Assembly (NCBI RefSeq): GCF_013620825.1
Contig: NZ_NJIC01000048.1
Coordinates: 21,657 to 85,656 of the forward strand
Origin: Rhodanobacter sp. PCA2
GTDB lineage: Bacteria; Pseudomonadota; Gammaproteobacteria; Xanthomonadales; Rhodanobacteraceae
Length of the DNA stretch: 64,000 nucleotides
Direction of reading: 5' to 3'
The position numbers were made by a program, and so were the translations under genes. The notes beneath the pieces were generated by a model that made no database searches, was not told where the DNA came from, and worked only from the letters and a program-made list of their open reading frames with translations. Below are positions 1 to 64,000 of this stretch, piece after piece. Numbering within the stretch: position 1 is the first letter of the stretch; each line of letters starts with the position of its first letter.

Positions 1-597
1 GAAGTTCGGCGGATCGGGGTCGCCCAGCAGCGGCCACTGCGCGAGATCGTGCGGATCGGCATCGCCCATGCGTGCCAGCAAGGCGGGCGCCGCCACCGGC
101 GCCACCCACTCGCCGAACAGGCGCTCGCTGCGCAGGCCCGGCCACTCGCCGCGGCCATAGCGCACGGCGGCGTCCACCGGCTCGCGGTCGAACTGCACCA
201 GCGTGGAACTCGATTGCAGGTTGAGCTCCAGTTCCGGATGCGCCGCCACCAGCCGGGGCAGCCGCGGCACCAGCCAGCTGGAGACGACGCCGGCGTGGGC
301 GCTGAGCGTGAGCGCGTCGTGGTGGCGCTCGCGGTAGCGGGACAGCGCGTGCTCGATGCCGTCGAAGTGCCCGCCCACCGCGTCGAGCAGGCGGCAACCC
401 TCCGCGGTGAGGCTCACGCCGCGCGGGCCGCGTTCGAGCAGGCGCCGGCCCAGCCGTTCCTCCAGCTGGCGCATCTGGTGGCTGAGCGCGCTCACAGTGA
501 GATGGGCCTGCTCCGCGGCGCGCGACAGCTTGCCGTGGCGGGCGACCAGCACGAACTGCTGCAGCAGGTCCAGCGAGAGCTTGGACATCTTGAACAT
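1..597 (-). CDS. LysR-family transcriptional regulator (partial, C-terminus off window)
   Basis: The first 199 codons of a LysR-type regulator are present; the gene runs off the left edge. An N-terminal winged helix-turn-helix is visible in residues about 5-65 (LSRAAEQAHLTVSALSHQMR, then the typical LEERLGRRLLER), followed by the start of the periplasmic-binding-like effector domain. The wording resembles the GcvA/AmpR-like subgroup, which is inference. Two in-frame ATGs (597 and 588) are possible starts. It is divergent from the small gene at 691, with 93 bp between, the usual arrangement for a LysR regulator and its target. The ligand cannot be told from the sequence. Confidence 0.9.
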   Translation of the reverse strand, partial: MFKMSKLSLDLLQQFVLVARHGKLSRAAEQAHLTVSALSHQMRQLEERLGRRLLERGPRGVSLTAEGCRLLDAVGGHFDGIEHALSRYRERHHDALTLSAHAGVVSSWLVPRLPRLVAAHPELELNLQSSSTLVQFDREPVDAAVRYGRGEWPGLRSERLFGEWVAPVAAPALLARMGDADPHDLAQWPLLGDPDPPNF

Positions 598-690
598 CCC
601 TCAAGTCAGGCTTGCGAAGATATCGCTTTTTCGGCCCCACGCCGCGCCCTACCTTGCTGTTGTCCCCGATCCACTTGCAAGGAATTCATC
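598..690. promoter_or_regulatory. Divergent promoter region between lysR and the 691 gene
   Basis: A 93-bp gap between divergently read genes. It holds a short inverted repeat at 614-626 (GCGA, 5-nt centre, TCGC) that could be a LysR box, and an AAGGA Shine-Dalgarno before 691. No -35/-10 pair stands out. Confidence 0.35.
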
Positions 691-900
691 ATGCGCTCGC
701 CCTTCGTCGGCCTGCTGCTGCAGCAAGGCCATGTGCATTCCCCCGAACTCGTACGCGAGTTGACGCGCGAAGACCGGCGCCCGCTGCCGCTGCGCGCCGC
801 AGTCCGGCGATTGTGCGAGGACGATGCCGTCGCCCGGCGCGACTCGTGGCGCGCCGTGGCCGGCAAGGCACGCCGCCTGTTCCCGATCAACTCGCCTTGA
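691..900 (+). CDS. Small hypothetical protein (69 aa)
   Basis: A 69-residue, Arg-rich soluble protein starting at ATG 691, preceded by AAGGA with 7-nt spacing. I do not recognise a family. It has a hydrophobic start (PFVGLLLQQG) too short for a membrane segment, then alternating charged helices. It sits 101 bp upstream of an aldo/keto reductase on the same strand and divergent from a LysR regulator, so it may be a target of that regulator. Support is the ribosome binding site and position only. Confidence 0.45.
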   Translation: MRSPFVGLLLQQGHVHSPELVRELTREDRRPLPLRAAVRRLCEDDAVARRDSWRAVAGKARRLFPINSP

Positions 901-1001
901 TCGACGGCCGTGCGCACCCATGTCGGCAGCATCCCCTGCCGGCCGGGTCGCGTGCGACGTGCGCGGCCGCCGGCGTCGTTTCCCGCCGCCGGAGATCTCC
1001 C

Positions 1002-1949
1002 ATGCAAACCCGCGCAATCGGCCGCTCGCCGCTTTCCATCGCCCCGCTGGTGTTCGGCGGCAACGTGTTCGGCTGGAGCGCCGACGAGGCGCACTCGTTC
1101 GAACTGCTGGATGCGTTCGTCGACGGCGGTGGCAGCATGGTGGACACCGCCGACGTCTATTCCGCGTGGGTGCAGGGCAACCGGGGCGGCGAATCGGAAA
1201 CCATCATCGGCAAGTGGCTGAAGCGCAGCGGCAAGCGCGACCGCGTGCAGATCGCCACCAAGGTGGCGAAATGGGTCGAGCATCCGGGCCTGTCGCCGAT
1301 CAACATCCGCGCCGCGGTGGAGGGTTCGCTGCAGCGCCTGCAGACCGACCGCATCGACCTCTACTTCGCCCACCAGGACGACGCCAGCGTGCCCATGCAC
1401 GAGACGCTGGGCGAGTTCGGGCGGCTGATCGAGGAAGGCAAGCTGCGCGCCATCGGCGCCTCCAACTTCAACGCCGACCGCCTCGCCGATGCGCTGGCGC
1501 TGTCGGCGCAACACGGCCTGCCCCGCTACGAATGCCTGCAGCCGGAATACAACCTCGTCGCACGCGCCGGCTACGAGGCGGAACTCGAACCGCTGGCGCG
1601 CAAGGAAGGCCTGGGCGTGGTCTGCTACTACGCGCTGGCCAGCGGTTTCCTTTCCGGCAAATACCGCAGCGCCGCCGACCTCGCCAAGAGCAGCGCGCGC
1701 GGCGGCGCGGCGAAGCGCTTCCTCGATCCGCACGGACTCGGCGTGCTCGCCGCACTGGACGCGATTGCCGCCGCGCACGGCGCCACGCCCGCGCAGGTGG
1801 CGCTCGCCTGGCTGATCGCCCGCCCGTCCATCACCGCACCGATCGCCAGCGCCACCAGCGTGCCGCAATTGCAGGAACTGCTGGGCGCGCTGTCGCTCAC
1901 GCTGGGCACCGACGAGGTTGCCGCGCTGGATCGCGCCAGCGCGGCCTGA
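1002..1949 (+). CDS. Aldo/keto reductase
   Basis: A 315-residue NAD(P)H-dependent aldo/keto reductase of the (beta/alpha)8 barrel fold. The family catalytic tetrad can be placed: D48 in VDTA, Y53, K87 in IATK and H124 in FAHQD. Start at ATG 1002 is supported by GGAG 8 nt upstream. The sequence style (NVFGWSADE, YSAWVQGNRGGESE, GASNFNADRL) is that of the YajO/Tas-like bacterial AKRs that reduce small aldehydes; the substrate is unknown. The stop codon directly abuts the stop of the convergent gene at 1950. Confidence 0.92.
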   Translation: MQTRAIGRSPLSIAPLVFGGNVFGWSADEAHSFELLDAFVDGGGSMVDTADVYSAWVQGNRGGESETIIGKWLKRSGKRDRVQIATKVAKWVEHPGLSPINIRAAVEGSLQRLQTDRIDLYFAHQDDASVPMHETLGEFGRLIEEGKLRAIGASNFNADRLADALALSAQHGLPRYECLQPEYNLVARAGYEAELEPLARKEGLGVVCYYALASGFLSGKYRSAADLAKSSARGGAAKRFLDPHGLGVLAALDAIAAAHGATPAQVALAWLIARPSITAPIASATSVPQLQELLGALSLTLGTDEVAALDRASAA

Positions 1950-3047
1950 TCAGGGCCCGCTTGCCGGAGCCGCCGCAGGCGCGGCGCTTCCGGCGGCGGC
2001 CGGCGCCTCGTCCAGCCCGATCGGCGCCTCCACCTCGTAACCCTGCGCCTTGAGTTTGGCGAGATAGCCGGTGGGCGAGAGCAGCTCCCCCATCGGCAGC
2101 ATCGCGAAACTGGTCGCGTAGTCTTCCAGCGACTTGCGCGCCGCGGCCAGCCACGCGGCCTGCAGTTGCGCGGGCACGTCGTCGAGGCCCAGTTGCCGCG
2201 CGAAGCCGGCGCTGGTGACCGCGGTGACGCAGGCGTCGCGACGGTGGCTGTCCGGCAGGCGGCGCAACTCCTCCAGGTCGCCGGTGGCCCAGGCGTTCGC
2301 ACGCGCGGTCATCGCCGGCAGGTCGTGCTCGATGCTGTCCAGCGTGCGGTTGAAGCACTCCTGGTCGCTGGGCGCCGCGGACTTGAACGCCTTGATCGCC
2401 TCGCGCGGCTGCTTGATCTCCACCCGGTATTCCACCGGCGTCTCCGGCACGCCGTCCTGCTTCGCCAGCGCGGCCACCGCACCCGACACGCCGCCGTCGT
2501 TGCTCAAGCCATTCGCCTTCAGCGCCTTCTTGTACAACTCCTGCGCCGCGAACAGCGGCCGCCAGCGCTCGATGCCGCTGTCGTCGCCGACGTATTTCTG
2601 CTTCAGCACCAGCCAGCGCGCATAGGTCGGCGCATCCATCACCTGGTCCAGCGTCTTGCCGTCCGGATTCTTGCGCGCGCCGTAGGCCGAGGGCAGCAGG
2701 AACAGCTTGCCGAAGAAGCCGACGTCCGCCTTGAGCTTGATCTTCGGTTCCAGCAGCACCTGCTTCGATTGCGCAAGCACCTGCTGCACCTCGTGCGACT
2801 CCCACTGGATATGCCCCGGCAACGGCGACAGCGTGCCCAGCACCCACAGCGCGTGATCGCCCTTGCTGACCTTCCACAGGCCCGGTCCCGGCACCACGCC
2901 ACTCACTACTACCGGCGCCAGCAGGGGCACGTCGCTGGGAACCTGCGGAGTCGCGGCTGTGGCCGCGGCCGATGGCACCTGCTCGGGCATGGCAAACGCG
3001 ACCGGTGCGGTCAGCGCAAAACAGAACAGCACTATCCAGCGGCGCAT
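1950..3047 (-). CDS. TraB/GumN family protein, exported
   Basis: A 365-residue protein with a signal peptide (RRWIVLFCFALTAPVAFA) and the TraB/GumN fold typified by WVLGTLSPLPGH near the N-terminus and paired cysteines later. GumN homologues of xanthomonads lie in or near exopolysaccharide genes, but most family members are of unknown function; a metal-dependent protease-like role has been proposed for TraB proteins. Two in-frame ATGs exist, at 3056 and 3047; GAGG (3057-3060) is at good distance only from 3047, so I use that. The gene is convergent with the aldo/keto reductase, with no gap. Confidence 0.8.
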   Translation of the reverse strand: MRRWIVLFCFALTAPVAFAMPEQVPSAAATAATPQVPSDVPLLAPVVVSGVVPGPGLWKVSKGDHALWVLGTLSPLPGHIQWESHEVQQVLAQSKQVLLEPKIKLKADVGFFGKLFLLPSAYGARKNPDGKTLDQVMDAPTYARWLVLKQKYVGDDSGIERWRPLFAAQELYKKALKANGLSNDGGVSGAVAALAKQDGVPETPVEYRVEIKQPREAIKAFKSAAPSDQECFNRTLDSIEHDLPAMTARANAWATGDLEELRRLPDSHRRDACVTAVTSAGFARQLGLDDVPAQLQAAWLAAARKSLEDYATSFAMLPMGELLSPTGYLAKLKAQGYEVEAPIGLDEAPAAAGSAAPAAAPASGP

Positions 3048-3274
3048 CGGGTTCATCCTCGTCGGTCGTTCTTGATGCCGGGGCAGCGTATCGCCTGCCC
3101 AATGTCGGCGCCATGACCGCGCCAGGCGCACATTGTTCGCTGCGGCGAGGCAATGGCGTTTGAATGGACATGCCCGATCGACGACGCGGCCTGCGCCGAA
3201 GCGAAGGCATGACGCGAATCGATCGTCAATGCTCGTGTTGCCAGTTGGGGAGGGGCCGATCAATCGACTGCCTG

Positions 3275-3385
3275 CTCGTCATTTTTGCGAAGGCAGGCTC
3301 TTCACAACAGCGAAGCCGGTCATCGAGTGCCGTTGTGTTCCGTGGCTTGCAGGCACTGGATCCCGGCCTTCGCTGGGATGATGAG
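3275..3385. repeat. Decayed MITE-like inverted-repeat element (~111 bp)
   Basis: The ends form imperfect terminal inverted repeats: the left end reads CTCGTCATTTTTGCGAAGGC and the right end, read on the other strand, reads CTCATCATCCCAGCGAAGGC, with GG(A/C)TC..CAG further in. This is the style of the short palindromic elements with CGTCATTCCCGCGAAGGCGG-type ends that are scattered in Xanthomonadales and Neisseria genomes (from memory). It carries no gene. It lies in the 449-bp gap between the TraB/GumN gene and icd, which otherwise shows only weak unrelated reading frames. Confidence 0.55.
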
Positions 3386-3442
3386 CAAAAGCAGACCATC
3401 CTGAGCGCAACTAGCCTTGGGAATACGCACCCTGCGAAACAG

Positions 3443-3466
3443 AACGGAGCGCCAAGGCGCCCCGTT
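3443..3466 (-). terminator. Probable terminator hairpin downstream of icd
   Basis: Read on the minus strand this is AACGG, one mismatch, GCGCC, then the complementary arms GGCGC and CCGTT, followed by CTGTTT. It sits 31 bp after the icd stop. The T-run is short, so termination efficiency is uncertain. Confidence 0.5.
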
Positions 3467-3496
3467 CCGCATCACGTCAACGATTGACGCCCTGCC

Positions 3497-5908
<2,412 letters not shown>

Positions 5909-6018
5909 TCATGTTCATATGCGAATTCCCCATGTCGCATCTCCACCGCAGGCGCTGATATCCCGGCGGCCCAGTACGCGGCAATCCGCCGCCGGGCACG
6001 CCGCGGCGCTTGCAGGTA

Positions 6019-6035
6019 ATCTCACACTGTGGGAT
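6019..6035. promoter_or_regulatory. Inverted repeat upstream of cas1
   Basis: ATCTCACA, one central base, TGTGGGAT: arms match in 7 of 8 positions. It lies 58 bp before the cas1 start within the 367-bp gap between icd and cas1 (5726-6092), which holds no other gene I can support. It is a candidate operator for the cas1-cas2/3 unit; no clear sigma-70 hexamers are seen next to it. Confidence 0.35.
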
Positions 6036-6092
6036 CTCGGCCGTGCAGTCTGTTTGCAGGCCGGGAGACCAGGACATCCGGGGGGATTCGAT

Positions 6093-7088
6093 ATGGACGA
6101 GATCGGCCCGACCGACCTCAAGTCGATACTTCATTCCAAACGCGCCAACATCTATTACCTGCAGCACTGCCGGGTTCTGGTCAACGGTGGCCGGGTCGAA
6201 TACGTCACCGACGCGGGCAGGCAATCGCTGTACTGGAACATCCCCATTGCCAACACCACCACGGTGTTGCTCGGCACGGGTACCTCGATCACCCAGGCCG
6301 CCATGCGCGAGCTGGCCAAGGCCGGCGTACTGGTGGGCTTCTGCGGTGGCGGGGGCACTCCGCTGTTCAGCGCCAACGAGGTCGATTTCGAGGTGGCGTG
6401 GTTTTCGCCGCAAAGCGAGTACCGTCCCACGGAATACATGCAGGCCTGGACGAGGTTCTGGTTCGACGACGATCTTCGCCTCGCTGCCGCCAAAGCTTTC
6501 CAGCATGCCCGCGCGCAGCGCATCCATGCAGCGTGGCAGAGCCGGGCCTTGCGCGATGCCGGTTTTATGGCCGACGGTGCACGGCTTGGCGAATTGCTGG
6601 AACGTACCCGCCGCCAGATCGATCTCGCGCAGGACGGCACCAGTCTCCTCACCGAAGAAGCCCGGCTGACCAAGGCGTTGTTCAAGCTGGCCGTGGATGC
6701 GGTGGGCTACGGCGAGTTCACCCGCGCCAAGCGCGGCAGCGGCAGCGACCCGGCCAACCGCTTTCTCGACCACGGCAATTATCTGGCCTACGGCCTTGGC
6801 GCCACTGCCACGTGGGTGCTTGGCCTGCCTCATGGTCTTGCCGTGCTGCACGGCAAGACCCGCCGCGGCGGCCTGGTGTTCGACACGGCCGATCTGGTGA
6901 AGGACGCCACCATCCTGCTGCAGGCCTTTCTCTCGGCGATGCGCGGCGACGAGGAACAAGGCTTCCGCCAGAACTGCGTCGAAGCGCTGACCCGCAGCGA
7001 ATCGCTGGACTTCATGATCGACACGCTCAAGACCGTGGCGCTCGAAACGGCTGCGCTTGCCGCTCCTCCACGAGGGGAAAACGCGTGA
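6093..7088 (+). CDS. cas1: CRISPR-associated integrase Cas1, type I-F
   Basis: A 331-residue Cas1, the metal-dependent integrase that with Cas2 inserts new spacers at the leader end of the array. The length and the N-terminal [14 protein letters not shown] match I-F Cas1 proteins. Metal ligands can be placed at E188/E189 (TEEA), H253 (HGKTRRGG), D264 and D267 (FDTADLVKD), at nearly the same numbers as in the Pseudomonas I-F enzyme. Start ATG 6093 has a GGGGG stretch about 8 nt upstream. Its stop overlaps the GTG start of cas2/3, so the two are translationally coupled, as expected since Cas1 and Cas2/3 act as a complex in I-F systems. Confidence 0.97.
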
Positions 7089-10000
7089 ACGTGCTGCTGG
7101 TCAGCCAATGCGACAAGCGGGCACTCACCGAAACCCGGCGCATTCTCGACCAGTTCGCCGAACGCCGCGGCGACCGCACCTGGCAGACCCCGATCACCCA
7201 GGCCGGGCTGGACACCTTGCGCAAGCTGCTGCGCAAAACCGCGCGCAAGAACACCGCCGTGGCCTGCCACTGGATACGCGGAGCCGACCACAGCGAACTC
7301 ATGTGGATAGTCGGCGATGCGCGCCGCTTCAATGCCGAGGGCGCGGTGCCGACCAACACCACGACCGGGGACGTGCTGCGCAAGGGCGACGAGAACGACT
7401 GGCACAACGCCGAGGCCATCCGCCTGCTGGCGCAACTGGCCGCGCTGCTGCACGACCTTGGCAAAGCCAGCGTGGCGTTCCAGCAGCGCCTGCAAGGCCG
7501 CCTCGACGGTCGCAACCGCTACCGCCACGAGTGGGTTTCGCTGCGCCTGTTCCTGGCCTTCGTGGGCGAGGACGACGATGCCGGCTGGCTGACGCGCATG
7601 GCCGGGGACGATGACGGCAACGAGGCGGGCTGGATCGCGCCCGGCCGCTATTTGCGCGACGGCGTGGATGAAGGCATCGATCGTCATCCCTTCCTCGACC
7701 TCACGCAGCGGGCGCCACTGGCCGCCGCGATCGGCTGGCTGATCGTCACGCATCACCGGCTGCCGCTGGTACCACGCAGGAACGACGACGGCAGCCAGGC
7801 GTGGCTGGGCAAGCGCGCGGCCGGGTTTCAGATCGCATGGCTGGACACGCCACTGGCTGGCGTCGCCCATGACTGGAACGAAATCGACCAGCGCTCCACG
7901 CCGGCCCAGGCCATGCCGTACTGGCAGCTTGCCGGCGAGTTGCCGGTGGCATCCCCGGCATGGCAGGCCCAGGCCCGGCGCGCAGCCAAGGCACTGCTCG
8001 AACTCGGAAGCCGCCACGACACGGATTGGCTGGACAATCCCTACGTCATGCATCTGGCGCGCCTCGCCCTGATGCTGGCCGACCACCACTACTCCAGCCT
8101 GGGCGTGGAGGGCAACGGCAAGCCCGCCGTCGAGCGCCAACGCTTCGTGCAGCCCGACCAGGCGCTGTTTGCCAACACCGCGAGAAACGCCAGCGGCCAA
8201 CCCGTGCCGAACCAGTCGCTGCTGGAGCACCTGCTCGGGGTCGGCCACACCGCCAGCCTGGTCGCCCACGCGCTGCCCCACTTCGAGCGCCACCTGCCCC
8301 GCCTCACCCACCATCGCGGCCTGCGCAAGCGCAGTTCCGATCCGCGTTTTGCGTGGCAGGACAAGGCCTTCGATGCAGCGACCGGAATGCGTGAAGCGGC
8401 GCGCGAACACGGCGCCTTCATCGTCAACATGGCATCCACCGGTTGCGGCAAGACACTGGCCAACGCACGCATCCTGTACGCCCTGGCCGAGCCGCAACTG
8501 GGGTTGCGTGCGAGCTATGCGCTGGGCCTGCGCACGCTCACCCTGCAAACCGGACGGAGCTACCGCCACGACCTGCACCTGAGCGACGACGAGCTGGCCG
8601 TCCTGGTGGGCGGCTCGGCCAGCCGCGCCCTGTTCGAGCATTACGAGGCCAGGGCCGAAGCCAACGGCTCGGCCTCCGTACAGGCATTGATCGAGGAAGA
8701 CAGCCACGTGCTCTACGAGGGCAACGTGGCCGACCACCCGCTGCTCTCGCGCGCGCTCGCCAATCCCGAGATCCGCAAGCTGCTTTCCGCGCCGATGCTG
8801 GTGTGCACCGTCGATCATCTCGCGCCGGCCACCGAGTCGCTGCGCGCCGGCCGGCAGATCGCGCCGATGCTGCGACTGATGAGCAGCGACCTGGTACTGG
8901 ACGAACTGGACGATTACGACCTGGACGACTTGCCCGCACTGACCCGGCTGACGCATTGGGCCGGCATGCTGGGCAGCCGCGTGGTGCTGTCCTCGGCCAC
9001 GCTGCCGCCGGCGCTGGTGCAAGGCATGTTCATGGCGTACTGCGCCGGCCGCCGGCATTACCGCCGCAACCGCGGGCTGATACGACCCAGCGCGGATGCT
9101 CCGGTCGACATGCCTTGCCTGTGGACCGATGAATTCGGCGCACAGGTGCAAAGCTGCGCCAGCGACGACAGCTTCTCCGCCGCCCACGCGCGCTTCGTCG
9201 AGCGCCGCGTGGGCAAACTGCGGGCACAGGAGCCGCTGCGCATCGCCGAGTTGCTGCCGCTGGCGATCGACGGAAAACAGCCCGACGCGCGCATCCACAT
9301 CGAGTTCGGCCATCGAGTGCGGGAAGCCTGCCTGCGCCTGCACGATGCACACGCCGAAACGGATCCCGCAACCGGCAGGCGCGCCAGCTTCGGCCTGGTG
9401 CGCATGGCCAACATCGGCCCGATCTTCGAGGTGGCCCGCGCACTGTGTGCAGGCGACATGCCAGCCAACACACGGATGCACCTGTGCGTGTACCACGCCC
9501 GCTTTCCCTTGGTGCAGCGTTCGGCCATCGAGGCAATGCTGGACGCCACGTTCAACCGACGCGACCCAGCGGCGGCATGGCGGCAGCCCGAAGTCCGCAA
9601 GGCGCTCGATGCCGGGAATGCCGAGGACAACCACTTGTTCGTGGTCCTTGCATCGCCGGTATGCGAGGTGGGGCGCGACTGGGACGCCGACTGGGCCCTC
9701 GCCGAACCTTCCTCGATGCGCTCGCTGATCCAGCTCGCGGGCCGTGTGCAGCGTCATCGCCGCAAGCCGCCGCCGGCACCCAACATGCTGGTGTTCGACA
9801 CCAACCTCAAAGGCATGAAGTGCGGCAACGGACACGAGGCGGCATTCACGCGCCCCGGCTTCGAGAAGGCCACGCAGGACGAGCGCTTCCTGCTGACCAG
9901 CCACAGCCTGACCCGGCTGCTTGCCGAGGCCGAGTATCGACACCTCACCGCCATCCCGCGCATCCAGCCGCGTGAGCCGCTCGAACCGCGCCACCGCTGG

Positions 10001-10513
10001 GTGGACCTGGAACACGCCCGCCTGCGCGACGGGCTGCTGCCGAAGCCGCCTGCGCCGGCGGCAGCATCGCCGCGCCGCGGCGGCGGACAGAAACCGTCGC
10101 TTGAAGCCCCCGCATGCTGGCGATACCCGCAGGCGGCGCTCATCGGCGTGCTGCCGCAGCAGCAGCCGTTCCGCGAAGACACCATGAGAACGACCACGCT
10201 CGCCTGGCTTCCCGGCGAGGACCCGGACGAAGAGACGCTGTTGCCGCATCGCGTCGAAGAGCTGCGCGACGGCAGGCGCGGCCAGAAGCTGTACGTTCCG
10301 GCAGGGGAGTTGCTCCCTCCGTTTTCGCTGGACGTCGCGCCGAACGTCAGTCGCTGGGGCGAATTCGACCTGCCGACGCTGGTGCGCGAACAGGCCGAAG
10401 CCCTGGACCAGTCGCTCGAACGCGCGGCGGAAAAATTCACCACGGTCGAGGTGCCGGAAAGCGGCCAGGGCTGGCTGGGCCATCCGTGGCTGGGATACGT
10501 CAAGAAACCCTGA
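7085..10513 (+). CDS. cas3: Cas2/3 fusion nuclease-helicase, type I-F
   Basis: A 1142-residue fusion of Cas2 and Cas3, the I-F hallmark. Residues 1 to about 95 form the Cas2-like domain ([20 protein letters not shown]). The HD nuclease motif is LLHDLGKAS with H123-D124. The superfamily 2 helicase follows: Walker A STGCGKT with K456, DE box LDELDD at 605-610, SSATLPP motif III, and motif [14 protein letters not shown] near 883-894. It degrades DNA bound by the Csy complex and also takes part in spacer acquisition. The GTG start at 7085 overlaps the cas1 TGA (GTGA). Its stop is only 6 bp from the stop of the convergent toxin gene. Confidence 0.97.
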
Positions 10514-10519
10514 GGGGAT

Positions 10520-10936
10520 TCAATGCCAAGGATCGATCAGCGTAAAGCCGCAGCCTTCGAAATCCCGCATGTTGCGCGTGGCCAGCGAGGCGCCTCGCGA
10601 ACGCACGATGCCGGCAATCATCGCGTCGGATTGTCCGACCGGCCGCCCCTGCAGGCGACGCATTGCCGCGAGTTCCGCGTGGGCGTCGGCGGCGTCACCG
10701 TCGTACGGCAATACGCGCCCCGCCATGTCGGCAACAAATATGGCCGATACCTGCTCCTGCAACTGCTGCTTGCGGCGGCCCTCCGGCAACGCCAACACGC
10801 CGTACAACATCTCGCCCCGGCTGACGGCGGTGGTGAACAGCATCGAGCGCGCCTGCCCGGACAACCACTCCACCACCCTGGGCTCGGGCCGTGGCCGGAT
10901 CAACTCCGACAACACGTTGGTGTCCAGCACGATCAC
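10520..10936 (-). CDS. PIN-domain toxin, VapC/FitB-like
   Basis: A 138-residue PIN-domain ribonuclease of the type II toxin class. Acidic metal ligands typical of the fold are visible: D5 (VLDTNVLSEL), E42 (SRGEMLYG), D104 (GQSDAMIA) and D125 (NMRDFEG). The motif IAGIVRSRGASLATRNMRDF is characteristic of the FitB subgroup. The start is GTG at 10936, overlapping the antitoxin TGA (GTGA). It lies convergent to cas2/3 with a 6-bp gap, placing a toxin-antitoxin pair inside the CRISPR-Cas locus between its adaptation and interference genes. RNA target unknown. Confidence 0.88.
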   Translation of the reverse strand: MIVLDTNVLSELIRPRPEPRVVEWLSGQARSMLFTTAVSRGEMLYGVLALPEGRRKQQLQEQVSAIFVADMAGRVLPYDGDAADAHAELAAMRRLQGRPVGQSDAMIAGIVRSRGASLATRNMRDFEGCGFTLIDPWH

Positions 10937-11202
10937 TTGCCCGCATCCGGCTCGTCGAAATCCGGGGGATCGCGTTGCGGGTCACGGGCCGGCAGCTCCA
11001 GCTCCACGCCACCGAGCGGCTCCACCCGTGCGCGGATGGCCGCATACAGCGCTGCGCCGGAATCGTCCTCGACCCGGCCGGCCAAGGCGGCTCGCAGGAT
11101 GCTGCGCGCCTCCTCTTCCATCGACTGCCCATGCCGCGCCGCCCGCAACCGCAGCAGCGTCTTCAGGTCGTCGTCCAGATTACGGATGGTCATGGTGGCC
11201 AT
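10933..11202 (-). CDS. Antitoxin, FitA-like ribbon-helix-helix
   Basis: An 89-residue antitoxin. Residues 1-40 (MATMTIRNLDDDLKTLLRLR, then HGQSMEEEARSILR) form an Arc/FitA-type ribbon-helix-helix DNA-binding domain; the acidic, proline-rich tail (DPPDFDEPD) is the usual toxin-binding extension. I chose ATG 11202 because GGAGAG lies 7 nt upstream; an earlier in-frame GTG at 11247 would fall inside the operator-like palindrome 11221-11246. The pair is expected to repress its own promoter. Confidence 0.87.
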   Translation of the reverse strand: MATMTIRNLDDDLKTLLRLRAARHGQSMEEEARSILRAALAGRVEDDSGAALYAAIRARVEPLGGVELELPARDPQRDPPDFDEPDAGK

Positions 11203-11220
11203 GGGCAGGCTCTCCGGCAG

Positions 11221-11246
11221 TGACTGCAATGATTGCATTGTAGTCA
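11221..11246 (-). promoter_or_regulatory. fitAB operator palindrome with embedded -10
   Basis: Two 11-bp arms match in 10 of 11 positions around a 4-bp centre: on the plus strand TGACTGCAATG, ATTG, CATTGTAGTCA. On the minus strand it contains TACAAT (11242-11237), five of six matches to the -10 consensus, 35 bp before the fitA start. An antitoxin bound here would block RNA polymerase, the standard autoregulation of FitAB-type pairs. The corresponding -35 region is weak and overlaps the degenerate repeat at 11257-11284. Confidence 0.7.
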
Positions 11247-11256
11247 CTTCCGGAGC

Positions 11257-11334
11257 TGGTGCAGCTGCCTATGCGGCAGCGAGCGAATGGCGAAACAGAT
11301 CACGCAATTTTCTAAGCTACCTATTCGGTAGAAC
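11257..11334 (-). ncRNA. CRISPR-resembling mini-guide (repeat-spacer-repeat), CreR/CreA-like
   Basis: Read on the minus strand. First degenerate repeat, 11334-11309 (26 nt): GTTCTACCGAATAGGTAG then CTTAGAAA. It keeps a Cas6f-type 5-bp stem (CTACC/GGTAG, with both partners of one pair changed relative to the array) and an 8-nt 5' handle one base from the array's CTCAGAAA. Spacer, 11308-11285 (24 nt; array spacers are 32). Second degenerate repeat, 11284-11257: GCTCGCTGCCGCATAGGCAG keeps 17 of the first 20 array-repeat bases including the hairpin, while its last 8 nt have decayed. So exactly the parts that end up in one mature crRNA are kept. Family knowledge: CreA and CreR guides have this form and act with Cascade on nearby promoters. 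Its promoter is not clear. Confidence 0.85.
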
Positions 11335-11372
11335 AAACTAATCAAGCAATGGGAAAACTAATCAGGCAATGG
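11335..11372. repeat. Two 18-bp direct repeats: predicted Csy target sites
   Basis: AAACTAATCA(A/G)GCAATGG occurs at 11335-11352 and 11355-11372, differing at one base and spaced 20 bp. On the minus strand each reads CC then ATTGC, N, TGAT, and so carries an I-F type CC PAM followed by the seed of the mini-guide at 11285-11308. The promoter-proximal copy extends to a full 24-nt match (11370-11347): guide positions 1-5, 7-10, 13-16 and 19-23 match; 6, 11, 12, 17, 18 and 24 do not. The second copy matches 15 of 24, mainly in positions 1-16. Confidence 0.85.
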
Positions 11373-11401
11373 TTGTTGACGCTTTCTGCTTACGTTAGCA
11401 T
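11373..11401 (+). promoter_or_regulatory. Predicted csy operon promoter
   Basis: TTGTTG (11373-11378), 17 bp, TAGCAT (11396-11401) is the best sigma-70-like pair; TTGACG at 11376-11381 is an alternative -35. The -35 directly abuts the CC PAM of the proximal target repeat, so a Csy complex bound there would exclude RNA polymerase. Transcription would start near 11408, giving a leader of about 210 nt before csy1. Confidence 0.55.
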
Positions 11402-11407
11402 TCAAAA

Positions 11408-11437
11408 GTCGGGGCACCGTTGACGCGGTGCCCCGAC
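11408..11437 (+). other. 12-bp perfect hairpin at the predicted 5' end of the csy mRNA
   Basis: GTCGGGGCACCG, a 6-nt loop, then CGGTGCCCCGAC. It begins about where transcription should start. On the plus strand no T-run follows. On the minus strand it is followed by CTTTTG-like sequence (TTTTGAA), so it could also stop leftward transcripts. It may protect the 5' end of the mRNA; function is unknown. Confidence 0.6.
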
Positions 11438-11620
11438 AAACAGCCAGCCGGTTGGAAGCCCGGGCCTACACACGAAAGGTCAGACGTGTAAGAGGATGCA
11501 AGAAGTGCTCTATCGACACTTCAAAAGGAGAGTCTTGTAACGACTCGCCCGACACCCGCGGTAGCTAGCTGCCGCGGGATTCTACAGGCACACCCGCTCA
11601 GGGTGCATGAAGGGATTCCC
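11438..11620 (+). other. Structured 5' leader of the csy operon
   Basis: No conventional gene is seen. Several local hairpins follow one another: ACACG/CGTGT (11470-11489), AAGTG/CACTT (11503-11521), GAGTC/GACTC (11530-11546), a 10-bp CCCGCGGTAG/CTGCCGCGGG stem (11555-11578, one G-T pair) and CACCC/GGGTG (11591-11605). The csy1 Shine-Dalgarno AAGGG comes directly after. The regular run of stems suggests a structured untranslated region. I do not recognise a known riboswitch or RNA family. Confidence 0.45.
11496..11540 (+). CDS. Possible 14-residue mini-ORF with tandem rare Arg codons
   Basis: ATG at 11496, preceded by GAGG without spacing, reads 14 codons to TAA at 11538. Codons 11 and 12 are AGG-AGA, very rare in this GC-rich genome. 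The same bases also look like an isolated Shine-Dalgarno (AAAGGAGAG) with no start codon after it. The CreT toxins of CreTA modules are small RNAs with mini-ORFs that sequester rare tRNAs, so this deserves mention in this context, but the support is weak and no homology is seen. Confidence 0.2.
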   Translation: MQEVLYRHFKRRVL

Positions 11621-13003
11621 ATGAACGAGAAAACGGGTCCGGCATCACGTGCCGGCCTCTTCCGCGCCTCCATCGCCGGCTTCATCGACGGCCGGCGCGA
11701 AGCCAAGCTGAAAGGCAAGGAGGACGATGCCGGCACGGCATCGAAATACGACTACGCCACCTGGCTGGCCGATGCGGTACGCCGGGTGGGTCAGATCCAG
11801 GCCGTGACCCACGTGCTCAAGGCCACGCACCCGGACGCACGCGGCAGCAGCCTGCACGTCGCCCCGTCCAGCCTGCCGCAACACGTCGAAATCGGCAGCC
11901 ATCTGCTGGGCGACGCTTACGCCGAGGACGTGGTCGGCAATGCCGCAGCACTGGATGTGTTCAAGCTGCTCAAGCTCGAAGTCGACGGCAAGCGCCTGCT
12001 CGACTGGATGCAGGCCGGCGACGCCGATTTGCAGACCGCGCTATCCGACGACACTGATCAAGCCAAGGAATGGATGCTGGCATTCGCCTCGCTGGTGCGC
12101 GAGGAAGCCCAACCAGCCAGCCATCCCATGGCCAAGCAGCTTTACTGGTTGACCGGCGAAGATCCGCAGGACGACGCGCAATACCACCTGCTGCAACCGA
12201 TGTTCGCCAGTTCGCTGGTCCATGCCGTGCACGCCGACATCCAGGACGCACGCTTTGGCGAGGCCAACAAGGAAGCACGGCAAGCCAAGCGTGACGACAA
12301 GCCGAGCGACAGCCCCTACCGCGACTATCGCCACCTCGTCGCCCGCAAGTTGGGCGGCACCAAGCCGCAGAACATTTCGCAATTGAACAGCGAACGCGGC
12401 GGCGTGAACTATCTGCTGGCCTCGCTGCCGCCACCGGCATGGAAGCAAAACCGTGGCACGAGCCTGCTCAAGCTCGACTCGGTGCTCGACGAAAAGCATG
12501 GCGGGTTCAGCCGATTCGGCGGAGTGCGCGACTTGCTGCATGCGCTCACCTCCTTCCTGAAGAAGAACCCCGATCCCACCCTGGAAACCCGCAACCATCG
12601 CGAGACCATCGAACGAGCCATAGGCCAGGAACTGGCCATGTATGGTGTGGCGATCCGCGGGAACTGCGCGGCAGGCTGGACGCGCGATGAAACCTGTCGG
12701 CTGCCCCTGTGCGAACAGCTCTGGCTCGATCCCGATCGCACGGAATTGCCGGAACGCAACGATCCCGGGCATCCGCACTGGCGCGAAGATGACCGCGCCT
12801 TCAACGAGGCCTACGCGCGCGGCGACTGGGCCGATGAGGTAGCCACCCGCTTCGGTCTCTGGCTCAACAACCAACTACGCAAGCGCAGCGACACGCTGGT
12901 CGCGTTGGGCGAGGCGGAAATGCGCCATTTCGCCCACCAGGCCATCATCGAGGTCGCATGGCCTCTCCCACAGCAGCGTCACGCCAAGGCAGGTGCCGCA
13001 TGA
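11621..13003 (+). CDS. csy1: Csy1 (Cas8f), large subunit of the type I-F effector
   Basis: A 460-residue Csy1/Cas8f, slightly longer than the Pseudomonas protein. With Csy2 it forms the tail of the Csy complex, binds the crRNA 5' handle and reads the CC PAM. Recognition rests on position (first gene of csy1-2-3-4) and on family-typical stretches such as AIAGFIDGRREAKL-like N-terminus, GSHLLGDAYAEDVVGNAAAL and TKPQNISQLNSERGG. Start ATG 11621 has AAGGG at 7-nt spacing; an in-frame GTG at 11603 lacks a site. It ends in ATGA, overlapping csy2. The expression signal is the promoter at 11373-11401 with the two target repeats. Confidence 0.95.
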   Translation: MNEKTGPASRAGLFRASIAGFIDGRREAKLKGKEDDAGTASKYDYATWLADAVRRVGQIQAVTHVLKATHPDARGSSLHVAPSSLPQHVEIGSHLLGDAYAEDVVGNAAALDVFKLLKLEVDGKRLLDWMQAGDADLQTALSDDTDQAKEWMLAFASLVREEAQPASHPMAKQLYWLTGEDPQDDAQYHLLQPMFASSLVHAVHADIQDARFGEANKEARQAKRDDKPSDSPYRDYRHLVARKLGGTKPQNISQLNSERGGVNYLLASLPPPAWKQNRGTSLLKLDSVLDEKHGGFSRFGGVRDLLHALTSFLKKNPDPTLETRNHRETIERAIGQELAMYGVAIRGNCAAGWTRDETCRLPLCEQLWLDPDRTELPERNDPGHPHWREDDRAFNEAYARGDWADEVATRFGLWLNNQLRKRSDTLVALGEAEMRHFAHQAIIEVAWPLPQQRHAKAGAA

Positions 13004-13974
13004 ACTGCCCCGAGTTCACCCACCTGCTGGTGCTGCCGCACCTCAAGGTGCACAACGCCAATGCGGTCTCCAGCCCGCTGACCCACGGGTTTCCGTCCAT
13101 CACCGCGTTTCTCGGCCTGATGTGGGCATTGGAACGCAAGACCCGCGAGGCCGGCCTGGAGCTGGCTTTCAACGCCGTGGGTGTTGTCTGCCATGACCAC
13201 GAGGAACAGACCACCGAGGGCGGCTTCGTCAAAAGCTTCCGGCTCACCCGCAACCCCGTCGGCAAGGATGGCGGTACCGCCGCCATCGTCGAGGAAGGTC
13301 GCATCCATCTCGAACTGAGCTTGTTGCTGGCGGTGTACACCGAGAACTGGAACGAGGACGCCCAGCAGCGCGACCTGCAAACCATCACCGGATTGCTGCA
13401 GGGCATGCGCATTGCGGGCGGCACGCTGCTTCCGCCCGCCCTGCCGCAGGGGTCGCGACGCCGACCATGGATTGCGGACTTCACCGACGACGCACACGAC
13501 GACTTCCGCAAACTGCGCGCCCGACTCCTGCCCGGCTCCGCCCTGGTGGCACGCGATGACCTGATCGATCAGCGCCTGCAGGAGCTGCAAACGGCCACGC
13601 CGGCAGCCACCCGGCTTGATGCGTGGCTCTCGCTCTCGCGCATCAACTGGCGCCACGACGCTGCAGCCGAAGGCGGCAAGGGCGCCTGGCAGAACGACCG
13701 CACGAAAGGCTCCGGCTGGGTCGTACCCATCCCCGTCGGCTACGGCGCCCTCGGCAATCTGCATGCCGCCGGAAGCGTCGCCAATGCACGCGATGCCACC
13801 ACGCCATTCCGCTTCGTGGAGAGCCTGTACTCCATGGGCGAATGGATCGGTCCGCACCGCCTGCACTCGCCGAAGGACCTGCTTTGGTACGCCGACAGCC
13901 GTTCCGACGAGGGGCTGTACCGCTGCCGCAACGACTACCGCGCCGCCGACGTTCACGCCGGCACCACTCTCTGA
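13000..13974 (+). CDS. csy2: Csy2 (Cas5f) subunit of the type I-F effector
   Basis: A 324-residue Csy2/Cas5f, near the usual 327. It pairs with Csy1 at the 5' end of the crRNA. Family-typical stretches include [38 protein letters not shown] near the N-terminus and [27 protein letters not shown] later. The start overlaps the csy1 stop (ATGA), so translation is coupled. The next gene follows after 19 bp with its own AAGGAA. Confidence 0.95.
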
Positions 13975-13993
13975 CACGACAAGGAATTCCATC

Positions 13994-15019
13994 ATGGCCA
14001 ACGAACTCAAGACCGCTTCCGTGCTCGCCTTCGAGCGCAAGCTCGATCCCTCCGACGCGTTGCTTTCCGCCGGCACTTGGAGCACACGCGACGACGCGCA
14101 AGCCTGGGCGCCTGTCACGCTGCGCGAAAAATCCGTGCGCGGAACCATCTCCAACCGACTCAAGACCAAGGACCAGGATCCGGCCAAACTCGACGCCGCC
14201 ATCGAGAACCCCAACCTGCAGACCGTGGATGTGGCCACCCTGCCCGCGGATGCGGACACGCTGAAGGTGCAGTTCACCCTGCGCGTACTCGCCGGCACCG
14301 GCCAGCCTTCCGCCTGCAACGATGCAGCGTACCGGCAGAAACTGCTGACCACCGTGGGCAGCTACGTACAGCAACACGGCTTTGCCGAGCTGGGCCGTCG
14401 CTACGCTGCCAATCTCGCCAATGGCCGTTTCCTGTGGCGCAACCGCATCGGTGCAGAGCAGGTGGAAGTGATCGTGGCCCACATCGAAGATGGCCGGCCC
14501 AAGGCCAGCTGGACATTCGACGCACTCTCCCACTCGCTGCAAACGCTCGCCGCCCCCGCCAGCGAAGCCCGGGCACATTCCGAATTGTCCGCGCTGGTGG
14601 CCGGTGGCCTTGCAGGCAACGCCCACGTACTGCTGCAAGTCACCGCGTTCGTGCGCATCGGCGCCGGGCAGGAGGTGTTCCCCTCGCAAGAGCTGATCCT
14701 CGACCGTGGCCGCGGCGACAAGAGCAAGACGCTGTACGCCGTCGAAGGCATCGCCGCCATCCACTCGCAGAAAATCGGCAACGCCCTGCGCACCATCGAC
14801 ACCTGGTACCCCGAAGCTGCCGGCAATGGGCCCATCGCCGTGGAGCCCTACGGCTCGGTCACCACCCAGGGCAAGGCCTATCGCCAGCCCAAGGAAAAGA
14901 CCGACTTCTACAACCTGCTCGACAATTGGATCCTCAAGGACAAGGCTCCCGAGCCGGAGCATCAACACTTCGTCATCGCCACGTTGATCCGGGGCGGCGT
15001 CTTCGGCGACGCGAACTGA
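13994..15019 (+). CDS. csy3: Csy3 (Cas7f) backbone subunit
   Basis: A 341-residue Csy3/Cas7f (342 in Pseudomonas). Six copies form the crRNA backbone of the Csy complex; their thumbs kink the guide every sixth base, which is the reason mismatches at positions 6, 12, 18 and 24 are tolerated. Typical features: [20 protein letters not shown] at the start, [16 protein letters not shown] in the middle and [19 protein letters not shown] near the end. ATG 13994 is preceded by AAGGAA. Four bases separate its stop from cas6f. Confidence 0.96.
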
Positions 15020-15023
15020 CGCC

Positions 15024-15590
15024 ATGACCACGCACTACATCGACATCCGGGTCGTCCCGGATCCGGAATCCGGGCCCGTGCAACTGCTGGGCGCCCTGTA
15101 CGACCGCCTGCACCTCGCGCTGGTACAGCAAGGGCACGACAGCATCGGTGTCAGCTTCCCAGGCTACAGCCTCAGCCCGCGGGCAATCGGCCCCACCCTG
15201 CGCCTGCATGGCAGCGAGGCCACACTGAAGCAACTGCTCGCCACCGACTGGCTGAAAGGTATGCGCGACCACGTCCGCATCAGCGACGTTGCCGCGGCAC
15301 CGGCCGATGCCCCGCATCGCGCGGTGCAGCGCAAGCAATTCAAGACCAACGCCGAACGCCTGCGGCGCCGGCGCATGCGCCGCAAGGACGAAACCGCAGA
15401 GCAAGCCCGGTCCGCCATTCCATCCAGCGTGGAACGTCGCCCCGACCTGCCCTATGTCCACATGCACAGCCGAAGCACCAGGCAGCCGTTCTGCCTGTTC
15501 ATAGCCATGGGCCCACTGCAGGCCAAAGCCACACCGGGCAGCTTCAACAGCCATGGACTCGGGGGAGCGGCCACCATCCCCTGGTTCTGA
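15024..15590 (+). CDS. cas6f: Cas6f (Csy4), crRNA-processing endoribonuclease
   Basis: A 188-residue Cas6f that cuts each repeat transcript 3' of its hairpin and stays bound to the 3' handle. The general base H30 (YDRLHLAL) corresponds to His29 of Pseudomonas Csy4, and S149/S151 (HSRSTRQ) to Ser148/Ser150. The arginine-rich helix KTNAERLRRRRMRRKDE (107-123) lies in the RNA major groove. The C-terminus GLGGAATIPWF is family-typical, but the position of Csy4 Tyr176 is His177 here (NSHGLG). It is the last cas gene; a strong terminator follows at 15639-15673, before the array. Confidence 0.96.
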   Translation: MTTHYIDIRVVPDPESGPVQLLGALYDRLHLALVQQGHDSIGVSFPGYSLSPRAIGPTLRLHGSEATLKQLLATDWLKGMRDHVRISDVAAAPADAPHRAVQRKQFKTNAERLRRRRMRRKDETAEQARSAIPSSVERRPDLPYVHMHSRSTRQPFCLFIAMGPLQAKATPGSFNSHGLGGAATIPWF

Positions 15591-15718
15591 CCCTTTTCCC
15601 AACGACACTCACCAGACCATAGATATCAATCACCTGGAAGCCAGCCTCCCAATTGGGAGCGCTGGCTTTTTTTGCAACAATCCGTGGGCGACCAAGTACT
15701 TGGTCGTGCAGACATGTA
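15591..15718 (+). promoter_or_regulatory. CRISPR leader
   Basis: The 128 bp between cas6f and the first repeat. It holds an IHF-like site at 15624-15636 (TATCAATCACCTG, one mismatch to WATCAANNNNTTR), the terminator hairpin at 15639-15673, TTGCAA (15672-15677) as a possible -35 of the array promoter, and a perfect 18-bp palindrome CGACCAAGTACTTGGTCG at 15689-15706, 12 bp before the first repeat. In I-F systems IHF bends the leader to guide Cas1-Cas2/3 integration, so the IHF-like site fits. Confidence 0.65.
15639..15673 (+). terminator. Rho-independent terminator after cas6f
   Basis: AGCCAGC pairs with GCTGGCT enclosing CTCCC-AATT-GGGAG, with a single bulged C, followed by a run of seven or eight T. 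This is a strong intrinsic terminator. It separates transcription of the csy operon from that of the array. Confidence 0.88.
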
Positions 15719-15866
15719 GTTCGCTGCCGCGCAGGCAGCTCAGAAACGTTCGCCCCCATTCCTCTGCGCGCGTACTGGGTTCGCTGCCGCGCAGGCAGCT
15801 CAGAAATTCGACCAGTCTACGAAGTCCTCGAAGTATTCGTTCGCTGCCGCGCAGGCAGCTCAGAAA

Positions 15867-15898
15867 TTCACGTAAGGCGCCTCGAACACCAGCTGCTT
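15867..15898 (+). repeat. Duplicated spacer (copy 1, spacer 3)
   Basis: This 32-nt spacer, beginning TTCACGTAAGGCGCC, is identical to spacer 28 at 17368-17399. Neighbouring spacers differ, so it is not a block duplication. Confidence 0.97.
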
Positions 15899-17367
15899 GT
15901 TCGCTGCCGCGCAGGCAGCTCAGAAAGTGTCGCCACTTGCTCACTGCTTGACGTGACAGTTCGCTGCCGCGCAGGCAGCTCAGAAATTGGCGGATACCCA
16001 GCGGTGAGCCTTCAGGACGTTCGCTGCCGCGCAGGCAGCTCAGAAAAGCAACGGCTTCGTGGACGACGATATCCCGTTGTTCGCTGCCGCGCAGGCAGCT
16101 CAGAAATGGCGCGGCATCGCGGTCGGTCGGTTGCCGGGGTTCGCTGCCGCGCAGGCAGCTCAGAAAAAACGAAAATCCGTTTGGACGGCTAAACAGGAGT
16201 TCGCTGCCGCGCAGGCAGCTCAGAAATTAAGCCACTTCCACATCTTGATGCCATAGTGGTTCGCTGCCGCGCAGGCAGCTCAGAAACGTATGCTCGGGTG
16301 ATGAAGTGCTTTGTGCAAGTTCGCTGCCGCGCAGGCAGCTCAGAAAATTGGTGGCGGCCGTGATATTGCTCTTTGAGCGTTCGCTGCCGCGCAGGCAGCT
16401 CAGAAATGGATCGGGACGGACTGGGGACGTTGCGGCACGTTCGCTGCCGCGCAGGCAGCTCAGAAATGATCGCCCTCACCTCGCCAGCGGCGATCGCCGT
16501 TCGCTGCCGCGCAGGCAGCTCAGAAAAGATGCACGTGCGCACTTTCGCTGTCGGCTCGGTTCGCTGCCGCGCAGGCAGCTCAGAAAAGTCCGACGCCCAC
16601 GCCGACAAGCGCCGAGAGGTTCGCTGCCGCGCAGGCAGCTCAGAAACTGCTGGGCGACGGCGTATGCCTTTCGATCACTGTTCGCTGCCGCGCAGGCAGC
16701 TCAGAAATGCGTCAGCGTGCCGGCAAGCTCATCCTTCAGGTTCGCTGCCGCGCAGGCAGCTCAGAAAAAGACCACAGCCGGTCCGCAGCACGGCAACGCG
16801 TTCGCTGCCGCGCAGGCAGCTCAGAAAATACAGGCGACAGCTTTCGAATCGAAGTCCGCGTTCGCTGCCGCGCAGGCAGCTCAGAAATTCGTGATCCGCT
16901 GCACCCAGTCAGCAGGCATGTTCGCTGCCGCGCAGGCAGCTCAGAAAGGATCAGTGACCGGAGGGTTCGGCGGCGTAGTGTTCGCTGCCGCGCAGGCAGC
17001 TCAGAAACTGCTTACGCAGCGCGGCTGTCTGCTGGTCCAGTTCGCTGCCGCGCAGGCAGCTCAGAAAAACGATTCGGTCTGTCGTGCTCACTCTCCATCG
17101 TTCGCTGCCGCGCAGGCAGCTCAGAAATGCTCGACGCTGCCACGGCTTTCCTCGATCGCGTTCGCTGCCGCGCAGGCAGCTCAGAAAAGCAGCAAGAGCG
17201 AAGGCCGCACCCGAGTGCAGTTCGCTGCCGCGCAGGCAGCTCAGAAAAACGATGCACTGCGCCGCAGCGACTACGCGGCGTTCGCTGCCGCGCAGGCAGC
17301 TCAGAAAATCGCCGGGGTCTCCTGCAATGCCCATCCATTGTTCGCTGCCGCGCAGGCAGCTCAGAAA

Positions 17368-17399
17368 TTCACGTAAGGCGCCTCGAACACCAGCTGCTT
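17368..17399 (+). repeat. Duplicated spacer (copy 2, spacer 28)
   Basis: Identical over 32 nt to spacer 3 at 15867-15898, 25 units nearer the leader end. Being further from the leader, this copy is the older one. Confidence 0.97.
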
Positions 17400-20300
17400 G
17401 TTCGCTGCCGCGCAGGCAGCTCAGAAATGGCAGAAGCAGGTCGTTATCGACATCGGAGCGTTCGCTGCCGCGCAGGCAGCTCAGAAAGCGACGGGCTCGC
17501 CAGCTACCAGATGCACGTGGTTCGCTGCCGCGCAGGCAGCTCAGAAACAGTGTGCCGGCCGCGTTGCCGGTCATCGATTGTTCGCTGCCGCGCAGGCAGC
17601 TCAGAAATCGTAGTCGTCCTTCGTCTTCTGCGCCAGCAGGTTCGCTGCCGCGCAGGCAGCTCAGAAACTGCGAACCCCGAGCCGAACTGCCCGAAACACG
17701 TTCGCTGCCGCGCAGGCAGCTCAGAAATTCAACTCTCATGGCTTCGTGTCGCACGTTGGGTTCGCTGCCGCGCAGGCAGCTCAGAAATTCACCACCACGG
17801 TGCCGGCGCTGCCCAGGTCGTTCGCTGCCGCGCAGGCAGCTCAGAAATCTTGCACAACGGCAAAGGTTCCAATTCTGGCGTTCGCTGCCGCGCAGGCAGC
17901 TCAGAAAATACAGTGCGGCCAGCTTGTCCGCGTTGGCCTGTTCGCTGCCGCGCAGGCAGCTCAGAAAATAGGGCAGCATTCCCGAATTTCTTTGATCGTG
18001 TTCGCTGCCGCGCAGGCAGCTCAGAAACCGCAAGCACCAGCCGAGGTCTGGTCGCCACGGTTCGCTGCCGCGCAGGCAGCTCAGAAAAACGCTGCCTGGT
18101 ATTTCTGCACCGCGATGATGTTCGCTGCCGCGCAGGCAGCTCAGAAAAGAACGAGAAGCTTAAGCTGCAGCGTGATCGAGTTCGCTGCCGCGCAGGCAGC
18201 TCAGAAAAGCTTGATCGCCTGCAGCAGCGCCGGCGTGGTGTTCGCTGCCGCGCAGGCAGCTCAGAAAGGTCGTGCCGCCAGCCCACTTGAACGAGGTCGG
18301 TTCGCTGCCGCGCAGGCAGCTCAGAAAACGTTACGGTGTGGACCCTGAAACGTTGCCGCGTTCGCTGCCGCGCAGGCAGCTCAGAAATATCGACGATCTC
18401 TGGATGGCTCTCAGGGCGGGTTCGCTGCCGCGCAGGCAGCTCAGAAAATGCGGACATTCGCAAGGTGGTTGGCGGGTACGTTCGCTGCCGCGCAGGCAGC
18501 TCAGAAAAGACGAAACACAAGCGCCCGGCGAACCCCGTGGTTCGCTGCCGCGCAGGCAGCTCAGAAAAGCCATCCCGGCGGGGCGAAATGAGGAAAGCGG
18601 TTCGCTGCCGCGCAGGCAGCTCAGAAAACCCACACGTAGCGAGCACGCACGCCATTACTGTTCGCTGCCGCGCAGGCAGCTCAGAAACGGAGTCGTCGGT
18701 TTCGTCGTCATCGGTCTGAGTTCGCTGCCGCGCAGGCAGCTCAGAAATCATGGCGCGACGAACATCAAGACCGCGCACAGTTCGCTGCCGCGCAGGCAGC
18801 TCAGAAAATGGCGTGATCAGCGTACTGACTGGGGGCAAGGTTCGCTGCCGCGCAGGCAGCTCAGAAAGCCTGATGGCGCGACAGAAGAAGCTGAACGATG
18901 TTCGCTGCCGCGCAGGCAGCTCAGAAAATTTGACGACCCCACATCGCCAGGCTTCTGACGTTCGCTGCCGCGCAGGCAGCTCAGAAACGATTCTCTTTCG
19001 CGACACGACCAATCCGCCGGTTCGCTGCCGCGCAGGCAGCTCAGAAAAGCGGGAAGGTGGCGACGTCGGCATCCTCGCCGTTCGCTGCCGCGCAGGCAGC
19101 TCAGAAAGGATCAGTGCCCTTCGGACCACCGCCATTCGAGTTCGCTGCCGCGCAGGCAGCTCAGAAAGACTGGTGACGATGAAGGTCGCCATTGAGCCAG
19201 TTCGCTGCCGCGCAGGCAGCTCAGAAAATGCCCCGCGCCCCTCGCGCCGCTGATCAGCCGTTCGCTGCCGCGCAGGCAGCTCAGAAACGGATCAGCCGCC
19301 TACGGCGGCGCCGGGCGGGGTTCGCTGCCGCGCAGGCAGCTCAGAAAGATGATAATCGACGCCTTCAGAATCTTGGAGCGTTCGCTGCCGCGCAGGCAGC
19401 TCAGAAAATGCAGCGGCCCCACTCGTATCGAGTGACTACGTTCGCTGCCGCGCAGGCAGCTCAGAAAGCCAGGGCAACCGGGTGCACGGTCGTGCCATTG
19501 TTCGCTGCCGCGCAGGCAGCTCAGAAAAGTCGCCGCGCTTCATCTTGCGGCCCGGCAGCGTTCGCTGCCGCGCAGGCAGCTCAGAAAACGCCGCTGGCCA
19601 TGCCGCTGCCGTCGTACAGGTTCGCTGCCGCGCAGGCAGCTCAGAAAAGTGACGGCTGCGCCGATTGCCATGTTCGCTCGTTCGCTGCCGCGCAGGCAGC
19701 TCAGAAAATCGAGCAGCTCATCTGCCGAAACTTCTTCTCGTTCGCTGCCGCGCAGGCAGCTCAGAAACTGAGCGGGGCTTTGAATTTCACGGGGCGGCGA
19801 GTTCGCTGCCGCGCAGGCAGCTCAGAAAGAGTAGCGCCTTAAGAGCCCATTGTCCGACAGGTTCGCTGCCGCGCAGGCAGCTCAGAAATGACATTTAGAC
19901 GTTTAGACGTCCAAAAAGGAGTTCGCTGCCGCGCAGGCAGCTCAGAAATTTGAGCTGTTTGCCGAATCACGCGGATGGGAGTTCGCTGCCGCGCAGGCAG
20001 CTCAGAAAAAGGAATACCGTCAACGCGAGGGCGCATCCACGTTCGCTGCCGCGCAGGCAGCTCAGAAACGTTTGGGTGCGGGATGTCCTGGGCGGCCATG
20101 GTTCGCTGCCGCGCAGGCAGCTCAGAAAGGTGTGGATCGGCTACGACCCGAAGGGCGACGGTTCGCTGCCGCGCAGGCAGCTCAGAAATGCCAATCGCAA
20201 ACTCCCGCCGACAACGCCCCGTTCGCTGCCGCGCAGGCAGCTCAGAAATGATCCGGAATATGTGAATGGTAAAGCTGAACGTTCGCTGCCGCGCAGGCAG

Positions 20301-23300
20301 CTCAGAAAGACCTGGCGTTCGCGTAGCGCATCGCCTTGACGTTCGCTGCCGCGCAGGCAGCTCAGAAATGGTCCTGGGTAAGCTCAGGGCAAGCGAGGCT
20401 GTTCGCTGCCGCGCAGGCAGCTCAGAAATACAGTTCTGCGTGGCAGCAGTGTATTGCGGCGTTCGCTGCCGCGCAGGCAGCTCAGAAATGCTGCGCCTGG
20501 CACGGCGGCAGGGGATACGGGTTCGCTGCCGCGCAGGCAGCTCAGAAAGGTACAGCGGCGAAGGCTCCACCGGAGTAAACGTTCGCTGCCGCGCAGGCAG
20601 CTCAGAAATCAGACAGTCAAAGCAGCCGCACTCGGGACAGGTTCGCTGCCGCGCAGGCAGCTCAGAAAACATTATCGTGCGCGCCAAGATTGAGCATGGG
20701 GTTCGCTGCCGCGCAGGCAGCTCAGAAAGTAGACATCGGCGTCGATGGGCACGATGGCGAGTTCGCTGCCGCGCAGGCAGCTCAGAAAGCTCCCGACCCT
20801 TAGCCATTAACTCGCAGGCGGTTCGCTGCCGCGCAGGCAGCTCAGAAAACAGCGCTGCCCCTACGCTTACGCGGTTTGATGTTCGCTGCCGCGCAGGCAG
20901 CTCAGAAAGTCTGCGCGGCGGCATCGGTCGCGCGAGGCGTGTTCGCTGCCGCGCAGGCAGCTCAGAAATTCCCGACATCGACCAGCCCTCCGCAACTGTC
21001 GTTCGCTGCCGCGCAGGCAGCTCAGAAATTTGAGCCGAGGCTTGGTCGTGTGCGTGTTGCGTTCGCTGCCGCGCAGGCAGCTCAGAAAGTGGGGATGCCC
21101 CAGGAGTTGAGCTGCTGGGCGTTCGCTGCCGCGCAGGCAGCTCAGAAAACGATCATGCGGCGACCGGTGTCCCCGTTGTTGTTCGCTGCCGCGCAGGCAG
21201 CTCAGAAAACTTCACGGGATCTGCATTGATCCCCTGATCGGTTCGCTGCCGCGCAGGCAGCTCAGAAATGTCGCGATCTGCCAAATGTAGGCAGGAGTGG
21301 GTTCGCTGCCGCGCAGGCAGCTCAGAAATTCGCTGTCGCCAGGCGCGCGCGCCATTGCGTGTTCGCTGCCGCGCAGGCAGCTCAGAAACGCCGGATCAGT
21401 GGGGCGACGCCTTTCTACGGGTTCGCTGCCGCGCAGGCAGCTCAGAAAACAGGCAGCTGCCGCCGTCAGTGCAGGACAAGGTTCGCTGCCGCGCAGGCAG
21501 CTCAGAAACAACCCGTAGAATTGCTTAAGGGCCTATTCGGGTTCGCTGCCGCGCAGGCAGCTCAGAAAAGTGGGGGTGCGCAGATATGCGTCCCCGGTAA
21601 GTTCGCTGCCGCGCAGGCAGCTCAGAAAAGCGTGACCATCTCGCCACTGGCGGTGTAACCGTTCGCTGCCGCGCAGGCAGCTCAGAAATAATGTCAACAA
21701 TTATTTTTGCCGCCCTGGCCGTTCGCTGCCGCGCAGGCAGCTCAGAAATACACGATCCGGCGGATACGCCTTGCCCAGCAGTTCGCTGCCGCGCAGGCAG
21801 CTCAGAAAGCAACGCTCATCAGCGACCCGGACGCGATGTTGTTCGCTGCCGCGCAGGCAGCTCAGAAAATTCAGGAGATGGGCGGCATGCGCAGCGGCAC
21901 GTTCGCTGCCGCGCAGGCAGCTCAGAAATCCAGCGTGCCGGGTTTCCAGCAGGTGGAGGGGTTCGCTGCCGCGCAGGCAGCTCAGAAAATTCAGATGTCG
22001 ATATGTCGAATATTCCTGCAGTTCGCTGCCGCGCAGGCAGCTCAGAAAATGCAGAGCCCACAGCGACCAGCACACCCACCGTTCGCTGCCGCGCAGGCAG
22101 CTCAGAAAACAAGGAGATCGACTTCGGCAACGGCAAGGCCGTTCGCTGCCGCGCAGGCAGCTCAGAAAACAATGGAGGCTCCATGAACATCCGCGCAAAC
22201 GTTCGCTGCCGCGCAGGCAGCTCAGAAATCAACGAACCATCGGCAACCACCGAACAGGCCGTTCGCTGCCGCGCAGGCAGCTCAGAAAGTCGCGACCAGT
22301 TGCGGGAGCTGCCACAAGATGTTCGCTGCCGCGCAGGCAGCTCAGAAAGCATTCCGGGCAGCGCGCCGCCTCCAGCATGTGTTCGCTGCCGCGCAGGCAG
22401 CTCAGAAAACGAAAGAGCGTGGTGCAGTGGCTTGGGCCGCGTTCGCTGCCGCGCAGGCAGCTCAGAAAATAAAATGCAACCGGCCAATCAGTCGATCCTT
22501 GTTCGCTGCCGCGCAGGCAGCTCAGAAATATGCTTCGGCTGCCCACTCGTCCTGAAAGCAGTTCGCTGCCGCGCAGGCAGCTCAGAAAAACTCGCCGAAG
22601 TTCAGGTCTTCGGGCGGCATGTTCGCTGCCGCGCAGGCAGCTCAGAAATCGACAACCTCGGCGCGCTGCTGGGTGTCACCGTTCGCTGCCGCGCAGGCAG
22701 CTCAGAAAATCGTCCAGTGCCTGATCGCTGGTCGGCCCTCGTTCGCTGCCGCGCAGGCAGCTCAGAAAAGTCAGCGTTGCGGCGGACACGGCGCGTCCAG
22801 GTTCGCTGCCGCGCAGGCAGCTCAGAGAATGAAGGATGCCGCCAAAGCCGTGCAACAACTGTTCGCTGCCGCGCAGGCAGCTCAGAAAACAACACATGCT
22901 GGCCGCACGCACTGGCACGTGTTCGCTGCCGCGCAGGCAGCTCAGAAAGATGTACGCATGCGCTTGATGCGCTGCGCTTCGTTCGCTGCCGCGCAGGCAG
23001 CTCAGAAACGTCTCCGATCAGCGACCCTGCTACCGCAGTTGTTCGCTGCCGCGCAGGCAGCTCAGAAAGTGAGCTCGGTAACGATGGCATCGGACAGGTT
23101 GTTCGCTGCCGCGCAGGCAGCTCAGAAAAGCCGCATGCATCGGCGTGGGGAAGATACTTGGTTCGCTGCCGCGCAGGCAGCTCAGAAATAAGAATAATGG
23201 CGATGTTGTGGCCCGTCGCAGTTCGCTGCCGCGCAGGCAGCTCAGAAATTCTCGCGAATGATGTTGAGGTCCAGCAGAAAGTTCGCTGCCGCGCAGGCAG

Positions 23301-24263
23301 CTCAGAAACAGTTCGCTATTTTCTCGCCAAGCGGCGCACCGTTCGCTGCCGCGCAGGCAGCTCAGAAACATTCGTGGACGAGGTTGTCGTCCGCCAGCGC
23401 GTTCGCTGCCGCGCAGGCAGCTCAGAAATGTCAAGCCTACGTGAGTTCGTGGAACGCCGGGTTCGCTGCCGCGCAGGCAGCTCAGAAAATGTCGCCATAC
23501 GCAACTTCACGGCCGCAGTGGTTCGCTGCCGCGCAGGCAGCTCAGAAATCGCGGTGGAGGAACAAGATCACGTCGGCCTTGTTCGCTGCCGCGCAGGCAG
23601 CTCAGAAAAGTCCGGCCACATCGACTTGCGGCGACGCCGGGTTCGCTGCCGCGCAGGCAGCTCAGAAACTATGTCGAGCGTCTCTCGACACAAGGGGCCA
23701 GTTCGCTGCCGCGCAGGCAGCTCAGAAATTGCCTCGCTATTCGATTACCAGCAGACGTGGGTTCGCTGCCGCGCAGGCAGCTCAGAAAAACGCCGATAAG
23801 CGCCGAGACCGCCCAAGCGCGTTCGCTGCCGCGCAGGCAGCTCAGAAAACTCAGAATTTTCCTGGCCGCATCCTCGCTGGGTTCGCTGCCGCGCAGGCAG
23901 CTCAGAAATCAGCGAGCATATCCAGCGCATCCGTTATCGAGTTCGCTGCCGCGCAGGCAGCTCAGAAATGACCGCGCACGTGAACGGCATCCCCAAGATG
24001 GTTCGCTGCCGCGCAGGCAGCTCAGAAAGCGAACAGCAACGCGATCACGTCCAATACCGCGTTCGCTGCCGCGCAGGCAGCTCAGAAATACGCCGGCGCC
24101 GAGACGGCCAATCTGCCCGAGTTCGCTGCCGCGCAGGAAGCTCAGAAATCTTCCACGCTGAGCACGGCGGGAAGCGAGCCGTTCGCTCCCGCACAAGCAG
24201 CTCAGAAGTGATCGGCGATGGGGGTTTGGCCCAGCGCTGAGCACATCCGGAATCGAGGGCGCA

Positions 24264-24291
24264 TATACAGGTCACACGAATCTGCTAGCGT
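24264..24291 (+). promoter_or_regulatory. Possible cpdB promoter
   Basis: TATACA (24264-24269), 16 bp, TAGCGT (24286-24291), 30 bp before the cpdB start, in the 113-bp gap after the array. Four of six and three of six consensus matches; weak support. Confidence 0.35.
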
Positions 24292-24321
24292 CAGCGGCCC
24301 TACCGCCATGATTGCCCTTGC

Positions 24322-26316
24322 ATGTCCGCACGACACCCTGCACTCGCCTTACTCGTCGCCACCCTGCTCGCCGGCTGCGCCCACCAGCCGTCGCATGCGC
24401 CCGCCCTGCCCGACGGCACGCGGGCCACGGTGGCGATCCTGGAAACCACGGACCTCCACACCAACATCCTCGGTTACGACTACTACAAGCAGAAGGCCGA
24501 TCCGTCGCTGGGCTTCGAGCGCACGGCCACGCTGATCGACGCGGCGCGCAAGCAGTTTCCGAACAACTTCCTGTTCGACAATGGCGACACCATCCAGGGC
24601 ACGGTGCTGGCGGATTGGCAGGCGCAGGTGCAGAAACTGGCCTGCGACCAGGAGCTGGCGGTCTATCGCGCGATGGACGCGGTGGGCTACGACGGCGGCA
24701 CCGCGGGCAACCACGAGTTCAACTACGGGCTGGGCTGGCTTTCGCAGGTCACCGGCACGCCGATGAACGTGGACGGCGGCGAACGGCGGCAATGCGCCGG
24801 GCCGCATTTCCCGCTGGTGCTGGCGAACGTGGACAGCACGCGCGACGGCGCGCCCATCTTCAAGCCGTGGACCATGCTCACCAAGCCGATCGCGGTGCAG
24901 CTGCCGGACGGCACGACCGCCAGCGTGCCGCTGCGCGTGGCGATCATCGGCTTCACGCCGCCGCCCATCCTGCAGTGGGACAAGCAGAACCTGGCCGGCA
25001 AGGTCGGCGTGGACGGCGTGGTCGAGGCGGCGAAGAAGTACCTGCCGCAGATCGAGGCGCAGCATCCCGACCTGGTGGTGGCGATGATGCACGGCGGCCT
25101 GGACACCGCGCCGTACACGCCCGCGATGGAAAATGCCGGCTGGCACCTCGCCGGCGTGCCGGGCATCGACGTGCTGTTGCTGGGCCACTCGCACACCGAG
25201 TTCCCCGGCCCGCGCTTCGCGCACATGCCGGACGTGGACGCGGTGCGCGGCTTCGTGCACGGCGTGCCCGCGGTGATGGGCGGCTTCTTCGGCAAGGACC
25301 TGGGCGTGATCGAGCTGGCGCTGGATCGCAGGGACGGCCGCTGGAGCGTCGACAAGAACCGGACACACAGCGAGGTGCGCCCGATCTGCAGCAAGCCCGG
25401 CGATGCCGCAAGCTGCGTGGCGGCCGACCCCGCGATCGCGCCGCTGGTGGCGAAGGTGCAGGAGGCCGCGGTGGCCTACGTCAACACGCCGATCGGCCAC
25501 AGCGACGTGCGGCTTTCCAGCTATTTCGCGGACGAGGGCAACATGAGCGCGCTGGCCGTGGTCAATGCCGCGCAGCGCGACTACGTGCGCGCGGAACTGC
25601 CGCGCCTGCATCCGGAACTGGCGAAGGTGCCGGTGCTCTCCGCCGCCGCCGCGTTCCGCACCGGTTTCGGCGGCCCGGACGACTACACCGACGTGGCGCC
25701 CGGCCCGCTCACCCTGCGCAGCGCGGCGGACCTCTACTTCTATCCGAACACGCTGGCTGCGGTGAAGACCGACGGCGCTGGCGTGAAGGCGTGGCTGGAA
25801 GAGGCGGCCAAGCGCTTCAACCGCATCGACCCGGCGAAGACCGACGCGCAGGAACTGGTCAACACGCGCTTCCCCGGCTACAACTTCGACCAGATCCAGG
25901 GCGGCGTCCACTACGTCATCGACGTGTCGAAACCTGCGGGCCAGCGCATCGTGTCGCTCACGTTCGACGGCAAGCCGGTGAAGCCCGGGCAGCCCTTCGT
26001 CGTGGTCACCAACAACTACCGCGCCAGCGGCGGCGGCCGCTTCCCGGGGCTGGACGGCAGCAGCATCGTGCTGAGCGCCCCCGACGGCACGCGCGAGATC
26101 GTGGCGCGCTGGCTGCAGCAGCACCGCGAGATCGCCGCGCGCAACCTGCCGGCGCGCTCCTGGCGCTTCGCGCCGCTGAAGACCGCCGCGCCGGTGGTGT
26201 TCACCGGCGCCAGCGGCAAGGCCGGGATCGCCCGTGCGGACGGACTCGACCCCATCCGCGAAGTGAAGGACCATGGCGACGGCACGGCCACCTACGCGAT
26301 CGACCTGTCGCGCTGA
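24322..26316 (+). CDS. cpdB: 2',3'-cyclic-nucleotide 2'-phosphodiesterase / 3'-nucleotidase, lipoprotein
   Basis: A 664-residue metallophosphoesterase of the CpdB/5'-nucleotidase family. Metal-binding motifs are in order: ETTDLHTN near residue 41, DNGDTIQG near 90, GNHEFNYG near 131, then MMHGGLD and LLGHSHTEF in the middle. The C-terminal half is the 5'-nucleotidase substrate-binding domain. The enzyme hydrolyses 2',3'-cyclic and 3'-nucleotides outside the cytoplasm to supply phosphate and nucleosides. The N-terminus has a lipobox (LLVATLLAGC) so it is probably membrane-anchored rather than freely periplasmic as in E. coli. It lies just beyond the distal end of the array with no obvious functional tie to it. 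Confidence 0.94.
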   Translation: MSARHPALALLVATLLAGCAHQPSHAPALPDGTRATVAILETTDLHTNILGYDYYKQKADPSLGFERTATLIDAARKQFPNNFLFDNGDTIQGTVLADWQAQVQKLACDQELAVYRAMDAVGYDGGTAGNHEFNYGLGWLSQVTGTPMNVDGGERRQCAGPHFPLVLANVDSTRDGAPIFKPWTMLTKPIAVQLPDGTTASVPLRVAIIGFTPPPILQWDKQNLAGKVGVDGVVEAAKKYLPQIEAQHPDLVVAMMHGGLDTAPYTPAMENAGWHLAGVPGIDVLLLGHSHTEFPGPRFAHMPDVDAVRGFVHGVPAVMGGFFGKDLGVIELALDRRDGRWSVDKNRTHSEVRPICSKPGDAASCVAADPAIAPLVAKVQEAAVAYVNTPIGHSDVRLSSYFADEGNMSALAVVNAAQRDYVRAELPRLHPELAKVPVLSAAAAFRTGFGGPDDYTDVAPGPLTLRSAADLYFYPNTLAAVKTDGAGVKAWLEEAAKRFNRIDPAKTDAQELVNTRFPGYNFDQIQGGVHYVIDVSKPAGQRIVSLTFDGKPVKPGQPFVVVTNNYRASGGGRFPGLDGSSIVLSAPDGTREIVARWLQQHREIAARNLPARSWRFAPLKTAAPVVFTGASGKAGIARADGLDPIREVKDHGDGTATYAIDLSR

Positions 26317-26410
26317 GCCGCCCTCCACGTCACCCGGCCCACGAACGCCCACCGATGCGATCCACCACCCGGTCCCGCCACCAGGCGCCCCCGCGCCGGA
26401 AGCACGCGGC

Positions 26411-27622
26411 ATGAGCGGCGCCTCGATGCTGCGGCGGATTCCGCGCGGCATCTGGGCGCTGGGCCTGGTGTCGATGTTGATGGACATCTCCTCGGAGATG
26501 ATCCACGCGCTGCTGCCGGTGTACCTGGTGGGCACGCTGGGCATCTCCACGCTGGCGGTGGGCTTCATCGAAGGCATCGCGGAGTCGACCGCGTCGATCG
26601 TGAAGGTGTTTTCCGGCGCGCTGTCGGACTGGCTGGGCCGGCGCAAGCTGCTGGCGGCGATCGGCTACGGGCTGGCGGCGCTGACCAAGCCGGTGTTCCC
26701 CTTGGCGCAGACGGTGGGCTGGGTGGTGGCCGCGCGCTTCGTGGACCGCGTCGGCAAGGGCATCCGCGGCGCGCCGCGCGACGCGCTGATCGCGGACCTG
26801 GCGCCGCCGGGCATGAGCGGCGCCGCGTTCGGGCTGCGCCAATCGCTGGACATCACGGGCGCCTACATCGGCCCGCTGCTGGCGATCGCGCTGATGTGGC
26901 TGGGCGGCAACGACATCCCGCTGGTGTTCTGGGTCGCGGTGCTGCCGGCGTTCGCCGCGTTCGCGCTGATCGCGTTCGCCGTGCACGACGTGCCGCGCGC
27001 AGCTGCCGCGCCTGCGCGGCGCATGCCGCTGGCGCGCGCCGAACTGGCCCGGCTGCCGCCGCTGTACTGGCAGGTGGTGGTGGTGGCCGCGGTGTTCACC
27101 TTGGCGCGCTACAGCGAGGCGTTCCTGGTGCTGCGGGCGCAGGAGCTGAAGCTGCAACTGGCGCTGATCCCGCTGGTGCTGGTGCTGATGAACGTGGTCT
27201 ACGCACTGGCCGCCTATCCGTTCGGCAAGCTGGCCGACCGCCTCGACCGCGGCGTGCTGCTCGCCATCGGCTTCGGCGTGCTGGTGCTGGCCGACCTGGT
27301 GCTGGCGCTGCCGGGCGGCCTGCCCGGGCTGGCTGCCGGCGTGATGCTGTGGGGGCTGCACATGGGCATGACCCAGGGCCTGCTCGCCGCGCTGGTGGCC
27401 GACACGGCGCCGGAATCGCTGCGCGGCACCGCGTTCGGCATGTACAACCTGGTCAGCGGCGTGGCCCTGCTGCTGGCCAGCGTGCTGGCTGGCGGACTGT
27501 GGGAACGCATCGGCCCGCAGGCCACCTTCCTCGCCGGCGCCGCGTTCGCCACGCTGGCCCTGCTCGGCCTGCTCGTGCTGCTGCGGCGATGGTCCGTGAA
27601 CAGGCGCCCGGCGCCGCCGTGA
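26411..27622 (+). CDS. MFS transporter
   Basis: A 403-residue integral membrane protein of the major facilitator superfamily with about 11-12 hydrophobic segments. The conserved loop between helices 2 and 3 appears as GALSDWLGRRK, and DRVGKGIRGAPRDAL is typical of a group of uncharacterised bacterial MFS proteins. The substrate cannot be inferred. ATG 26411 has GGAAG about 8 nt upstream. It lies 94 bp after cpdB on the same strand and its stop abuts the convergent gene at 27623. Confidence 0.9.
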   Translation: MSGASMLRRIPRGIWALGLVSMLMDISSEMIHALLPVYLVGTLGISTLAVGFIEGIAESTASIVKVFSGALSDWLGRRKLLAAIGYGLAALTKPVFPLAQTVGWVVAARFVDRVGKGIRGAPRDALIADLAPPGMSGAAFGLRQSLDITGAYIGPLLAIALMWLGGNDIPLVFWVAVLPAFAAFALIAFAVHDVPRAAAAPARRMPLARAELARLPPLYWQVVVVAAVFTLARYSEAFLVLRAQELKLQLALIPLVLVLMNVVYALAAYPFGKLADRLDRGVLLAIGFGVLVLADLVLALPGGLPGLAAGVMLWGLHMGMTQGLLAALVADTAPESLRGTAFGMYNLVSGVALLLASVLAGGLWERIGPQATFLAGAAFATLALLGLLVLLRRWSVNRRPAPP

Positions 27623-28087
27623 TCATCGCCGTTGCGCCGGTCTGTCGACCGGCGCAACGGCGCGCTCCCACCCGGCCACCGGCCCCGGCTGCAGGCGGAA
27701 CAGCGGATGGGGTTCCGGGCGGACCAGTCCGCGCCAGCGCGCGTGCAACGACGGGTCGCGTACCTCCAGCTTCGCCAGCAGGTGCCGCCATTCCAGATCG
27801 AGCTGGCCATCGTTCAGAGGCAGCGCCGCCGCGTCGCGCCGCACCGGCCCGAAACGGCTGCGGTCGAAGCGGTAGCCGCGCGCCAGCGACTCGGTGTGGA
27901 CCGCGGCGAGATAGGCGTTGATCGCCAGCGTCGGCGTGGCGTGCCGGCGGAAACGGTCGAGCTGGGGATGCCGGCGATAGCCGCGCGTGGCGCCGCGCAG
28001 CATGGCGCGCGCCAGCAACGCCTCGCGCCACAAGGCCACCAGGCCTTTCGCATCCAGGTAACGAGGGTGCAGCGACCACAGGCGCAC
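27623..28087 (-). CDS. Pyrimidine-dimer DNA glycosylase-like protein
   Basis: A 154-residue protein beginning (M)RLWSLHPRYLDAKGLVALWR and containing RGYRRHPQLDRF, the signature of the pyrimidine-dimer DNA glycosylase / endonuclease V family (T4 DenV-like), which removes UV-damaged bases. Length fits the family. The start is GTG at 28087, preceded by AGGGA; no ATG fits the homologous N-terminus. It is convergent with the MFS gene and 71 bp downstream of the cytochrome gene. Many bacterial members are annotated only by similarity, so activity is inferred. Confidence 0.75.
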   Translation of the reverse strand: MRLWSLHPRYLDAKGLVALWREALLARAMLRGATRGYRRHPQLDRFRRHATPTLAINAYLAAVHTESLARGYRFDRSRFGPVRRDAAALPLNDGQLDLEWRHLLAKLEVRDPSLHARWRGLVRPEPHPLFRLQPGPVAGWERAVAPVDRPAQRR

Positions 28088-28158
28088 GACGGATCCCTGC
28101 GGTCCGCAAACGACGGGCCCGCGACGCCGCAGGATGCCATGCGCGGGCCGGCGGCGGT

Positions 28159-29442
28159 TCAGTCCGTCGGCGTGTGCCGCAGGCGGCCCACCTCGTCGGA
28201 CCGCACCGCACCCCCACGGTTCGACCAGGACTGGCGGATGTAGCTGACCACCGCCGCCACTTCCGCGTCGCTCAGCTGCTGCGCGAACGGCGGCATCGAA
28301 TACGGCCGCGGGTTGCCTGCGGTGGCCGGCGCGAAGCCGCCCAGCAGCACGCCGCGCACGGCGTTGGTCGCGGTGGGCTCGGTCACCGAGGTGTTGCCGT
28401 CCAGCGGCGGGGAGACACCAGGCACGCCTTCGCCCTGCTTGCCGTGGCAGGTGGAGCACTGCTGCTCGTAGAGCTTGCCGCCCTGCGCGTGGCTGGCGGC
28501 CTTCGCGAACGCCGCGGGTGCGGCCGGCGCCGGCCCGCGCGCAGGCAGCGCCTGCAGGTAGACCGCCACCGCCTGCAGGTCGGCGTCGCTCATGTGCTGG
28601 GTGCTGTTGCGCACCACGTCGGCCATCGGGCCGAACGCGGTGCCCCTGGCCGACTGGCCGGTCTTGAGCAGGTCCACGATGTCCTGGCCGCTCCAGCCCG
28701 CCAGCCCGCCGCCCGGCTGCGTGCTCAGGTCCGGCGCGTACCAGTCCTGCGCGGGTATCGTGCCGCCGGCGAGGTGGTGGTCCTTGTCCATGCCGCCCCA
28801 CGCGTTGCGCGTGGTATGGCATTCGTTGCAGTGGCCCAGGCCCTGCACCAGGTAGGCGCCGCGGTTCCACTCCGCCGACTTGCCCGGATCGTCCCGGTAC
28901 ACGCCCGGCGTGAAGTACAGCGCACGCCACGCCAGCAGGCTGGCGCGCACGTTGTAGGGAAAGGACAGCCCCGGCGCGCGATCGGGCTGGCGCACCGGCG
29001 GCAGCGACTTCAGGTAGGCGAAGATCGCCAGCGCGTCGTCGCGGTTGACCCTGGTGAACGAGGTGTAGGAGAACACCGGATACAGCAGCTCGCCGCCGCG
29101 CCCCTTGCCCTCGTGCAGCGCGCGCCAGAAATCCTCGAAGCCCCACTGGCCGATGCCGGTTTCCGCATCGGGCGTGAGGTTGGGCGCGGGCACGTCGCCG
29201 AACGGCGTGGGCAGCGCGCGGCCGCCGGCATAGCGCTGGCCGCCGCGCGCCGTATGGCAGGCGGCGCAGTCGCCCACCGCGGCGAGGTATTCGCCGCGCG
29301 CGACCAGCGCGGGATCGCGCAGCTTCGCCGCCTCGGCCTCGAGCTGCGCGGCCGGCGCAGGATGCGCCCGGCCCGGCACGAACAGCCACCAGCCCAGCAG
29401 CGCGGCTCCGCCCAGCACCGGGATCAGCCACCAGCGTTTCAT
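28159..29442 (-). CDS. Trihaem cytochrome c, membrane-anchored
   Basis: A 427-residue protein with an N-terminal anchor (WWLIPVLGGAALLGWWLF) and three CXXCH haem motifs: CAACH near residue 60, CNECH near 206 and CSTCH near 330. This is the layout of the cytochrome c subunit of membrane-bound alcohol, aldehyde or gluconate dehydrogenases, which passes electrons to ubiquinone; here no flavin or PQQ dehydrogenase subunit lies next to it. Start ATG 29442 overlaps the stop of the upstream cytochrome gene (ATGA), so the two are one transcription unit. Confidence 0.9.
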   Translation of the reverse strand: MKRWWLIPVLGGAALLGWWLFVPGRAHPAPAAQLEAEAAKLRDPALVARGEYLAAVGDCAACHTARGGQRYAGGRALPTPFGDVPAPNLTPDAETGIGQWGFEDFWRALHEGKGRGGELLYPVFSYTSFTRVNRDDALAIFAYLKSLPPVRQPDRAPGLSFPYNVRASLLAWRALYFTPGVYRDDPGKSAEWNRGAYLVQGLGHCNECHTTRNAWGGMDKDHHLAGGTIPAQDWYAPDLSTQPGGGLAGWSGQDIVDLLKTGQSARGTAFGPMADVVRNSTQHMSDADLQAVAVYLQALPARGPAPAAPAAFAKAASHAQGGKLYEQQCSTCHGKQGEGVPGVSPPLDGNTSVTEPTATNAVRGVLLGGFAPATAGNPRPYSMPPFAQQLSDAEVAAVVSYIRQSWSNRGGAVRSDEVGRLRHTPTD

Positions 29443-30173
29443 GGATTCACCCCGCTCTTGCCCATCACGCACCAGCCCGGCAGCGGCTCGCGCTGCGCGC
29501 TGGCCGGCACGGGATGCATGTCGTTCGGCGGCGGCTGGCTGGCCAGCCACGCGGCCACCGCGGCGACGTCGCCGCCGGTCATGCGATTGGCCACCACGAC
29601 CATGCAGCCGGGGCCGTCGGTGACGCGCTGGTGCGTGCGCCACGCCTCCAGTTGCGCATTGATGTATGCATAGGACAGGCCCGCCAGGCCCGGCATCATC
29701 GGCTCCACGCCGGTCAGCGTGCTGCCGTGGCAGCTCTCGCAGGAGGGCACGCCGCGGCCGGGATCGCCGTGGCGTACCAGTTGCTCGCCGCGCTGCAGCG
29801 CCGCGGCGGACACCGCGGGCACCGGCTGGCGCCGGTACGGCACCTGCTGCGCCGCGAAGTATTCCGCGATCTGGCGCAGGTAGTCAGGGCTCAACTGGCG
29901 CACCACGTATTCCATCGCCGCATGGCGGCGCTGGCCGCCCTGGAAGAATTCCAGCTGTTGCAGCAGGTAGCCGGCCGGCTTGCCGGCCAGGCGCGGCACT
30001 TTCGCGTCGCCCGGCAGGCCTTCGCCGTGGTCGCCATGGCAACTGGCGCAGGCGGCGACGCGCTGCTGCATGGAATCCGGGGCATCAGCCGCAAGCACGC
30101 CCGCGCCCGCGCCGGACGCAAGCCATACGACGCCGGCGCTCAACAGGAAGCGCAAGGAAAACCGGAGATTCAT
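29439..30173 (-). CDS. Dihaem cytochrome c, periplasmic
   Basis: A 244-residue exported protein with a signal peptide (FLLSAGVVWLASGAGAGVLAA) and two CXXCH motifs, CASCH near residue 45 and CESCH near 146, in a class I dihaem cytochrome c4-like arrangement. It is co-transcribed with the trihaem cytochrome and probably forms an electron chain with it. An alternative start nine bases upstream (30182) adds three residues; neither has a well-placed ribosome binding site. Confidence 0.87.
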   Translation of the reverse strand: MNLRFSLRFLLSAGVVWLASGAGAGVLAADAPDSMQQRVAACASCHGDHGEGLPGDAKVPRLAGKPAGYLLQQLEFFQGGQRRHAAMEYVVRQLSPDYLRQIAEYFAAQQVPYRRQPVPAVSAAALQRGEQLVRHGDPGRGVPSCESCHGSTLTGVEPMMPGLAGLSYAYINAQLEAWRTHQRVTDGPGCMVVVANRMTGGDVAAVAAWLASQPPPNDMHPVPASAQREPLPGWCVMGKSGVNP

Positions 30174-30288
30174 TCCTGCCATTGTAATCGGGCGTGCCGG
30201 CGCCGGCGGCCCGAAACCGGGGGTCGCGACAACCTGCCGCGGTCGCACATCGGCCGCGGTCCCGAAGGAACAGTTGCAAATGCACCTG

Positions 30289-30318
30289 TTGACTGCAGTG
30301 CAACACAGGTCTTAGTGT
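30289..30318 (+). promoter_or_regulatory. Probable thr operon promoter
   Basis: TTGACT (30289-30294), 18 bp, TAGTGT (30313-30318). An inverted repeat TTGCA ... TGCAA (30274 to 30303) surrounds the -35. The leader peptide and attenuator region follow. Confidence 0.45.
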
Positions 30319-30382
30319 CGGCTCCATGTCGCCGCATTCCGCCATCGCACGCATGCATTCCGTACCGGCCATCGCCGGTCGC

Positions 30383-30490
30383 ATGCCGTCGCGCACGGGC
30401 GACATCGCCGCCATCGCCACGATCACCACCACGATTATTACCACCGGTACCGGTACCTCCGGCTACGGGTGGGCGTTCGTGCGCGAGTAA
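30383..30490 (+). CDS. thrL: Thr/Ile-rich leader peptide of the thr operon
   Basis: A short reading frame ending at TAA 30488 contains [18 protein letters not shown]: eight Thr and three Ile codons close together. Such runs let ribosome stalling sense charged tRNA-Thr and tRNA-Ile and so control transcription into the structural genes, as in E. coli thrL. In-frame ATGs lie at 30326, 30353 and 30383; the first is at the predicted transcription start, so a later one is likelier. I give the shortest form (35 aa). The structural genes start 90 bp after it. Confidence 0.75.
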
Positions 30491-30506
30491 CACTTCACAC
30501 ACGCAA

Positions 30507-30530
30507 CGGCCCCCTCGACGAGGCGGGCCG
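30507..30530 (+). terminator. Hairpin in the thr leader, possible attenuator
   Basis: CGGCCC-CCTC, a 3-nt loop, GAGG-C-GGGCCG: a very stable GC stem between the leader peptide and the homoserine dehydrogenase gene. It lacks a T-run, so it may be a Rho-dependent or anti-terminator element rather than a classical attenuator. Confidence 0.45.
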
Positions 30531-30580
30531 GTGCACACCGACACGCCAGACGAAGCGGGGCCTCCACCGGAGAGCTCACC

Positions 30581-31738
30581 GTGAACGTCTGCGCACCACC
30601 CAATGCAGTAGCCCAGGAAGCCTTCTCGCTGTCGCGCTTCATGGCGCTGCCCGACGCGCGCCGCCAGCGCACGCTGGCCGTGGGCCTGATCGGCCCCGGC
30701 CGGGTCGGCAGCGCCCTGCTCCAGCAGTTGCGCGCGGCCCAGCCACGACTGGCGCGCGAAGCGGGCCTGCAGCTGAAGCTGTGCGGCGTGGTCGCCCGGC
30801 AGCGCATGTGGCTGGACCACGACGATCCCGAACTGAACTCCCGCAGCCACGGCGCGCAGACCTGGCGCCCCAGCGACCTCGACGCGTTCGCCGCCCACGT
30901 GCAGCGCGCCGGCGAGCGCCACGCGCTGCTGGTGGATTGCAGCGCCAGCGACGCGGTGGCCTCGCACTATCCCCGCTGGCTGGCCGCCGGCGTGCACGTG
31001 GTGACGCCGAACAAACTGGCGGCCAGCGGCCCGCTGGAACGCTGGCGCGCGATCCGCCAGGCCTGCGCCGGCGGCGCGCGCTACCGCTACGAGGCCACCG
31101 TGTGCGCCGGGCTGCCGGTGGTGCAGACGCTGCGCGACCTGCTCGACACTGGCGACGAGCTGTGCGCGGTGCACGGCATGTTCTCCGGCACCCTGGCCTG
31201 GCTGTGCAACCGCCACGACGGCCAGCAGCCGTTCTCCGCGCTGGTGCGCGAGGCGCATGCGCTGGGCTATACCGAACCCGATCCGCGCGACGACCTGTCC
31301 GGCCTGGACGTGGCGCGCAAGCTGGTGATTCTGGCCCGCGAGGCGAGCTGGCCGCTGTCGCTGGAACAGGTGCAGGTGGAAAGCCTGGTGCCGCCGGAGC
31401 TGGCCGACGTGCCGGTGGAGGAATTCATGCAGCGGCTGGACCTGCTGGATGCGCCGATGGCCGCGAAGCTGGCCGAGGCGCACACGCGCGGCGGCGTGCT
31501 GCGCCACGTGGCGCAGCTGGACCGCCACGGCCGCGCCAGCGTGCGGCTGCAGGTGTTGCCGGCCACGCATGCGTTCGCGCACTCCCGGCTGACCGACAAC
31601 GTGGTGCAATTCAGCACGCGCCGTTACCGCGACAATCCCCTGCAGGTGCAAGGTCCCGGCGCCGGGCCGGAAGTGACCGCGGCCGGCGTGTTCGCCGACC
31701 TGCTGCGCATCGCCGAAACGCTGGAGCCGCACGCATGA
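30581..31738 (+). CDS. Homoserine dehydrogenase (monofunctional, ThrA C-terminal type)
   Basis: A 385-residue NAD(P)-dependent homoserine dehydrogenase, which reduces aspartate semialdehyde to homoserine. The Rossmann motif [17 protein letters not shown] is at 34-50, followed by the catalytic-domain stretches [32 protein letters not shown] and [18 protein letters not shown]. These resemble the dehydrogenase half of bifunctional aspartokinase-homoserine dehydrogenase I (ThrA, about 820 aa), but the aspartokinase and its ACT domains are absent. The start is GTG 30581 with GGAGAG upstream. Its stop overlaps the start of thrB. Confidence 0.9.
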
Positions 31739-32733
31739 ACGCCCCCGTACTGTTGCAGGAAGCCATGAAGCCCTCGTCGTCCCGTTCCCGCCTCCGCCGC
31801 GACCATGCCGTCGCGTTCGCCCCCGCCTGCGTCGGCAACGTCGGCGTCGGTTTCGACATCCTCGGCCACAGCATGGCCGGTGCGGGCGATCGCGCCGAGG
31901 TGCGGCGCATCGACGAGCCCGTGGTGCGCATCGCGGCGATCCACGGCAGCGCGGCCGCGCTGCCGCTGGACGCGAGCGCGAACACCGCGGGCGTCGCGCT
32001 GCTCGCGCTGCGCAAGGCACTGGGCCTGCGCCACGGCTTCGAACTCACGCTGCACAAGGGCATCGCGCTGGGCTCGGGCATGGCCGGCTCGGCGGCGTCC
32101 TGCGTGGCGGCGCTGGTCGCCGCCAACGCGCTGCTGGACACGCCGCTGCCGCGCGAGGCGCTGTACGGCTTCGCGATGGACGGCGAGGCGGTGGCCAGCG
32201 GCGGCCGCCACGGCGACAACGTGGGCCCGCAACTGCTCGGCGGCCTGGTGCTGGCCACGCACGACCGGCTGTTGCGCATCCCGGTGCCAGCCGACTGGCA
32301 CTGCGCGCTGGTGCATCCGCATTTCGTGCTGGAGACGCGCAAGGCGCGCGCCGCGCTGGCCGGCCACTACGCGCTGGGCGAATTCGTGGCGCAGAGCGCG
32401 AACCTCTCGCTGCTGCTCGCCGGCTGCTTCCGCGGCGACGCCGCGCTGGTGCGCGAAGGCCTCAAGGACGTGCTGGTGGAACCGCGCCGCGCGCCGCTGG
32501 TGCCGCACTTCGCCCGCGTGAAGCAGGCCGCGCTGGACCACGGCGCGCTGGGCGCCAGCATCTCGGGCGGCGGCCCCAGCGTGTTCGGCTGGTTCGAGTC
32601 GCAGGCCAGGGCGACCGCGGCCGCGGCCGCGATGCGCGCGGCGTTCGCCGAAGGCGCGCTGGACAGCGACGTGTTCGTGGCGCCGATCGACGGCCCGGCG
32701 GCCATGCTGGTCGACGACGAGGCCCGGGCATGA
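31735..32733 (+). CDS. thrB: Homoserine kinase
   Basis: A 332-residue GHMP-family kinase that phosphorylates homoserine. The ATP-binding motif [11 protein letters not shown] and the early [12 protein letters not shown] stretch identify it. ATG 31735 overlaps the preceding stop (ATGA), and an in-frame ATG at 31765 is an alternative start. Its own stop overlaps the thrC start (ATGA), giving a tightly coupled three-gene operon under the leader peptide. Confidence 0.95.
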
Positions 32734-34046
32734 GTGCTGCGCTGCGTTACCTGAGTACCCGCGGCCGCGCGCCCGCCGCCACGCTGGGCGAGGCGATCGC
32801 CGCCGGACTGGCGCCGGACGGCGGCCTCTACGTGCCGGAACGCCTGCCCACGCTGGCGCCCGCGGACTTCGCCCCGCATGGCACGCTGGCGGACACCGCG
32901 GCGACCCTGCTCGCGCCGTTCTTCGCGGGCGATCCGCTGGCCGCCGAACTGCCGGCGATCTGCGCGGAGGCGCTGGATTTCCCGGTGCCGCTGCGCGCAT
33001 TGCCGTACCTGGATGCGCAGGTGCTGGAGCTGTTCCACGGCCCCACCGCCGCGTTCAAGGACGTGGGCGCGCGCTTCCTCGCCGCCAGCCTGCGCCGGCT
33101 GCCGCGGGCGGATGCGCGGACGCTCACCATCCTCGTCGCCACTTCCGGCGATACCGGCGCGGCGGTGGGCGCGGCGTTCCATCGCCAGCCCGGCGTACGC
33201 GTGGTGATCCTGTACCCGGACGGCCTGGTCTCGCCGCGGCAGGCGCACCAGCTCGGCTGTTTCGGCGACAACGTGCAGGCCTTGCGCGTGGCCGGCCGCT
33301 TCGACGATTGCCAGCGCATGGTGAAGGCGGCGCTCAACGACGCCGGGCTGCAACACGCGCTGCCGCTCAGCTCCGCCAACAGCATCAGCCTGGGCCGCCT
33401 GCTGCCGCAGATGAGCTACTACGCGCACGCCGCGCTGGGCTGGTGGCGCGAACATCGCGCGCCGCTGGACTTCATCGTGCCCACCGGCAACCTCGGCAAC
33501 GCGCTGGCCTGCCTGTGGGTGCGCGCGATGGGCCTTCCGGTGGGCGAAGTGCGGCTGGCGTGCAACGCGAACGCCACCCTGCCCGAATTCTTCGCCGGGC
33601 GGGATTACGCGCCGCGCGAAGCGGTCGCCACACTGGCGAACGCGATGGACGTGGGTGCACCCAGCAACTTCGAACGCCTGCGCTGGAGCTTCGGCGACGA
33701 CGACGCCGTGCGCCACGCGCTGCAGGCCGAAAGCGTGGACGACGCCACCATACGGCGCACCATCGCCGCGCACGCGCGCACGCACGGCGAGGCGTTCTGC
33801 CCGCACACCGCCACCGCCGTGCACGTGCTCGACCGCCTGCGCGAGCAGGGCGACGCGCGCCCCTGGACCGTGGTCGCCACCGCCCATCCGGCGAAGTTCG
33901 AGCAGGTGGTGGAACCGCTGGTGGGCCATCCGCTGGCCGTACCCTCGGCGCTGGCGGCCATGCTGCAGCGCTCGGCCACCGCCGCGCCCCTGGCGGCCAG
34001 CGACGAGGCCCTGAAGCACTGGCTGCGGCGCTCCGCACAGCCCTGA
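32730..34046 (+). CDS. thrC: Threonine synthase
   Basis: A 438-residue PLP enzyme converting O-phosphohomoserine to threonine. The PLP lysine is K110 in [16 protein letters not shown], and [14 protein letters not shown] binds the cofactor phosphate. The N-terminal [17 protein letters not shown] is typical of ThrC. It is the last gene of the operon. The next 245 bp (34047-34291) hold no gene I can support and should contain the promoter for the polysaccharide genes. Confidence 0.96.
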
Positions 34047-34291
34047 AACCGGCCCCATCCACGTCGCCGCGACGGTGCCGGCGCGTACCCCTGCACGCTG
34101 AACACCGGCAATTGTCCGCGTGCCGGGCCACCCGGCAGGACTTCCCAGCCGTCACGATTAATTGCTAGGGTGCCCGCTGCACCAGTGGCACGCGGGCCCG
34201 GTTGACGACTGCGGCGACGCACGCTGCCACCCCTTTTCGCGGCCGCCGCCGAGGCGGCCGTCTGCCACCGGAACCTATCTTGGACGCCCGC

Positions 34292-36621
<2,330 letters not shown>

Positions 36622-36761
36622 TCCCGGCCTGGCCGGTGCGGCCGGGGTTCCCGGCCGCACCGCCGCACCCCGCCGGGTGTTCTTCCCGGCCGCCTCCTCT
36701 CGTGGCGCGACCCCGGTCCGCCGCCCCTGTCTTCCCCGCGACCACCCATCGTCAGCAAAAA

Positions 36762-36836
36762 ATCACAAGAAATGTGATGGACTACACAGGTCGAGGCATT
36801 GCGTAGCGCCGGCACAGGTGGTATGGACAGCTGTCC
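36762..36836. promoter_or_regulatory. Two palindromes upstream of the priming glycosyltransferase
   Basis: ATCACA, 5 nt, TGTGAT at 36762-36778 and a perfect 12-bp palindrome GGACAGCTGTCC at 36825-36836, in the 275-bp gap before the gene at 36897. They are candidate operator sites. The first has its half-sites in the opposite order to a CRP/Clp site. Confidence 0.35.
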
Positions 36837-36896
36837 GCCGCATTGCTACCCTTCATGTCCCACAGGCACCGGATGCCATGTTCGGGGGGGAAAGGA

Positions 36897-38282
36897 ATGT
36901 TGCGGTTTCTGCACAGACAATCCACGCGCTGGCTGTTCGTGCTTGCGCTTGCCGAGTTCCTGCTGCTTTGCGCGTCGCTGAACGCCGCCACGTGGCTGCG
37001 TTTCGGCGATACCCACGAACTTGGCCACCTGCCCGAGCGCTCGGTGCTGTTCGCCGCGATGCTGATGCTGGGCCTCGCCGCCATGGGCCAGTACCAGGCC
37101 CACATGCGCGTCACCTGGTTCGGCCTGCTCGCCCGCCAGGCAGTGGGCTTCACGCTGGGCTGCCTGGGCCTGATCGTCGCCTATTACGTGCTGCCGATGG
37201 CCTTCATGGGCCGCGGCGTGCTGGGCCTCGCGCTGGTGATCGGTTTCGTGACGGTGACCGCGTTCCGCGCGGCGTTCCTGCGCCTGGTCGAGGTTGAGGT
37301 ATTCAAGCGGCGCATCCTCGTGCTGGGCGGCGGCACGCGCGCGTCGCAGATCCACAGCCGCATGCGCCGCCGTTCCGACCGGCGCGGCTTCGTGGTGGTG
37401 GGCTTCGTGCCGCGGCCGGGCGAACCGGTCAACGTGCCGGCGGAATTGCTGGTCACCCCCGATACGTCGCTGGAAGTCTGGGCCGAGCGCCACGCGATCG
37501 ACGAGATCGTGGTGGGCGTGGACGACCGCCGCGGCAACCTCATGATGGACGAGCTGCTGGAATGCCGGCAGCTGGGCATCGAGGTGACCGACCTCACCAC
37601 GTTCTTCGAACGCGAATCGGGGCGCGTGCAGCTCGCGCTGACCTATCCCTCGTGGCTGGTCTACTCCGGCGGCTTCTACGCCTCGCCGATGCGCCGGCTG
37701 AGCAAGCGCTGCTTCGACCTCGCCGCGGCGCTGCTGGTGCTGTTGCTGACTTGGCCGCTGATGCTGCTGACGGTGCTCGCGATCCGCATCGAATCCGGCG
37801 CGGGCCAGCCCATCCTGTACCGCCAGGAGCGCGTGGGCGTGCGCGGCAAGACATTCTGGCTGATCAAGTTCCGCAGCATGCGCACGGACGCGGAGCGCGA
37901 CGGTGTGGCACGCTGGGCGTCCAAGGACGACGATCGCGTGACCCGCGTCGGGCGTTTCATCCGCAAGGTGCGGCTGGACGAGCTGCCGCAGCTGTGGAAC
38001 GTGCTCAAGGGCGAGATGAGCTTCATCGGCCCGCGCCCGGAGCGCCCGCAGTTCGTCGCCGACCTGACGCAGAAGATCCAGTATTACAACCTGCGCCACT
38101 GCCTCAAGCCAGGGCTGGCCGGATGGGCGCAGTTGCGCTATCCCTACGGTGCGTCCGAGGACGATGCCGCCGAGAAGCTCAAGTACGACCTGTACTACGT
38201 CAAGAACAACAACCTGATGTTCGATCTGCTGATCCTGATCCAGACAGTCGAAGTGGTGCTGTTCGGCCGGGGCGCACGCTGA
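36897..38282 (+). CDS. Polyprenyl-phosphate sugar-1-phosphate transferase (EPS priming enzyme)
   Basis: A 461-residue membrane protein. Four hydrophobic segments occupy residues about 10-125, a soluble CoA-binding-like domain follows (RRILVLGGGTRASQI), then a further membrane helix (FDLAAALLVLLLTWPLMLL) and the catalytic bacterial sugar transferase domain: QERVGVRGKTFWLIKFRSM, VRLDELPQLWNVLKGEMSFI, then GPRPERPQF. It transfers a sugar phosphate from a UDP-sugar to undecaprenyl phosphate and starts the repeat unit. The pattern is that of the sugar transferases associated with PEP-CTERM/exosortase EPS loci. ATG 36897 is preceded by GGGGG-AAAGG. Confidence 0.92.
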   Translation: MLRFLHRQSTRWLFVLALAEFLLLCASLNAATWLRFGDTHELGHLPERSVLFAAMLMLGLAAMGQYQAHMRVTWFGLLARQAVGFTLGCLGLIVAYYVLPMAFMGRGVLGLALVIGFVTVTAFRAAFLRLVEVEVFKRRILVLGGGTRASQIHSRMRRRSDRRGFVVVGFVPRPGEPVNVPAELLVTPDTSLEVWAERHAIDEIVVGVDDRRGNLMMDELLECRQLGIEVTDLTTFFERESGRVQLALTYPSWLVYSGGFYASPMRRLSKRCFDLAAALLVLLLTWPLMLLTVLAIRIESGAGQPILYRQERVGVRGKTFWLIKFRSMRTDAERDGVARWASKDDDRVTRVGRFIRKVRLDELPQLWNVLKGEMSFIGPRPERPQFVADLTQKIQYYNLRHCLKPGLAGWAQLRYPYGASEDDAAEKLKYDLYYVKNNNLMFDLLILIQTVEVVLFGRGAR

Positions 38283-38337
38283 CCGGCACCATCCGCCTGG
38301 ACGGGCTTGGCGGAACCCCATGATCCGAGGATTCGCC

Positions 38338-41220
38338 ATGCCACGTCGAAGCTTGCCGGATCGTCCGGCCCCCGCCACCCCGCGCGAGGGCAGCCCGGAC
38401 GCCACGAAACGCCGCCGCTGGCGGGCCGCGCTGACGATCGCGGCGGTGCTGGTCGTCGCGGCGGTGATGGCCCGGGCGATCGTGCCGAACCGCGGCGACC
38501 AGGCCGACGCCGCCCTGGACGCCGCGGCGCCGGTGCCGGCGACGGCCGCAGCCACGACGGCAACCGACGCGCGCCTCGCGCTCCCGTCGGCACAGCCGAC
38601 GCAGTCGGCGGACGCGCAGCCTTCCGCCTCCGGCGTGCCGGCGATGCGGGCCGCGCCCGACGGCCGCGCGCCCGAACGGCTTTCCTCGGAAAGCCTGGCC
38701 TGGGCCTACCAGGACGTGGCGTGCAATCCCGACGACGCTGCCCGCCCGTCCGGGGCCGCTCCCGCCGGCAACGCCGGGCAGCCTTCGACCGCCTGCGCGC
38801 CCGCGCGCGTGCTGGCGCTGGTGGATTCCAGCGCGCATGCGCGCAAGGGCTCGGTGCCGATCGCGGCCGCCTTCTCCGCGCAACCGCTGGCGGTGACGAT
38901 GGCGCCGCATCCGCGCCTGCTGCTGGACAGCGCCACGCTGGCCACGCTGCGCCAGCGCGCCACCAGTTCCAACCCGGATTGGACGACGCTGAAGGCGCAG
39001 TGCGACTCCTACATCGGCGGCACGGTGGAATACCCCTCCGGCAACCCCTATCCGAACAAGCCCAACATCGGCCAGGGCTACCAGGGCAGCGACTACGTGC
39101 CCGCGCTGCTGGCCGAGGGCATGTGCTACCAGGTGCTGAAGACCAGCAACCCCACCGCCGCCGCCAGCTACGGCGCCAAGGCCGTGGACATCCTGGTCAA
39201 GATGTCCGCGTCCGGCAGCCAGGGGCAGCCGCCCTGCAACGACAGCGGCTACGGCATCCGTTTCTATGGCGTGGGCATGGGCCTGGGCTACGACTGGGTG
39301 TACGAGCTGCTGACGCCGGCCCAGCGCACCCAGATCTACACCACCGCGAACGCGTGGATCACCGCGTGGGAGGCGCCGAACGGCTGCGCCGGTTTCGAGT
39401 ACACGCACCCGCAGAGCAACTACTACGCGGGCTACTTCCACGCCAAGGCGGCGATCGCCCTGGCCACCTACGACGAGAACCCCTCGGCCCCGGCGCAGTG
39501 GGACGACTGGTTGAACAACCAGTTCGGCAAGCGCGTGCAGCCGTATTACGCGCTGCACCTGGCCGGCGGCGGCTGGCCGGAAGGCTACGGCAACTATGCT
39601 CCGCTGGGCATCCAGAACATGAGCATGCCGCTGCGCGAGGTGAAGACCGCCACCGGGCAGGACCTGGTGCATGCGACCGCGCCCTACCTGTTCCCGCTCG
39701 ACAGCGCGGACTACGTCATGCACTTCACCTGGCCGTCGCGGGCGTATTTCGACGACCGCGACACCAATCACGCCAACGGCGTGGTGACGCCGCCGGTGGG
39801 CACCACCCAGGTCGGCGTGTTCCAGCAGATCCTCGGCGCCCTGGCCTACTGGGGCTCGCCCAAGGTGGGCGTGTTCCACCAGTACCTGAACGACGTCAAC
39901 ACGGCCACCTCCGGCTACAACACGTCCGATCCCTGGCTGCTTTACCTCAATGCCGAGTCGACGCTGCCCACGGCGGCGGTGAACACGCTGCCGCTGTCCT
40001 ACCTGGCCACCGGCATGGGTGCGGTGGCGGCCCGCTCGGACTGGTCGACCGGCGCGAGCTGGATGTCGTTCCGCGCCGGCCCCTACGTCAACAACCCCTC
40101 GCAGGGCGAGGAGAGCTTCGACCAGGGCGGGCTGGCGCTGGTCCGCGGCAACACCCCGCTGCTGGTCAACACCTTCGGCTGGATGGTGCACGAGCCCAAC
40201 GGCTCGTCCGACGAGAACCTGCTCTACGACGATCTGTACGGCAACTTCAACAACACGCTGTACAAGGGCAACCGGCAGATCTACAACATCTACTACACCC
40301 GCCGGATGAGCGGCAGCAGCGTGCTTGACCGCTACGGGCAGGCCGCCTACACCACCGAAGACAACCAGGTCAGCACCAAGGTCGCGGCCTACGACGACCA
40401 TGGCGGCTACGTGTTCGTGCAGGCCACCGGCCTGGCGGACATGTACCGCGCGTTCTCCACCGGCCCCGCGGTGGCCATCTGGACGCGGCAGATCGTCTAT
40501 GTGCGGCCCAACCGCTTCGTGGTCTACGACCGCACCACCTCCGGCGGCGCGGGCTACGACCAGTTCCTGGCATGGCACTTCCCCGCCAACCCGGCGACCG
40601 GCAGCGCGCCCACGGGCGAAAGCCGCCTGGACGTCACCTACAACGGCACCTATGCCGGCGCGGTGACCACCGTGCTGCCGGCCAACGCCACGCTCACCAC
40701 CATACCGCTGTACCCGACCAGCAACCCGGCCAAGATATGGCAGGTGCAGGTGCGCCCGCCGGATGCAGGCACGAGCCAGCGCTGGCTCACCGTGTTCGAC
40801 CTGTCCGCCAGCGCGGCGGCGGTGGCCGTCGCCACGCCGGTGGCGGTCAGCCAGGGCAACATGGTCGGCGTGCGCATGGCCGGCAGCTCGGGCAACGACG
40901 TGGTGCTGCAGAGCGCGGCGGCGGCCGGCGCAGCGGTGACGCCACCCGTCGTCTACACCGTGCCCGCGGCGGTCACCCACCATGTCCTCACCGAACTGGC
41001 GCCGGCCACCGGCTACAACATCAGCGTCGCCAGCAGCGGCGGCAACCACACCGTCACGGTGAGCCCGGGCGGCACCTACACCAGCAGCGCCGCCGGCGTG
41101 CTGGATTTCTACGTCAATGCCGACGGCACCGTGCAGCCGACGCCGCCGCCGACGCCGCTGGCCCCGCCGCCGGTGAGCGACCTGCCCGTGCCCGGCTTTC
41201 CGAAACCCTACAAACCATGA
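38338..41220 (+). CDS. Membrane-anchored heparinase II/III- or alginate lyase-like protein
   Basis: A 960-residue protein with a membrane helix near residues 28-46 (ALTIAAVLVVAAVMARAI), a low-complexity Ala/Pro linker to about 100, an alpha-helical domain typical of the toroid part of polysaccharide lyases (MAPHPRLLLDSATLATLRQR; YDWVYELLTPAQR; NYYAGYFHAKAAIALATY) and a C-terminal beta-rich part, ending in a proline-rich tail. It probably cleaves or trims an acidic polysaccharide in the periplasm; the substrate is inferred from the locus. I chose ATG 38338 because GAGG is 8 nt upstream; ATG 38320 is an alternative. Confidence 0.72.
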   Translation: MPRRSLPDRPAPATPREGSPDATKRRRWRAALTIAAVLVVAAVMARAIVPNRGDQADAALDAAAPVPATAAATTATDARLALPSAQPTQSADAQPSASGVPAMRAAPDGRAPERLSSESLAWAYQDVACNPDDAARPSGAAPAGNAGQPSTACAPARVLALVDSSAHARKGSVPIAAAFSAQPLAVTMAPHPRLLLDSATLATLRQRATSSNPDWTTLKAQCDSYIGGTVEYPSGNPYPNKPNIGQGYQGSDYVPALLAEGMCYQVLKTSNPTAAASYGAKAVDILVKMSASGSQGQPPCNDSGYGIRFYGVGMGLGYDWVYELLTPAQRTQIYTTANAWITAWEAPNGCAGFEYTHPQSNYYAGYFHAKAAIALATYDENPSAPAQWDDWLNNQFGKRVQPYYALHLAGGGWPEGYGNYAPLGIQNMSMPLREVKTATGQDLVHATAPYLFPLDSADYVMHFTWPSRAYFDDRDTNHANGVVTPPVGTTQVGVFQQILGALAYWGSPKVGVFHQYLNDVNTATSGYNTSDPWLLYLNAESTLPTAAVNTLPLSYLATGMGAVAARSDWSTGASWMSFRAGPYVNNPSQGEESFDQGGLALVRGNTPLLVNTFGWMVHEPNGSSDENLLYDDLYGNFNNTLYKGNRQIYNIYYTRRMSGSSVLDRYGQAAYTTEDNQVSTKVAAYDDHGGYVFVQATGLADMYRAFSTGPAVAIWTRQIVYVRPNRFVVYDRTTSGGAGYDQFLAWHFPANPATGSAPTGESRLDVTYNGTYAGAVTTVLPANATLTTIPLYPTSNPAKIWQVQVRPPDAGTSQRWLTVFDLSASAAAVAVATPVAVSQGNMVGVRMAGSSGNDVVLQSAAAAGAAVTPPVVYTVPAAVTHHVLTELAPATGYNISVASSGGNHTVTVSPGGTYTSSAAGVLDFYVNADGTVQPTPPPTPLAPPPVSDLPVPGFPKPYKP

Positions 41221-41296
41221 GACGGACCGCTCCGCCAGCCGCCGAGACGCCTCCGCACGCCAGGGCCGGCGGCATGTCGATCAAGGAACGCACGCA

Positions 41297-42022
41297 ATGC
41301 TGAAGCGTCTGGTGAAAATGGCCACGGACATGCGCGGCCTGCCGCAAGTGACCATCAACTTGCGTTGCGCCGACACGGCCGGCAACGACCCGTTCTACGA
41401 GCGGGTCGTGCGCGACTTCTATCGGGACGCGATGCGTCGGCACCCGAAGTTTCCGCTGGTGCGCAACTACGAGTACGGGTTCTCCGTGCACCACATGGCC
41501 GGCGAACCCGACAACTACCTGCGCAGCATAGAAAGCGCGGCGCGCCGGAACTACAAGAAGTCCTGCCGGCTCGGCTACGGCTTTGGCCTCATCGACTACA
41601 ACGCGCACCTGGCCGACATCACCGCGATCCTGCGTTCGGCGCCGGTGCGCCAGGGACGGGCGATGCCGGCCGATTTCTTCACCCGCGACGCGGCCCCCTC
41701 GAACAACCCGCCGTCGCGTTCGGCGCTGCACGACTATCCCTATTTCGGCATCCTGCGCGACGGCCACCTGTATGCGTTCGCCAGCTGCCTGGTGGCCGGC
41801 GAACTGTGCTCGATCGAGACCATCTACGGCCACGCCGACCATCTGGCCGACGGCGTGGTGCCGATGATGATCATCGGCATCGCCGAGTGGATCGCCACGC
41901 ACCACCCCGACGTGCGGTATTACGCCTACGGCACCTACTTCGGGGCGACCGACACCATGCAGCGCTTCAAGCGCAAGTTCGACTTCAAGCCGCACCGTGC
42001 GCGATGGGTGTTGGGAGACTGA
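41297..42022 (+). CDS. Acyltransferase-like protein (GNAT fold, tentative)
   Basis: A 241-residue soluble protein that I recognise only by general style: basic stretch ARRNYKKSCRLGYG, then a strand-helix run DYPYFGILRDGHLYAFAS ... IETIYGHADHLADGVVPMMI that resembles the acetyl-CoA-binding core of GNAT or FemAB-type transferases. Start ATG 41297 has AAGGAA about 8 nt upstream. It is followed after 4 bp by a second acyltransferase gene. A role in modifying the polysaccharide or peptide of this locus is inference. Confidence 0.5.
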   Translation: MLKRLVKMATDMRGLPQVTINLRCADTAGNDPFYERVVRDFYRDAMRRHPKFPLVRNYEYGFSVHHMAGEPDNYLRSIESAARRNYKKSCRLGYGFGLIDYNAHLADITAILRSAPVRQGRAMPADFFTRDAAPSNNPPSRSALHDYPYFGILRDGHLYAFASCLVAGELCSIETIYGHADHLADGVVPMMIIGIAEWIATHHPDVRYYAYGTYFGATDTMQRFKRKFDFKPHRARWVLGD

Positions 42023-42026
42023 TGCC

Positions 42027-42578
42027 ATGTCCAGCCTTCCGGTCGACGCGTTCGGCGCCACGCGCACAGTCGAGCTGTCGCTGCCCGAGGAACTGCCCTA
42101 CCAGCTGATCTACCGCATGCGGCGCGAGCAGCCCTTCGCGGTGGCGGAACCCGCGGGGGTGGAATTCCGCTACGCCACCAGCCTGGTCCAGTTCGCCGGA
42201 CTGGCGGGCGCGCTGCGCCGCAGGGTCAGCGCGCCGGAACTGTTGCGCGCCGCCCTCCGCATCGCCGCGGGCCGGCGCTTCTACTGCGTGCTGCGGCAGG
42301 GGCGCATCCTGCACCACGGCTGGGCCAATGTGGCGTTCTGCCGCCACTACAAGGTGGGACCGGGCGAAGTGGTGATCGGCCCGATCTGGTCCGCGCCCGA
42401 GTCGCGCGGCATGGGCCTGGCCACCTACGCCACGCAATCGGCGATCAACCGCCTGATCGCCGAAGGCCTGACGGTGTTCTACATCGACACCTCGAACGAG
42501 AACCTGGCTTGCCAGGCGATGATCGCCAAGTGCGGCTTCGGCGCCGCGATGGGCTGCACGCCGCGCAGGCCCGACTAG
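42027..42578 (+). CDS. GNAT-family N-acetyltransferase-like protein
   Basis: A 183-residue protein whose second half fits the GNAT fold: VIGPIWSAPESRGMGLATYATQSAI contains the R-G-M-G-L acetyl-CoA loop, and YIDTSNENLACQAMIAKCGF is the usual late strand-helix (N-x-A-x-x-x-x-x-K-x-G-F). GGGAG precedes ATG 42027 by 9 nt. It follows the gene at 41297 directly and is probably co-transcribed. Acceptor unknown. Confidence 0.7.
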   Translation: MSSLPVDAFGATRTVELSLPEELPYQLIYRMRREQPFAVAEPAGVEFRYATSLVQFAGLAGALRRRVSAPELLRAALRIAAGRRFYCVLRQGRILHHGWANVAFCRHYKVGPGEVVIGPIWSAPESRGMGLATYATQSAINRLIAEGLTVFYIDTSNENLACQAMIAKCGFGAAMGCTPRRPD

Positions 42579-42706
42579 CAGACGGCCGCAGAATGACCAG
42601 CCCAAGCAGTCGAATGCCCGCCCGCAGGCCGCCCCTGCCGCCCGCGACCGGGGCCACGCCAGGCTCGCGCGGACGGATGGGCCTGCCCGCGGGGCGCAGG
42701 TTCGCT

Positions 42707-43768
42707 TCAGCCGTCCTGCTCGATGTCGGTGATGTGCACGCCGACGCTCCCCGGATCCATCCCGGCGACGAACAACGGCTGCTCTCCGCGCGCGACGAAG
42801 CCCTCGGCGCGCCACGCCTCCAGCACGGGCGCGGCGGCCGCCAGCCGCACCTCGATCCCCTCGCAGCCCGCCGCGTAGGCCATCCGGCAAAGCTCCCGCA
42901 CGGCGCGGCGGTCTGCCTCGCGCACGCCGCCGGCGAACCAGGCGTCGGTCACGGTCATCAGGCCGGGCACGTGCGCGTTCGCCTCGCAGGCGAACCAGGC
43001 CAGCAACGGCGCACCCGCTGCCGGCGCCACCAGCAGGAAGCGGCGCCGCAACGCCGGCAGGCGGAGCAGGCGCCACTCCAGCATCGTGGCGGTGCGCATG
43101 GTGCTCAGGCCGTCGCCGCGCTCGGAGCGCTCCCACAAGGCCTGCATGCGCGGATCGATCGCGTCGGTCCAGGCCGCGTGCAGGCCGGAACGGCGGCCCG
43201 GCAGCCACGGCTGGCGGCCCACGGCGACCGCGCCGTCCAGCAGCGCGCCGCCGGCGCGCCCCAGCGGGCCGGGCAACACCCGCTGCGCGAAGCGCCGGTA
43301 GCGCAACACCTTCACGTACCGCCGCAGCCGCACCGGCACGCTATAGCCGCCGCGCAGGCCTATCGCGCCACCCAGGGCATTGGTCAAGCCGTAGGCGAAC
43401 TCGAATTGCTCCAGGCCGCGCACCGTCATGTCGCGGAGCAACTGCAGCGCGGGCCTGAGCGAGCGGTGCCCCGGCAGCACGGCAAGATGGCTGGCGGCCG
43501 CGGCGCGCAGTTCGCGTCCCTGCCACAGCATGGGACGCGGGCCGGCGCCCAGCGTGCCCACGATCTCGCCGCTGGCGCGATGGCGCAGCAGCTGCAGCAA
43601 GGGGCGGCCGAACGGGCAGTCCAGATAGTAGACGTCGTACATGCGCTCCAGCTGCGCCTGCCAGCCGATGTGGCCGCGCCAGATGCCGATGACGGTATCG
43701 CGATCCTGCTCAAGCCGGCCCTCGATCGTTTCGTAGCGGTCGTCGGGCGCAGTGTCGCGAATGTTCAA
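42707..43768 (-). CDS. GNAT-like acyltransferase, opposite strand
   Basis: A protein of about 353 residues, the only minus-strand gene in the polysaccharide/NRPS region. It has the look of tandem GNAT domains: LQLLRHRASGEIVGTLGAG and LAVLPGHRSLRPALQLLRDM (a CoA-loop-like stretch) followed by FAYGLTNALGGAIGLRGGY, and a second similar half near the C-terminus. The start is uncertain: a TTG at 43768 has AGGAA upstream; a longer form from a TTG at 43816 is possible. It is divergent from the JmjC-like gene, with a shared 167-bp promoter region. Confidence 0.55.
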   Translation of the reverse strand: MNIRDTAPDDRYETIEGRLEQDRDTVIGIWRGHIGWQAQLERMYDVYYLDCPFGRPLLQLLRHRASGEIVGTLGAGPRPMLWQGRELRAAAASHLAVLPGHRSLRPALQLLRDMTVRGLEQFEFAYGLTNALGGAIGLRGGYSVPVRLRRYVKVLRYRRFAQRVLPGPLGRAGGALLDGAVAVGRQPWLPGRRSGLHAAWTDAIDPRMQALWERSERGDGLSTMRTATMLEWRLLRLPALRRRFLLVAPAAGAPLLAWFACEANAHVPGLMTVTDAWFAGGVREADRRAVRELCRMAYAAGCEGIEVRLAAAAPVLEAWRAEGFVARGEQPLFVAGMDPGSVGVHITDIEQDG

Positions 43769-43935
43769 GGGTACGCATTCCTGTCGTGCGGCGCCGGTAA
43801 ATTCTGTGCGACACAAGGTTCCGGTTCAAGGCGGGATCGCCGCGCCAGCGGGCGCGGGCGCAACCGCACGGTACGCACCGAACGTATCCGTACGTGTGCA
43901 TCGTCGGCGTCAACAGGATGACCAGGGGGGACGAC

Positions 43936-44859
43936 ATGAACCAGCAAGGCGGAATCCTGCAGGTCGACTGGGCCGCATTCGATCCGTGGTCGATCGTGCC
44001 GGTGCGCCACCGGCTGATGCCGCATCCGCTGATGCAGATGGACTCGCTGGTGGAGCTGGGCCGGCGCCTGGAGGCGCGCGGCAGCGTGCGCACGCACAGC
44101 GACGCGGTGAACGCGGGCACGCCGTTCAACCACGCGCCGCAGATGCATCCCAATCGTGCCGGCGCCGCCGCCACCCTGGCCGGCATCGCCGAGGCCAGGG
44201 CGTGGATGTCGCTGCTCAACGTGCAGGGCGACCCGGTCTATCGCGGCCTGGTCGACGAGGTGCTCGACAGCGTGGCGCCGCAACTGGCGCAGCGCGATCC
44301 GGGCATGTGCTATCGCGGCGGCTGGATCTTCGTCACCTCGCCGCACACCATCACGCCGTTCCACTTCGACAAGGAACACAACTTCATCCTGCAGGTGAGC
44401 GGACGCAAGACGCTGTACGTGTGGGGGCCCGACGACACCGTGGCCGCCAGCGAACAGGCGCGCGACCTCTTCCATGCAAGCTACAGCCGCGAGCGCCTGC
44501 GCTGGGACGAATCGCTGCGCGCGCGGGCGCGGGTGTTCCATCTCGAACCGGGCATGGGCGCGTACATGCCCTCCACCAGCCCGCACCTGGTGGAGAACGG
44601 CGACGGGCCGTCGGTCACCGCCAGCTTCACCTATTACACCGACGCCACCCGGCGCGACGCATTGCTGCACCGCGCGCACGAGCGCGTGCGCAACTGGGGC
44701 TACGAGCCGCCGCCGGTCGGCCGCAACGGCCTGCTGGACGCCGGCCTGCTCGGCGCTTTCCGCGGCGCCGCACTGTTGCGCCAATGGCGTGGCCGCCTGG
44801 CGCGGGCGCCGCAGCCGCGTTCGGATCGCGCACCGTACGCCTACGCCGGGGGGCAGTGA
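43936..44859 (+). CDS. JmjC/cupin-like protein, possible Fe(II)/2-oxoglutarate hydroxylase
   Basis: A 307-residue protein with a JmjC-type cupin core: SPHTITPFHFDKEHNFILQV contains an H-x-D pair (HFD), then GRKTLYVWGPDD, and a distal His in STSPHLVENGD completes a possible 2-His-1-carboxylate iron site. Such proteins hydroxylate amino acids or protein side chains, and some act on carrier-bound amino acids in NRPS systems. It ends 6 bp before the NRPS-PKS gene, so it is probably part of that operon and may tailor the peptide. Start ATG 43936 follows GGGGGGACGAC. Confidence 0.68.
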   Translation: MNQQGGILQVDWAAFDPWSIVPVRHRLMPHPLMQMDSLVELGRRLEARGSVRTHSDAVNAGTPFNHAPQMHPNRAGAAATLAGIAEARAWMSLLNVQGDPVYRGLVDEVLDSVAPQLAQRDPGMCYRGGWIFVTSPHTITPFHFDKEHNFILQVSGRKTLYVWGPDDTVAASEQARDLFHASYSRERLRWDESLRARARVFHLEPGMGAYMPSTSPHLVENGDGPSVTASFTYYTDATRRDALLHRAHERVRNWGYEPPPVGRNGLLDAGLLGAFRGAALLRQWRGRLARAPQPRSDRAPYAYAGGQ

Positions 44860-44865
44860 GCCGCC

Positions 44866-47800
44866 ATGGACGCACATGCCGCCGCATCGGTGTCGCCAAG
44901 CCTGCAGGACGTGCTGCCGTGCATGTCCACGGGCGGCCACGGCGTGGGCGAGGCGGTGCGTCCGCTGGATGTCGCGCTGCCGGCGGCGCTGGCGCAACGC
45001 GCGGCGGCGGCGGGCCTGCCGCGCGCGCGTTTCGACCAGGCGGCGCTGGCCTTGCTGGCATCGCGGCTCACCGGCGCGGCGGAGGTGGTGCTGGCCGAAT
45101 CGCCCACCACTACCTGCCGCCTCGACGTGCCGGCCCAAGGCAACCTGGATGCCTGGCTGCAGCACTGCGCCGGAGTGACGCCGCTGGCCGATGGCGACGC
45201 CAGCGCAGTGGGCCGCTGGCAGGCCGACGTGGCAGCGGATCTGCCGCTGGCCTGGGCCATCGTCGATGGCGCGACGCCGACGCTGCGCCTGCGCCACGAT
45301 CTCGCGGTGTTCGACGCAGACGCGGCCGAACTGCTCGTGGACTGCATGCAGCGCGTGCTGCAAGGCCTGGCCGCGGCGACGCGCCTGGAGGCCGTGGGCG
45401 CGGTCGACCCGGCCGAACAGCGGCGCATCGCCAGCGACTGGAACGCCACCGCCGTGCCGCGCGACCCCGCCGACACCGTGCATGGCCTGTTCGCCGCGGT
45501 GGCCGCCGCGCACGCCAGCGCGCCCGCGGTGATCGACCGCGACGGCACGCTCGACTACGCCACGCTGGACCAACGCGCCGAACGCATCGCCGCGCACCTG
45601 TTCGGGGCCGGCGTGATGCCGGGCGACGCGGTGGCGATGCTGCTGGAACGCTCGGCCGACGCCATCGCCGCCATGCTGGGCGTGCTCAAGGCCGGCGCCG
45701 CGTACCTGCCGCTGGACCCGCACGAACCGCCCGCGCGGCTGGCCGCGCTGGTCGCCGATGCCGGCGCGCGGCTGGCCATCGTCGCCGCGCCGATCGAGCT
45801 CGGCGTGCCGGCGCTGACGCTGGCCGCGCTGCGGGAAACCGTCGCCCTGCGCGCCCTGCCCGCTGCCGATGGCGAAACGCCGGCCTACGTGATGTACACC
45901 TCCGGCTCCACCGGCACGCCCAAGGGCGTGGAGATCGCCCATCGCGGCATCGTGCGGCTGGTGCGCGGGGTGCGCTATGCAAACCTCGACGGCCAGCCGC
46001 GCGTGCTGCACGCCGCCCCGCTGGGCTTCGATGCCGCCACCTTCGAAATCTGGGCGCCGCTGCTCAACGGCGGCTGTTGCGTGGTGCACGACGAGCGCGT
46101 GCCCAGCGCCGCCGGCCTGTCCGCCACCATCGCCGCGCACGGCGTCACCGTGGCCTGGCTTACCGCCGCACTGTTCAACGCGGTCGTGGACGAGGAACCG
46201 CAGCGCCTGGCGGGGCTGGCGCAACTGCTGATCGGCGGCGAGGCCTTGTCGGTGGCGCACGTGCGGCGCGCGCTGGCCGCGCTGCCCGGCACCGCCCTCG
46301 TCAACGGCTACGGCCCCACCGAATGCACCACCTTCGCGGCCACCTGGGCGATCCCGCGCGAGCTGCCGGCCGCCATGCGCTCGATCCCGATCGGGCGGCC
46401 CATCGCCGACACCACCCTGCACGTGCTGAACGCGCGCGGCGAACCGCTGCCGGCGGGCGTGGTGGGCGAGCTGCACATCGGCGGCGCGGGCGTGGCGCGC
46501 GGCTACCGTGGCCGCGCCGAACTCACCGCCGAGCGCTTCGTCACCGATCCGGCCAGCGGCGAACGCCGCTACCGCACCGGCGACCACGTGCGCTGGCTGG
46601 CCGACGGCACGCTGGCCTTCGCCGGCCGCATCGACGGGCAGGTGAAAATCCACGGCCGCCGCATCGAGCTGGGCGAGATCGAGGCGGCGCTGCAGGCCTG
46701 CGCCGGCGTGCGCGCCTGCGCCGTGCTGGCGCGCGAGGACAGCCCCGGCCGCAAGCAACTGGTGGCCTACGTGGTGAGCGACGGCGCGACGGCCGTACCC
46801 GCGCTGCGCGCGCAGCTGGCCAGACACCTGCCCGACTACATGCTGCCGGCGCGCTACCTGTCGCTGGCGGCGCTGCCGGTGACCCGCAACGGCAAGCTCG
46901 ACCGTCGCGCGCTGCCGGCGCCGGACCGCCGCCGTCCCGAACTGGCGCAGCCCTACGCGCCACCGCAGGGCGCGCTGGAAACCGCCATCTGCGCCGCCTT
47001 CGCCGAGACGCTGGACCTGGACGCCGTGGGCCGGCTCGACCACTTCTTCGAACTGGGCGGCGGCTCGCTGCTGGCGCTGCAGGCGATCACCCGCATCCAC
47101 GCGCGGGCGGGGCAGGCGCCCACGCCGGCCGGTTTCTTCGACGACCCCACGCCGGCCGGCATCGCGCGCACGCTGCAGGCGACCGCCGCACCGATGCCGA
47201 CCATCGCGCCCATACCCGCGCCCACGCCGGGCGGCGACGATCCCATCGCCATCGTGGCGATGGCCGGGCGCTTCCCCGGCGCGGCGGACGTGGAGGCGTT
47301 CTGGGACAACCTCTGCGCCGGCCGCGAATCGATCCGCCATTTCACCGACGACGAACTCGATCCGTCGATCGCGCCCGCGCTGCGCAACGACCCCGTCTAC
47401 GTGCGCGCCCGCGGCGTGCTCGATGGCGTGGAGCTGTTCGACGCCGCCTTCTTCGGCATCCCGCCGCGCGAGGCCGAGCTCACCGATCCGCAGCAGCGCG
47501 TGTTCCTGGAGCTGTGCTGGGCGTGCATGGAACGCGCCGGCCACGTGCCGGACGCGGGCGTCGGCCGGGTCGGCGTGTTCGCCGGCATGCACAATGCCAC
47601 CTATTTCCGCCATCACCTGCTGCCGCGGCCCGACCTGATCGAGCGGCTGGGCGCCTTCCAGGTGATGCTGGCCAACGAGAAGGATTACATCGCCACCCGC
47701 GTGGCGCACCGGCTCAACCTGGACGGCCCGGCGATCAGCATGAACACCGCCTGCTCCACCTCGCTGGTGGCGACCTGCGAAGCGGTGGAAGCGTTGCGCA

Positions 47801-50800
47801 GCGGCCGCTGCGACATGGCGCTGGCCGGCGGCGTGGCGATCACCTGCCCGCCGATGAGCGGCTACCTCGGCCAGGAAGGCACCATGCTGTCGCCCGACGG
47901 CCACACCCGCAGCTTCGACGCGCAGGCGGCCGGCACGGTGTTCAGCGACGGCGCCGGCGTGGTGCTGCTGCGGCGGCTGTCCGACGCGCTGGCCGACGGC
48001 GATCCAGTGATCGCCCTGATCCGCGGCTGCGCGGTGAACAACGACGGCGGCGCCAAGGCCAGCTTCATGGCGCCCAGCAGCACGGGGCAGGCCGCCGTGG
48101 TGGCGCAGGCGCAGGCGCGCGCGGGCGTGTCGCCGCGCAGCATCGGCTACGTGGAAGCGCACGGCACCGCCACGCCCATCGGCGACCCCATCGAACTGGA
48201 AGGCCTCGGCCGCGCCTTCCGCCTCGGCACCGCCGACACCGGCTTCTGCCGCATCGGCTCGCTGAAGAGCAACGTGGGCCACATGGTGATCGCCGCCGGC
48301 GTGGCCAGCGTGATCAAGACCGCGCTGGCGCTGGAGCGCGAGCAACTGCCGCCCAGCCTGCACTACAGCGCGCCCAATCCCGGGCTGGCGCTGGAAAGCT
48401 CGCCCTTCGTGGTGAACGACCGCCTGCAGGCGTGGCCGCGCGGCGAGTCGCCGCGGCGCGCCGGGGTGAGTTCCTTCGGCGTGGGCGGCACCAATGCGCA
48501 CGTGGTGATGGAGGAAGCGCCACGGCGTGCACCCTCCGATCCCGCCGACGGCCCGCAGCTGCTGCGGCTTTCCGCGCGCACGCCCGCCGCGCTGGCCGCC
48601 GCCGCGGAGCGGCTGGCCGCGCAGTTGCAGGCGCAGCCCGGCACCAACCTCGCCGACGTGGCATGGACGCTGGCGGTGGGCCGCAAGACCTTCGGCCATC
48701 GCCTCGCGTTGGCCGCCGACGATGTCGCCGACGCGGTCGCCCGGTTGCGTGCGCAGGCCGCGGTTGTGCGCAGCCGCGCGGCGCAGGCCGCCGACGTGGC
48801 GTTGCTGTTCCCCGGACAGGGCTCGCAGTACCCCGGCATGGGCCGCGAGCTGCACCGCCACGAGCCGGTGTTCCGCACCGCGTTCGACGAATGCGCCGAG
48901 GCGCTGGGCAGCGATTTCGGCTTCGACCTGCGCGAACGCTGCTTTGTCGACGACGCCGACGCCCTGCTGCCCACCGCGGTGATGCAGCCGGCCACGTTCG
49001 CGATCGAGTACGCGCTGGCGCGCTGGTGGATGGGCCTTGGCGTGACGCCGGCGGCGCTGCTCGGCCACAGCGTGGGCGAGTTCGTCGCGGCGACGCTGGC
49101 CGGCGTGTTCGCGCCGGCCGACGCGGCGCGCCTGGTCGCCGAGCGCGGCCGCCTGATGCAGGCGCAGCCGCCCGGCGCCATGCTGTCGGTGCGGCTCACC
49201 GCCGCGCAGCTCGCCGAGCGCATGCCGGCCGAACTCGCGCTGGCCGCGGAGAACGCGCCGACCGCCTGCGTGGTGGCCGGGCCGGCTGCCGCGATCGCGA
49301 CGTTCCAGGCCGCGCTGGAGCGCGACAACGTCGCCTGCCGCCTGCTGCGCACCTCGCACGCCTTCCACTCGCCGATGATGGATGCGGCGCTGGAACCGTT
49401 CCGCGCCGCGGTCGCGGCGACCCGGCGCAGCGAGCCGCTGCTGCCCATCGTGTCCAGCGTGAGCGGCGCGCCGCTCGGCGCCGACGAAGCCGTGTCGCCG
49501 GATTACTGGGCGCGGCAGTTGCGCGAGCCGGTGCGTTTCTCGACGGCCCTGCGCACCCTGCTCGATGCGCCGGCGCGGGTGCTGATCGAAGCCGGTCCGC
49601 GATCGGTACTGACCACGCTGGCACGGCAGCACCTCGGCGGCGCGGCACGCGACCGCATCGACGCGGTCGCCTCGCTGGCCGACGCACCGGCGACCGAACG
49701 CACCACCCTGCTCGGCGCGGCCGGCGAAGCGTGGAGCCGCGGCGTGGCGATCGACCCGGCAGCACTGGACCGGCGCCCGCGTCGCCTCCGCCTCGCGCTG
49801 CCGACCTACCCGTTCGAACGCCAGCGCCACTGGGTCGAAGCCGCACCCGCATCGCACCCACCCGCATCCGCCGCGGCCACGCTGCCGCCGCCGTCTTCCG
49901 AAGGAACGCCCATGTCCACTCCAGCCCCATCCATGGATCGCCGGCCGCGCCTGATCGGCCAGCTGAAGACGGCTTTCGAGGACATCTCCGGCCTCGACCT
50001 GGCCGATGCCGATCCCGCCAGCCATTTCATCGAGCTGGGGCTGGACAGCCTGATGCTGACCCAGGTGGCGCTGCACGTTTCCAAGGCCTTCGCGGTGCAG
50101 GTGAGCTTCCGCCAGTTGATGAGCGACCACGCGAGCTTCGGGCAGTTGGCCGCCTTGCTCGACGAGCAACTGCCGCCGGAAGCGCCGGCTGCTCCGGCGC
50201 CGGTCCCGATGCCGTCGACGGCCGTGCCCGCGCAGGCGCAAGCGCTGCCGATGCCGGCCGCCGCCATGCCGGAAGGCTATGTGCAGCAGGTGATCGCCCA
50301 GCAGATGCAGTTGATGGCGCAGCAGCTCGCCCTGCTCAACGGCACGGCCGTCGCCCCGCCAGTCGCACCGGCGCCCATGCCTGCGCCGGCATCGCCCGCC
50401 CCGGTCGCCGCGCCCGCAACCGCTGCCGCCGCCGGCGACGAGGAAGCCGCGCTGGCGCACACCCGCTACGACGTCAAGAAAGCCTTCGGCGCGATCGCGC
50501 GCATCGACAGCCACGGCCACCAGGCGGTCACGCCGCGCCAGCAGGGCTACCTGGACCGCTTCATCGAGCGCTACGTGGCGCGCACGCGCAAGTCGAAGGA
50601 ATACACCCAGGCGCATCGCCCGCGCATGGCCGACCCGCGCGTGGTCAACGGCTTCCGCCCGCTGACCAAGGAGCTGGCCTACCAGATCGTGGTCGAGCGC
50701 TCCAAGGGCGCCCACCTGTGGGACCTGGACGGCAACGAATACGTCGACGCGCTGAACGGCTTCGGCATGAGCCTGTTCGGCTGGCAGCCCGATTTCGTGC

Positions 50801-52014
50801 TGGACGCCGTGCGTCGCCAACTGGAACTGGGCTACGAGATTGGCCCGCAGCATCCACTCGCCGGCGAGGTGGCGGAGCTGGCCTGCGAAGTCACCGGACA
50901 CGACCGCGCCGCGCTGTGCAACACCGGTTCGGAAGCGGTGCTGGGCGCGCTGCGCATCGCGCGCACCGTCACCGGACGCGAGACCGTGGTGCTGTTCACC
51001 GGCGCCTACCACGGGATCATCGACGAGGTGATCGTGCGCGGCACGAAGAAGCTGCGCGCGGTGCCGGCCGCGCCGGGCATCCTGCGCAACACCGCCGAGC
51101 ACGTGCTGGTGCTGGACTACGGCACGCCGGAGTCGCTGCAGATCATCCGCGAGCGGGCGCACGAGCTGGCCGCCGTGCTGATCGAGCCGGTGCAGAGCCG
51201 GCGCCCGGATTTCCGCCCGGTCGAGTTCCTGCGCGAGGTGCGCGCGATCACCGAAGCCAGCGGCGCGCTGTGCATCTTCGACGAGATCGTCACCGGCTTC
51301 CGCAGCCACCCCGGCGGCACGCAGGCGCTGTTCGGCATCCGCGCCGACCTCGCCACCTACGGCAAGGTGGTCGGCGGCGGCTTCCCGATCGGCGTGATCG
51401 CCGGCAAGCGCGAGTACATGGACGCGCTGGACGGCGGCGCGTGGCAGTTCGGCGACGACTCGGTGCCCACCGTCGGCGTCACCTATTTCGCCGGCACCTT
51501 CGTGCGCCACCCGCTGGCGCTGGCCGCCGCGAAGGCCGTGCTCGAACACCTTAAGCACGAAGGCCCCGCGCTGCAGGAGCGGCTCAACGCGCGCACCGCG
51601 GCGATGGCCGACGAACTCAACGGCTTCTTCGTGGAGACCGGCGCGCCCATCGCGGTGAAGCAGTTCGCCTCGCTGTGGCGCACGCAGTTCCTGGAGGACC
51701 ACCCGCTGCAGGACCTGCTGTTCGCGATGATGCGCAGCCGCGGCGTGCACATCCTGGACGGCTTCCCCTGCTTCTTCACCACCGCGCACAGCGAGGCGGA
51801 TTTCCAGGCGATCACCCGCGCCTACAAGGAATCCGTGTCGGAACTGCAGGACGCCGGCTTCCTGCCGCGCAACGTCCCCGCGGCGCAGACGGCGATGGAC
51901 GCCGGCAAGCCGCCGGTGCCCGGCGCGCGGCTGGGCCGCGAGCCGGACGGCCGCCCGTGCTGGTTCGTGGCGAATCCCGAGCAGCCCGGCAAGTACATGA
52001 AGGTGGAGCCATGA
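44866..52014 (+). CDS. Hybrid NRPS-PKS-aminotransferase (A-T-KS-AT-T-AmT)
   Basis: A 2382-residue megasynthase. Residues 1 to about 200 look like the remains of a condensation domain without an HHxxxDG motif. An adenylation domain follows (YTSGSTGTPKG near 345; to about 660), a carrier domain (ELGGGSLLALQ near 730), a ketosynthase with C963 (NTACSTS), H1099 (EAHGTAT) and H1139 (SNVGHM), an acyltransferase with S1402 (GHSVGE), a second carrier (S1728, LGLDSLM) and a class III PLP aminotransferase with K2167 (TYGKVVGGGFPIG). No ketoreductase is present, so the KS product would be a beta-keto acyl chain that the aminotransferase could turn into a beta-amino acyl chain, as in iturin-type synthases. 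The A-domain pocket reads roughly D-A-F-W-L-G-G-F-A-K, suggesting a hydrophobic residue such as Val. Stop overlaps the next gene. Confidence 0.92.
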   Translation: MDAHAAASVSPSLQDVLPCMSTGGHGVGEAVRPLDVALPAALAQRAAAAGLPRARFDQAALALLASRLTGAAEVVLAESPTTTCRLDVPAQGNLDAWLQHCAGVTPLADGDASAVGRWQADVAADLPLAWAIVDGATPTLRLRHDLAVFDADAAELLVDCMQRVLQGLAAATRLEAVGAVDPAEQRRIASDWNATAVPRDPADTVHGLFAAVAAAHASAPAVIDRDGTLDYATLDQRAERIAAHLFGAGVMPGDAVAMLLERSADAIAAMLGVLKAGAAYLPLDPHEPPARLAALVADAGARLAIVAAPIELGVPALTLAALRETVALRALPAADGETPAYVMYTSGSTGTPKGVEIAHRGIVRLVRGVRYANLDGQPRVLHAAPLGFDAATFEIWAPLLNGGCCVVHDERVPSAAGLSATIAAHGVTVAWLTAALFNAVVDEEPQRLAGLAQLLIGGEALSVAHVRRALAALPGTALVNGYGPTECTTFAATWAIPRELPAAMRSIPIGRPIADTTLHVLNARGEPLPAGVVGELHIGGAGVARGYRGRAELTAERFVTDPASGERRYRTGDHVRWLADGTLAFAGRIDGQVKIHGRRIELGEIEAALQACAGVRACAVLAREDSPGRKQLVAYVVSDGATAVPALRAQLARHLPDYMLPARYLSLAALPVTRNGKLDRRALPAPDRRRPELAQPYAPPQGALETAICAAFAETLDLDAVGRLDHFFELGGGSLLALQAITRIHARAGQAPTPAGFFDDPTPAGIARTLQATAAPMPTIAPIPAPTPGGDDPIAIVAMAGRFPGAADVEAFWDNLCAGRESIRHFTDDELDPSIAPALRNDPVYVRARGVLDGVELFDAAFFGIPPREAELTDPQQRVFLELCWACMERAGHVPDAGVGRVGVFAGMHNATYFRHHLLPRPDLIERLGAFQVMLANEKDYIATRVAHRLNLDGPAISMNTACSTSLVATCEAVEALRSGRCDMALAGGVAITCPPMSGYLGQEGTMLSPDGHTRSFDAQAAGTVFSDGAGVVLLRRLSDALADGDPVIALIRGCAVNNDGGAKASFMAPSSTGQAAVVAQAQARAGVSPRSIGYVEAHGTATPIGDPIELEGLGRAFRLGTADTGFCRIGSLKSNVGHMVIAAGVASVIKTALALEREQLPPSLHYSAPNPGLALESSPFVVNDRLQAWPRGESPRRAGVSSFGVGGTNAHVVMEEAPRRAPSDPADGPQLLRLSARTPAALAAAAERLAAQLQAQPGTNLADVAWTLAVGRKTFGHRLALAADDVADAVARLRAQAAVVRSRAAQAADVALLFPGQGSQYPGMGRELHRHEPVFRTAFDECAEALGSDFGFDLRERCFVDDADALLPTAVMQPATFAIEYALARWWMGLGVTPAALLGHSVGEFVAATLAGVFAPADAARLVAERGRLMQAQPPGAMLSVRLTAAQLAERMPAELALAAENAPTACVVAGPAAAIATFQAALERDNVACRLLRTSHAFHSPMMDAALEPFRAAVAATRRSEPLLPIVSSVSGAPLGADEAVSPDYWARQLREPVRFSTALRTLLDAPARVLIEAGPRSVLTTLARQHLGGAARDRIDAVASLADAPATERTTLLGAAGEAWSRGVAIDPAALDRRPRRLRLALPTYPFERQRHWVEAAPASHPPASAAATLPPPSSEGTPMSTPAPSMDRRPRLIGQLKTAFEDISGLDLADADPASHFIELGLDSLMLTQVALHVSKAFAVQVSFRQLMSDHASFGQLAALLDEQLPPEAPAAPAPVPMPSTAVPAQAQALPMPAAAMPEGYVQQVIAQQMQLMAQQLALLNGTAVAPPVAPAPMPAPASPAPVAAPATAAAAGDEEAALAHTRYDVKKAFGAIARIDSHGHQAVTPRQQGYLDRFIERYVARTRKSKEYTQAHRPRMADPRVVNGFRPLTKELAYQIVVERSKGAHLWDLDGNEYVDALNGFGMSLFGWQPDFVLDAVRRQLELGYEIGPQHPLAGEVAELACEVTGHDRAALCNTGSEAVLGALRIARTVTGRETVVLFTGAYHGIIDEVIVRGTKKLRAVPAAPGILRNTAEHVLVLDYGTPESLQIIRERAHELAAVLIEPVQSRRPDFRPVEFLREVRAITEASGALCIFDEIVTGFRSHPGGTQALFGIRADLATYGKVVGGGFPIGVIAGKREYMDALDGGAWQFGDDSVPTVGVTYFAGTFVRHPLALAAAKAVLEHLKHEGPALQERLNARTAAMADELNGFFVETGAPIAVKQFASLWRTQFLEDHPLQDLLFAMMRSRGVHILDGFPCFFTTAHSEADFQAITRAYKESVSELQDAGFLPRNVPAAQTAMDAGKPPVPGARLGREPDGRPCWFVANPEQPGKYMKVEP

Positions 52015-55000
52015 ACACGCCCATGGACGAGCACAACGGCCTCTCGGCCGTCGACTACGACCCGTTCGCTGCTCCCGCGCTGGAACGCGTGGTGCCCAGC
52101 ACCGAGGCGCAGCGCGAGATCTGGCTGGCGGCGAAGCTGGGCGAGGACGCCTCGCTGGCCTACAACGAGGCGGTCGCGCTGCAGCTGCGCGGCACGCTGG
52201 ACGCCGCCGCGTTGCTGGACGCGCTGCAGGCGCTGGTCGACCGCCACGACGCGCTGCGCGCCAGCTTCGGCCCGGACGGCGAGACGTTCTGCGTGGCCGC
52301 CGGTCTCGCGCTCGCGGTGCGGCAGGCCGACCTGTCGGCGCTGGACGCGTCCGCCCGCGAGGCCGCGCTGGAGGAACGCCGCACGCAGACCGTGCTGTTG
52401 CCGTTCGATCTGGAGAACGGCCCGCTGTTCCGCGCCGAACTGCTGCGGCTGGACGAGTGCGGGCACGTGCTGCTGCTGAGCGCGCACCACCTGGTCTGCG
52501 ACGGCTGGTCGTGGTGGGTGATCGTGCGCGAACTCGGCGCGCTGTACGCGCAGCGCAGTGGCGCCGGTGGCGCGGCACTGCCGCCCGTGCCCGCGTTCGC
52601 CGACTACGCGCTGCGGCTGTCCGAACCCGCGGACCGCCGCGCCGGCGCCGCCGACGAAGCCTGGTGGGTGGCGCACCTCGCGCGCCGTCCGCCTGCGCTG
52701 GACCTGCCCGGCGACCGCCCGCGGCCGCCGCGGCGCGGCTTCGCCTCCCGTCGCGAGGACCACGTGCTGGACGCGGAACTGGTCGGCGCGTTGCGCCGCC
52801 TCGGCGCGCGCCACGGCGCCAGCCTGTTCGCCACGCTGCTCGGCAGTTTCGCGGGCCTGCTGGGCCGGCTGGCCGGGCAGGACGAGGTGATGCTTGGCAT
52901 CCCCGCCGCGGCGCAGGCGAACGAGGGCCTGGGCGACCTGGTGGGCCACGGCGTCAACCTGCTGCCGCTGCGCTGCGGCGCCGACCCCGCGACGCCGTTC
53001 GTGCGCATGCTCGGCGCGGCGTCCGGCGAACTGCTGGACGCGCTGGAACACCAGCGCTGCACCTTCGGCAGCCTGCTGCAGCAGCTCGACCTGCCGCGCG
53101 ATCCCGCCCGCCTGCCGCTGGTCGGCGTGCTGTTCAACATCGACCAGGCGCTGGAACAGCAAGGCCACGCCTTCCCCGGCCTGCAGCTGGATTTCGCCAG
53201 CGTGCCACGGCGCTACGAGAACTTCGAACTGTTCATCAACGCGGTGCAGGAACACGGCGGCCTGCGCCTGGAATGCCAGTACAACGCGGGCCTGTTCGAT
53301 GCCGCCACCGTGCGCCGCTGGCTGCGCGCCTACGAAACGCTGCTGCGCGCCGCGCTGGCGCAGCCGGACGATGCGCTGGGCGCACTGCCGCTGGTCGATG
53401 CGGACGAACGCCGCACGCTGGCCGCGCTGCAACCCGCCGCCCACGACTGGGGCGACCGCGCATCCACGATGCACGGCGCGTTCGAACGCCAGGCGGCGGC
53501 GACGCCGGAACGCATCGCCCTGCGCTGCGGCGCCACCACGCTGAGCTATCGCGCGCTGGACGAACGCGCGAACCGCATCGCCCATGCGCTGATCGCGCAA
53601 GGCGTGCAGCCCGGCGCGCTCGTCGGCATCGCGCTGGAGCGCGGCCCCGACATGCTCGCCGCCCTGCTCGGCACGCTCAAGGCCGGTGCGGGCTATGTCC
53701 CGCTCGATCCCGGCTTCCCCGCCGAACGCCTCGCCTACATGGCTGGGGATGCGCAACTCGCCGCCCTGCTCACCCAGTCGTCGGAGGTGTCGCGCTTCCA
53801 GCTCGACGGCCGGCCGGTGATCGTGCTGGATGCGTTGCCGCCCGACTGGGAGACGTTGCCTGCCACGACGCCAGCTCTTTCCATCGATCCCTCCGCGACC
53901 GCCTACGTCATCTACACCTCCGGCTCCACCGGACGGCCCAAGGGCGTGGCGATCCCGCATCGCGCGGCGGCGAACTTCCTCGCCAGCATGGCCGAGCGGC
54001 CCGGCCTGCGCACCGATGACCGCCTGCTCGCCGTCACCACGCTGTCCTTCGACATCGCGGTGCTGGAGCTGCTCGGCCCGCTGGGCGTGGGCGGCGAAGT
54101 GGTGCTCGCCTCGCGCGAGCAGGCGATGGACGGTGCGACGCTGCAGGCGTTGATGGCCGAACACGCCATCACGCTGATGCAGGCCACGCCCGCCACCTGG
54201 CGCTTGCTGCTGCAGGCCGGCTGGCAGGGCGGCCAGGACTTCCGCGCGCTGTGCGGCGGCGAAGCACTGGCGCCGGACCTGGCCACGTCGCTGCTGGAAC
54301 GCTGCGGCGAGCTGTGGAACATGTACGGCCCCACCGAGACCACGGTGTGGTCGACCTGCGCGAAGCTGGAGCCGGGGCAGCCGATCACCATCGGCACGCC
54401 GATCGCGAACACCACGGTGTGGGTGCTGGACGAACGGCGCCAGCCCTGCCCGCTGGGCGTGCCGGGCGAGCTGTGGATCGGCGGCACGGGCGTGGCGACG
54501 GGCTACCTGCACCGGCCGGAGCTGACCACCGAGCGCTTCGTCGCCGATCCGTTCTCCGGGGAAACAGGCGCGCGCCTGTACCGCACCGGCGACCGCGGCC
54601 GCTGGCGCGCCGACGGCACGCTGGAACACCTTGGCCGTGCCGATTTCCAGATCAAGCTGCGCGGCTTCCGCATCGAGCCCGGCGAGATCGAGGCGCAACT
54701 GGGCAGCCATCCGTCGGTGGCGCAGGCGCTGGTGGTCGCGCGCGAGGACCGGCCCGGCGACGTGCGCCTGGTCGCCTACCTCACCGGCAAGGGGCCGCTG
54801 GACGACAACGCCCTGCGCAGCCACCTGCGCGAGCGCCTGCCCGAATACATGCTGCCGCAGCACTTCGTGGCGCTGGACGCGTTGCCGCTGCTGCCCAACG
54901 GCAAGATCGACCGCGGCCGCCTGCCGGCGCCGCTCGCCGCGAACGCGCCTGCCGCCGGCACGCGCACCGCGCCGCGCGACGAGCTGGAACGCCAGGTCGC

Positions 55001-58000
55001 GCAGGCGATGGCCGCCGTGCTGGGCGGGCTGGAGCCGGGCGTGGACGAGGACTTCTTCGCGCTGGGCGGCCATTCCCTGCTCGCCGCGCAGCTCACCGCG
55101 CGACTCAACCGCGACCTCGGCCTCGCGCTGCCGCTGCGCACCCTGTTCGAGGCGCCGACCGTGGCGCGGCTGGCGGCGGCGATACGCGAGGCGGGCGCCG
55201 CAGGCAGGCAGGCGCCGCGCGACATCGCGCGCCTCGCCGACCGCGAACAGGCGCCGCTCTCGCTGATGCAGCAGCGCGTGTGGTACCTCGAACAATTGCA
55301 GCCCGGCCTCGCCACCTACCACACGCCGTCGGGGCACCGCCTGCACGGCCCCCTGAACCTCGCCGCGTTCGAACAGGCGCTGCGCGCGATGGTGCAACGC
55401 CAGCCGGTGCTGCGCACCGCGATCGAGCAGGGCGAAGCCGGCGCGGTGCAGTACATCCACGCCACGCTCGAGCCGGAGCTGCCGCTGGAAGACCTCACCC
55501 GCTTGCCCGCCGACGAGCGCGAGGCCTGGTTGCAGCGGCGCATCGACGCGCTGGTCGCCGAACCCTTCGACCTGGCCACGCCGCCGCTGTTCCGCGCGCA
55601 ACTTTTCCGGCTCAGCGAAGAAGAACACGTGTTCTTCTTCATGACCCACCACATCATCTGGGACGGCTGGTCGTTCGACCTGCTGTACCAGGAGATGGCC
55701 GCGCTGTATCCGGCGTTCTGCGAAGGCCGGCCCGATCCGCTGCCGCCGCTGGCGATCGAGTACGGCGACTTCGCCGCGTGGCAGCGGCAGTGGATGCAGG
55801 GCGAGGAACTGCAGCGGCAGCTCGACCACTGGCTGTCGCGCCTGCAGGGCCGGCTGGAACCGCTGGAACTGCCCGCCGACCGCGCACGTCCCGCGCGCAT
55901 GTCCGGCGCCGGCGACACGGAATGGATCGAGCTTCCATCCGCGCGCCTGGACGCGGTGCGCGCGCTGGCGCGGCAGGCCGGCACCACCGCATTCATGGTG
56001 CTGCTGACGGCGTACTACGTGCTGCTGCACCGCCTCGGCGGCCAGCGCGACCTGATCGTGAGCACGCCCGTGCGCGGCCGCGACGCGGTGGAACTGGAAC
56101 CGGTGATGGGCTTCTTCGTCAACGCGCTGCCGCTGCGCCTGGCGCTCGATCCGCAAGCCGGCTTCCTCGACGTGCTGCGCGCGGTGCGCAACGTGGTGCT
56201 GGACGCGTTCGGCTGCCCGGACGTGCCGTTCGAACACCTCGTGAAGGCACTGCGCCTGCCGCGCGACGAGAGCCGCCCGCCGCTGGCGCAGGCGATGTTC
56301 TCCTACCAGGACGTGCGCGGCCGCGCGCCGGGCTGGGGCGAGCTGCGCCACCAGCGCCTGGAAGTGTTCCAGCGCGGCAGCGCCTACGACCTCGGGCTGT
56401 GGTTCGTCGAAGGCGAACACGCCCTGATCGGCGGCATGAGCTACAACACCGACCTGTTCGAGCCTGCCACCGCCGCGCGCTTCCGCCACGGCTTCGAAAC
56501 CCTGCTGGAAAGGGCGCTGGCCGATCCGCGGCAACCGGTCGCCGAGCTGCCGCTGCTGCCGGCGGCCGAGCTGGCGCAGCTGCAGCGCTGGAACGCCACC
56601 GCCGCGCCGATTCCGCTGCCCACCATGCACGGCGCGTTCGAGCGCCAGGCGGCGGCGGCGCCGGAACGCATCGCCCTGCGCTCTGGCTCCACCACGCTGA
56701 GCTATCGCGCACTCGACGAACGCGCGAACCGCATCGCCCATGCGCTGATCGCCCGCGGCGTGCAGCCCGGCGCCCTCGTCGGCATCGCGCTGGAGCGCGG
56801 CCCCGACATGCTCGCCGCCCTGCTCGGCACGCTCAAGGCCGGCGCCGGCTATGTCCCACTCGATCCCGGCTTCCCCGCCGAACGCCTCGCCTACATGGCC
56901 GGGGATGCGCAACTCGCCGCCCTGCTCACCCAGTCGTCGGAGGCGTCGCGCTTCCAGCTCGACGGTCGGCCGGTGATCGCGCTGGATGCGTTGCCGCCCG
57001 ACTGGGAGGCCTTGCCTTCCACCGCACCGTCGCTGTCCATCGACCCTTCCTCGACCGCCTACGTCATCTACACCTCCGGCTCCACCGGACGACCCAAGGG
57101 CGTGGCGATCCCGCATCGCGCGGCGGCGAACTTCCTCGCCAGCATGGCCGAGCGGCCCGGCCTGCGCGACTACGACCGCCTGCTCGCCGTCACCACGCTG
57201 TCCTTCGACATCGCCGTGCTGGAGCTGCTCGGCCCGCTGGGCGTGGGCGGCGAAGTGGTGCTCGCCTCGCGCGAGCAGGCGATGGACGGCGCGGCGCTGC
57301 AGGCGTTGATGGCCGATCACGGCATCACGCTGATGCAGGCCACGCCCGCCACCTGGCGCCTGCTGCTGCAGGCCGGCTGGCAGGGCGGCCAGGATTTCCG
57401 CGCGCTGTGCGGCGGCGAGGCATTGGCGCCGGACCTGGCCACGTCGCTGCTGGAACGCTGCGGCGAGCTGTGGAACATGTACGGCCCCACCGAGACCACG
57501 GTGTGGTCGACCTGCGCGAAGCTGGAGCCGGGCCAGCCGATCACCATCGGCACGCCGATCGCGAACACCACGGTGTGGGTGCTGGACGAACGGCGCCAAC
57601 CCTGTCCGCTGGGCGTGCCGGGCGAGCTGTGGATCGGGGGCACGGGCGTGGCGACGGGCTACCTGCACCGGCCGGAGCTGACCGCCGAACGCTTCGTCGC
57701 CGATCCGTTCTCCGACGAAACAGGCGCGCGCCAGTACCGCACCGGCGACCGTGGCCGCTGGCGCGCCGACGGCACGCTGGAACACCTCGGCCGCGCCGAT
57801 TTCCAGATCAAGCTGCGCGGCTTCCGCATCGAGCCCGGCGAGATCGAGGCGGTCGCCCGCGAGGACGCCGCAGTGACCGACGCCGCGGTCGTGGTCCACG
57901 ATTTTTCCGCCAGCGACCAGCGCCTGGTGCTGTACGTGGTGGCGGACGAGGACGAGGCCACGCTGCTGCCGCGCCTGCGCGGCGGACTGGAGGCGCAACT

Positions 58001-58430
58001 GCCCGCCTACATGCGGCCGCAGCACATCGTGCGCCTGGACGCGCTGCCGCAGACGCCGAACGGCAAGCTGGACCGCAAGGCGCTGCCGCCGCCCGCCGCG
58101 GCGCCCACCGGCCGCGCGCCGGCGCCGCCGGTGGCGGACGAAGACCCGCGCCGCCGGTATCTGGCCGCCGTCTGGTGCGAGCTGACCGGCGTGACCGCAG
58201 TGGCGCCGCAGGACAACTTCTTCGACGTGGGCGGCCACTCGCTGCTGGCGGTGGAAATGGCCCTGCGCGTACAGCGCGAGACCGGGGTGCGGCTGAACCT
58301 GCTGGACATCGCCGGCGGCACGCTGGCCACGCTGGCCATGCAGTTGCCCATGCCGGGGGAAGCGCCCGCCGAAGCCGCGAAGAACCCGCCCGTCGGCAAC
58401 CGACTCCGCCGGCTGCTGGGACTGCGCTGA
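52011..58430 (+). CDS. Dimodular NRPS (C-A-T-C-A-T)
   Basis: A 2139-residue peptide synthetase with two complete modules. C1 has HHLVCDG at 159-165, A1 spans about 485-895, T1 carries S1022 (LGGHSLLA); C2 has HHIIWDG at 1213-1219, A2 about 1538-1945, T2 S2077 (VGGHSLLAVE). No epimerase, methyltransferase or thioesterase is seen. The two A domains are almost identical in DNA and protein (see the repeat entries) and share the pocket residues D-I-L-Q-C-G-M-V-W-K, close to published glycine codes. It would extend the beta-amino acyl chain from the upstream enzyme by two identical residues. ATG 52011 overlaps the upstream TGA. Confidence 0.94.
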   Translation: MNTPMDEHNGLSAVDYDPFAAPALERVVPSTEAQREIWLAAKLGEDASLAYNEAVALQLRGTLDAAALLDALQALVDRHDALRASFGPDGETFCVAAGLALAVRQADLSALDASAREAALEERRTQTVLLPFDLENGPLFRAELLRLDECGHVLLLSAHHLVCDGWSWWVIVRELGALYAQRSGAGGAALPPVPAFADYALRLSEPADRRAGAADEAWWVAHLARRPPALDLPGDRPRPPRRGFASRREDHVLDAELVGALRRLGARHGASLFATLLGSFAGLLGRLAGQDEVMLGIPAAAQANEGLGDLVGHGVNLLPLRCGADPATPFVRMLGAASGELLDALEHQRCTFGSLLQQLDLPRDPARLPLVGVLFNIDQALEQQGHAFPGLQLDFASVPRRYENFELFINAVQEHGGLRLECQYNAGLFDAATVRRWLRAYETLLRAALAQPDDALGALPLVDADERRTLAALQPAAHDWGDRASTMHGAFERQAAATPERIALRCGATTLSYRALDERANRIAHALIAQGVQPGALVGIALERGPDMLAALLGTLKAGAGYVPLDPGFPAERLAYMAGDAQLAALLTQSSEVSRFQLDGRPVIVLDALPPDWETLPATTPALSIDPSATAYVIYTSGSTGRPKGVAIPHRAAANFLASMAERPGLRTDDRLLAVTTLSFDIAVLELLGPLGVGGEVVLASREQAMDGATLQALMAEHAITLMQATPATWRLLLQAGWQGGQDFRALCGGEALAPDLATSLLERCGELWNMYGPTETTVWSTCAKLEPGQPITIGTPIANTTVWVLDERRQPCPLGVPGELWIGGTGVATGYLHRPELTTERFVADPFSGETGARLYRTGDRGRWRADGTLEHLGRADFQIKLRGFRIEPGEIEAQLGSHPSVAQALVVAREDRPGDVRLVAYLTGKGPLDDNALRSHLRERLPEYMLPQHFVALDALPLLPNGKIDRGRLPAPLAANAPAAGTRTAPRDELERQVAQAMAAVLGGLEPGVDEDFFALGGHSLLAAQLTARLNRDLGLALPLRTLFEAPTVARLAAAIREAGAAGRQAPRDIARLADREQAPLSLMQQRVWYLEQLQPGLATYHTPSGHRLHGPLNLAAFEQALRAMVQRQPVLRTAIEQGEAGAVQYIHATLEPELPLEDLTRLPADEREAWLQRRIDALVAEPFDLATPPLFRAQLFRLSEEEHVFFFMTHHIIWDGWSFDLLYQEMAALYPAFCEGRPDPLPPLAIEYGDFAAWQRQWMQGEELQRQLDHWLSRLQGRLEPLELPADRARPARMSGAGDTEWIELPSARLDAVRALARQAGTTAFMVLLTAYYVLLHRLGGQRDLIVSTPVRGRDAVELEPVMGFFVNALPLRLALDPQAGFLDVLRAVRNVVLDAFGCPDVPFEHLVKALRLPRDESRPPLAQAMFSYQDVRGRAPGWGELRHQRLEVFQRGSAYDLGLWFVEGEHALIGGMSYNTDLFEPATAARFRHGFETLLERALADPRQPVAELPLLPAAELAQLQRWNATAAPIPLPTMHGAFERQAAAAPERIALRSGSTTLSYRALDERANRIAHALIARGVQPGALVGIALERGPDMLAALLGTLKAGAGYVPLDPGFPAERLAYMAGDAQLAALLTQSSEASRFQLDGRPVIALDALPPDWEALPSTAPSLSIDPSSTAYVIYTSGSTGRPKGVAIPHRAAANFLASMAERPGLRDYDRLLAVTTLSFDIAVLELLGPLGVGGEVVLASREQAMDGAALQALMADHGITLMQATPATWRLLLQAGWQGGQDFRALCGGEALAPDLATSLLERCGELWNMYGPTETTVWSTCAKLEPGQPITIGTPIANTTVWVLDERRQPCPLGVPGELWIGGTGVATGYLHRPELTAERFVADPFSDETGARQYRTGDRGRWRADGTLEHLGRADFQIKLRGFRIEPGEIEAVAREDAAVTDAAVVVHDFSASDQRLVLYVVADEDEATLLPRLRGGLEAQLPAYMRPQHIVRLDALPQTPNGKLDRKALPPPAAAPTGRAPAPPVADEDPRRRYLAAVWCELTGVTAVAPQDNFFDVGGHSLLAVEMALRVQRETGVRLNLLDIAGGTLATLAMQLPMPGEAPAEAAKNPPVGNRLRRLLGLR
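53469..54694 (+). repeat. Duplicated adenylation-domain DNA, copy 1
   Basis: About 1.23 kb coding for A1 of the dimodular NRPS, nearly identical to 56625-57850 (offset 3156 bp). Differences are scattered single bases. The flanking C and T domains are much less alike, so the similarity is confined to the A domain. Confidence 0.85.
56625..57850 (+). repeat. Duplicated adenylation-domain DNA, copy 2
   Basis: Coding for A2 of the dimodular NRPS and nearly identical to 53469-54694. The match stops where the carrier domains begin (GEIEAQ against GEIEAV). Confidence 0.85.
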
Positions 58431-58554
58431 TGCACTTCCGGCAAGACCATCCCTCCCGCCCATCGGTCAGCCTCGCGAAGCGCACGACCCCCAACGACGA
58501 CACCGTTTCGACCCGCACGCGTTCAGACTGTGACGGATCGGAACAGGAGCCAGC

Positions 58555-61500
58555 ATGAATCACCCATTCGACGACCGATGCGCGGACCCGGACACCGGCT
58601 CCCCCGCCTCTCCCAGCGAAATCCAGATGGAAAAATGGCTGGCCGGCCAGTACGGCGATACGGCCATGCTCGCGCTCGCCCACCTCACCCTGCTGCGGCT
58701 GGACGGCCCGCTGGATGCCGCCGCGCTGAAGCAGGCCGCGGCCGGCCTGTGGTGGCGGCACGACTCCCTGCGCATCGGGCTGTCTCCCGACGGCCAGCTG
58801 CGGCGCGTGTACGACGACCTGCCGCTGCCGTGGAGCAGCCACGATTTCTCGCCGGATGGCGCCTCGGCGGAAACCCGCCTGGCCGAACACGTCCAGGCGC
58901 GCCTGCGCACGCCATTCGACCCGGCCCACCCGCCGCTGCTGCAACTGGAACTGCTGCGGCTGGACGTGGACCGGCATGTGCTGCTGCTGCACGCGCACGA
59001 ACTGGTGCTGGACCGTCGCACGACCGGGCGCCTGCTGGCGGCGCTGGCGCAGGACTACGGCGAGTTCGTCGCGGGCCGGGAACCGGCGGAACTGCCGCCG
59101 CCGCTGCAGGCGGCCCATTCCGAAACGCCCGCCGAGGCGCTGGCCTGGTGGCGGGCGCGCCACGCGAGCCTGCCCGATCCGCTGGCCCTGCCGGCCGACC
59201 GCCCGGTCCCGCCGCGGCCGCACTTCGACGCCGTCGGCGCGCGGCGCGTGCTGCCTGCGGCCACCGTCGCCGGCCTGTGCCGGCTCGCGCGGCTCTGCGG
59301 CGTCACGCTGCACGACGTGCTGCTGGCGGGCTACGCGGCCTTCCTGATGCGGATGAGCGGGCAGCACGACTTTGCCGTGGGCGTGCCGGTCGGCACGCAC
59401 TGCGTCCCGCTGCATTTCCTGCCGCTGCGCCTGGGCGTCGAGCCGGCGCAGGACGTGCGCACCCTGCTCGCGCAGGTCGCGACCGCGCTGCGCGATGCCG
59501 AAGCGCACAGCCAGGCCACGGTGATGGGTCTGCTGCGCGCGCTCGGCGTGCATCGCCGCGGCACGGAAGACGCGCTCACCGGCGTCTCCTTCGAATTCGA
59601 CCCCGGCATGCCGGCCTTCGCGTTCGCCGGCCTGCGCCACCGCGTGCTGGACGGCGGCCGCGTCGCGCTGCTGGGCGAACTGCAGGCGCGGGTGACGCCG
59701 GAGGACGACGCGCTGGCGATGGAATTCCACGGCAGCAGCGCGCGCTTCGACGCCGCCACGCTGCAGCGCTGGCTGGGCCACTACGCCACCGTGCTGGAAG
59801 CGCTCGCCGGCCCCGGCGAGCCCGCCAGGCTGCAGGTCGCGGACCTGCCCCTGCTGGATGCGGAGGGACGCGCCCAGGTGCTGCAGGGCTGGAACGACAC
59901 CGCCCGCGACTACGACCGCGAACGCGGCCTGCCGGCGCTGATCGCGGCGCAGGTGGAGCGCACGCCCCACCGCATCGCCGCCGAATGCGCGGGCGAGCAA
60001 CTGGATTACGCCGCGCTGGAACAGCGCACCCGCGCCGTGGCGCTGGCGCTGGTGCGCCGTGGCATCGGCCGCGGCGACCTGGTCGGCGTGTACGTGGCGC
60101 GCGGCCTGGACATGCTGGTCGCGGTGCTGGGCATCCTGCGCAGCGGCGCCGCCTACGTACCGCTGGACCCGGAGTTCCCGGAGCAGCGGCTGGCCTACAT
60201 GGCCGAGCATGCCGCCCTGCGCCACCTGCTGGTCACACCGGCGCTGCAGCCGCCGGCGACGCTGGCCGAGGGCCGCGAATGCCTCGCCGTGGGCGAGCTG
60301 GCCGCCGAGCCGCCGGGCGATACCGCGCTGCCGGACGTGCACGGCGACGACCTGGCCTACGTGCTGTTCACCTCCGGCTCCACCGGCAAGCCCAAGGGCG
60401 TGCGCATCCTGCACCGCAACCTGGTCAACTTCCTGCTGGGCATGCGCGAGCGGCCGGGCTATACCGCCGACGATGCGCTGTGCATGGTCACCACGCTGTC
60501 GTTCGACATCGCCGGGCTGGAGCTGTACCTGCCGCTGATCAGCGGCGGCCGCATGGTGATCGCCACCACCGCCGAATACACCAATCCGCTGGCGCTCGGC
60601 GTGCTGCTGGTCCATACCCGCTGCACGGTGTTCCAGACCACGCCCTCGCTGCTGCGCATGCTGCAGGGCATAGGCCGGGCGGACGCGCTGCACGGGCTGC
60701 GCCTGTTCGTGGGCGGCGAGGCGATGCCGCTGGCGCTGGCGCGCTCGCTGGCCGGGCACTGCGTGGAACTGTGGAACATGTACGGCCCCACCGAGACCAC
60801 GATCTGGTCCTCGGTGGCGCGCGTCGAGCCGGGCATGGAGCCGATCCCGCTGGGCAGGCCGATCGCGAACACGCGCCTCTACGTGCTGGACGGACGCGGC
60901 CAGCCGCAGCCGCCGGGCGCGATCGGCGAGATCTGGATCGCCGGCGACGGCGTCGCCGACGGCTACCTGCACCGGCCCGACCTCACCGCCGAGCGCTTCG
61001 TGGACGACCCGTTCGCCGGCGGCCGCATGTACCGCACCGGCGACCGCGGCTACTGGCGCGACGGCCAGCTGTATTTCAGCGGCCGCGCGGACGACCAGAT
61101 CAAGGTGCGCGGCTACCGCATCGAGCCGGGCGACATCGAGGCGGCGGCCGCCGCCGAGCCGGGCGTGCGCGAGTGCGTGGCGGTGGCCCGGGCGTTCGGC
61201 GACAACGACGTGCGGCTGGTGCTGTACGTGGCCGCGACGGCAGCGGACGACCTGGCCGAACGCCTGCGCGCGCGCCTGCAGCGGCAACTGCCCGCCTACA
61301 TGCAGCCGCAGCACATCGAACGGATGGACGCGCTGCCGCAGACGCCGAACGGCAAGATCGACCGCAAGGCGCTGCCGCCGCCGTCCGCCGCCGGACTGCG
61401 CGGCACGCCGTCGGCCGAGCCGACCGAACCGCGCCAGGCCTACCTGGCGGCGATCTGGCGCGAGCTGATCGGGGTGGAACACGTGGGCCCGAACGACACC

Positions 61501-61704
61501 TTCTTCGACGTGGGCGGCCATTCCCTGCTGGCGGCCGAATTCGTGGCGCGCGTGCAGCGCGAGACCTCGGTGCGGCTGCACCTGCTGGACGTCGCCTCCG
61601 GCACGCTGGCGGTGCTGGCCAGCGAACTGCCCGAGCAATTCGCGGACGAGCGGCGGGGCTCGCTGCTGCAGCGGCTGCGCCGCCGCCTGGGGTGGGACCG
61701 ATGA
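58555..61704 (+). CDS. Monomodular NRPS with degenerate condensation motif (C*-A-T)
   Basis: A 1049-residue synthetase. The N-terminal condensation-like domain has HELVLDR at 148-154 in place of HHxxxDG: the catalytic second His is Glu149 and the Gly is Arg154. An A domain (FTSGSTGKPKG near 605; SFDIAGLELYLPL; MYGPTETTIWSS) and a C-terminal carrier (S990, VGGHSLLAAE) follow. The A pocket reads D-I-L-Q-F-G-M-I-W-K, again glycine-like. There is no thioesterase or reductase, so chain release is not explained by this gene. Start ATG 58555 has AGGAG at 5 nt; a 124-bp gap separates it from the previous NRPS. Confidence 0.92.
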   Translation: MNHPFDDRCADPDTGSPASPSEIQMEKWLAGQYGDTAMLALAHLTLLRLDGPLDAAALKQAAAGLWWRHDSLRIGLSPDGQLRRVYDDLPLPWSSHDFSPDGASAETRLAEHVQARLRTPFDPAHPPLLQLELLRLDVDRHVLLLHAHELVLDRRTTGRLLAALAQDYGEFVAGREPAELPPPLQAAHSETPAEALAWWRARHASLPDPLALPADRPVPPRPHFDAVGARRVLPAATVAGLCRLARLCGVTLHDVLLAGYAAFLMRMSGQHDFAVGVPVGTHCVPLHFLPLRLGVEPAQDVRTLLAQVATALRDAEAHSQATVMGLLRALGVHRRGTEDALTGVSFEFDPGMPAFAFAGLRHRVLDGGRVALLGELQARVTPEDDALAMEFHGSSARFDAATLQRWLGHYATVLEALAGPGEPARLQVADLPLLDAEGRAQVLQGWNDTARDYDRERGLPALIAAQVERTPHRIAAECAGEQLDYAALEQRTRAVALALVRRGIGRGDLVGVYVARGLDMLVAVLGILRSGAAYVPLDPEFPEQRLAYMAEHAALRHLLVTPALQPPATLAEGRECLAVGELAAEPPGDTALPDVHGDDLAYVLFTSGSTGKPKGVRILHRNLVNFLLGMRERPGYTADDALCMVTTLSFDIAGLELYLPLISGGRMVIATTAEYTNPLALGVLLVHTRCTVFQTTPSLLRMLQGIGRADALHGLRLFVGGEAMPLALARSLAGHCVELWNMYGPTETTIWSSVARVEPGMEPIPLGRPIANTRLYVLDGRGQPQPPGAIGEIWIAGDGVADGYLHRPDLTAERFVDDPFAGGRMYRTGDRGYWRDGQLYFSGRADDQIKVRGYRIEPGDIEAAAAAEPGVRECVAVARAFGDNDVRLVLYVAATAADDLAERLRARLQRQLPAYMQPQHIERMDALPQTPNGKIDRKALPPPSAAGLRGTPSAEPTEPRQAYLAAIWRELIGVEHVGPNDTFFDVGGHSLLAAEFVARVQRETSVRLHLLDVASGTLAVLASELPEQFADERRGSLLQRLRRRLGWDR

Positions 61705-61735
61705 CGCACGCTGCGGACCTCGCGGGAGGACGGCC

Positions 61736-62866
61736 ATGAGCGGAGGAGCCATGCTGGTCTTCGTGCTGTCGGCGCTGGGCCTGTTCCACGTCTTCGTGGG
61801 CTACCCGCTGTGGGTGTTCGCGCTGGCGCGCTGGCGGCCGCGCCCGCTGCAGCCGCGCGCATGGACGCCCCGCGTCACCGTGGTGCTCGCGGTGCACGAC
61901 GGCGCCGCGCACGTGCGCACCAAGCTGGAGAACCTGCTTGCGCTGGACTACCCCCCCGGCCTGCTCGACATCGTGGTGGCCTGCGACGGTTGCCGCGACG
62001 ACAGCGCGGCGCGTTGCCGCCAGCTGGGCGACGCGCGCATCCGCGTGCTGGAATTCGAGGCGCGGCGCGGCAAGGCCGCCTGCGTCAACGACGCGGTGGC
62101 GGCCGCGCAGGGCGAGGTGCTGCTGATGACCGACGTGCGCCAGCGGCTGGAACCGGACGCGCTGCGCCGGCTGGTCGCCGTCCTCGGCGATTCAGGCGTG
62201 GGCGCGGTGGGCGGGCAGCTGCGCCTGTTCGACGCGCAGACCGGCTTCGCCCGCGGCATCGACGCGTACTGGCGCTACGAAACGCTGATCCGCACCAGCG
62301 AAAGCCGCTCGGGCTCCGCGATCGGCGTCAGCGGCGCGCTGTACGCGGTGCGCCGCGAACTGTTCAAGCCGCTGCCGCCCGGCACGGTGCTGGACGACGT
62401 GCTGGTGCCGATGCACGTGGCCGCGACCGGCCGGCGCGTGGTGTACGAGCCGGACGCGGTGGCCTGGGACGGCACCTCGCAGCAGCCGCGCGAGGAGCAG
62501 CGCCGCAAGATCCGCACGCTGGCCGGCAACTTCCAGCTGATCCAGCTGGCGCCGTGGCTGCTGCTGCCCTGGCGCAACCCGCTGTGGTTCCGCTTCGTCA
62601 GCCACAAGCTGCTGCGCCTGCTGGCGCCGTGGCTGCTGCTGGCGTTCGCGTTTTCGGCGATGCTGCTGGCGACGCAGCACGCGCTGTTCGCGGCCGTCGC
62701 GCTGGCGCTGGTCGCGGCGCTGGCGGCGGTGGTGGCCGGGCGACTGCTGCCCGCGCTGGGCGGGCAGCTGCCGATACGGCTGCTGACGGCGTTCTGTTAC
62801 CTCAACCTGTTCGCCGCGCAGGCGCTGCTGGCGTTCGCGCGCAACCGGAGACTGCACCTGTGGTGA
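61736..62866 (+). CDS. Glycosyltransferase family 2, membrane
   Basis: A 376-residue processive-type GT2. One hydrophobic segment at the N-terminus (MLVFVLSALGLFHVFVGYPL), a GT-A catalytic domain starting VTVVLAVHDGAAHVRTKLEN with DIVVACDGCRDDS and a later TDVRQRL in the place of the usual D-x-D, and hydrophobic segments from about residue 290 to 365. It probably adds a sugar to the lipid-linked EPS repeat unit. ATG 61736 has GGAGGA 5 nt upstream; it is 31 bp after the NRPS gene, so the peptide and sugar genes look co-transcribed here. Confidence 0.88.
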   Translation: MSGGAMLVFVLSALGLFHVFVGYPLWVFALARWRPRPLQPRAWTPRVTVVLAVHDGAAHVRTKLENLLALDYPPGLLDIVVACDGCRDDSAARCRQLGDARIRVLEFEARRGKAACVNDAVAAAQGEVLLMTDVRQRLEPDALRRLVAVLGDSGVGAVGGQLRLFDAQTGFARGIDAYWRYETLIRTSESRSGSAIGVSGALYAVRRELFKPLPPGTVLDDVLVPMHVAATGRRVVYEPDAVAWDGTSQQPREEQRRKIRTLAGNFQLIQLAPWLLLPWRNPLWFRFVSHKLLRLLAPWLLLAFAFSAMLLATQHALFAAVALALVAALAAVVAGRLLPALGGQLPIRLLTAFCYLNLFAAQALLAFARNRRLHLW

Positions 62867-62942
62867 GCAATCGACGCAAACGGACGGGCCGGACGGCGGC
62901 GCATCGCGACGCCGACGCGCCGGCATCCAGCGGGAGCCGCGC

Positions 62943-64000
62943 ATGTTTCCGCTGATCCTGGTCTACCTGTGCTTCGCGATCGTCCGCCCGCAGGACTTCA
63001 TGCCGGGCATGGCGGACGTGCCGGTGATGACGGTCACCCTGGCGCTCGCGTTCGTCGGCTGGTTGCTGCGCGGCGCGCACACGCCCGGCGCGCCGCAGTT
63101 CCTGCTGCTGCCGATCTTCGTGCTGGTCGCGATGATCTCGGAGGTGGTCAACGGCTGGAGCGGCGGCATGCAGTACGTGATCGCGCAGATGGGACCGTCG
63201 CTGGTGGTGTTCCTGGTGCTGGCGAGCGCGCTGGACAGTCCGCGCCGCACCGCCACCACGTTCGCGGTGATCGGGGCGTGCGCGATGGTGCTGTCCCTGC
63301 ACAGCGTGCAGCAGGCCAGCACCGGCACCGGCTGGACCGGCATGACCCTGGGCGAGGACGGGCGCATCCGCTACGTGGGCATCTTCAACGACCCCAACGA
63401 CCTCGGCCTGCTGTTCGTGATGGCGCTGCCGATGGTGGTCTGCCTCGCCTCGCGCGCGCGCTTCCTCGGCCGCTGGTTCTGGCGTTTCGGCGCGCTGCTG
63501 ATACTGGCGGGCGTCTATCTCACCAAGTCGCGCGGCACCCAGCTCGCGGTGCTGCTGATGGGCGCGGTCTACATCTGGCAGAAGCGCGGCCTGATCACCG
63601 CCGGCGCGCTGGGCTTCGCCGGCCTGGTCGGGCTGATGCTGCTGCCTTCCACGCGCATGAACGACCTGGACCCCGACGAGGAATCCGCGTTCGGCCGCGT
63701 GGACGCCTGGTACGAAGGGCTGGACATGTTCAAGACGCATCCGCTGTTCGGCGTGGGCTTCGGCAACTTCACCGACTACAACACGCTGACCGCGCACAAC
63801 TCCTTCGTGCTGGTGCTGGCGGAAACGGGGTTCCTGGGCTTCGTGACGTGGCTGGCCTTCGTCGGCTACTGCTTCTGGATGATGTGGCGCCTGCTGCGCC
63901 TGCAGGCCGGGTTGGCGAAGGCGGTGCGCGCATCGGTGCAGGCGGTGGCCGCGGTGCGGCCGCGGCCGCGCCTGGCGATGGCGGAGGCGCTGCCCGCCGG
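62943..64000 (+). CDS. O-antigen ligase / Wzy-like polymerase (partial, C-terminus off window)
   Basis: 352 codons of a polytopic membrane protein with about ten hydrophobic segments before the right edge. GIFNDPNDLGLLFVMALP, LTKSRGTQLAVLL and the loop NTLTAHNSFVLVLAETGFLG are typical of the Wzy_C / O-antigen ligase family, and of the members found in exosortase-associated EPS loci (MFPLILVYLCFAIVRPQDFM at the start). It would polymerise or transfer the repeat units in the periplasm. ATG 62943 follows GGGAG; the frame is open to base 64000. Confidence 0.9.
   Translation, partial: MFPLILVYLCFAIVRPQDFMPGMADVPVMTVTLALAFVGWLLRGAHTPGAPQFLLLPIFVLVAMISEVVNGWSGGMQYVIAQMGPSLVVFLVLASALDSPRRTATTFAVIGACAMVLSLHSVQQASTGTGWTGMTLGEDGRIRYVGIFNDPNDLGLLFVMALPMVVCLASRARFLGRWFWRFGALLILAGVYLTKSRGTQLAVLLMGAVYIWQKRGLITAGALGFAGLVGLMLLPSTRMNDLDPDEESAFGRVDAWYEGLDMFKTHPLFGVGFGNFTDYNTLTAHNSFVLVLAETGFLGFVTWLAFVGYCFWMMWRLLRLQAGLAKAVRASVQAVAAVRPRPRLAMAEALPA

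What the first reader, a model, noticed from the sequence alone, without database searches (positions are those of the whole stretch)
11347..11372. The mini-guide matches the csy promoter next to a CC PAM, with mismatches at every sixth base
Read on the minus strand, 11372-11371 is CC, the I-F PAM, and 11370-11347 aligns with the 24-nt guide without gaps. Positions 1-5 (ATTGC), 7-10 (TGAT), 13-16 (GTTT) and 19-23 (CCATT) match: 18 of 24. The mismatches are 6, 11, 12, 17, 18 and 24. Positions 6, 12, 18 and 24 are those flipped out by Cas7 thumbs in type I complexes, so 18 of the 20 positions that can pair do pair. The PAM touches the -35 at 11373. This predicts binding without efficient cleavage and hence repression of csy1-4 by their own complex: autoregulation that would be relieved when crRNA load or anti-CRISPRs occupy the complex.
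Basis: partly seen in the sequence, partly recalled or inferred. Interest (0 to 1): 0.97.

Follow-up and report, generated by a model that had tools for sequence, protein, structure and literature searches.

The report
Self-silencing CRISPR operon with toxin leader
A short CRISPR-like guide next to this bacterium's type I-F immune genes matches two sites at those genes' predicted promoter, so the immune complex would likely switch off its own operon, whose transcript is predicted to begin with a toxin-like RNA that would be released if the complex fails.

Summary
The 24-nt guide (11308-11285, minus strand) lies between two degenerate I-F repeats. It matches 11370-11347 at 18 of 24 positions beside a CC PAM that touches the predicted -35. 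A second CC-flanked copy lies 20 bp away (11350-11327); the core pattern occurs nowhere else in the 3.9-Mb genome.
The arrangement is conserved but the sequence is not. I found it upstream of csy1 in 52 of 135 loci, with 51 distinct guides. Pairing is kept at positions 1-5, 7-11 and 13-17 and not at 6, 12 and 18, as expected of guides used by a Csy complex on DNA.
The csy1 leader carries a Shine-Dalgarno and an 11-codon mini-ORF whose GUG start pairs with codon 5, with AGG-AGA at codons 8-9. The Acinetobacter I-F CreT family has the same layout. Tandem AGA/AGG/TTA mini-ORFs occur in 24 of 52 guide-bearing and 0 of 83 guide-less loci.
Best reading: a CreTA-type module in the csy leader, so repression silences toxin RNA and csy1-4 together. 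Toxicity, repression and co-transcription are untested.

The parts
6093..7088 (+). cas1 (type I-F)
   Evidence: NCBIfam cas1_YPEST, 500 bits, cut-off 150; start by reading frame
7085..10513 (+). cas3f (cas2-3)
   Evidence: NCBIfam cas3_yersinia, 1196 bits
11262..11284 (-). second degenerate repeat (psiR2), stem CTGCC-GCATA-GGCAG
   Evidence: 11263-11279 is Rfam CRISPR-DR4 only at E 0.19
11285..11308 (-). 24-nt guide (CreA/CreR-like)
11309..11334 (-). first degenerate repeat (psiR1), stem CTACC-GAATA-GGTAG, 5' handle CTTAGAAA
   Evidence: Rfam CRISPR-DR4 E 6.5e-4, 28.9 bits, below the gathering score of 35
11327..11352 (-). second, tandem target with CC PAM (11352-11351); overlaps psiR1
11347..11372 (-). 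main target with CC PAM (11372-11371), 18 of 24 matched
11373..11401 (+). predicted promoter: -35 TTGTTG, 17 nt, -10 TAGCAT
   Evidence: best -35-like site starts within 5 nt of the first G of the GG in 39 of 52 loci; weak consensus, none called by the generic scan
11408..11437 (+). hairpin at the predicted 5' end of the transcript (13 bp)
   Evidence: a stem of 9 bp or more in 19 of 27 CreT-like leaders and 7 of 25 others
11490..11495 (+). Shine-Dalgarno AAGAGG
11502..11522 (+). hairpin that contains the start codon: GAAGUG ... CACUUC
   Evidence: not formed in a 48-nt fragment
11505..11540 (+). CreT-like mini-ORF GTG CTC TAT CGA CAC TTC AAA AGG AGA GTC TTG TAA
   Evidence: layout shared with Acinetobacter sp. 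LoGeW2-3 CreT
11555..11585 (+). G+C-rich hairpin followed by ATTCTAC, recurrent in this leader class
   Evidence: a GC stretch + ATTCTA in 26 of 52 leaders
11621..13003 (+). csy1
   Evidence: NCBIfam cas_Csy1
13000..13974 (+). csy2
   Evidence: NCBIfam cas_Csy2
13994..15019 (+). csy3
   Evidence: NCBIfam cas_Csy3; start
15024..15590 (+). csy4
   Evidence: NCBIfam cas_Csy4
15719..24148 (+). CRISPR array, 141 repeats; 138 spacers of 32 nt and 2 of 33 nt

Best explanation
The divergent mini-CRISPR carries a 24-nt guide that matches two CC-flanked sites touching the predicted csy promoter, and it would likely load into the cell's own Csy complex and repress a transcript predicted to begin with a CreT-like toxin RNA and to run on into csy1-4. 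Shown by sequence and comparison: the guide, the degenerate repeats, both targets, the sixth-position pairing rule, the Shine-Dalgarno plus AGG-AGA mini-ORF with a start codon that can pair with codon 5, and the restriction of tandem-rare-codon mini-ORFs to guide-bearing loci in my sample. Inferred: Csy4 processes the minus-strand transcript; the short, partly matched R-loop binds stably but does not recruit Cas3 efficiently; while enough guide-loaded complex exists the promoter is off. If the complex is lost, blocked by an anti-CRISPR or drained by array crRNAs, the promoter opens. [quoted passage not shown] The circuit would therefore be autoregulation and addiction in one: refill the complex or stop growing. 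In related loci without the toxin leader only the autoregulation part would apply.
For: Guide, PAM and target confirmed; core pattern unique to the two sites in the genome. Same arrangement at 52 of 135 csy1 loci (49 of 122 after near-duplicates are removed) with 51 distinct guides. Match counts over 52 loci: positions 1-5: 52, 51, 52, 52, 50; position 6: 8; 7-11: 51, 46, 48, 47, 48; 12: 8; 13-17: 48, 39, 45, 44, 38; 18: 7. Positions 6, 12 and 18 were not used for scoring, so their loss is unbiased: 23 of 156. Repeat stems vary with both arms compensating in most cases (CTGCC/GGCAG, CTACC/GGTAG, CTTCT/AGAAG, CTATC/GATAG). Leader fold z = -5.1 with the start codon in the stem. Shine-Dalgarno plus start codon paired to nt 13-15 in 26 of 52 leaders against a shuffle mean of 1.37, maximum 5 of 52. 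Tandem AGA/AGG/TTA at codons 8-9 in 19 of those 26, at 6-7 in 4, absent in 3. Tandem-rare mini-ORFs in 24 of 52 guide-bearing and 0 of 83 guide-less loci; 22 of 49 and 0 of 73 without near-duplicates. The same scan recovers the guide and CreT of Acinetobacter sp. LoGeW2-3, one of three I-F CreTA strains named in PMC10097628. In the window TTA is the rarest codon (0.31 per 1000) and AGA ninth rarest (1.68).
Against: No expression, binding or toxicity data. The promoter is weak by consensus. AGG (2.83 per 1000) is not among the 14 rarest codons of the window, and single tRNA genes for UCU and CCU are not special, since most anticodons found have one gene; one of 48 tRNA matches had no resolved anticodon. 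Codons 2 and 3 of the WCHA45 CreT (TTT AGC), essential there, are not kept here (CTC TAT), and rare codons were not reported as needed in Acinetobacter. The start-codon stem is absent from the fold of a 48-nt fragment, and the 100-nt mini-CRISPR strand as a whole folds no better than shuffles (z -0.30). 25 of 52 guide-bearing loci have no mini-ORF passing either rule. Two of the 26 mini-ORFs (L019, L057) show no stop in the codons printed. Co-transcription of leader and csy1 is inferred from the lack of a called + strand terminator or promoter; the hairpin at 11555-11585 could act as a weak terminator. Related loci are not independent, so p-values overstate.
Confidence: 0.65

Rival explanations
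1. Pure CreR-type autoregulation: the guide represses csy1-4 to set complex level to crRNA supply, and the leader is only a structured 5' untranslated region.
For: Guide and target as above. Eleven of 52 loci have under 200 nt between target and csy1 and no CreT-like mini-ORF by my rules, e.g. 69 nt in L107 and L109. A review describes CreR as autorepression in types I-B, I-E and V-A.
Against: The start-codon hairpin and tandem rare codons in a fixed register, the latter found only in guide-bearing loci of my sample, are not explained by an ordinary leader.
Confidence: 0.19
2. CreTA only: creT is a discrete toxin RNA that ends at the 11555-11585 hairpin, and csy1-4 are transcribed mainly otherwise, so csy itself is not autoregulated.
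For: Layout of the Acinetobacter module; a G+C stretch with ATTCTA recurs (19 of 27 CreT-like leaders, 7 of 25 others).
Against: No + strand terminator-like or promoter-like site called in 11200-11640 (the scan also misses the predicted main promoter, so this is weak); only 35 nt lie between the ATTCTAC and csy1.
Confidence: 0.1
3. The mini-ORF is a leader peptide: ribosome pausing at AGG-AGA refolds the leader and tunes csy1 translation (attenuation), with no toxicity.
For: The leader folds far better than shuffles; hairpins flank the mini-ORF; rare codons are classic pause sites (general knowledge).
Against: Arg and Leu codons interchange in the same register (AGA, AGG, TTA), which fits rarity rather than one amino-acid signal; the same layout is a proven toxin in Acinetobacter WCHA45.
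Confidence: 0.05
4. Chance match or dead relic of an old self-targeting spacer.
For: The repeats are degenerate and the match is partial; 7 of 139 array spacers reach the same score somewhere in 64 kb.
Against: The two sites are the only ones with the core pattern in the genome; in this intergenic region array spacers reach at most 11; the arrangement is conserved with changing sequence.
Confidence: 0.01

Closest known systems
Type I-F CreTA of Acinetobacter (WCHA45, LoGeW2-3, ANC3789; PMC10097628, sections 6, 10, 11 and passages read)
   Same: cas3-csy1 intergenic place; divergent guide gene with two degenerate repeats; CC-flanked partial target; Shine-Dalgarno plus mini-ORF; start codon in a hairpin stem pairing with codon 5. 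I also see AGA-AGG at codons 8-9 and GTC at codon 10 in LoGeW2-3.
   Different: Here two tandem targets lie upstream of the predicted -35, whereas in WCHA45 the start site is reported upstream of the target; loop codons TTT AGC are not conserved; a VapBC-like pair lies between cas3 and the guide.
CreR autoregulators of cas operons (Liu et al. 2023, not held; seen through reviews PMC13131331, PMC12737573 and PMC12948488, passages)
   Same: crRNA-like guide partly matching a cas promoter; predicted relief by crRNA load or anti-CRISPRs.
   Different: Subtype I-F (one review names I-B, I-E and V-A; another says type I and V-A); here the leader carries a CreT-like RNA.
Mini-arrays of Shmakov et al. 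2023, NAR, doi 10.1093/nar/gkad495 (title seen in reference lists; content recalled, not read)
   Same: Recalled: two-repeat mini-arrays whose spacer partly matches cas promoters, with an I-F1 example tested as a regulatory guide.
   Different: Whether the leader toxin signature is described there could not be checked.
Haloarchaeal CreT (PMC8501985, passages)
   Same: Short mini-ORF with two consecutive rare codons plus stem-loop; an efficient start codon is needed, and a strong Shine-Dalgarno in H. hispanica.
   Different: Archaeal type I-B; rare codons stand close to the start codon rather than at codons 8-9; no start-codon hairpin of this geometry is described in the passages read.

Membership tests
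Type I-F CreTA | guide gene with two degenerate, hairpin-forming repeats | tested here: met
Type I-F CreTA | guide partly matches a nearby CC-flanked target upstream of, or in, the toxin transcript | tested here: met
   (two targets)
Type I-F CreTA | divergent mini-ORF with Shine-Dalgarno downstream of the target | tested here: met
Type I-F CreTA | start codon within a hairpin stem, nt 1-3 paired with nt 13-15 | tested here: met
   (full leader, MFE and centroid); not in a 48-nt fragment; geometry from PMC10097628 section 11
Type I-F CreTA | loop codons TTT AGC, essential for toxicity in WCHA45 | tested here: not met
   the window has CTC TAT; this is a trait of the one member tested, and most other hits here differ there too
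Type I-F CreTA | CreT RNA is toxic and repressed by the guide with Csy proteins | not testable with these tools
   needs an experiment
CreR autoregulator | guide partly matches the promoter of the cas operon | tested here: met
   target abuts the predicted -35 of the unit leading into csy1; the promoter itself is predicted only
CreR autoregulator | no coupled toxin | tested here: inconclusive
   CreT-like leader present here; none found in 11 short-leader loci
CreR autoregulator | cas expression rises when guide, crRNA competition or Acr is changed | not testable with these tools
   needs an experiment
tRNA-sequestering CreT | tandem rare codons in a short efficiently started ORF | tested here: met
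   AGG AGA at codons 8-9; AGA is ninth rarest in the window, AGG only moderately rare
tRNA-sequestering CreT | toxicity relieved by extra cognate tRNA | not testable with these tools
   needs an experiment

The most novel reading that the evidence does not exclude
Poison and cure on one messenger: in many proteobacterial type I-F systems the csy operon's own 5' leader is a CreT toxin that starves the cell of a rare tRNA through two rare codons in a fixed register (codons 8-9, interchangeably AGA, AGG or TTA). The Csy complex, guided by a self-made mini-CRISPR, silences toxin and operon together, and tandem operators back up the switch. Losing the complex would force the cell either to rebuild it from the same transcript or to stop growing.
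Probability: 0.38. Interest if true: 0.82.

Novelty: new variant of a known kind. Interest (0 to 1): 0.62.

Why it matters
It would show that immune autoregulation (CreR) and addiction (CreTA) can be one circuit on one transcript in type I-F systems, with the guide arrangement present in 52 of the 135 csy1 loci examined. It gives a sequence rule (guide pairing at 1-5, 7-11 and 13-17; rare codons at 8-9) by which such modules can be found and tested. It also predicts that anti-CRISPRs or csy mutations that remove the complex would trigger growth arrest, which bears on phage escape and on the stability of CRISPR tools built on native I-F systems.

Tried and rejected
Chance: rejected by uniqueness of the core pattern in the genome, shuffles, and array spacers in the same region. 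Known RNA family for the leader: only a sub-threshold Twister-P5 score at 11407-11463 (19.9 bits, gathering 37.6), taken as chance because it covers the 5' hairpin. Alternative start at the ATG of 11496-11498, in frame with the GTG: set aside because it touches the Shine-Dalgarno and is ATA in L019. Two terminator-like sites were called, both on the minus strand (11437-11408 and 11546-11530); they may stop antisense transcripts and were not followed. Plasmid search with the intergenic DNA: no match.

How the counts were made: the threshold was 12 of 15 within 320 nt and 11 of 15 within 330 nt. Dropped before counts: L113, L138 and L160 (other geometry or far upstream) and a + strand hit in L146; one + strand hit in L075. 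Six named loci repeat earlier genomes (L086, L117, L116, L133, L150, L157). L034 (11 of 15) was below the threshold, was added by eye, and its guide was entered by hand; L137 also has 11. 135 is 61 csy1 loci plus 80, less those six; ten of the 83 negatives and three of the 52 positives are near-duplicates. Negatives were read over the 400 nt before the csy1 match; for family-model hits that match starts inside csy1, and a few contigs end early (L140 has 102 nt). For the same reason leader lengths of L034-L081 are overstated. One search gave 29 new loci for 31 other csy1 genomes. In one search, 13 of 52 loci have their best -35-like site elsewhere. Caballeronia L210, Vitreoscilla L211 and Acinetobacter ANC 7970 L209 also have guide and target (12, 14 and 14 of 15) but were not added to the 52; the hairpin rule gave no convincing CreT in them.

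Full report
What is there. The window carries a complete type I-F locus: cas1, cas3f, csy1-4 (all above their NCBIfam cut-offs) and a 141-repeat array. Between cas3 and csy1 lie a VapC-like toxin with its partner on the minus strand and then, still on the minus strand, a mini-CRISPR: a degenerate repeat (11334-11309, Rfam CRISPR-DR4 E 6.5e-4 though below the gathering score), a 24-nt guide (11308-11285) and a second degenerate repeat (11284-11262). Both repeats fold into a 5- or 6-bp stem with a 5-nt loop.

The observation. A second CC-flanked site at 11350-11327, 20 bp away, has the same 13 of 15. The pattern of CC plus 13 fixed bases occurs twice in the 3.9-Mb genome, at these two places. 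Over 11,270 CC sites in the window no other site reaches 13 of 15. Against this, 7 of 139 array spacers also reach 13 somewhere in the 64 kb, so the score alone is not the argument.

Comparison. I scanned the DNA upstream of csy1 in relatives (family: 18 of 233 genomes have csy1; order: 22 of 398; class: 32 of 369, these sets overlapping; 80 named loci). With a rule of a CTNAGAAA-like handle, a hairpin before it and a CC target, 52 of 135 loci were kept as positive (49 of 122 without near-duplicates). In all 52 the guide is on the strand opposite to csy1 and the target lies between guide and csy1; hits of other geometry were dropped, as told in Tried and rejected. 51 of the 52 guides differ in their first 17 nt, some only slightly, many wholly, so the thing conserved is the match, not the sequence. 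Positions 1-5, 7-11 and 13-17 match in 38 to 52 loci each, and positions 6, 12 and 18 in 8, 8 and 7. The last three were not part of the score and together match 23 of 156, below the 25% of chance. This is the pattern expected if the duplex is read by Cas7-family subunits that flip out each sixth base (general knowledge; positions 6 and 12 are said not to pair for CreA in PMC8501985, passage). The best -35-like site starts within 5 nt of the first PAM base in 39 of 52. Tandem second targets of at least 11 of 15 within 40 nt occur in 10 of 51 loci: L014, L018, L029, L085, L115, L120, L121, L126, L128 and L148, spaced 18-24 nt.

What the promoter makes. The predicted transcript starts near 11408 with a 13-bp hairpin and has 213 nt before csy1. 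It folds far better than its shuffles (z -5.1). At 11490-11495 is AAGAGG, followed at 11505 by GTG CTC TAT CGA CAC TTC AAA AGG AGA GTC TTG TAA. The GUG pairs with the CAC of codon 5 in a 6-bp stem in the full leader, though not in a 48-nt fragment. This is the geometry reported for the Acinetobacter WCHA45 CreT, a bactericidal RNA that needs its Shine-Dalgarno, start codon and hairpin (PMC10097628 sections 10-11). By a fixed rule (Shine-Dalgarno, start codon nt 1-3 paired to 13-15, stem of at least 4) 26 of 52 leaders have it; 200 dinucleotide shuffles give a mean of 1.37 and a maximum of 5. A 5' stem of 9 bp or more is found in 19 of 27 leaders with a CreT call and 7 of 25 without; mononucleotide shuffles of the 27 give a mean of 1.2, maximum 4.

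Rare codons. In 19 of those 26 mini-ORFs codons 8 and 9 are both AGA, AGG or TTA; in 4 the pair is at codons 6-7; in 3 there is none. Arg and Leu codons replace each other (AGA AGA 11, TTA AGA 4, TTA TTA 4, AGG AGA 2, AGA TTA 2, AGG TTA 1 of 24), so rarity rather than the amino acid seems kept. Such mini-ORFs occur in 24 of 52 guide-bearing loci and in 0 of 83 guide-less ones; 22 of 49 and 0 of 73 without near-duplicates. Relatedness is not otherwise corrected. By eye, some leaders outside the rule look alike with other codons: TCA TCA at codons 9-10 with CAC at codon 6 in L018 and L085, TCA AGA at 8-9 in L145, TCA ATA at 8-9 in L061 (letters). In the window, from 17 long ORFs chosen by length and GC3 (so approximate), TTA is rarest (0.31 per 1000), AGA ninth (1.68) and AGG 2.83, outside the 14 rarest. 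The genome has one gene each for tRNA-Arg(UCU), tRNA-Arg(CCU) and tRNA-Leu(UAA) among 48 tRNA matches, one of which has an unresolved anticodon; single genes are the rule for most anticodons there.

Positive control. Among plasmids, Acinetobacter sp. LoGeW2-3, named in PMC10097628 as carrying a CreTA module, was found by its Csy1. The same scan recovers its guide (14 of 15, CC) and its mini-ORF ATG TTT AGC ACA CAT TTA GTT AGA AGG GTC TAG. Codon 5 is CAY, codons 8-9 are AGA AGG and codon 10 is GTC; the window has CAC, AGG AGA and GTC at the same codons. A second Acinetobacter plasmid (ANC 7970, L209) has guide and target (14 of 15) but no such mini-ORF by the rule. The main text of that paper has no 'AGG'; its supplements were not readable.

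Mechanism. I commit to a combined circuit: the guide-loaded Csy complex represses one promoter that gives a CreT-like leader and csy1-4. Shown: anatomy and comparison. Inferred: processing, binding without cutting (the guide is 24 nt against 32 in the array, and pairing is partial), co-transcription (no + strand promoter or terminator called, a scan that also misses the predicted main promoter), toxicity and its rare-tRNA basis. Eleven short-leader loci suggest that csy autoregulation exists without the toxin. The guide's own promoter must lie near the targets, so the bound complex would probably also damp the guide itself; this is inference only.

Prior work. CreR autorepression is described for I-B, I-E and V-A (PMC13131331, passage) and CreTA for I-F in Acinetobacter. 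Liu 2023 and Shmakov 2023 were not held; from recall the latter tested an I-F1 mini-array as a regulatory guide, so the general idea is in print. The listings show no paper whose title or abstract start speaks of tandem rare codons in I-F CreT, but the library misses most subscription journals. Hence: new variant of a known kind.

Noticed in passing
10520-11247: A VapC-like PIN toxin (10520-10936, minus; NCBIfam VapC matches of 46-50 bits, below their cut-offs) and its ribbon-helix-helix-like partner (about 10933-11202, minus; by eye, no NCBIfam match) sit between cas3 and the mini-CRISPR; a 28-bp near-palindrome at 11220-11247 just upstream may be their operator. By eye, similar pairs stand at the same place in several guide-less relatives (e.g. 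L015, L017, L025).
   Followed up: partly
15867-15898 and 17368-17399: One 32-nt spacer occurs twice in the array, 1501 bp apart; two other spacers are 33 nt instead of 32.
   Followed up: partly
24181-24208: A last, strongly degenerate repeat follows the 141st repeat at the far end of the array.
   Followed up: no
L164 (Pokkaliibacter plantistimulans), leader +117 and +222: Two successive CreT-like mini-ORFs with AGA AGA at codons 8-9 in one csy leader.
   Followed up: no
L018, L029, L085, L115, L120, L121, L126, L128, L148: Tandem CC-flanked targets 18-24 nt apart recur in nine other loci, as in the window.
   Followed up: partly
L018, L085, L145, L061 leaders: Mini-ORFs outside the AGA/AGG/TTA rule carry TCA TCA (codons 9-10), TCA AGA or TCA ATA (codons 8-9), as if other rare codons could serve (by eye).
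   Followed up: partly
11555-11585 and the same place in relatives: A G+C-rich stretch followed by ATTCTA recurs in these leaders (26 of 52); its role (terminator, stabiliser or switch) is unexplained.
   Followed up: partly
11408-11437, minus strand: The 5' hairpin of the leader, read on the minus strand, is followed by TTTT and scores as a terminator; it may stop antisense transcripts before the guide.
   Followed up: no
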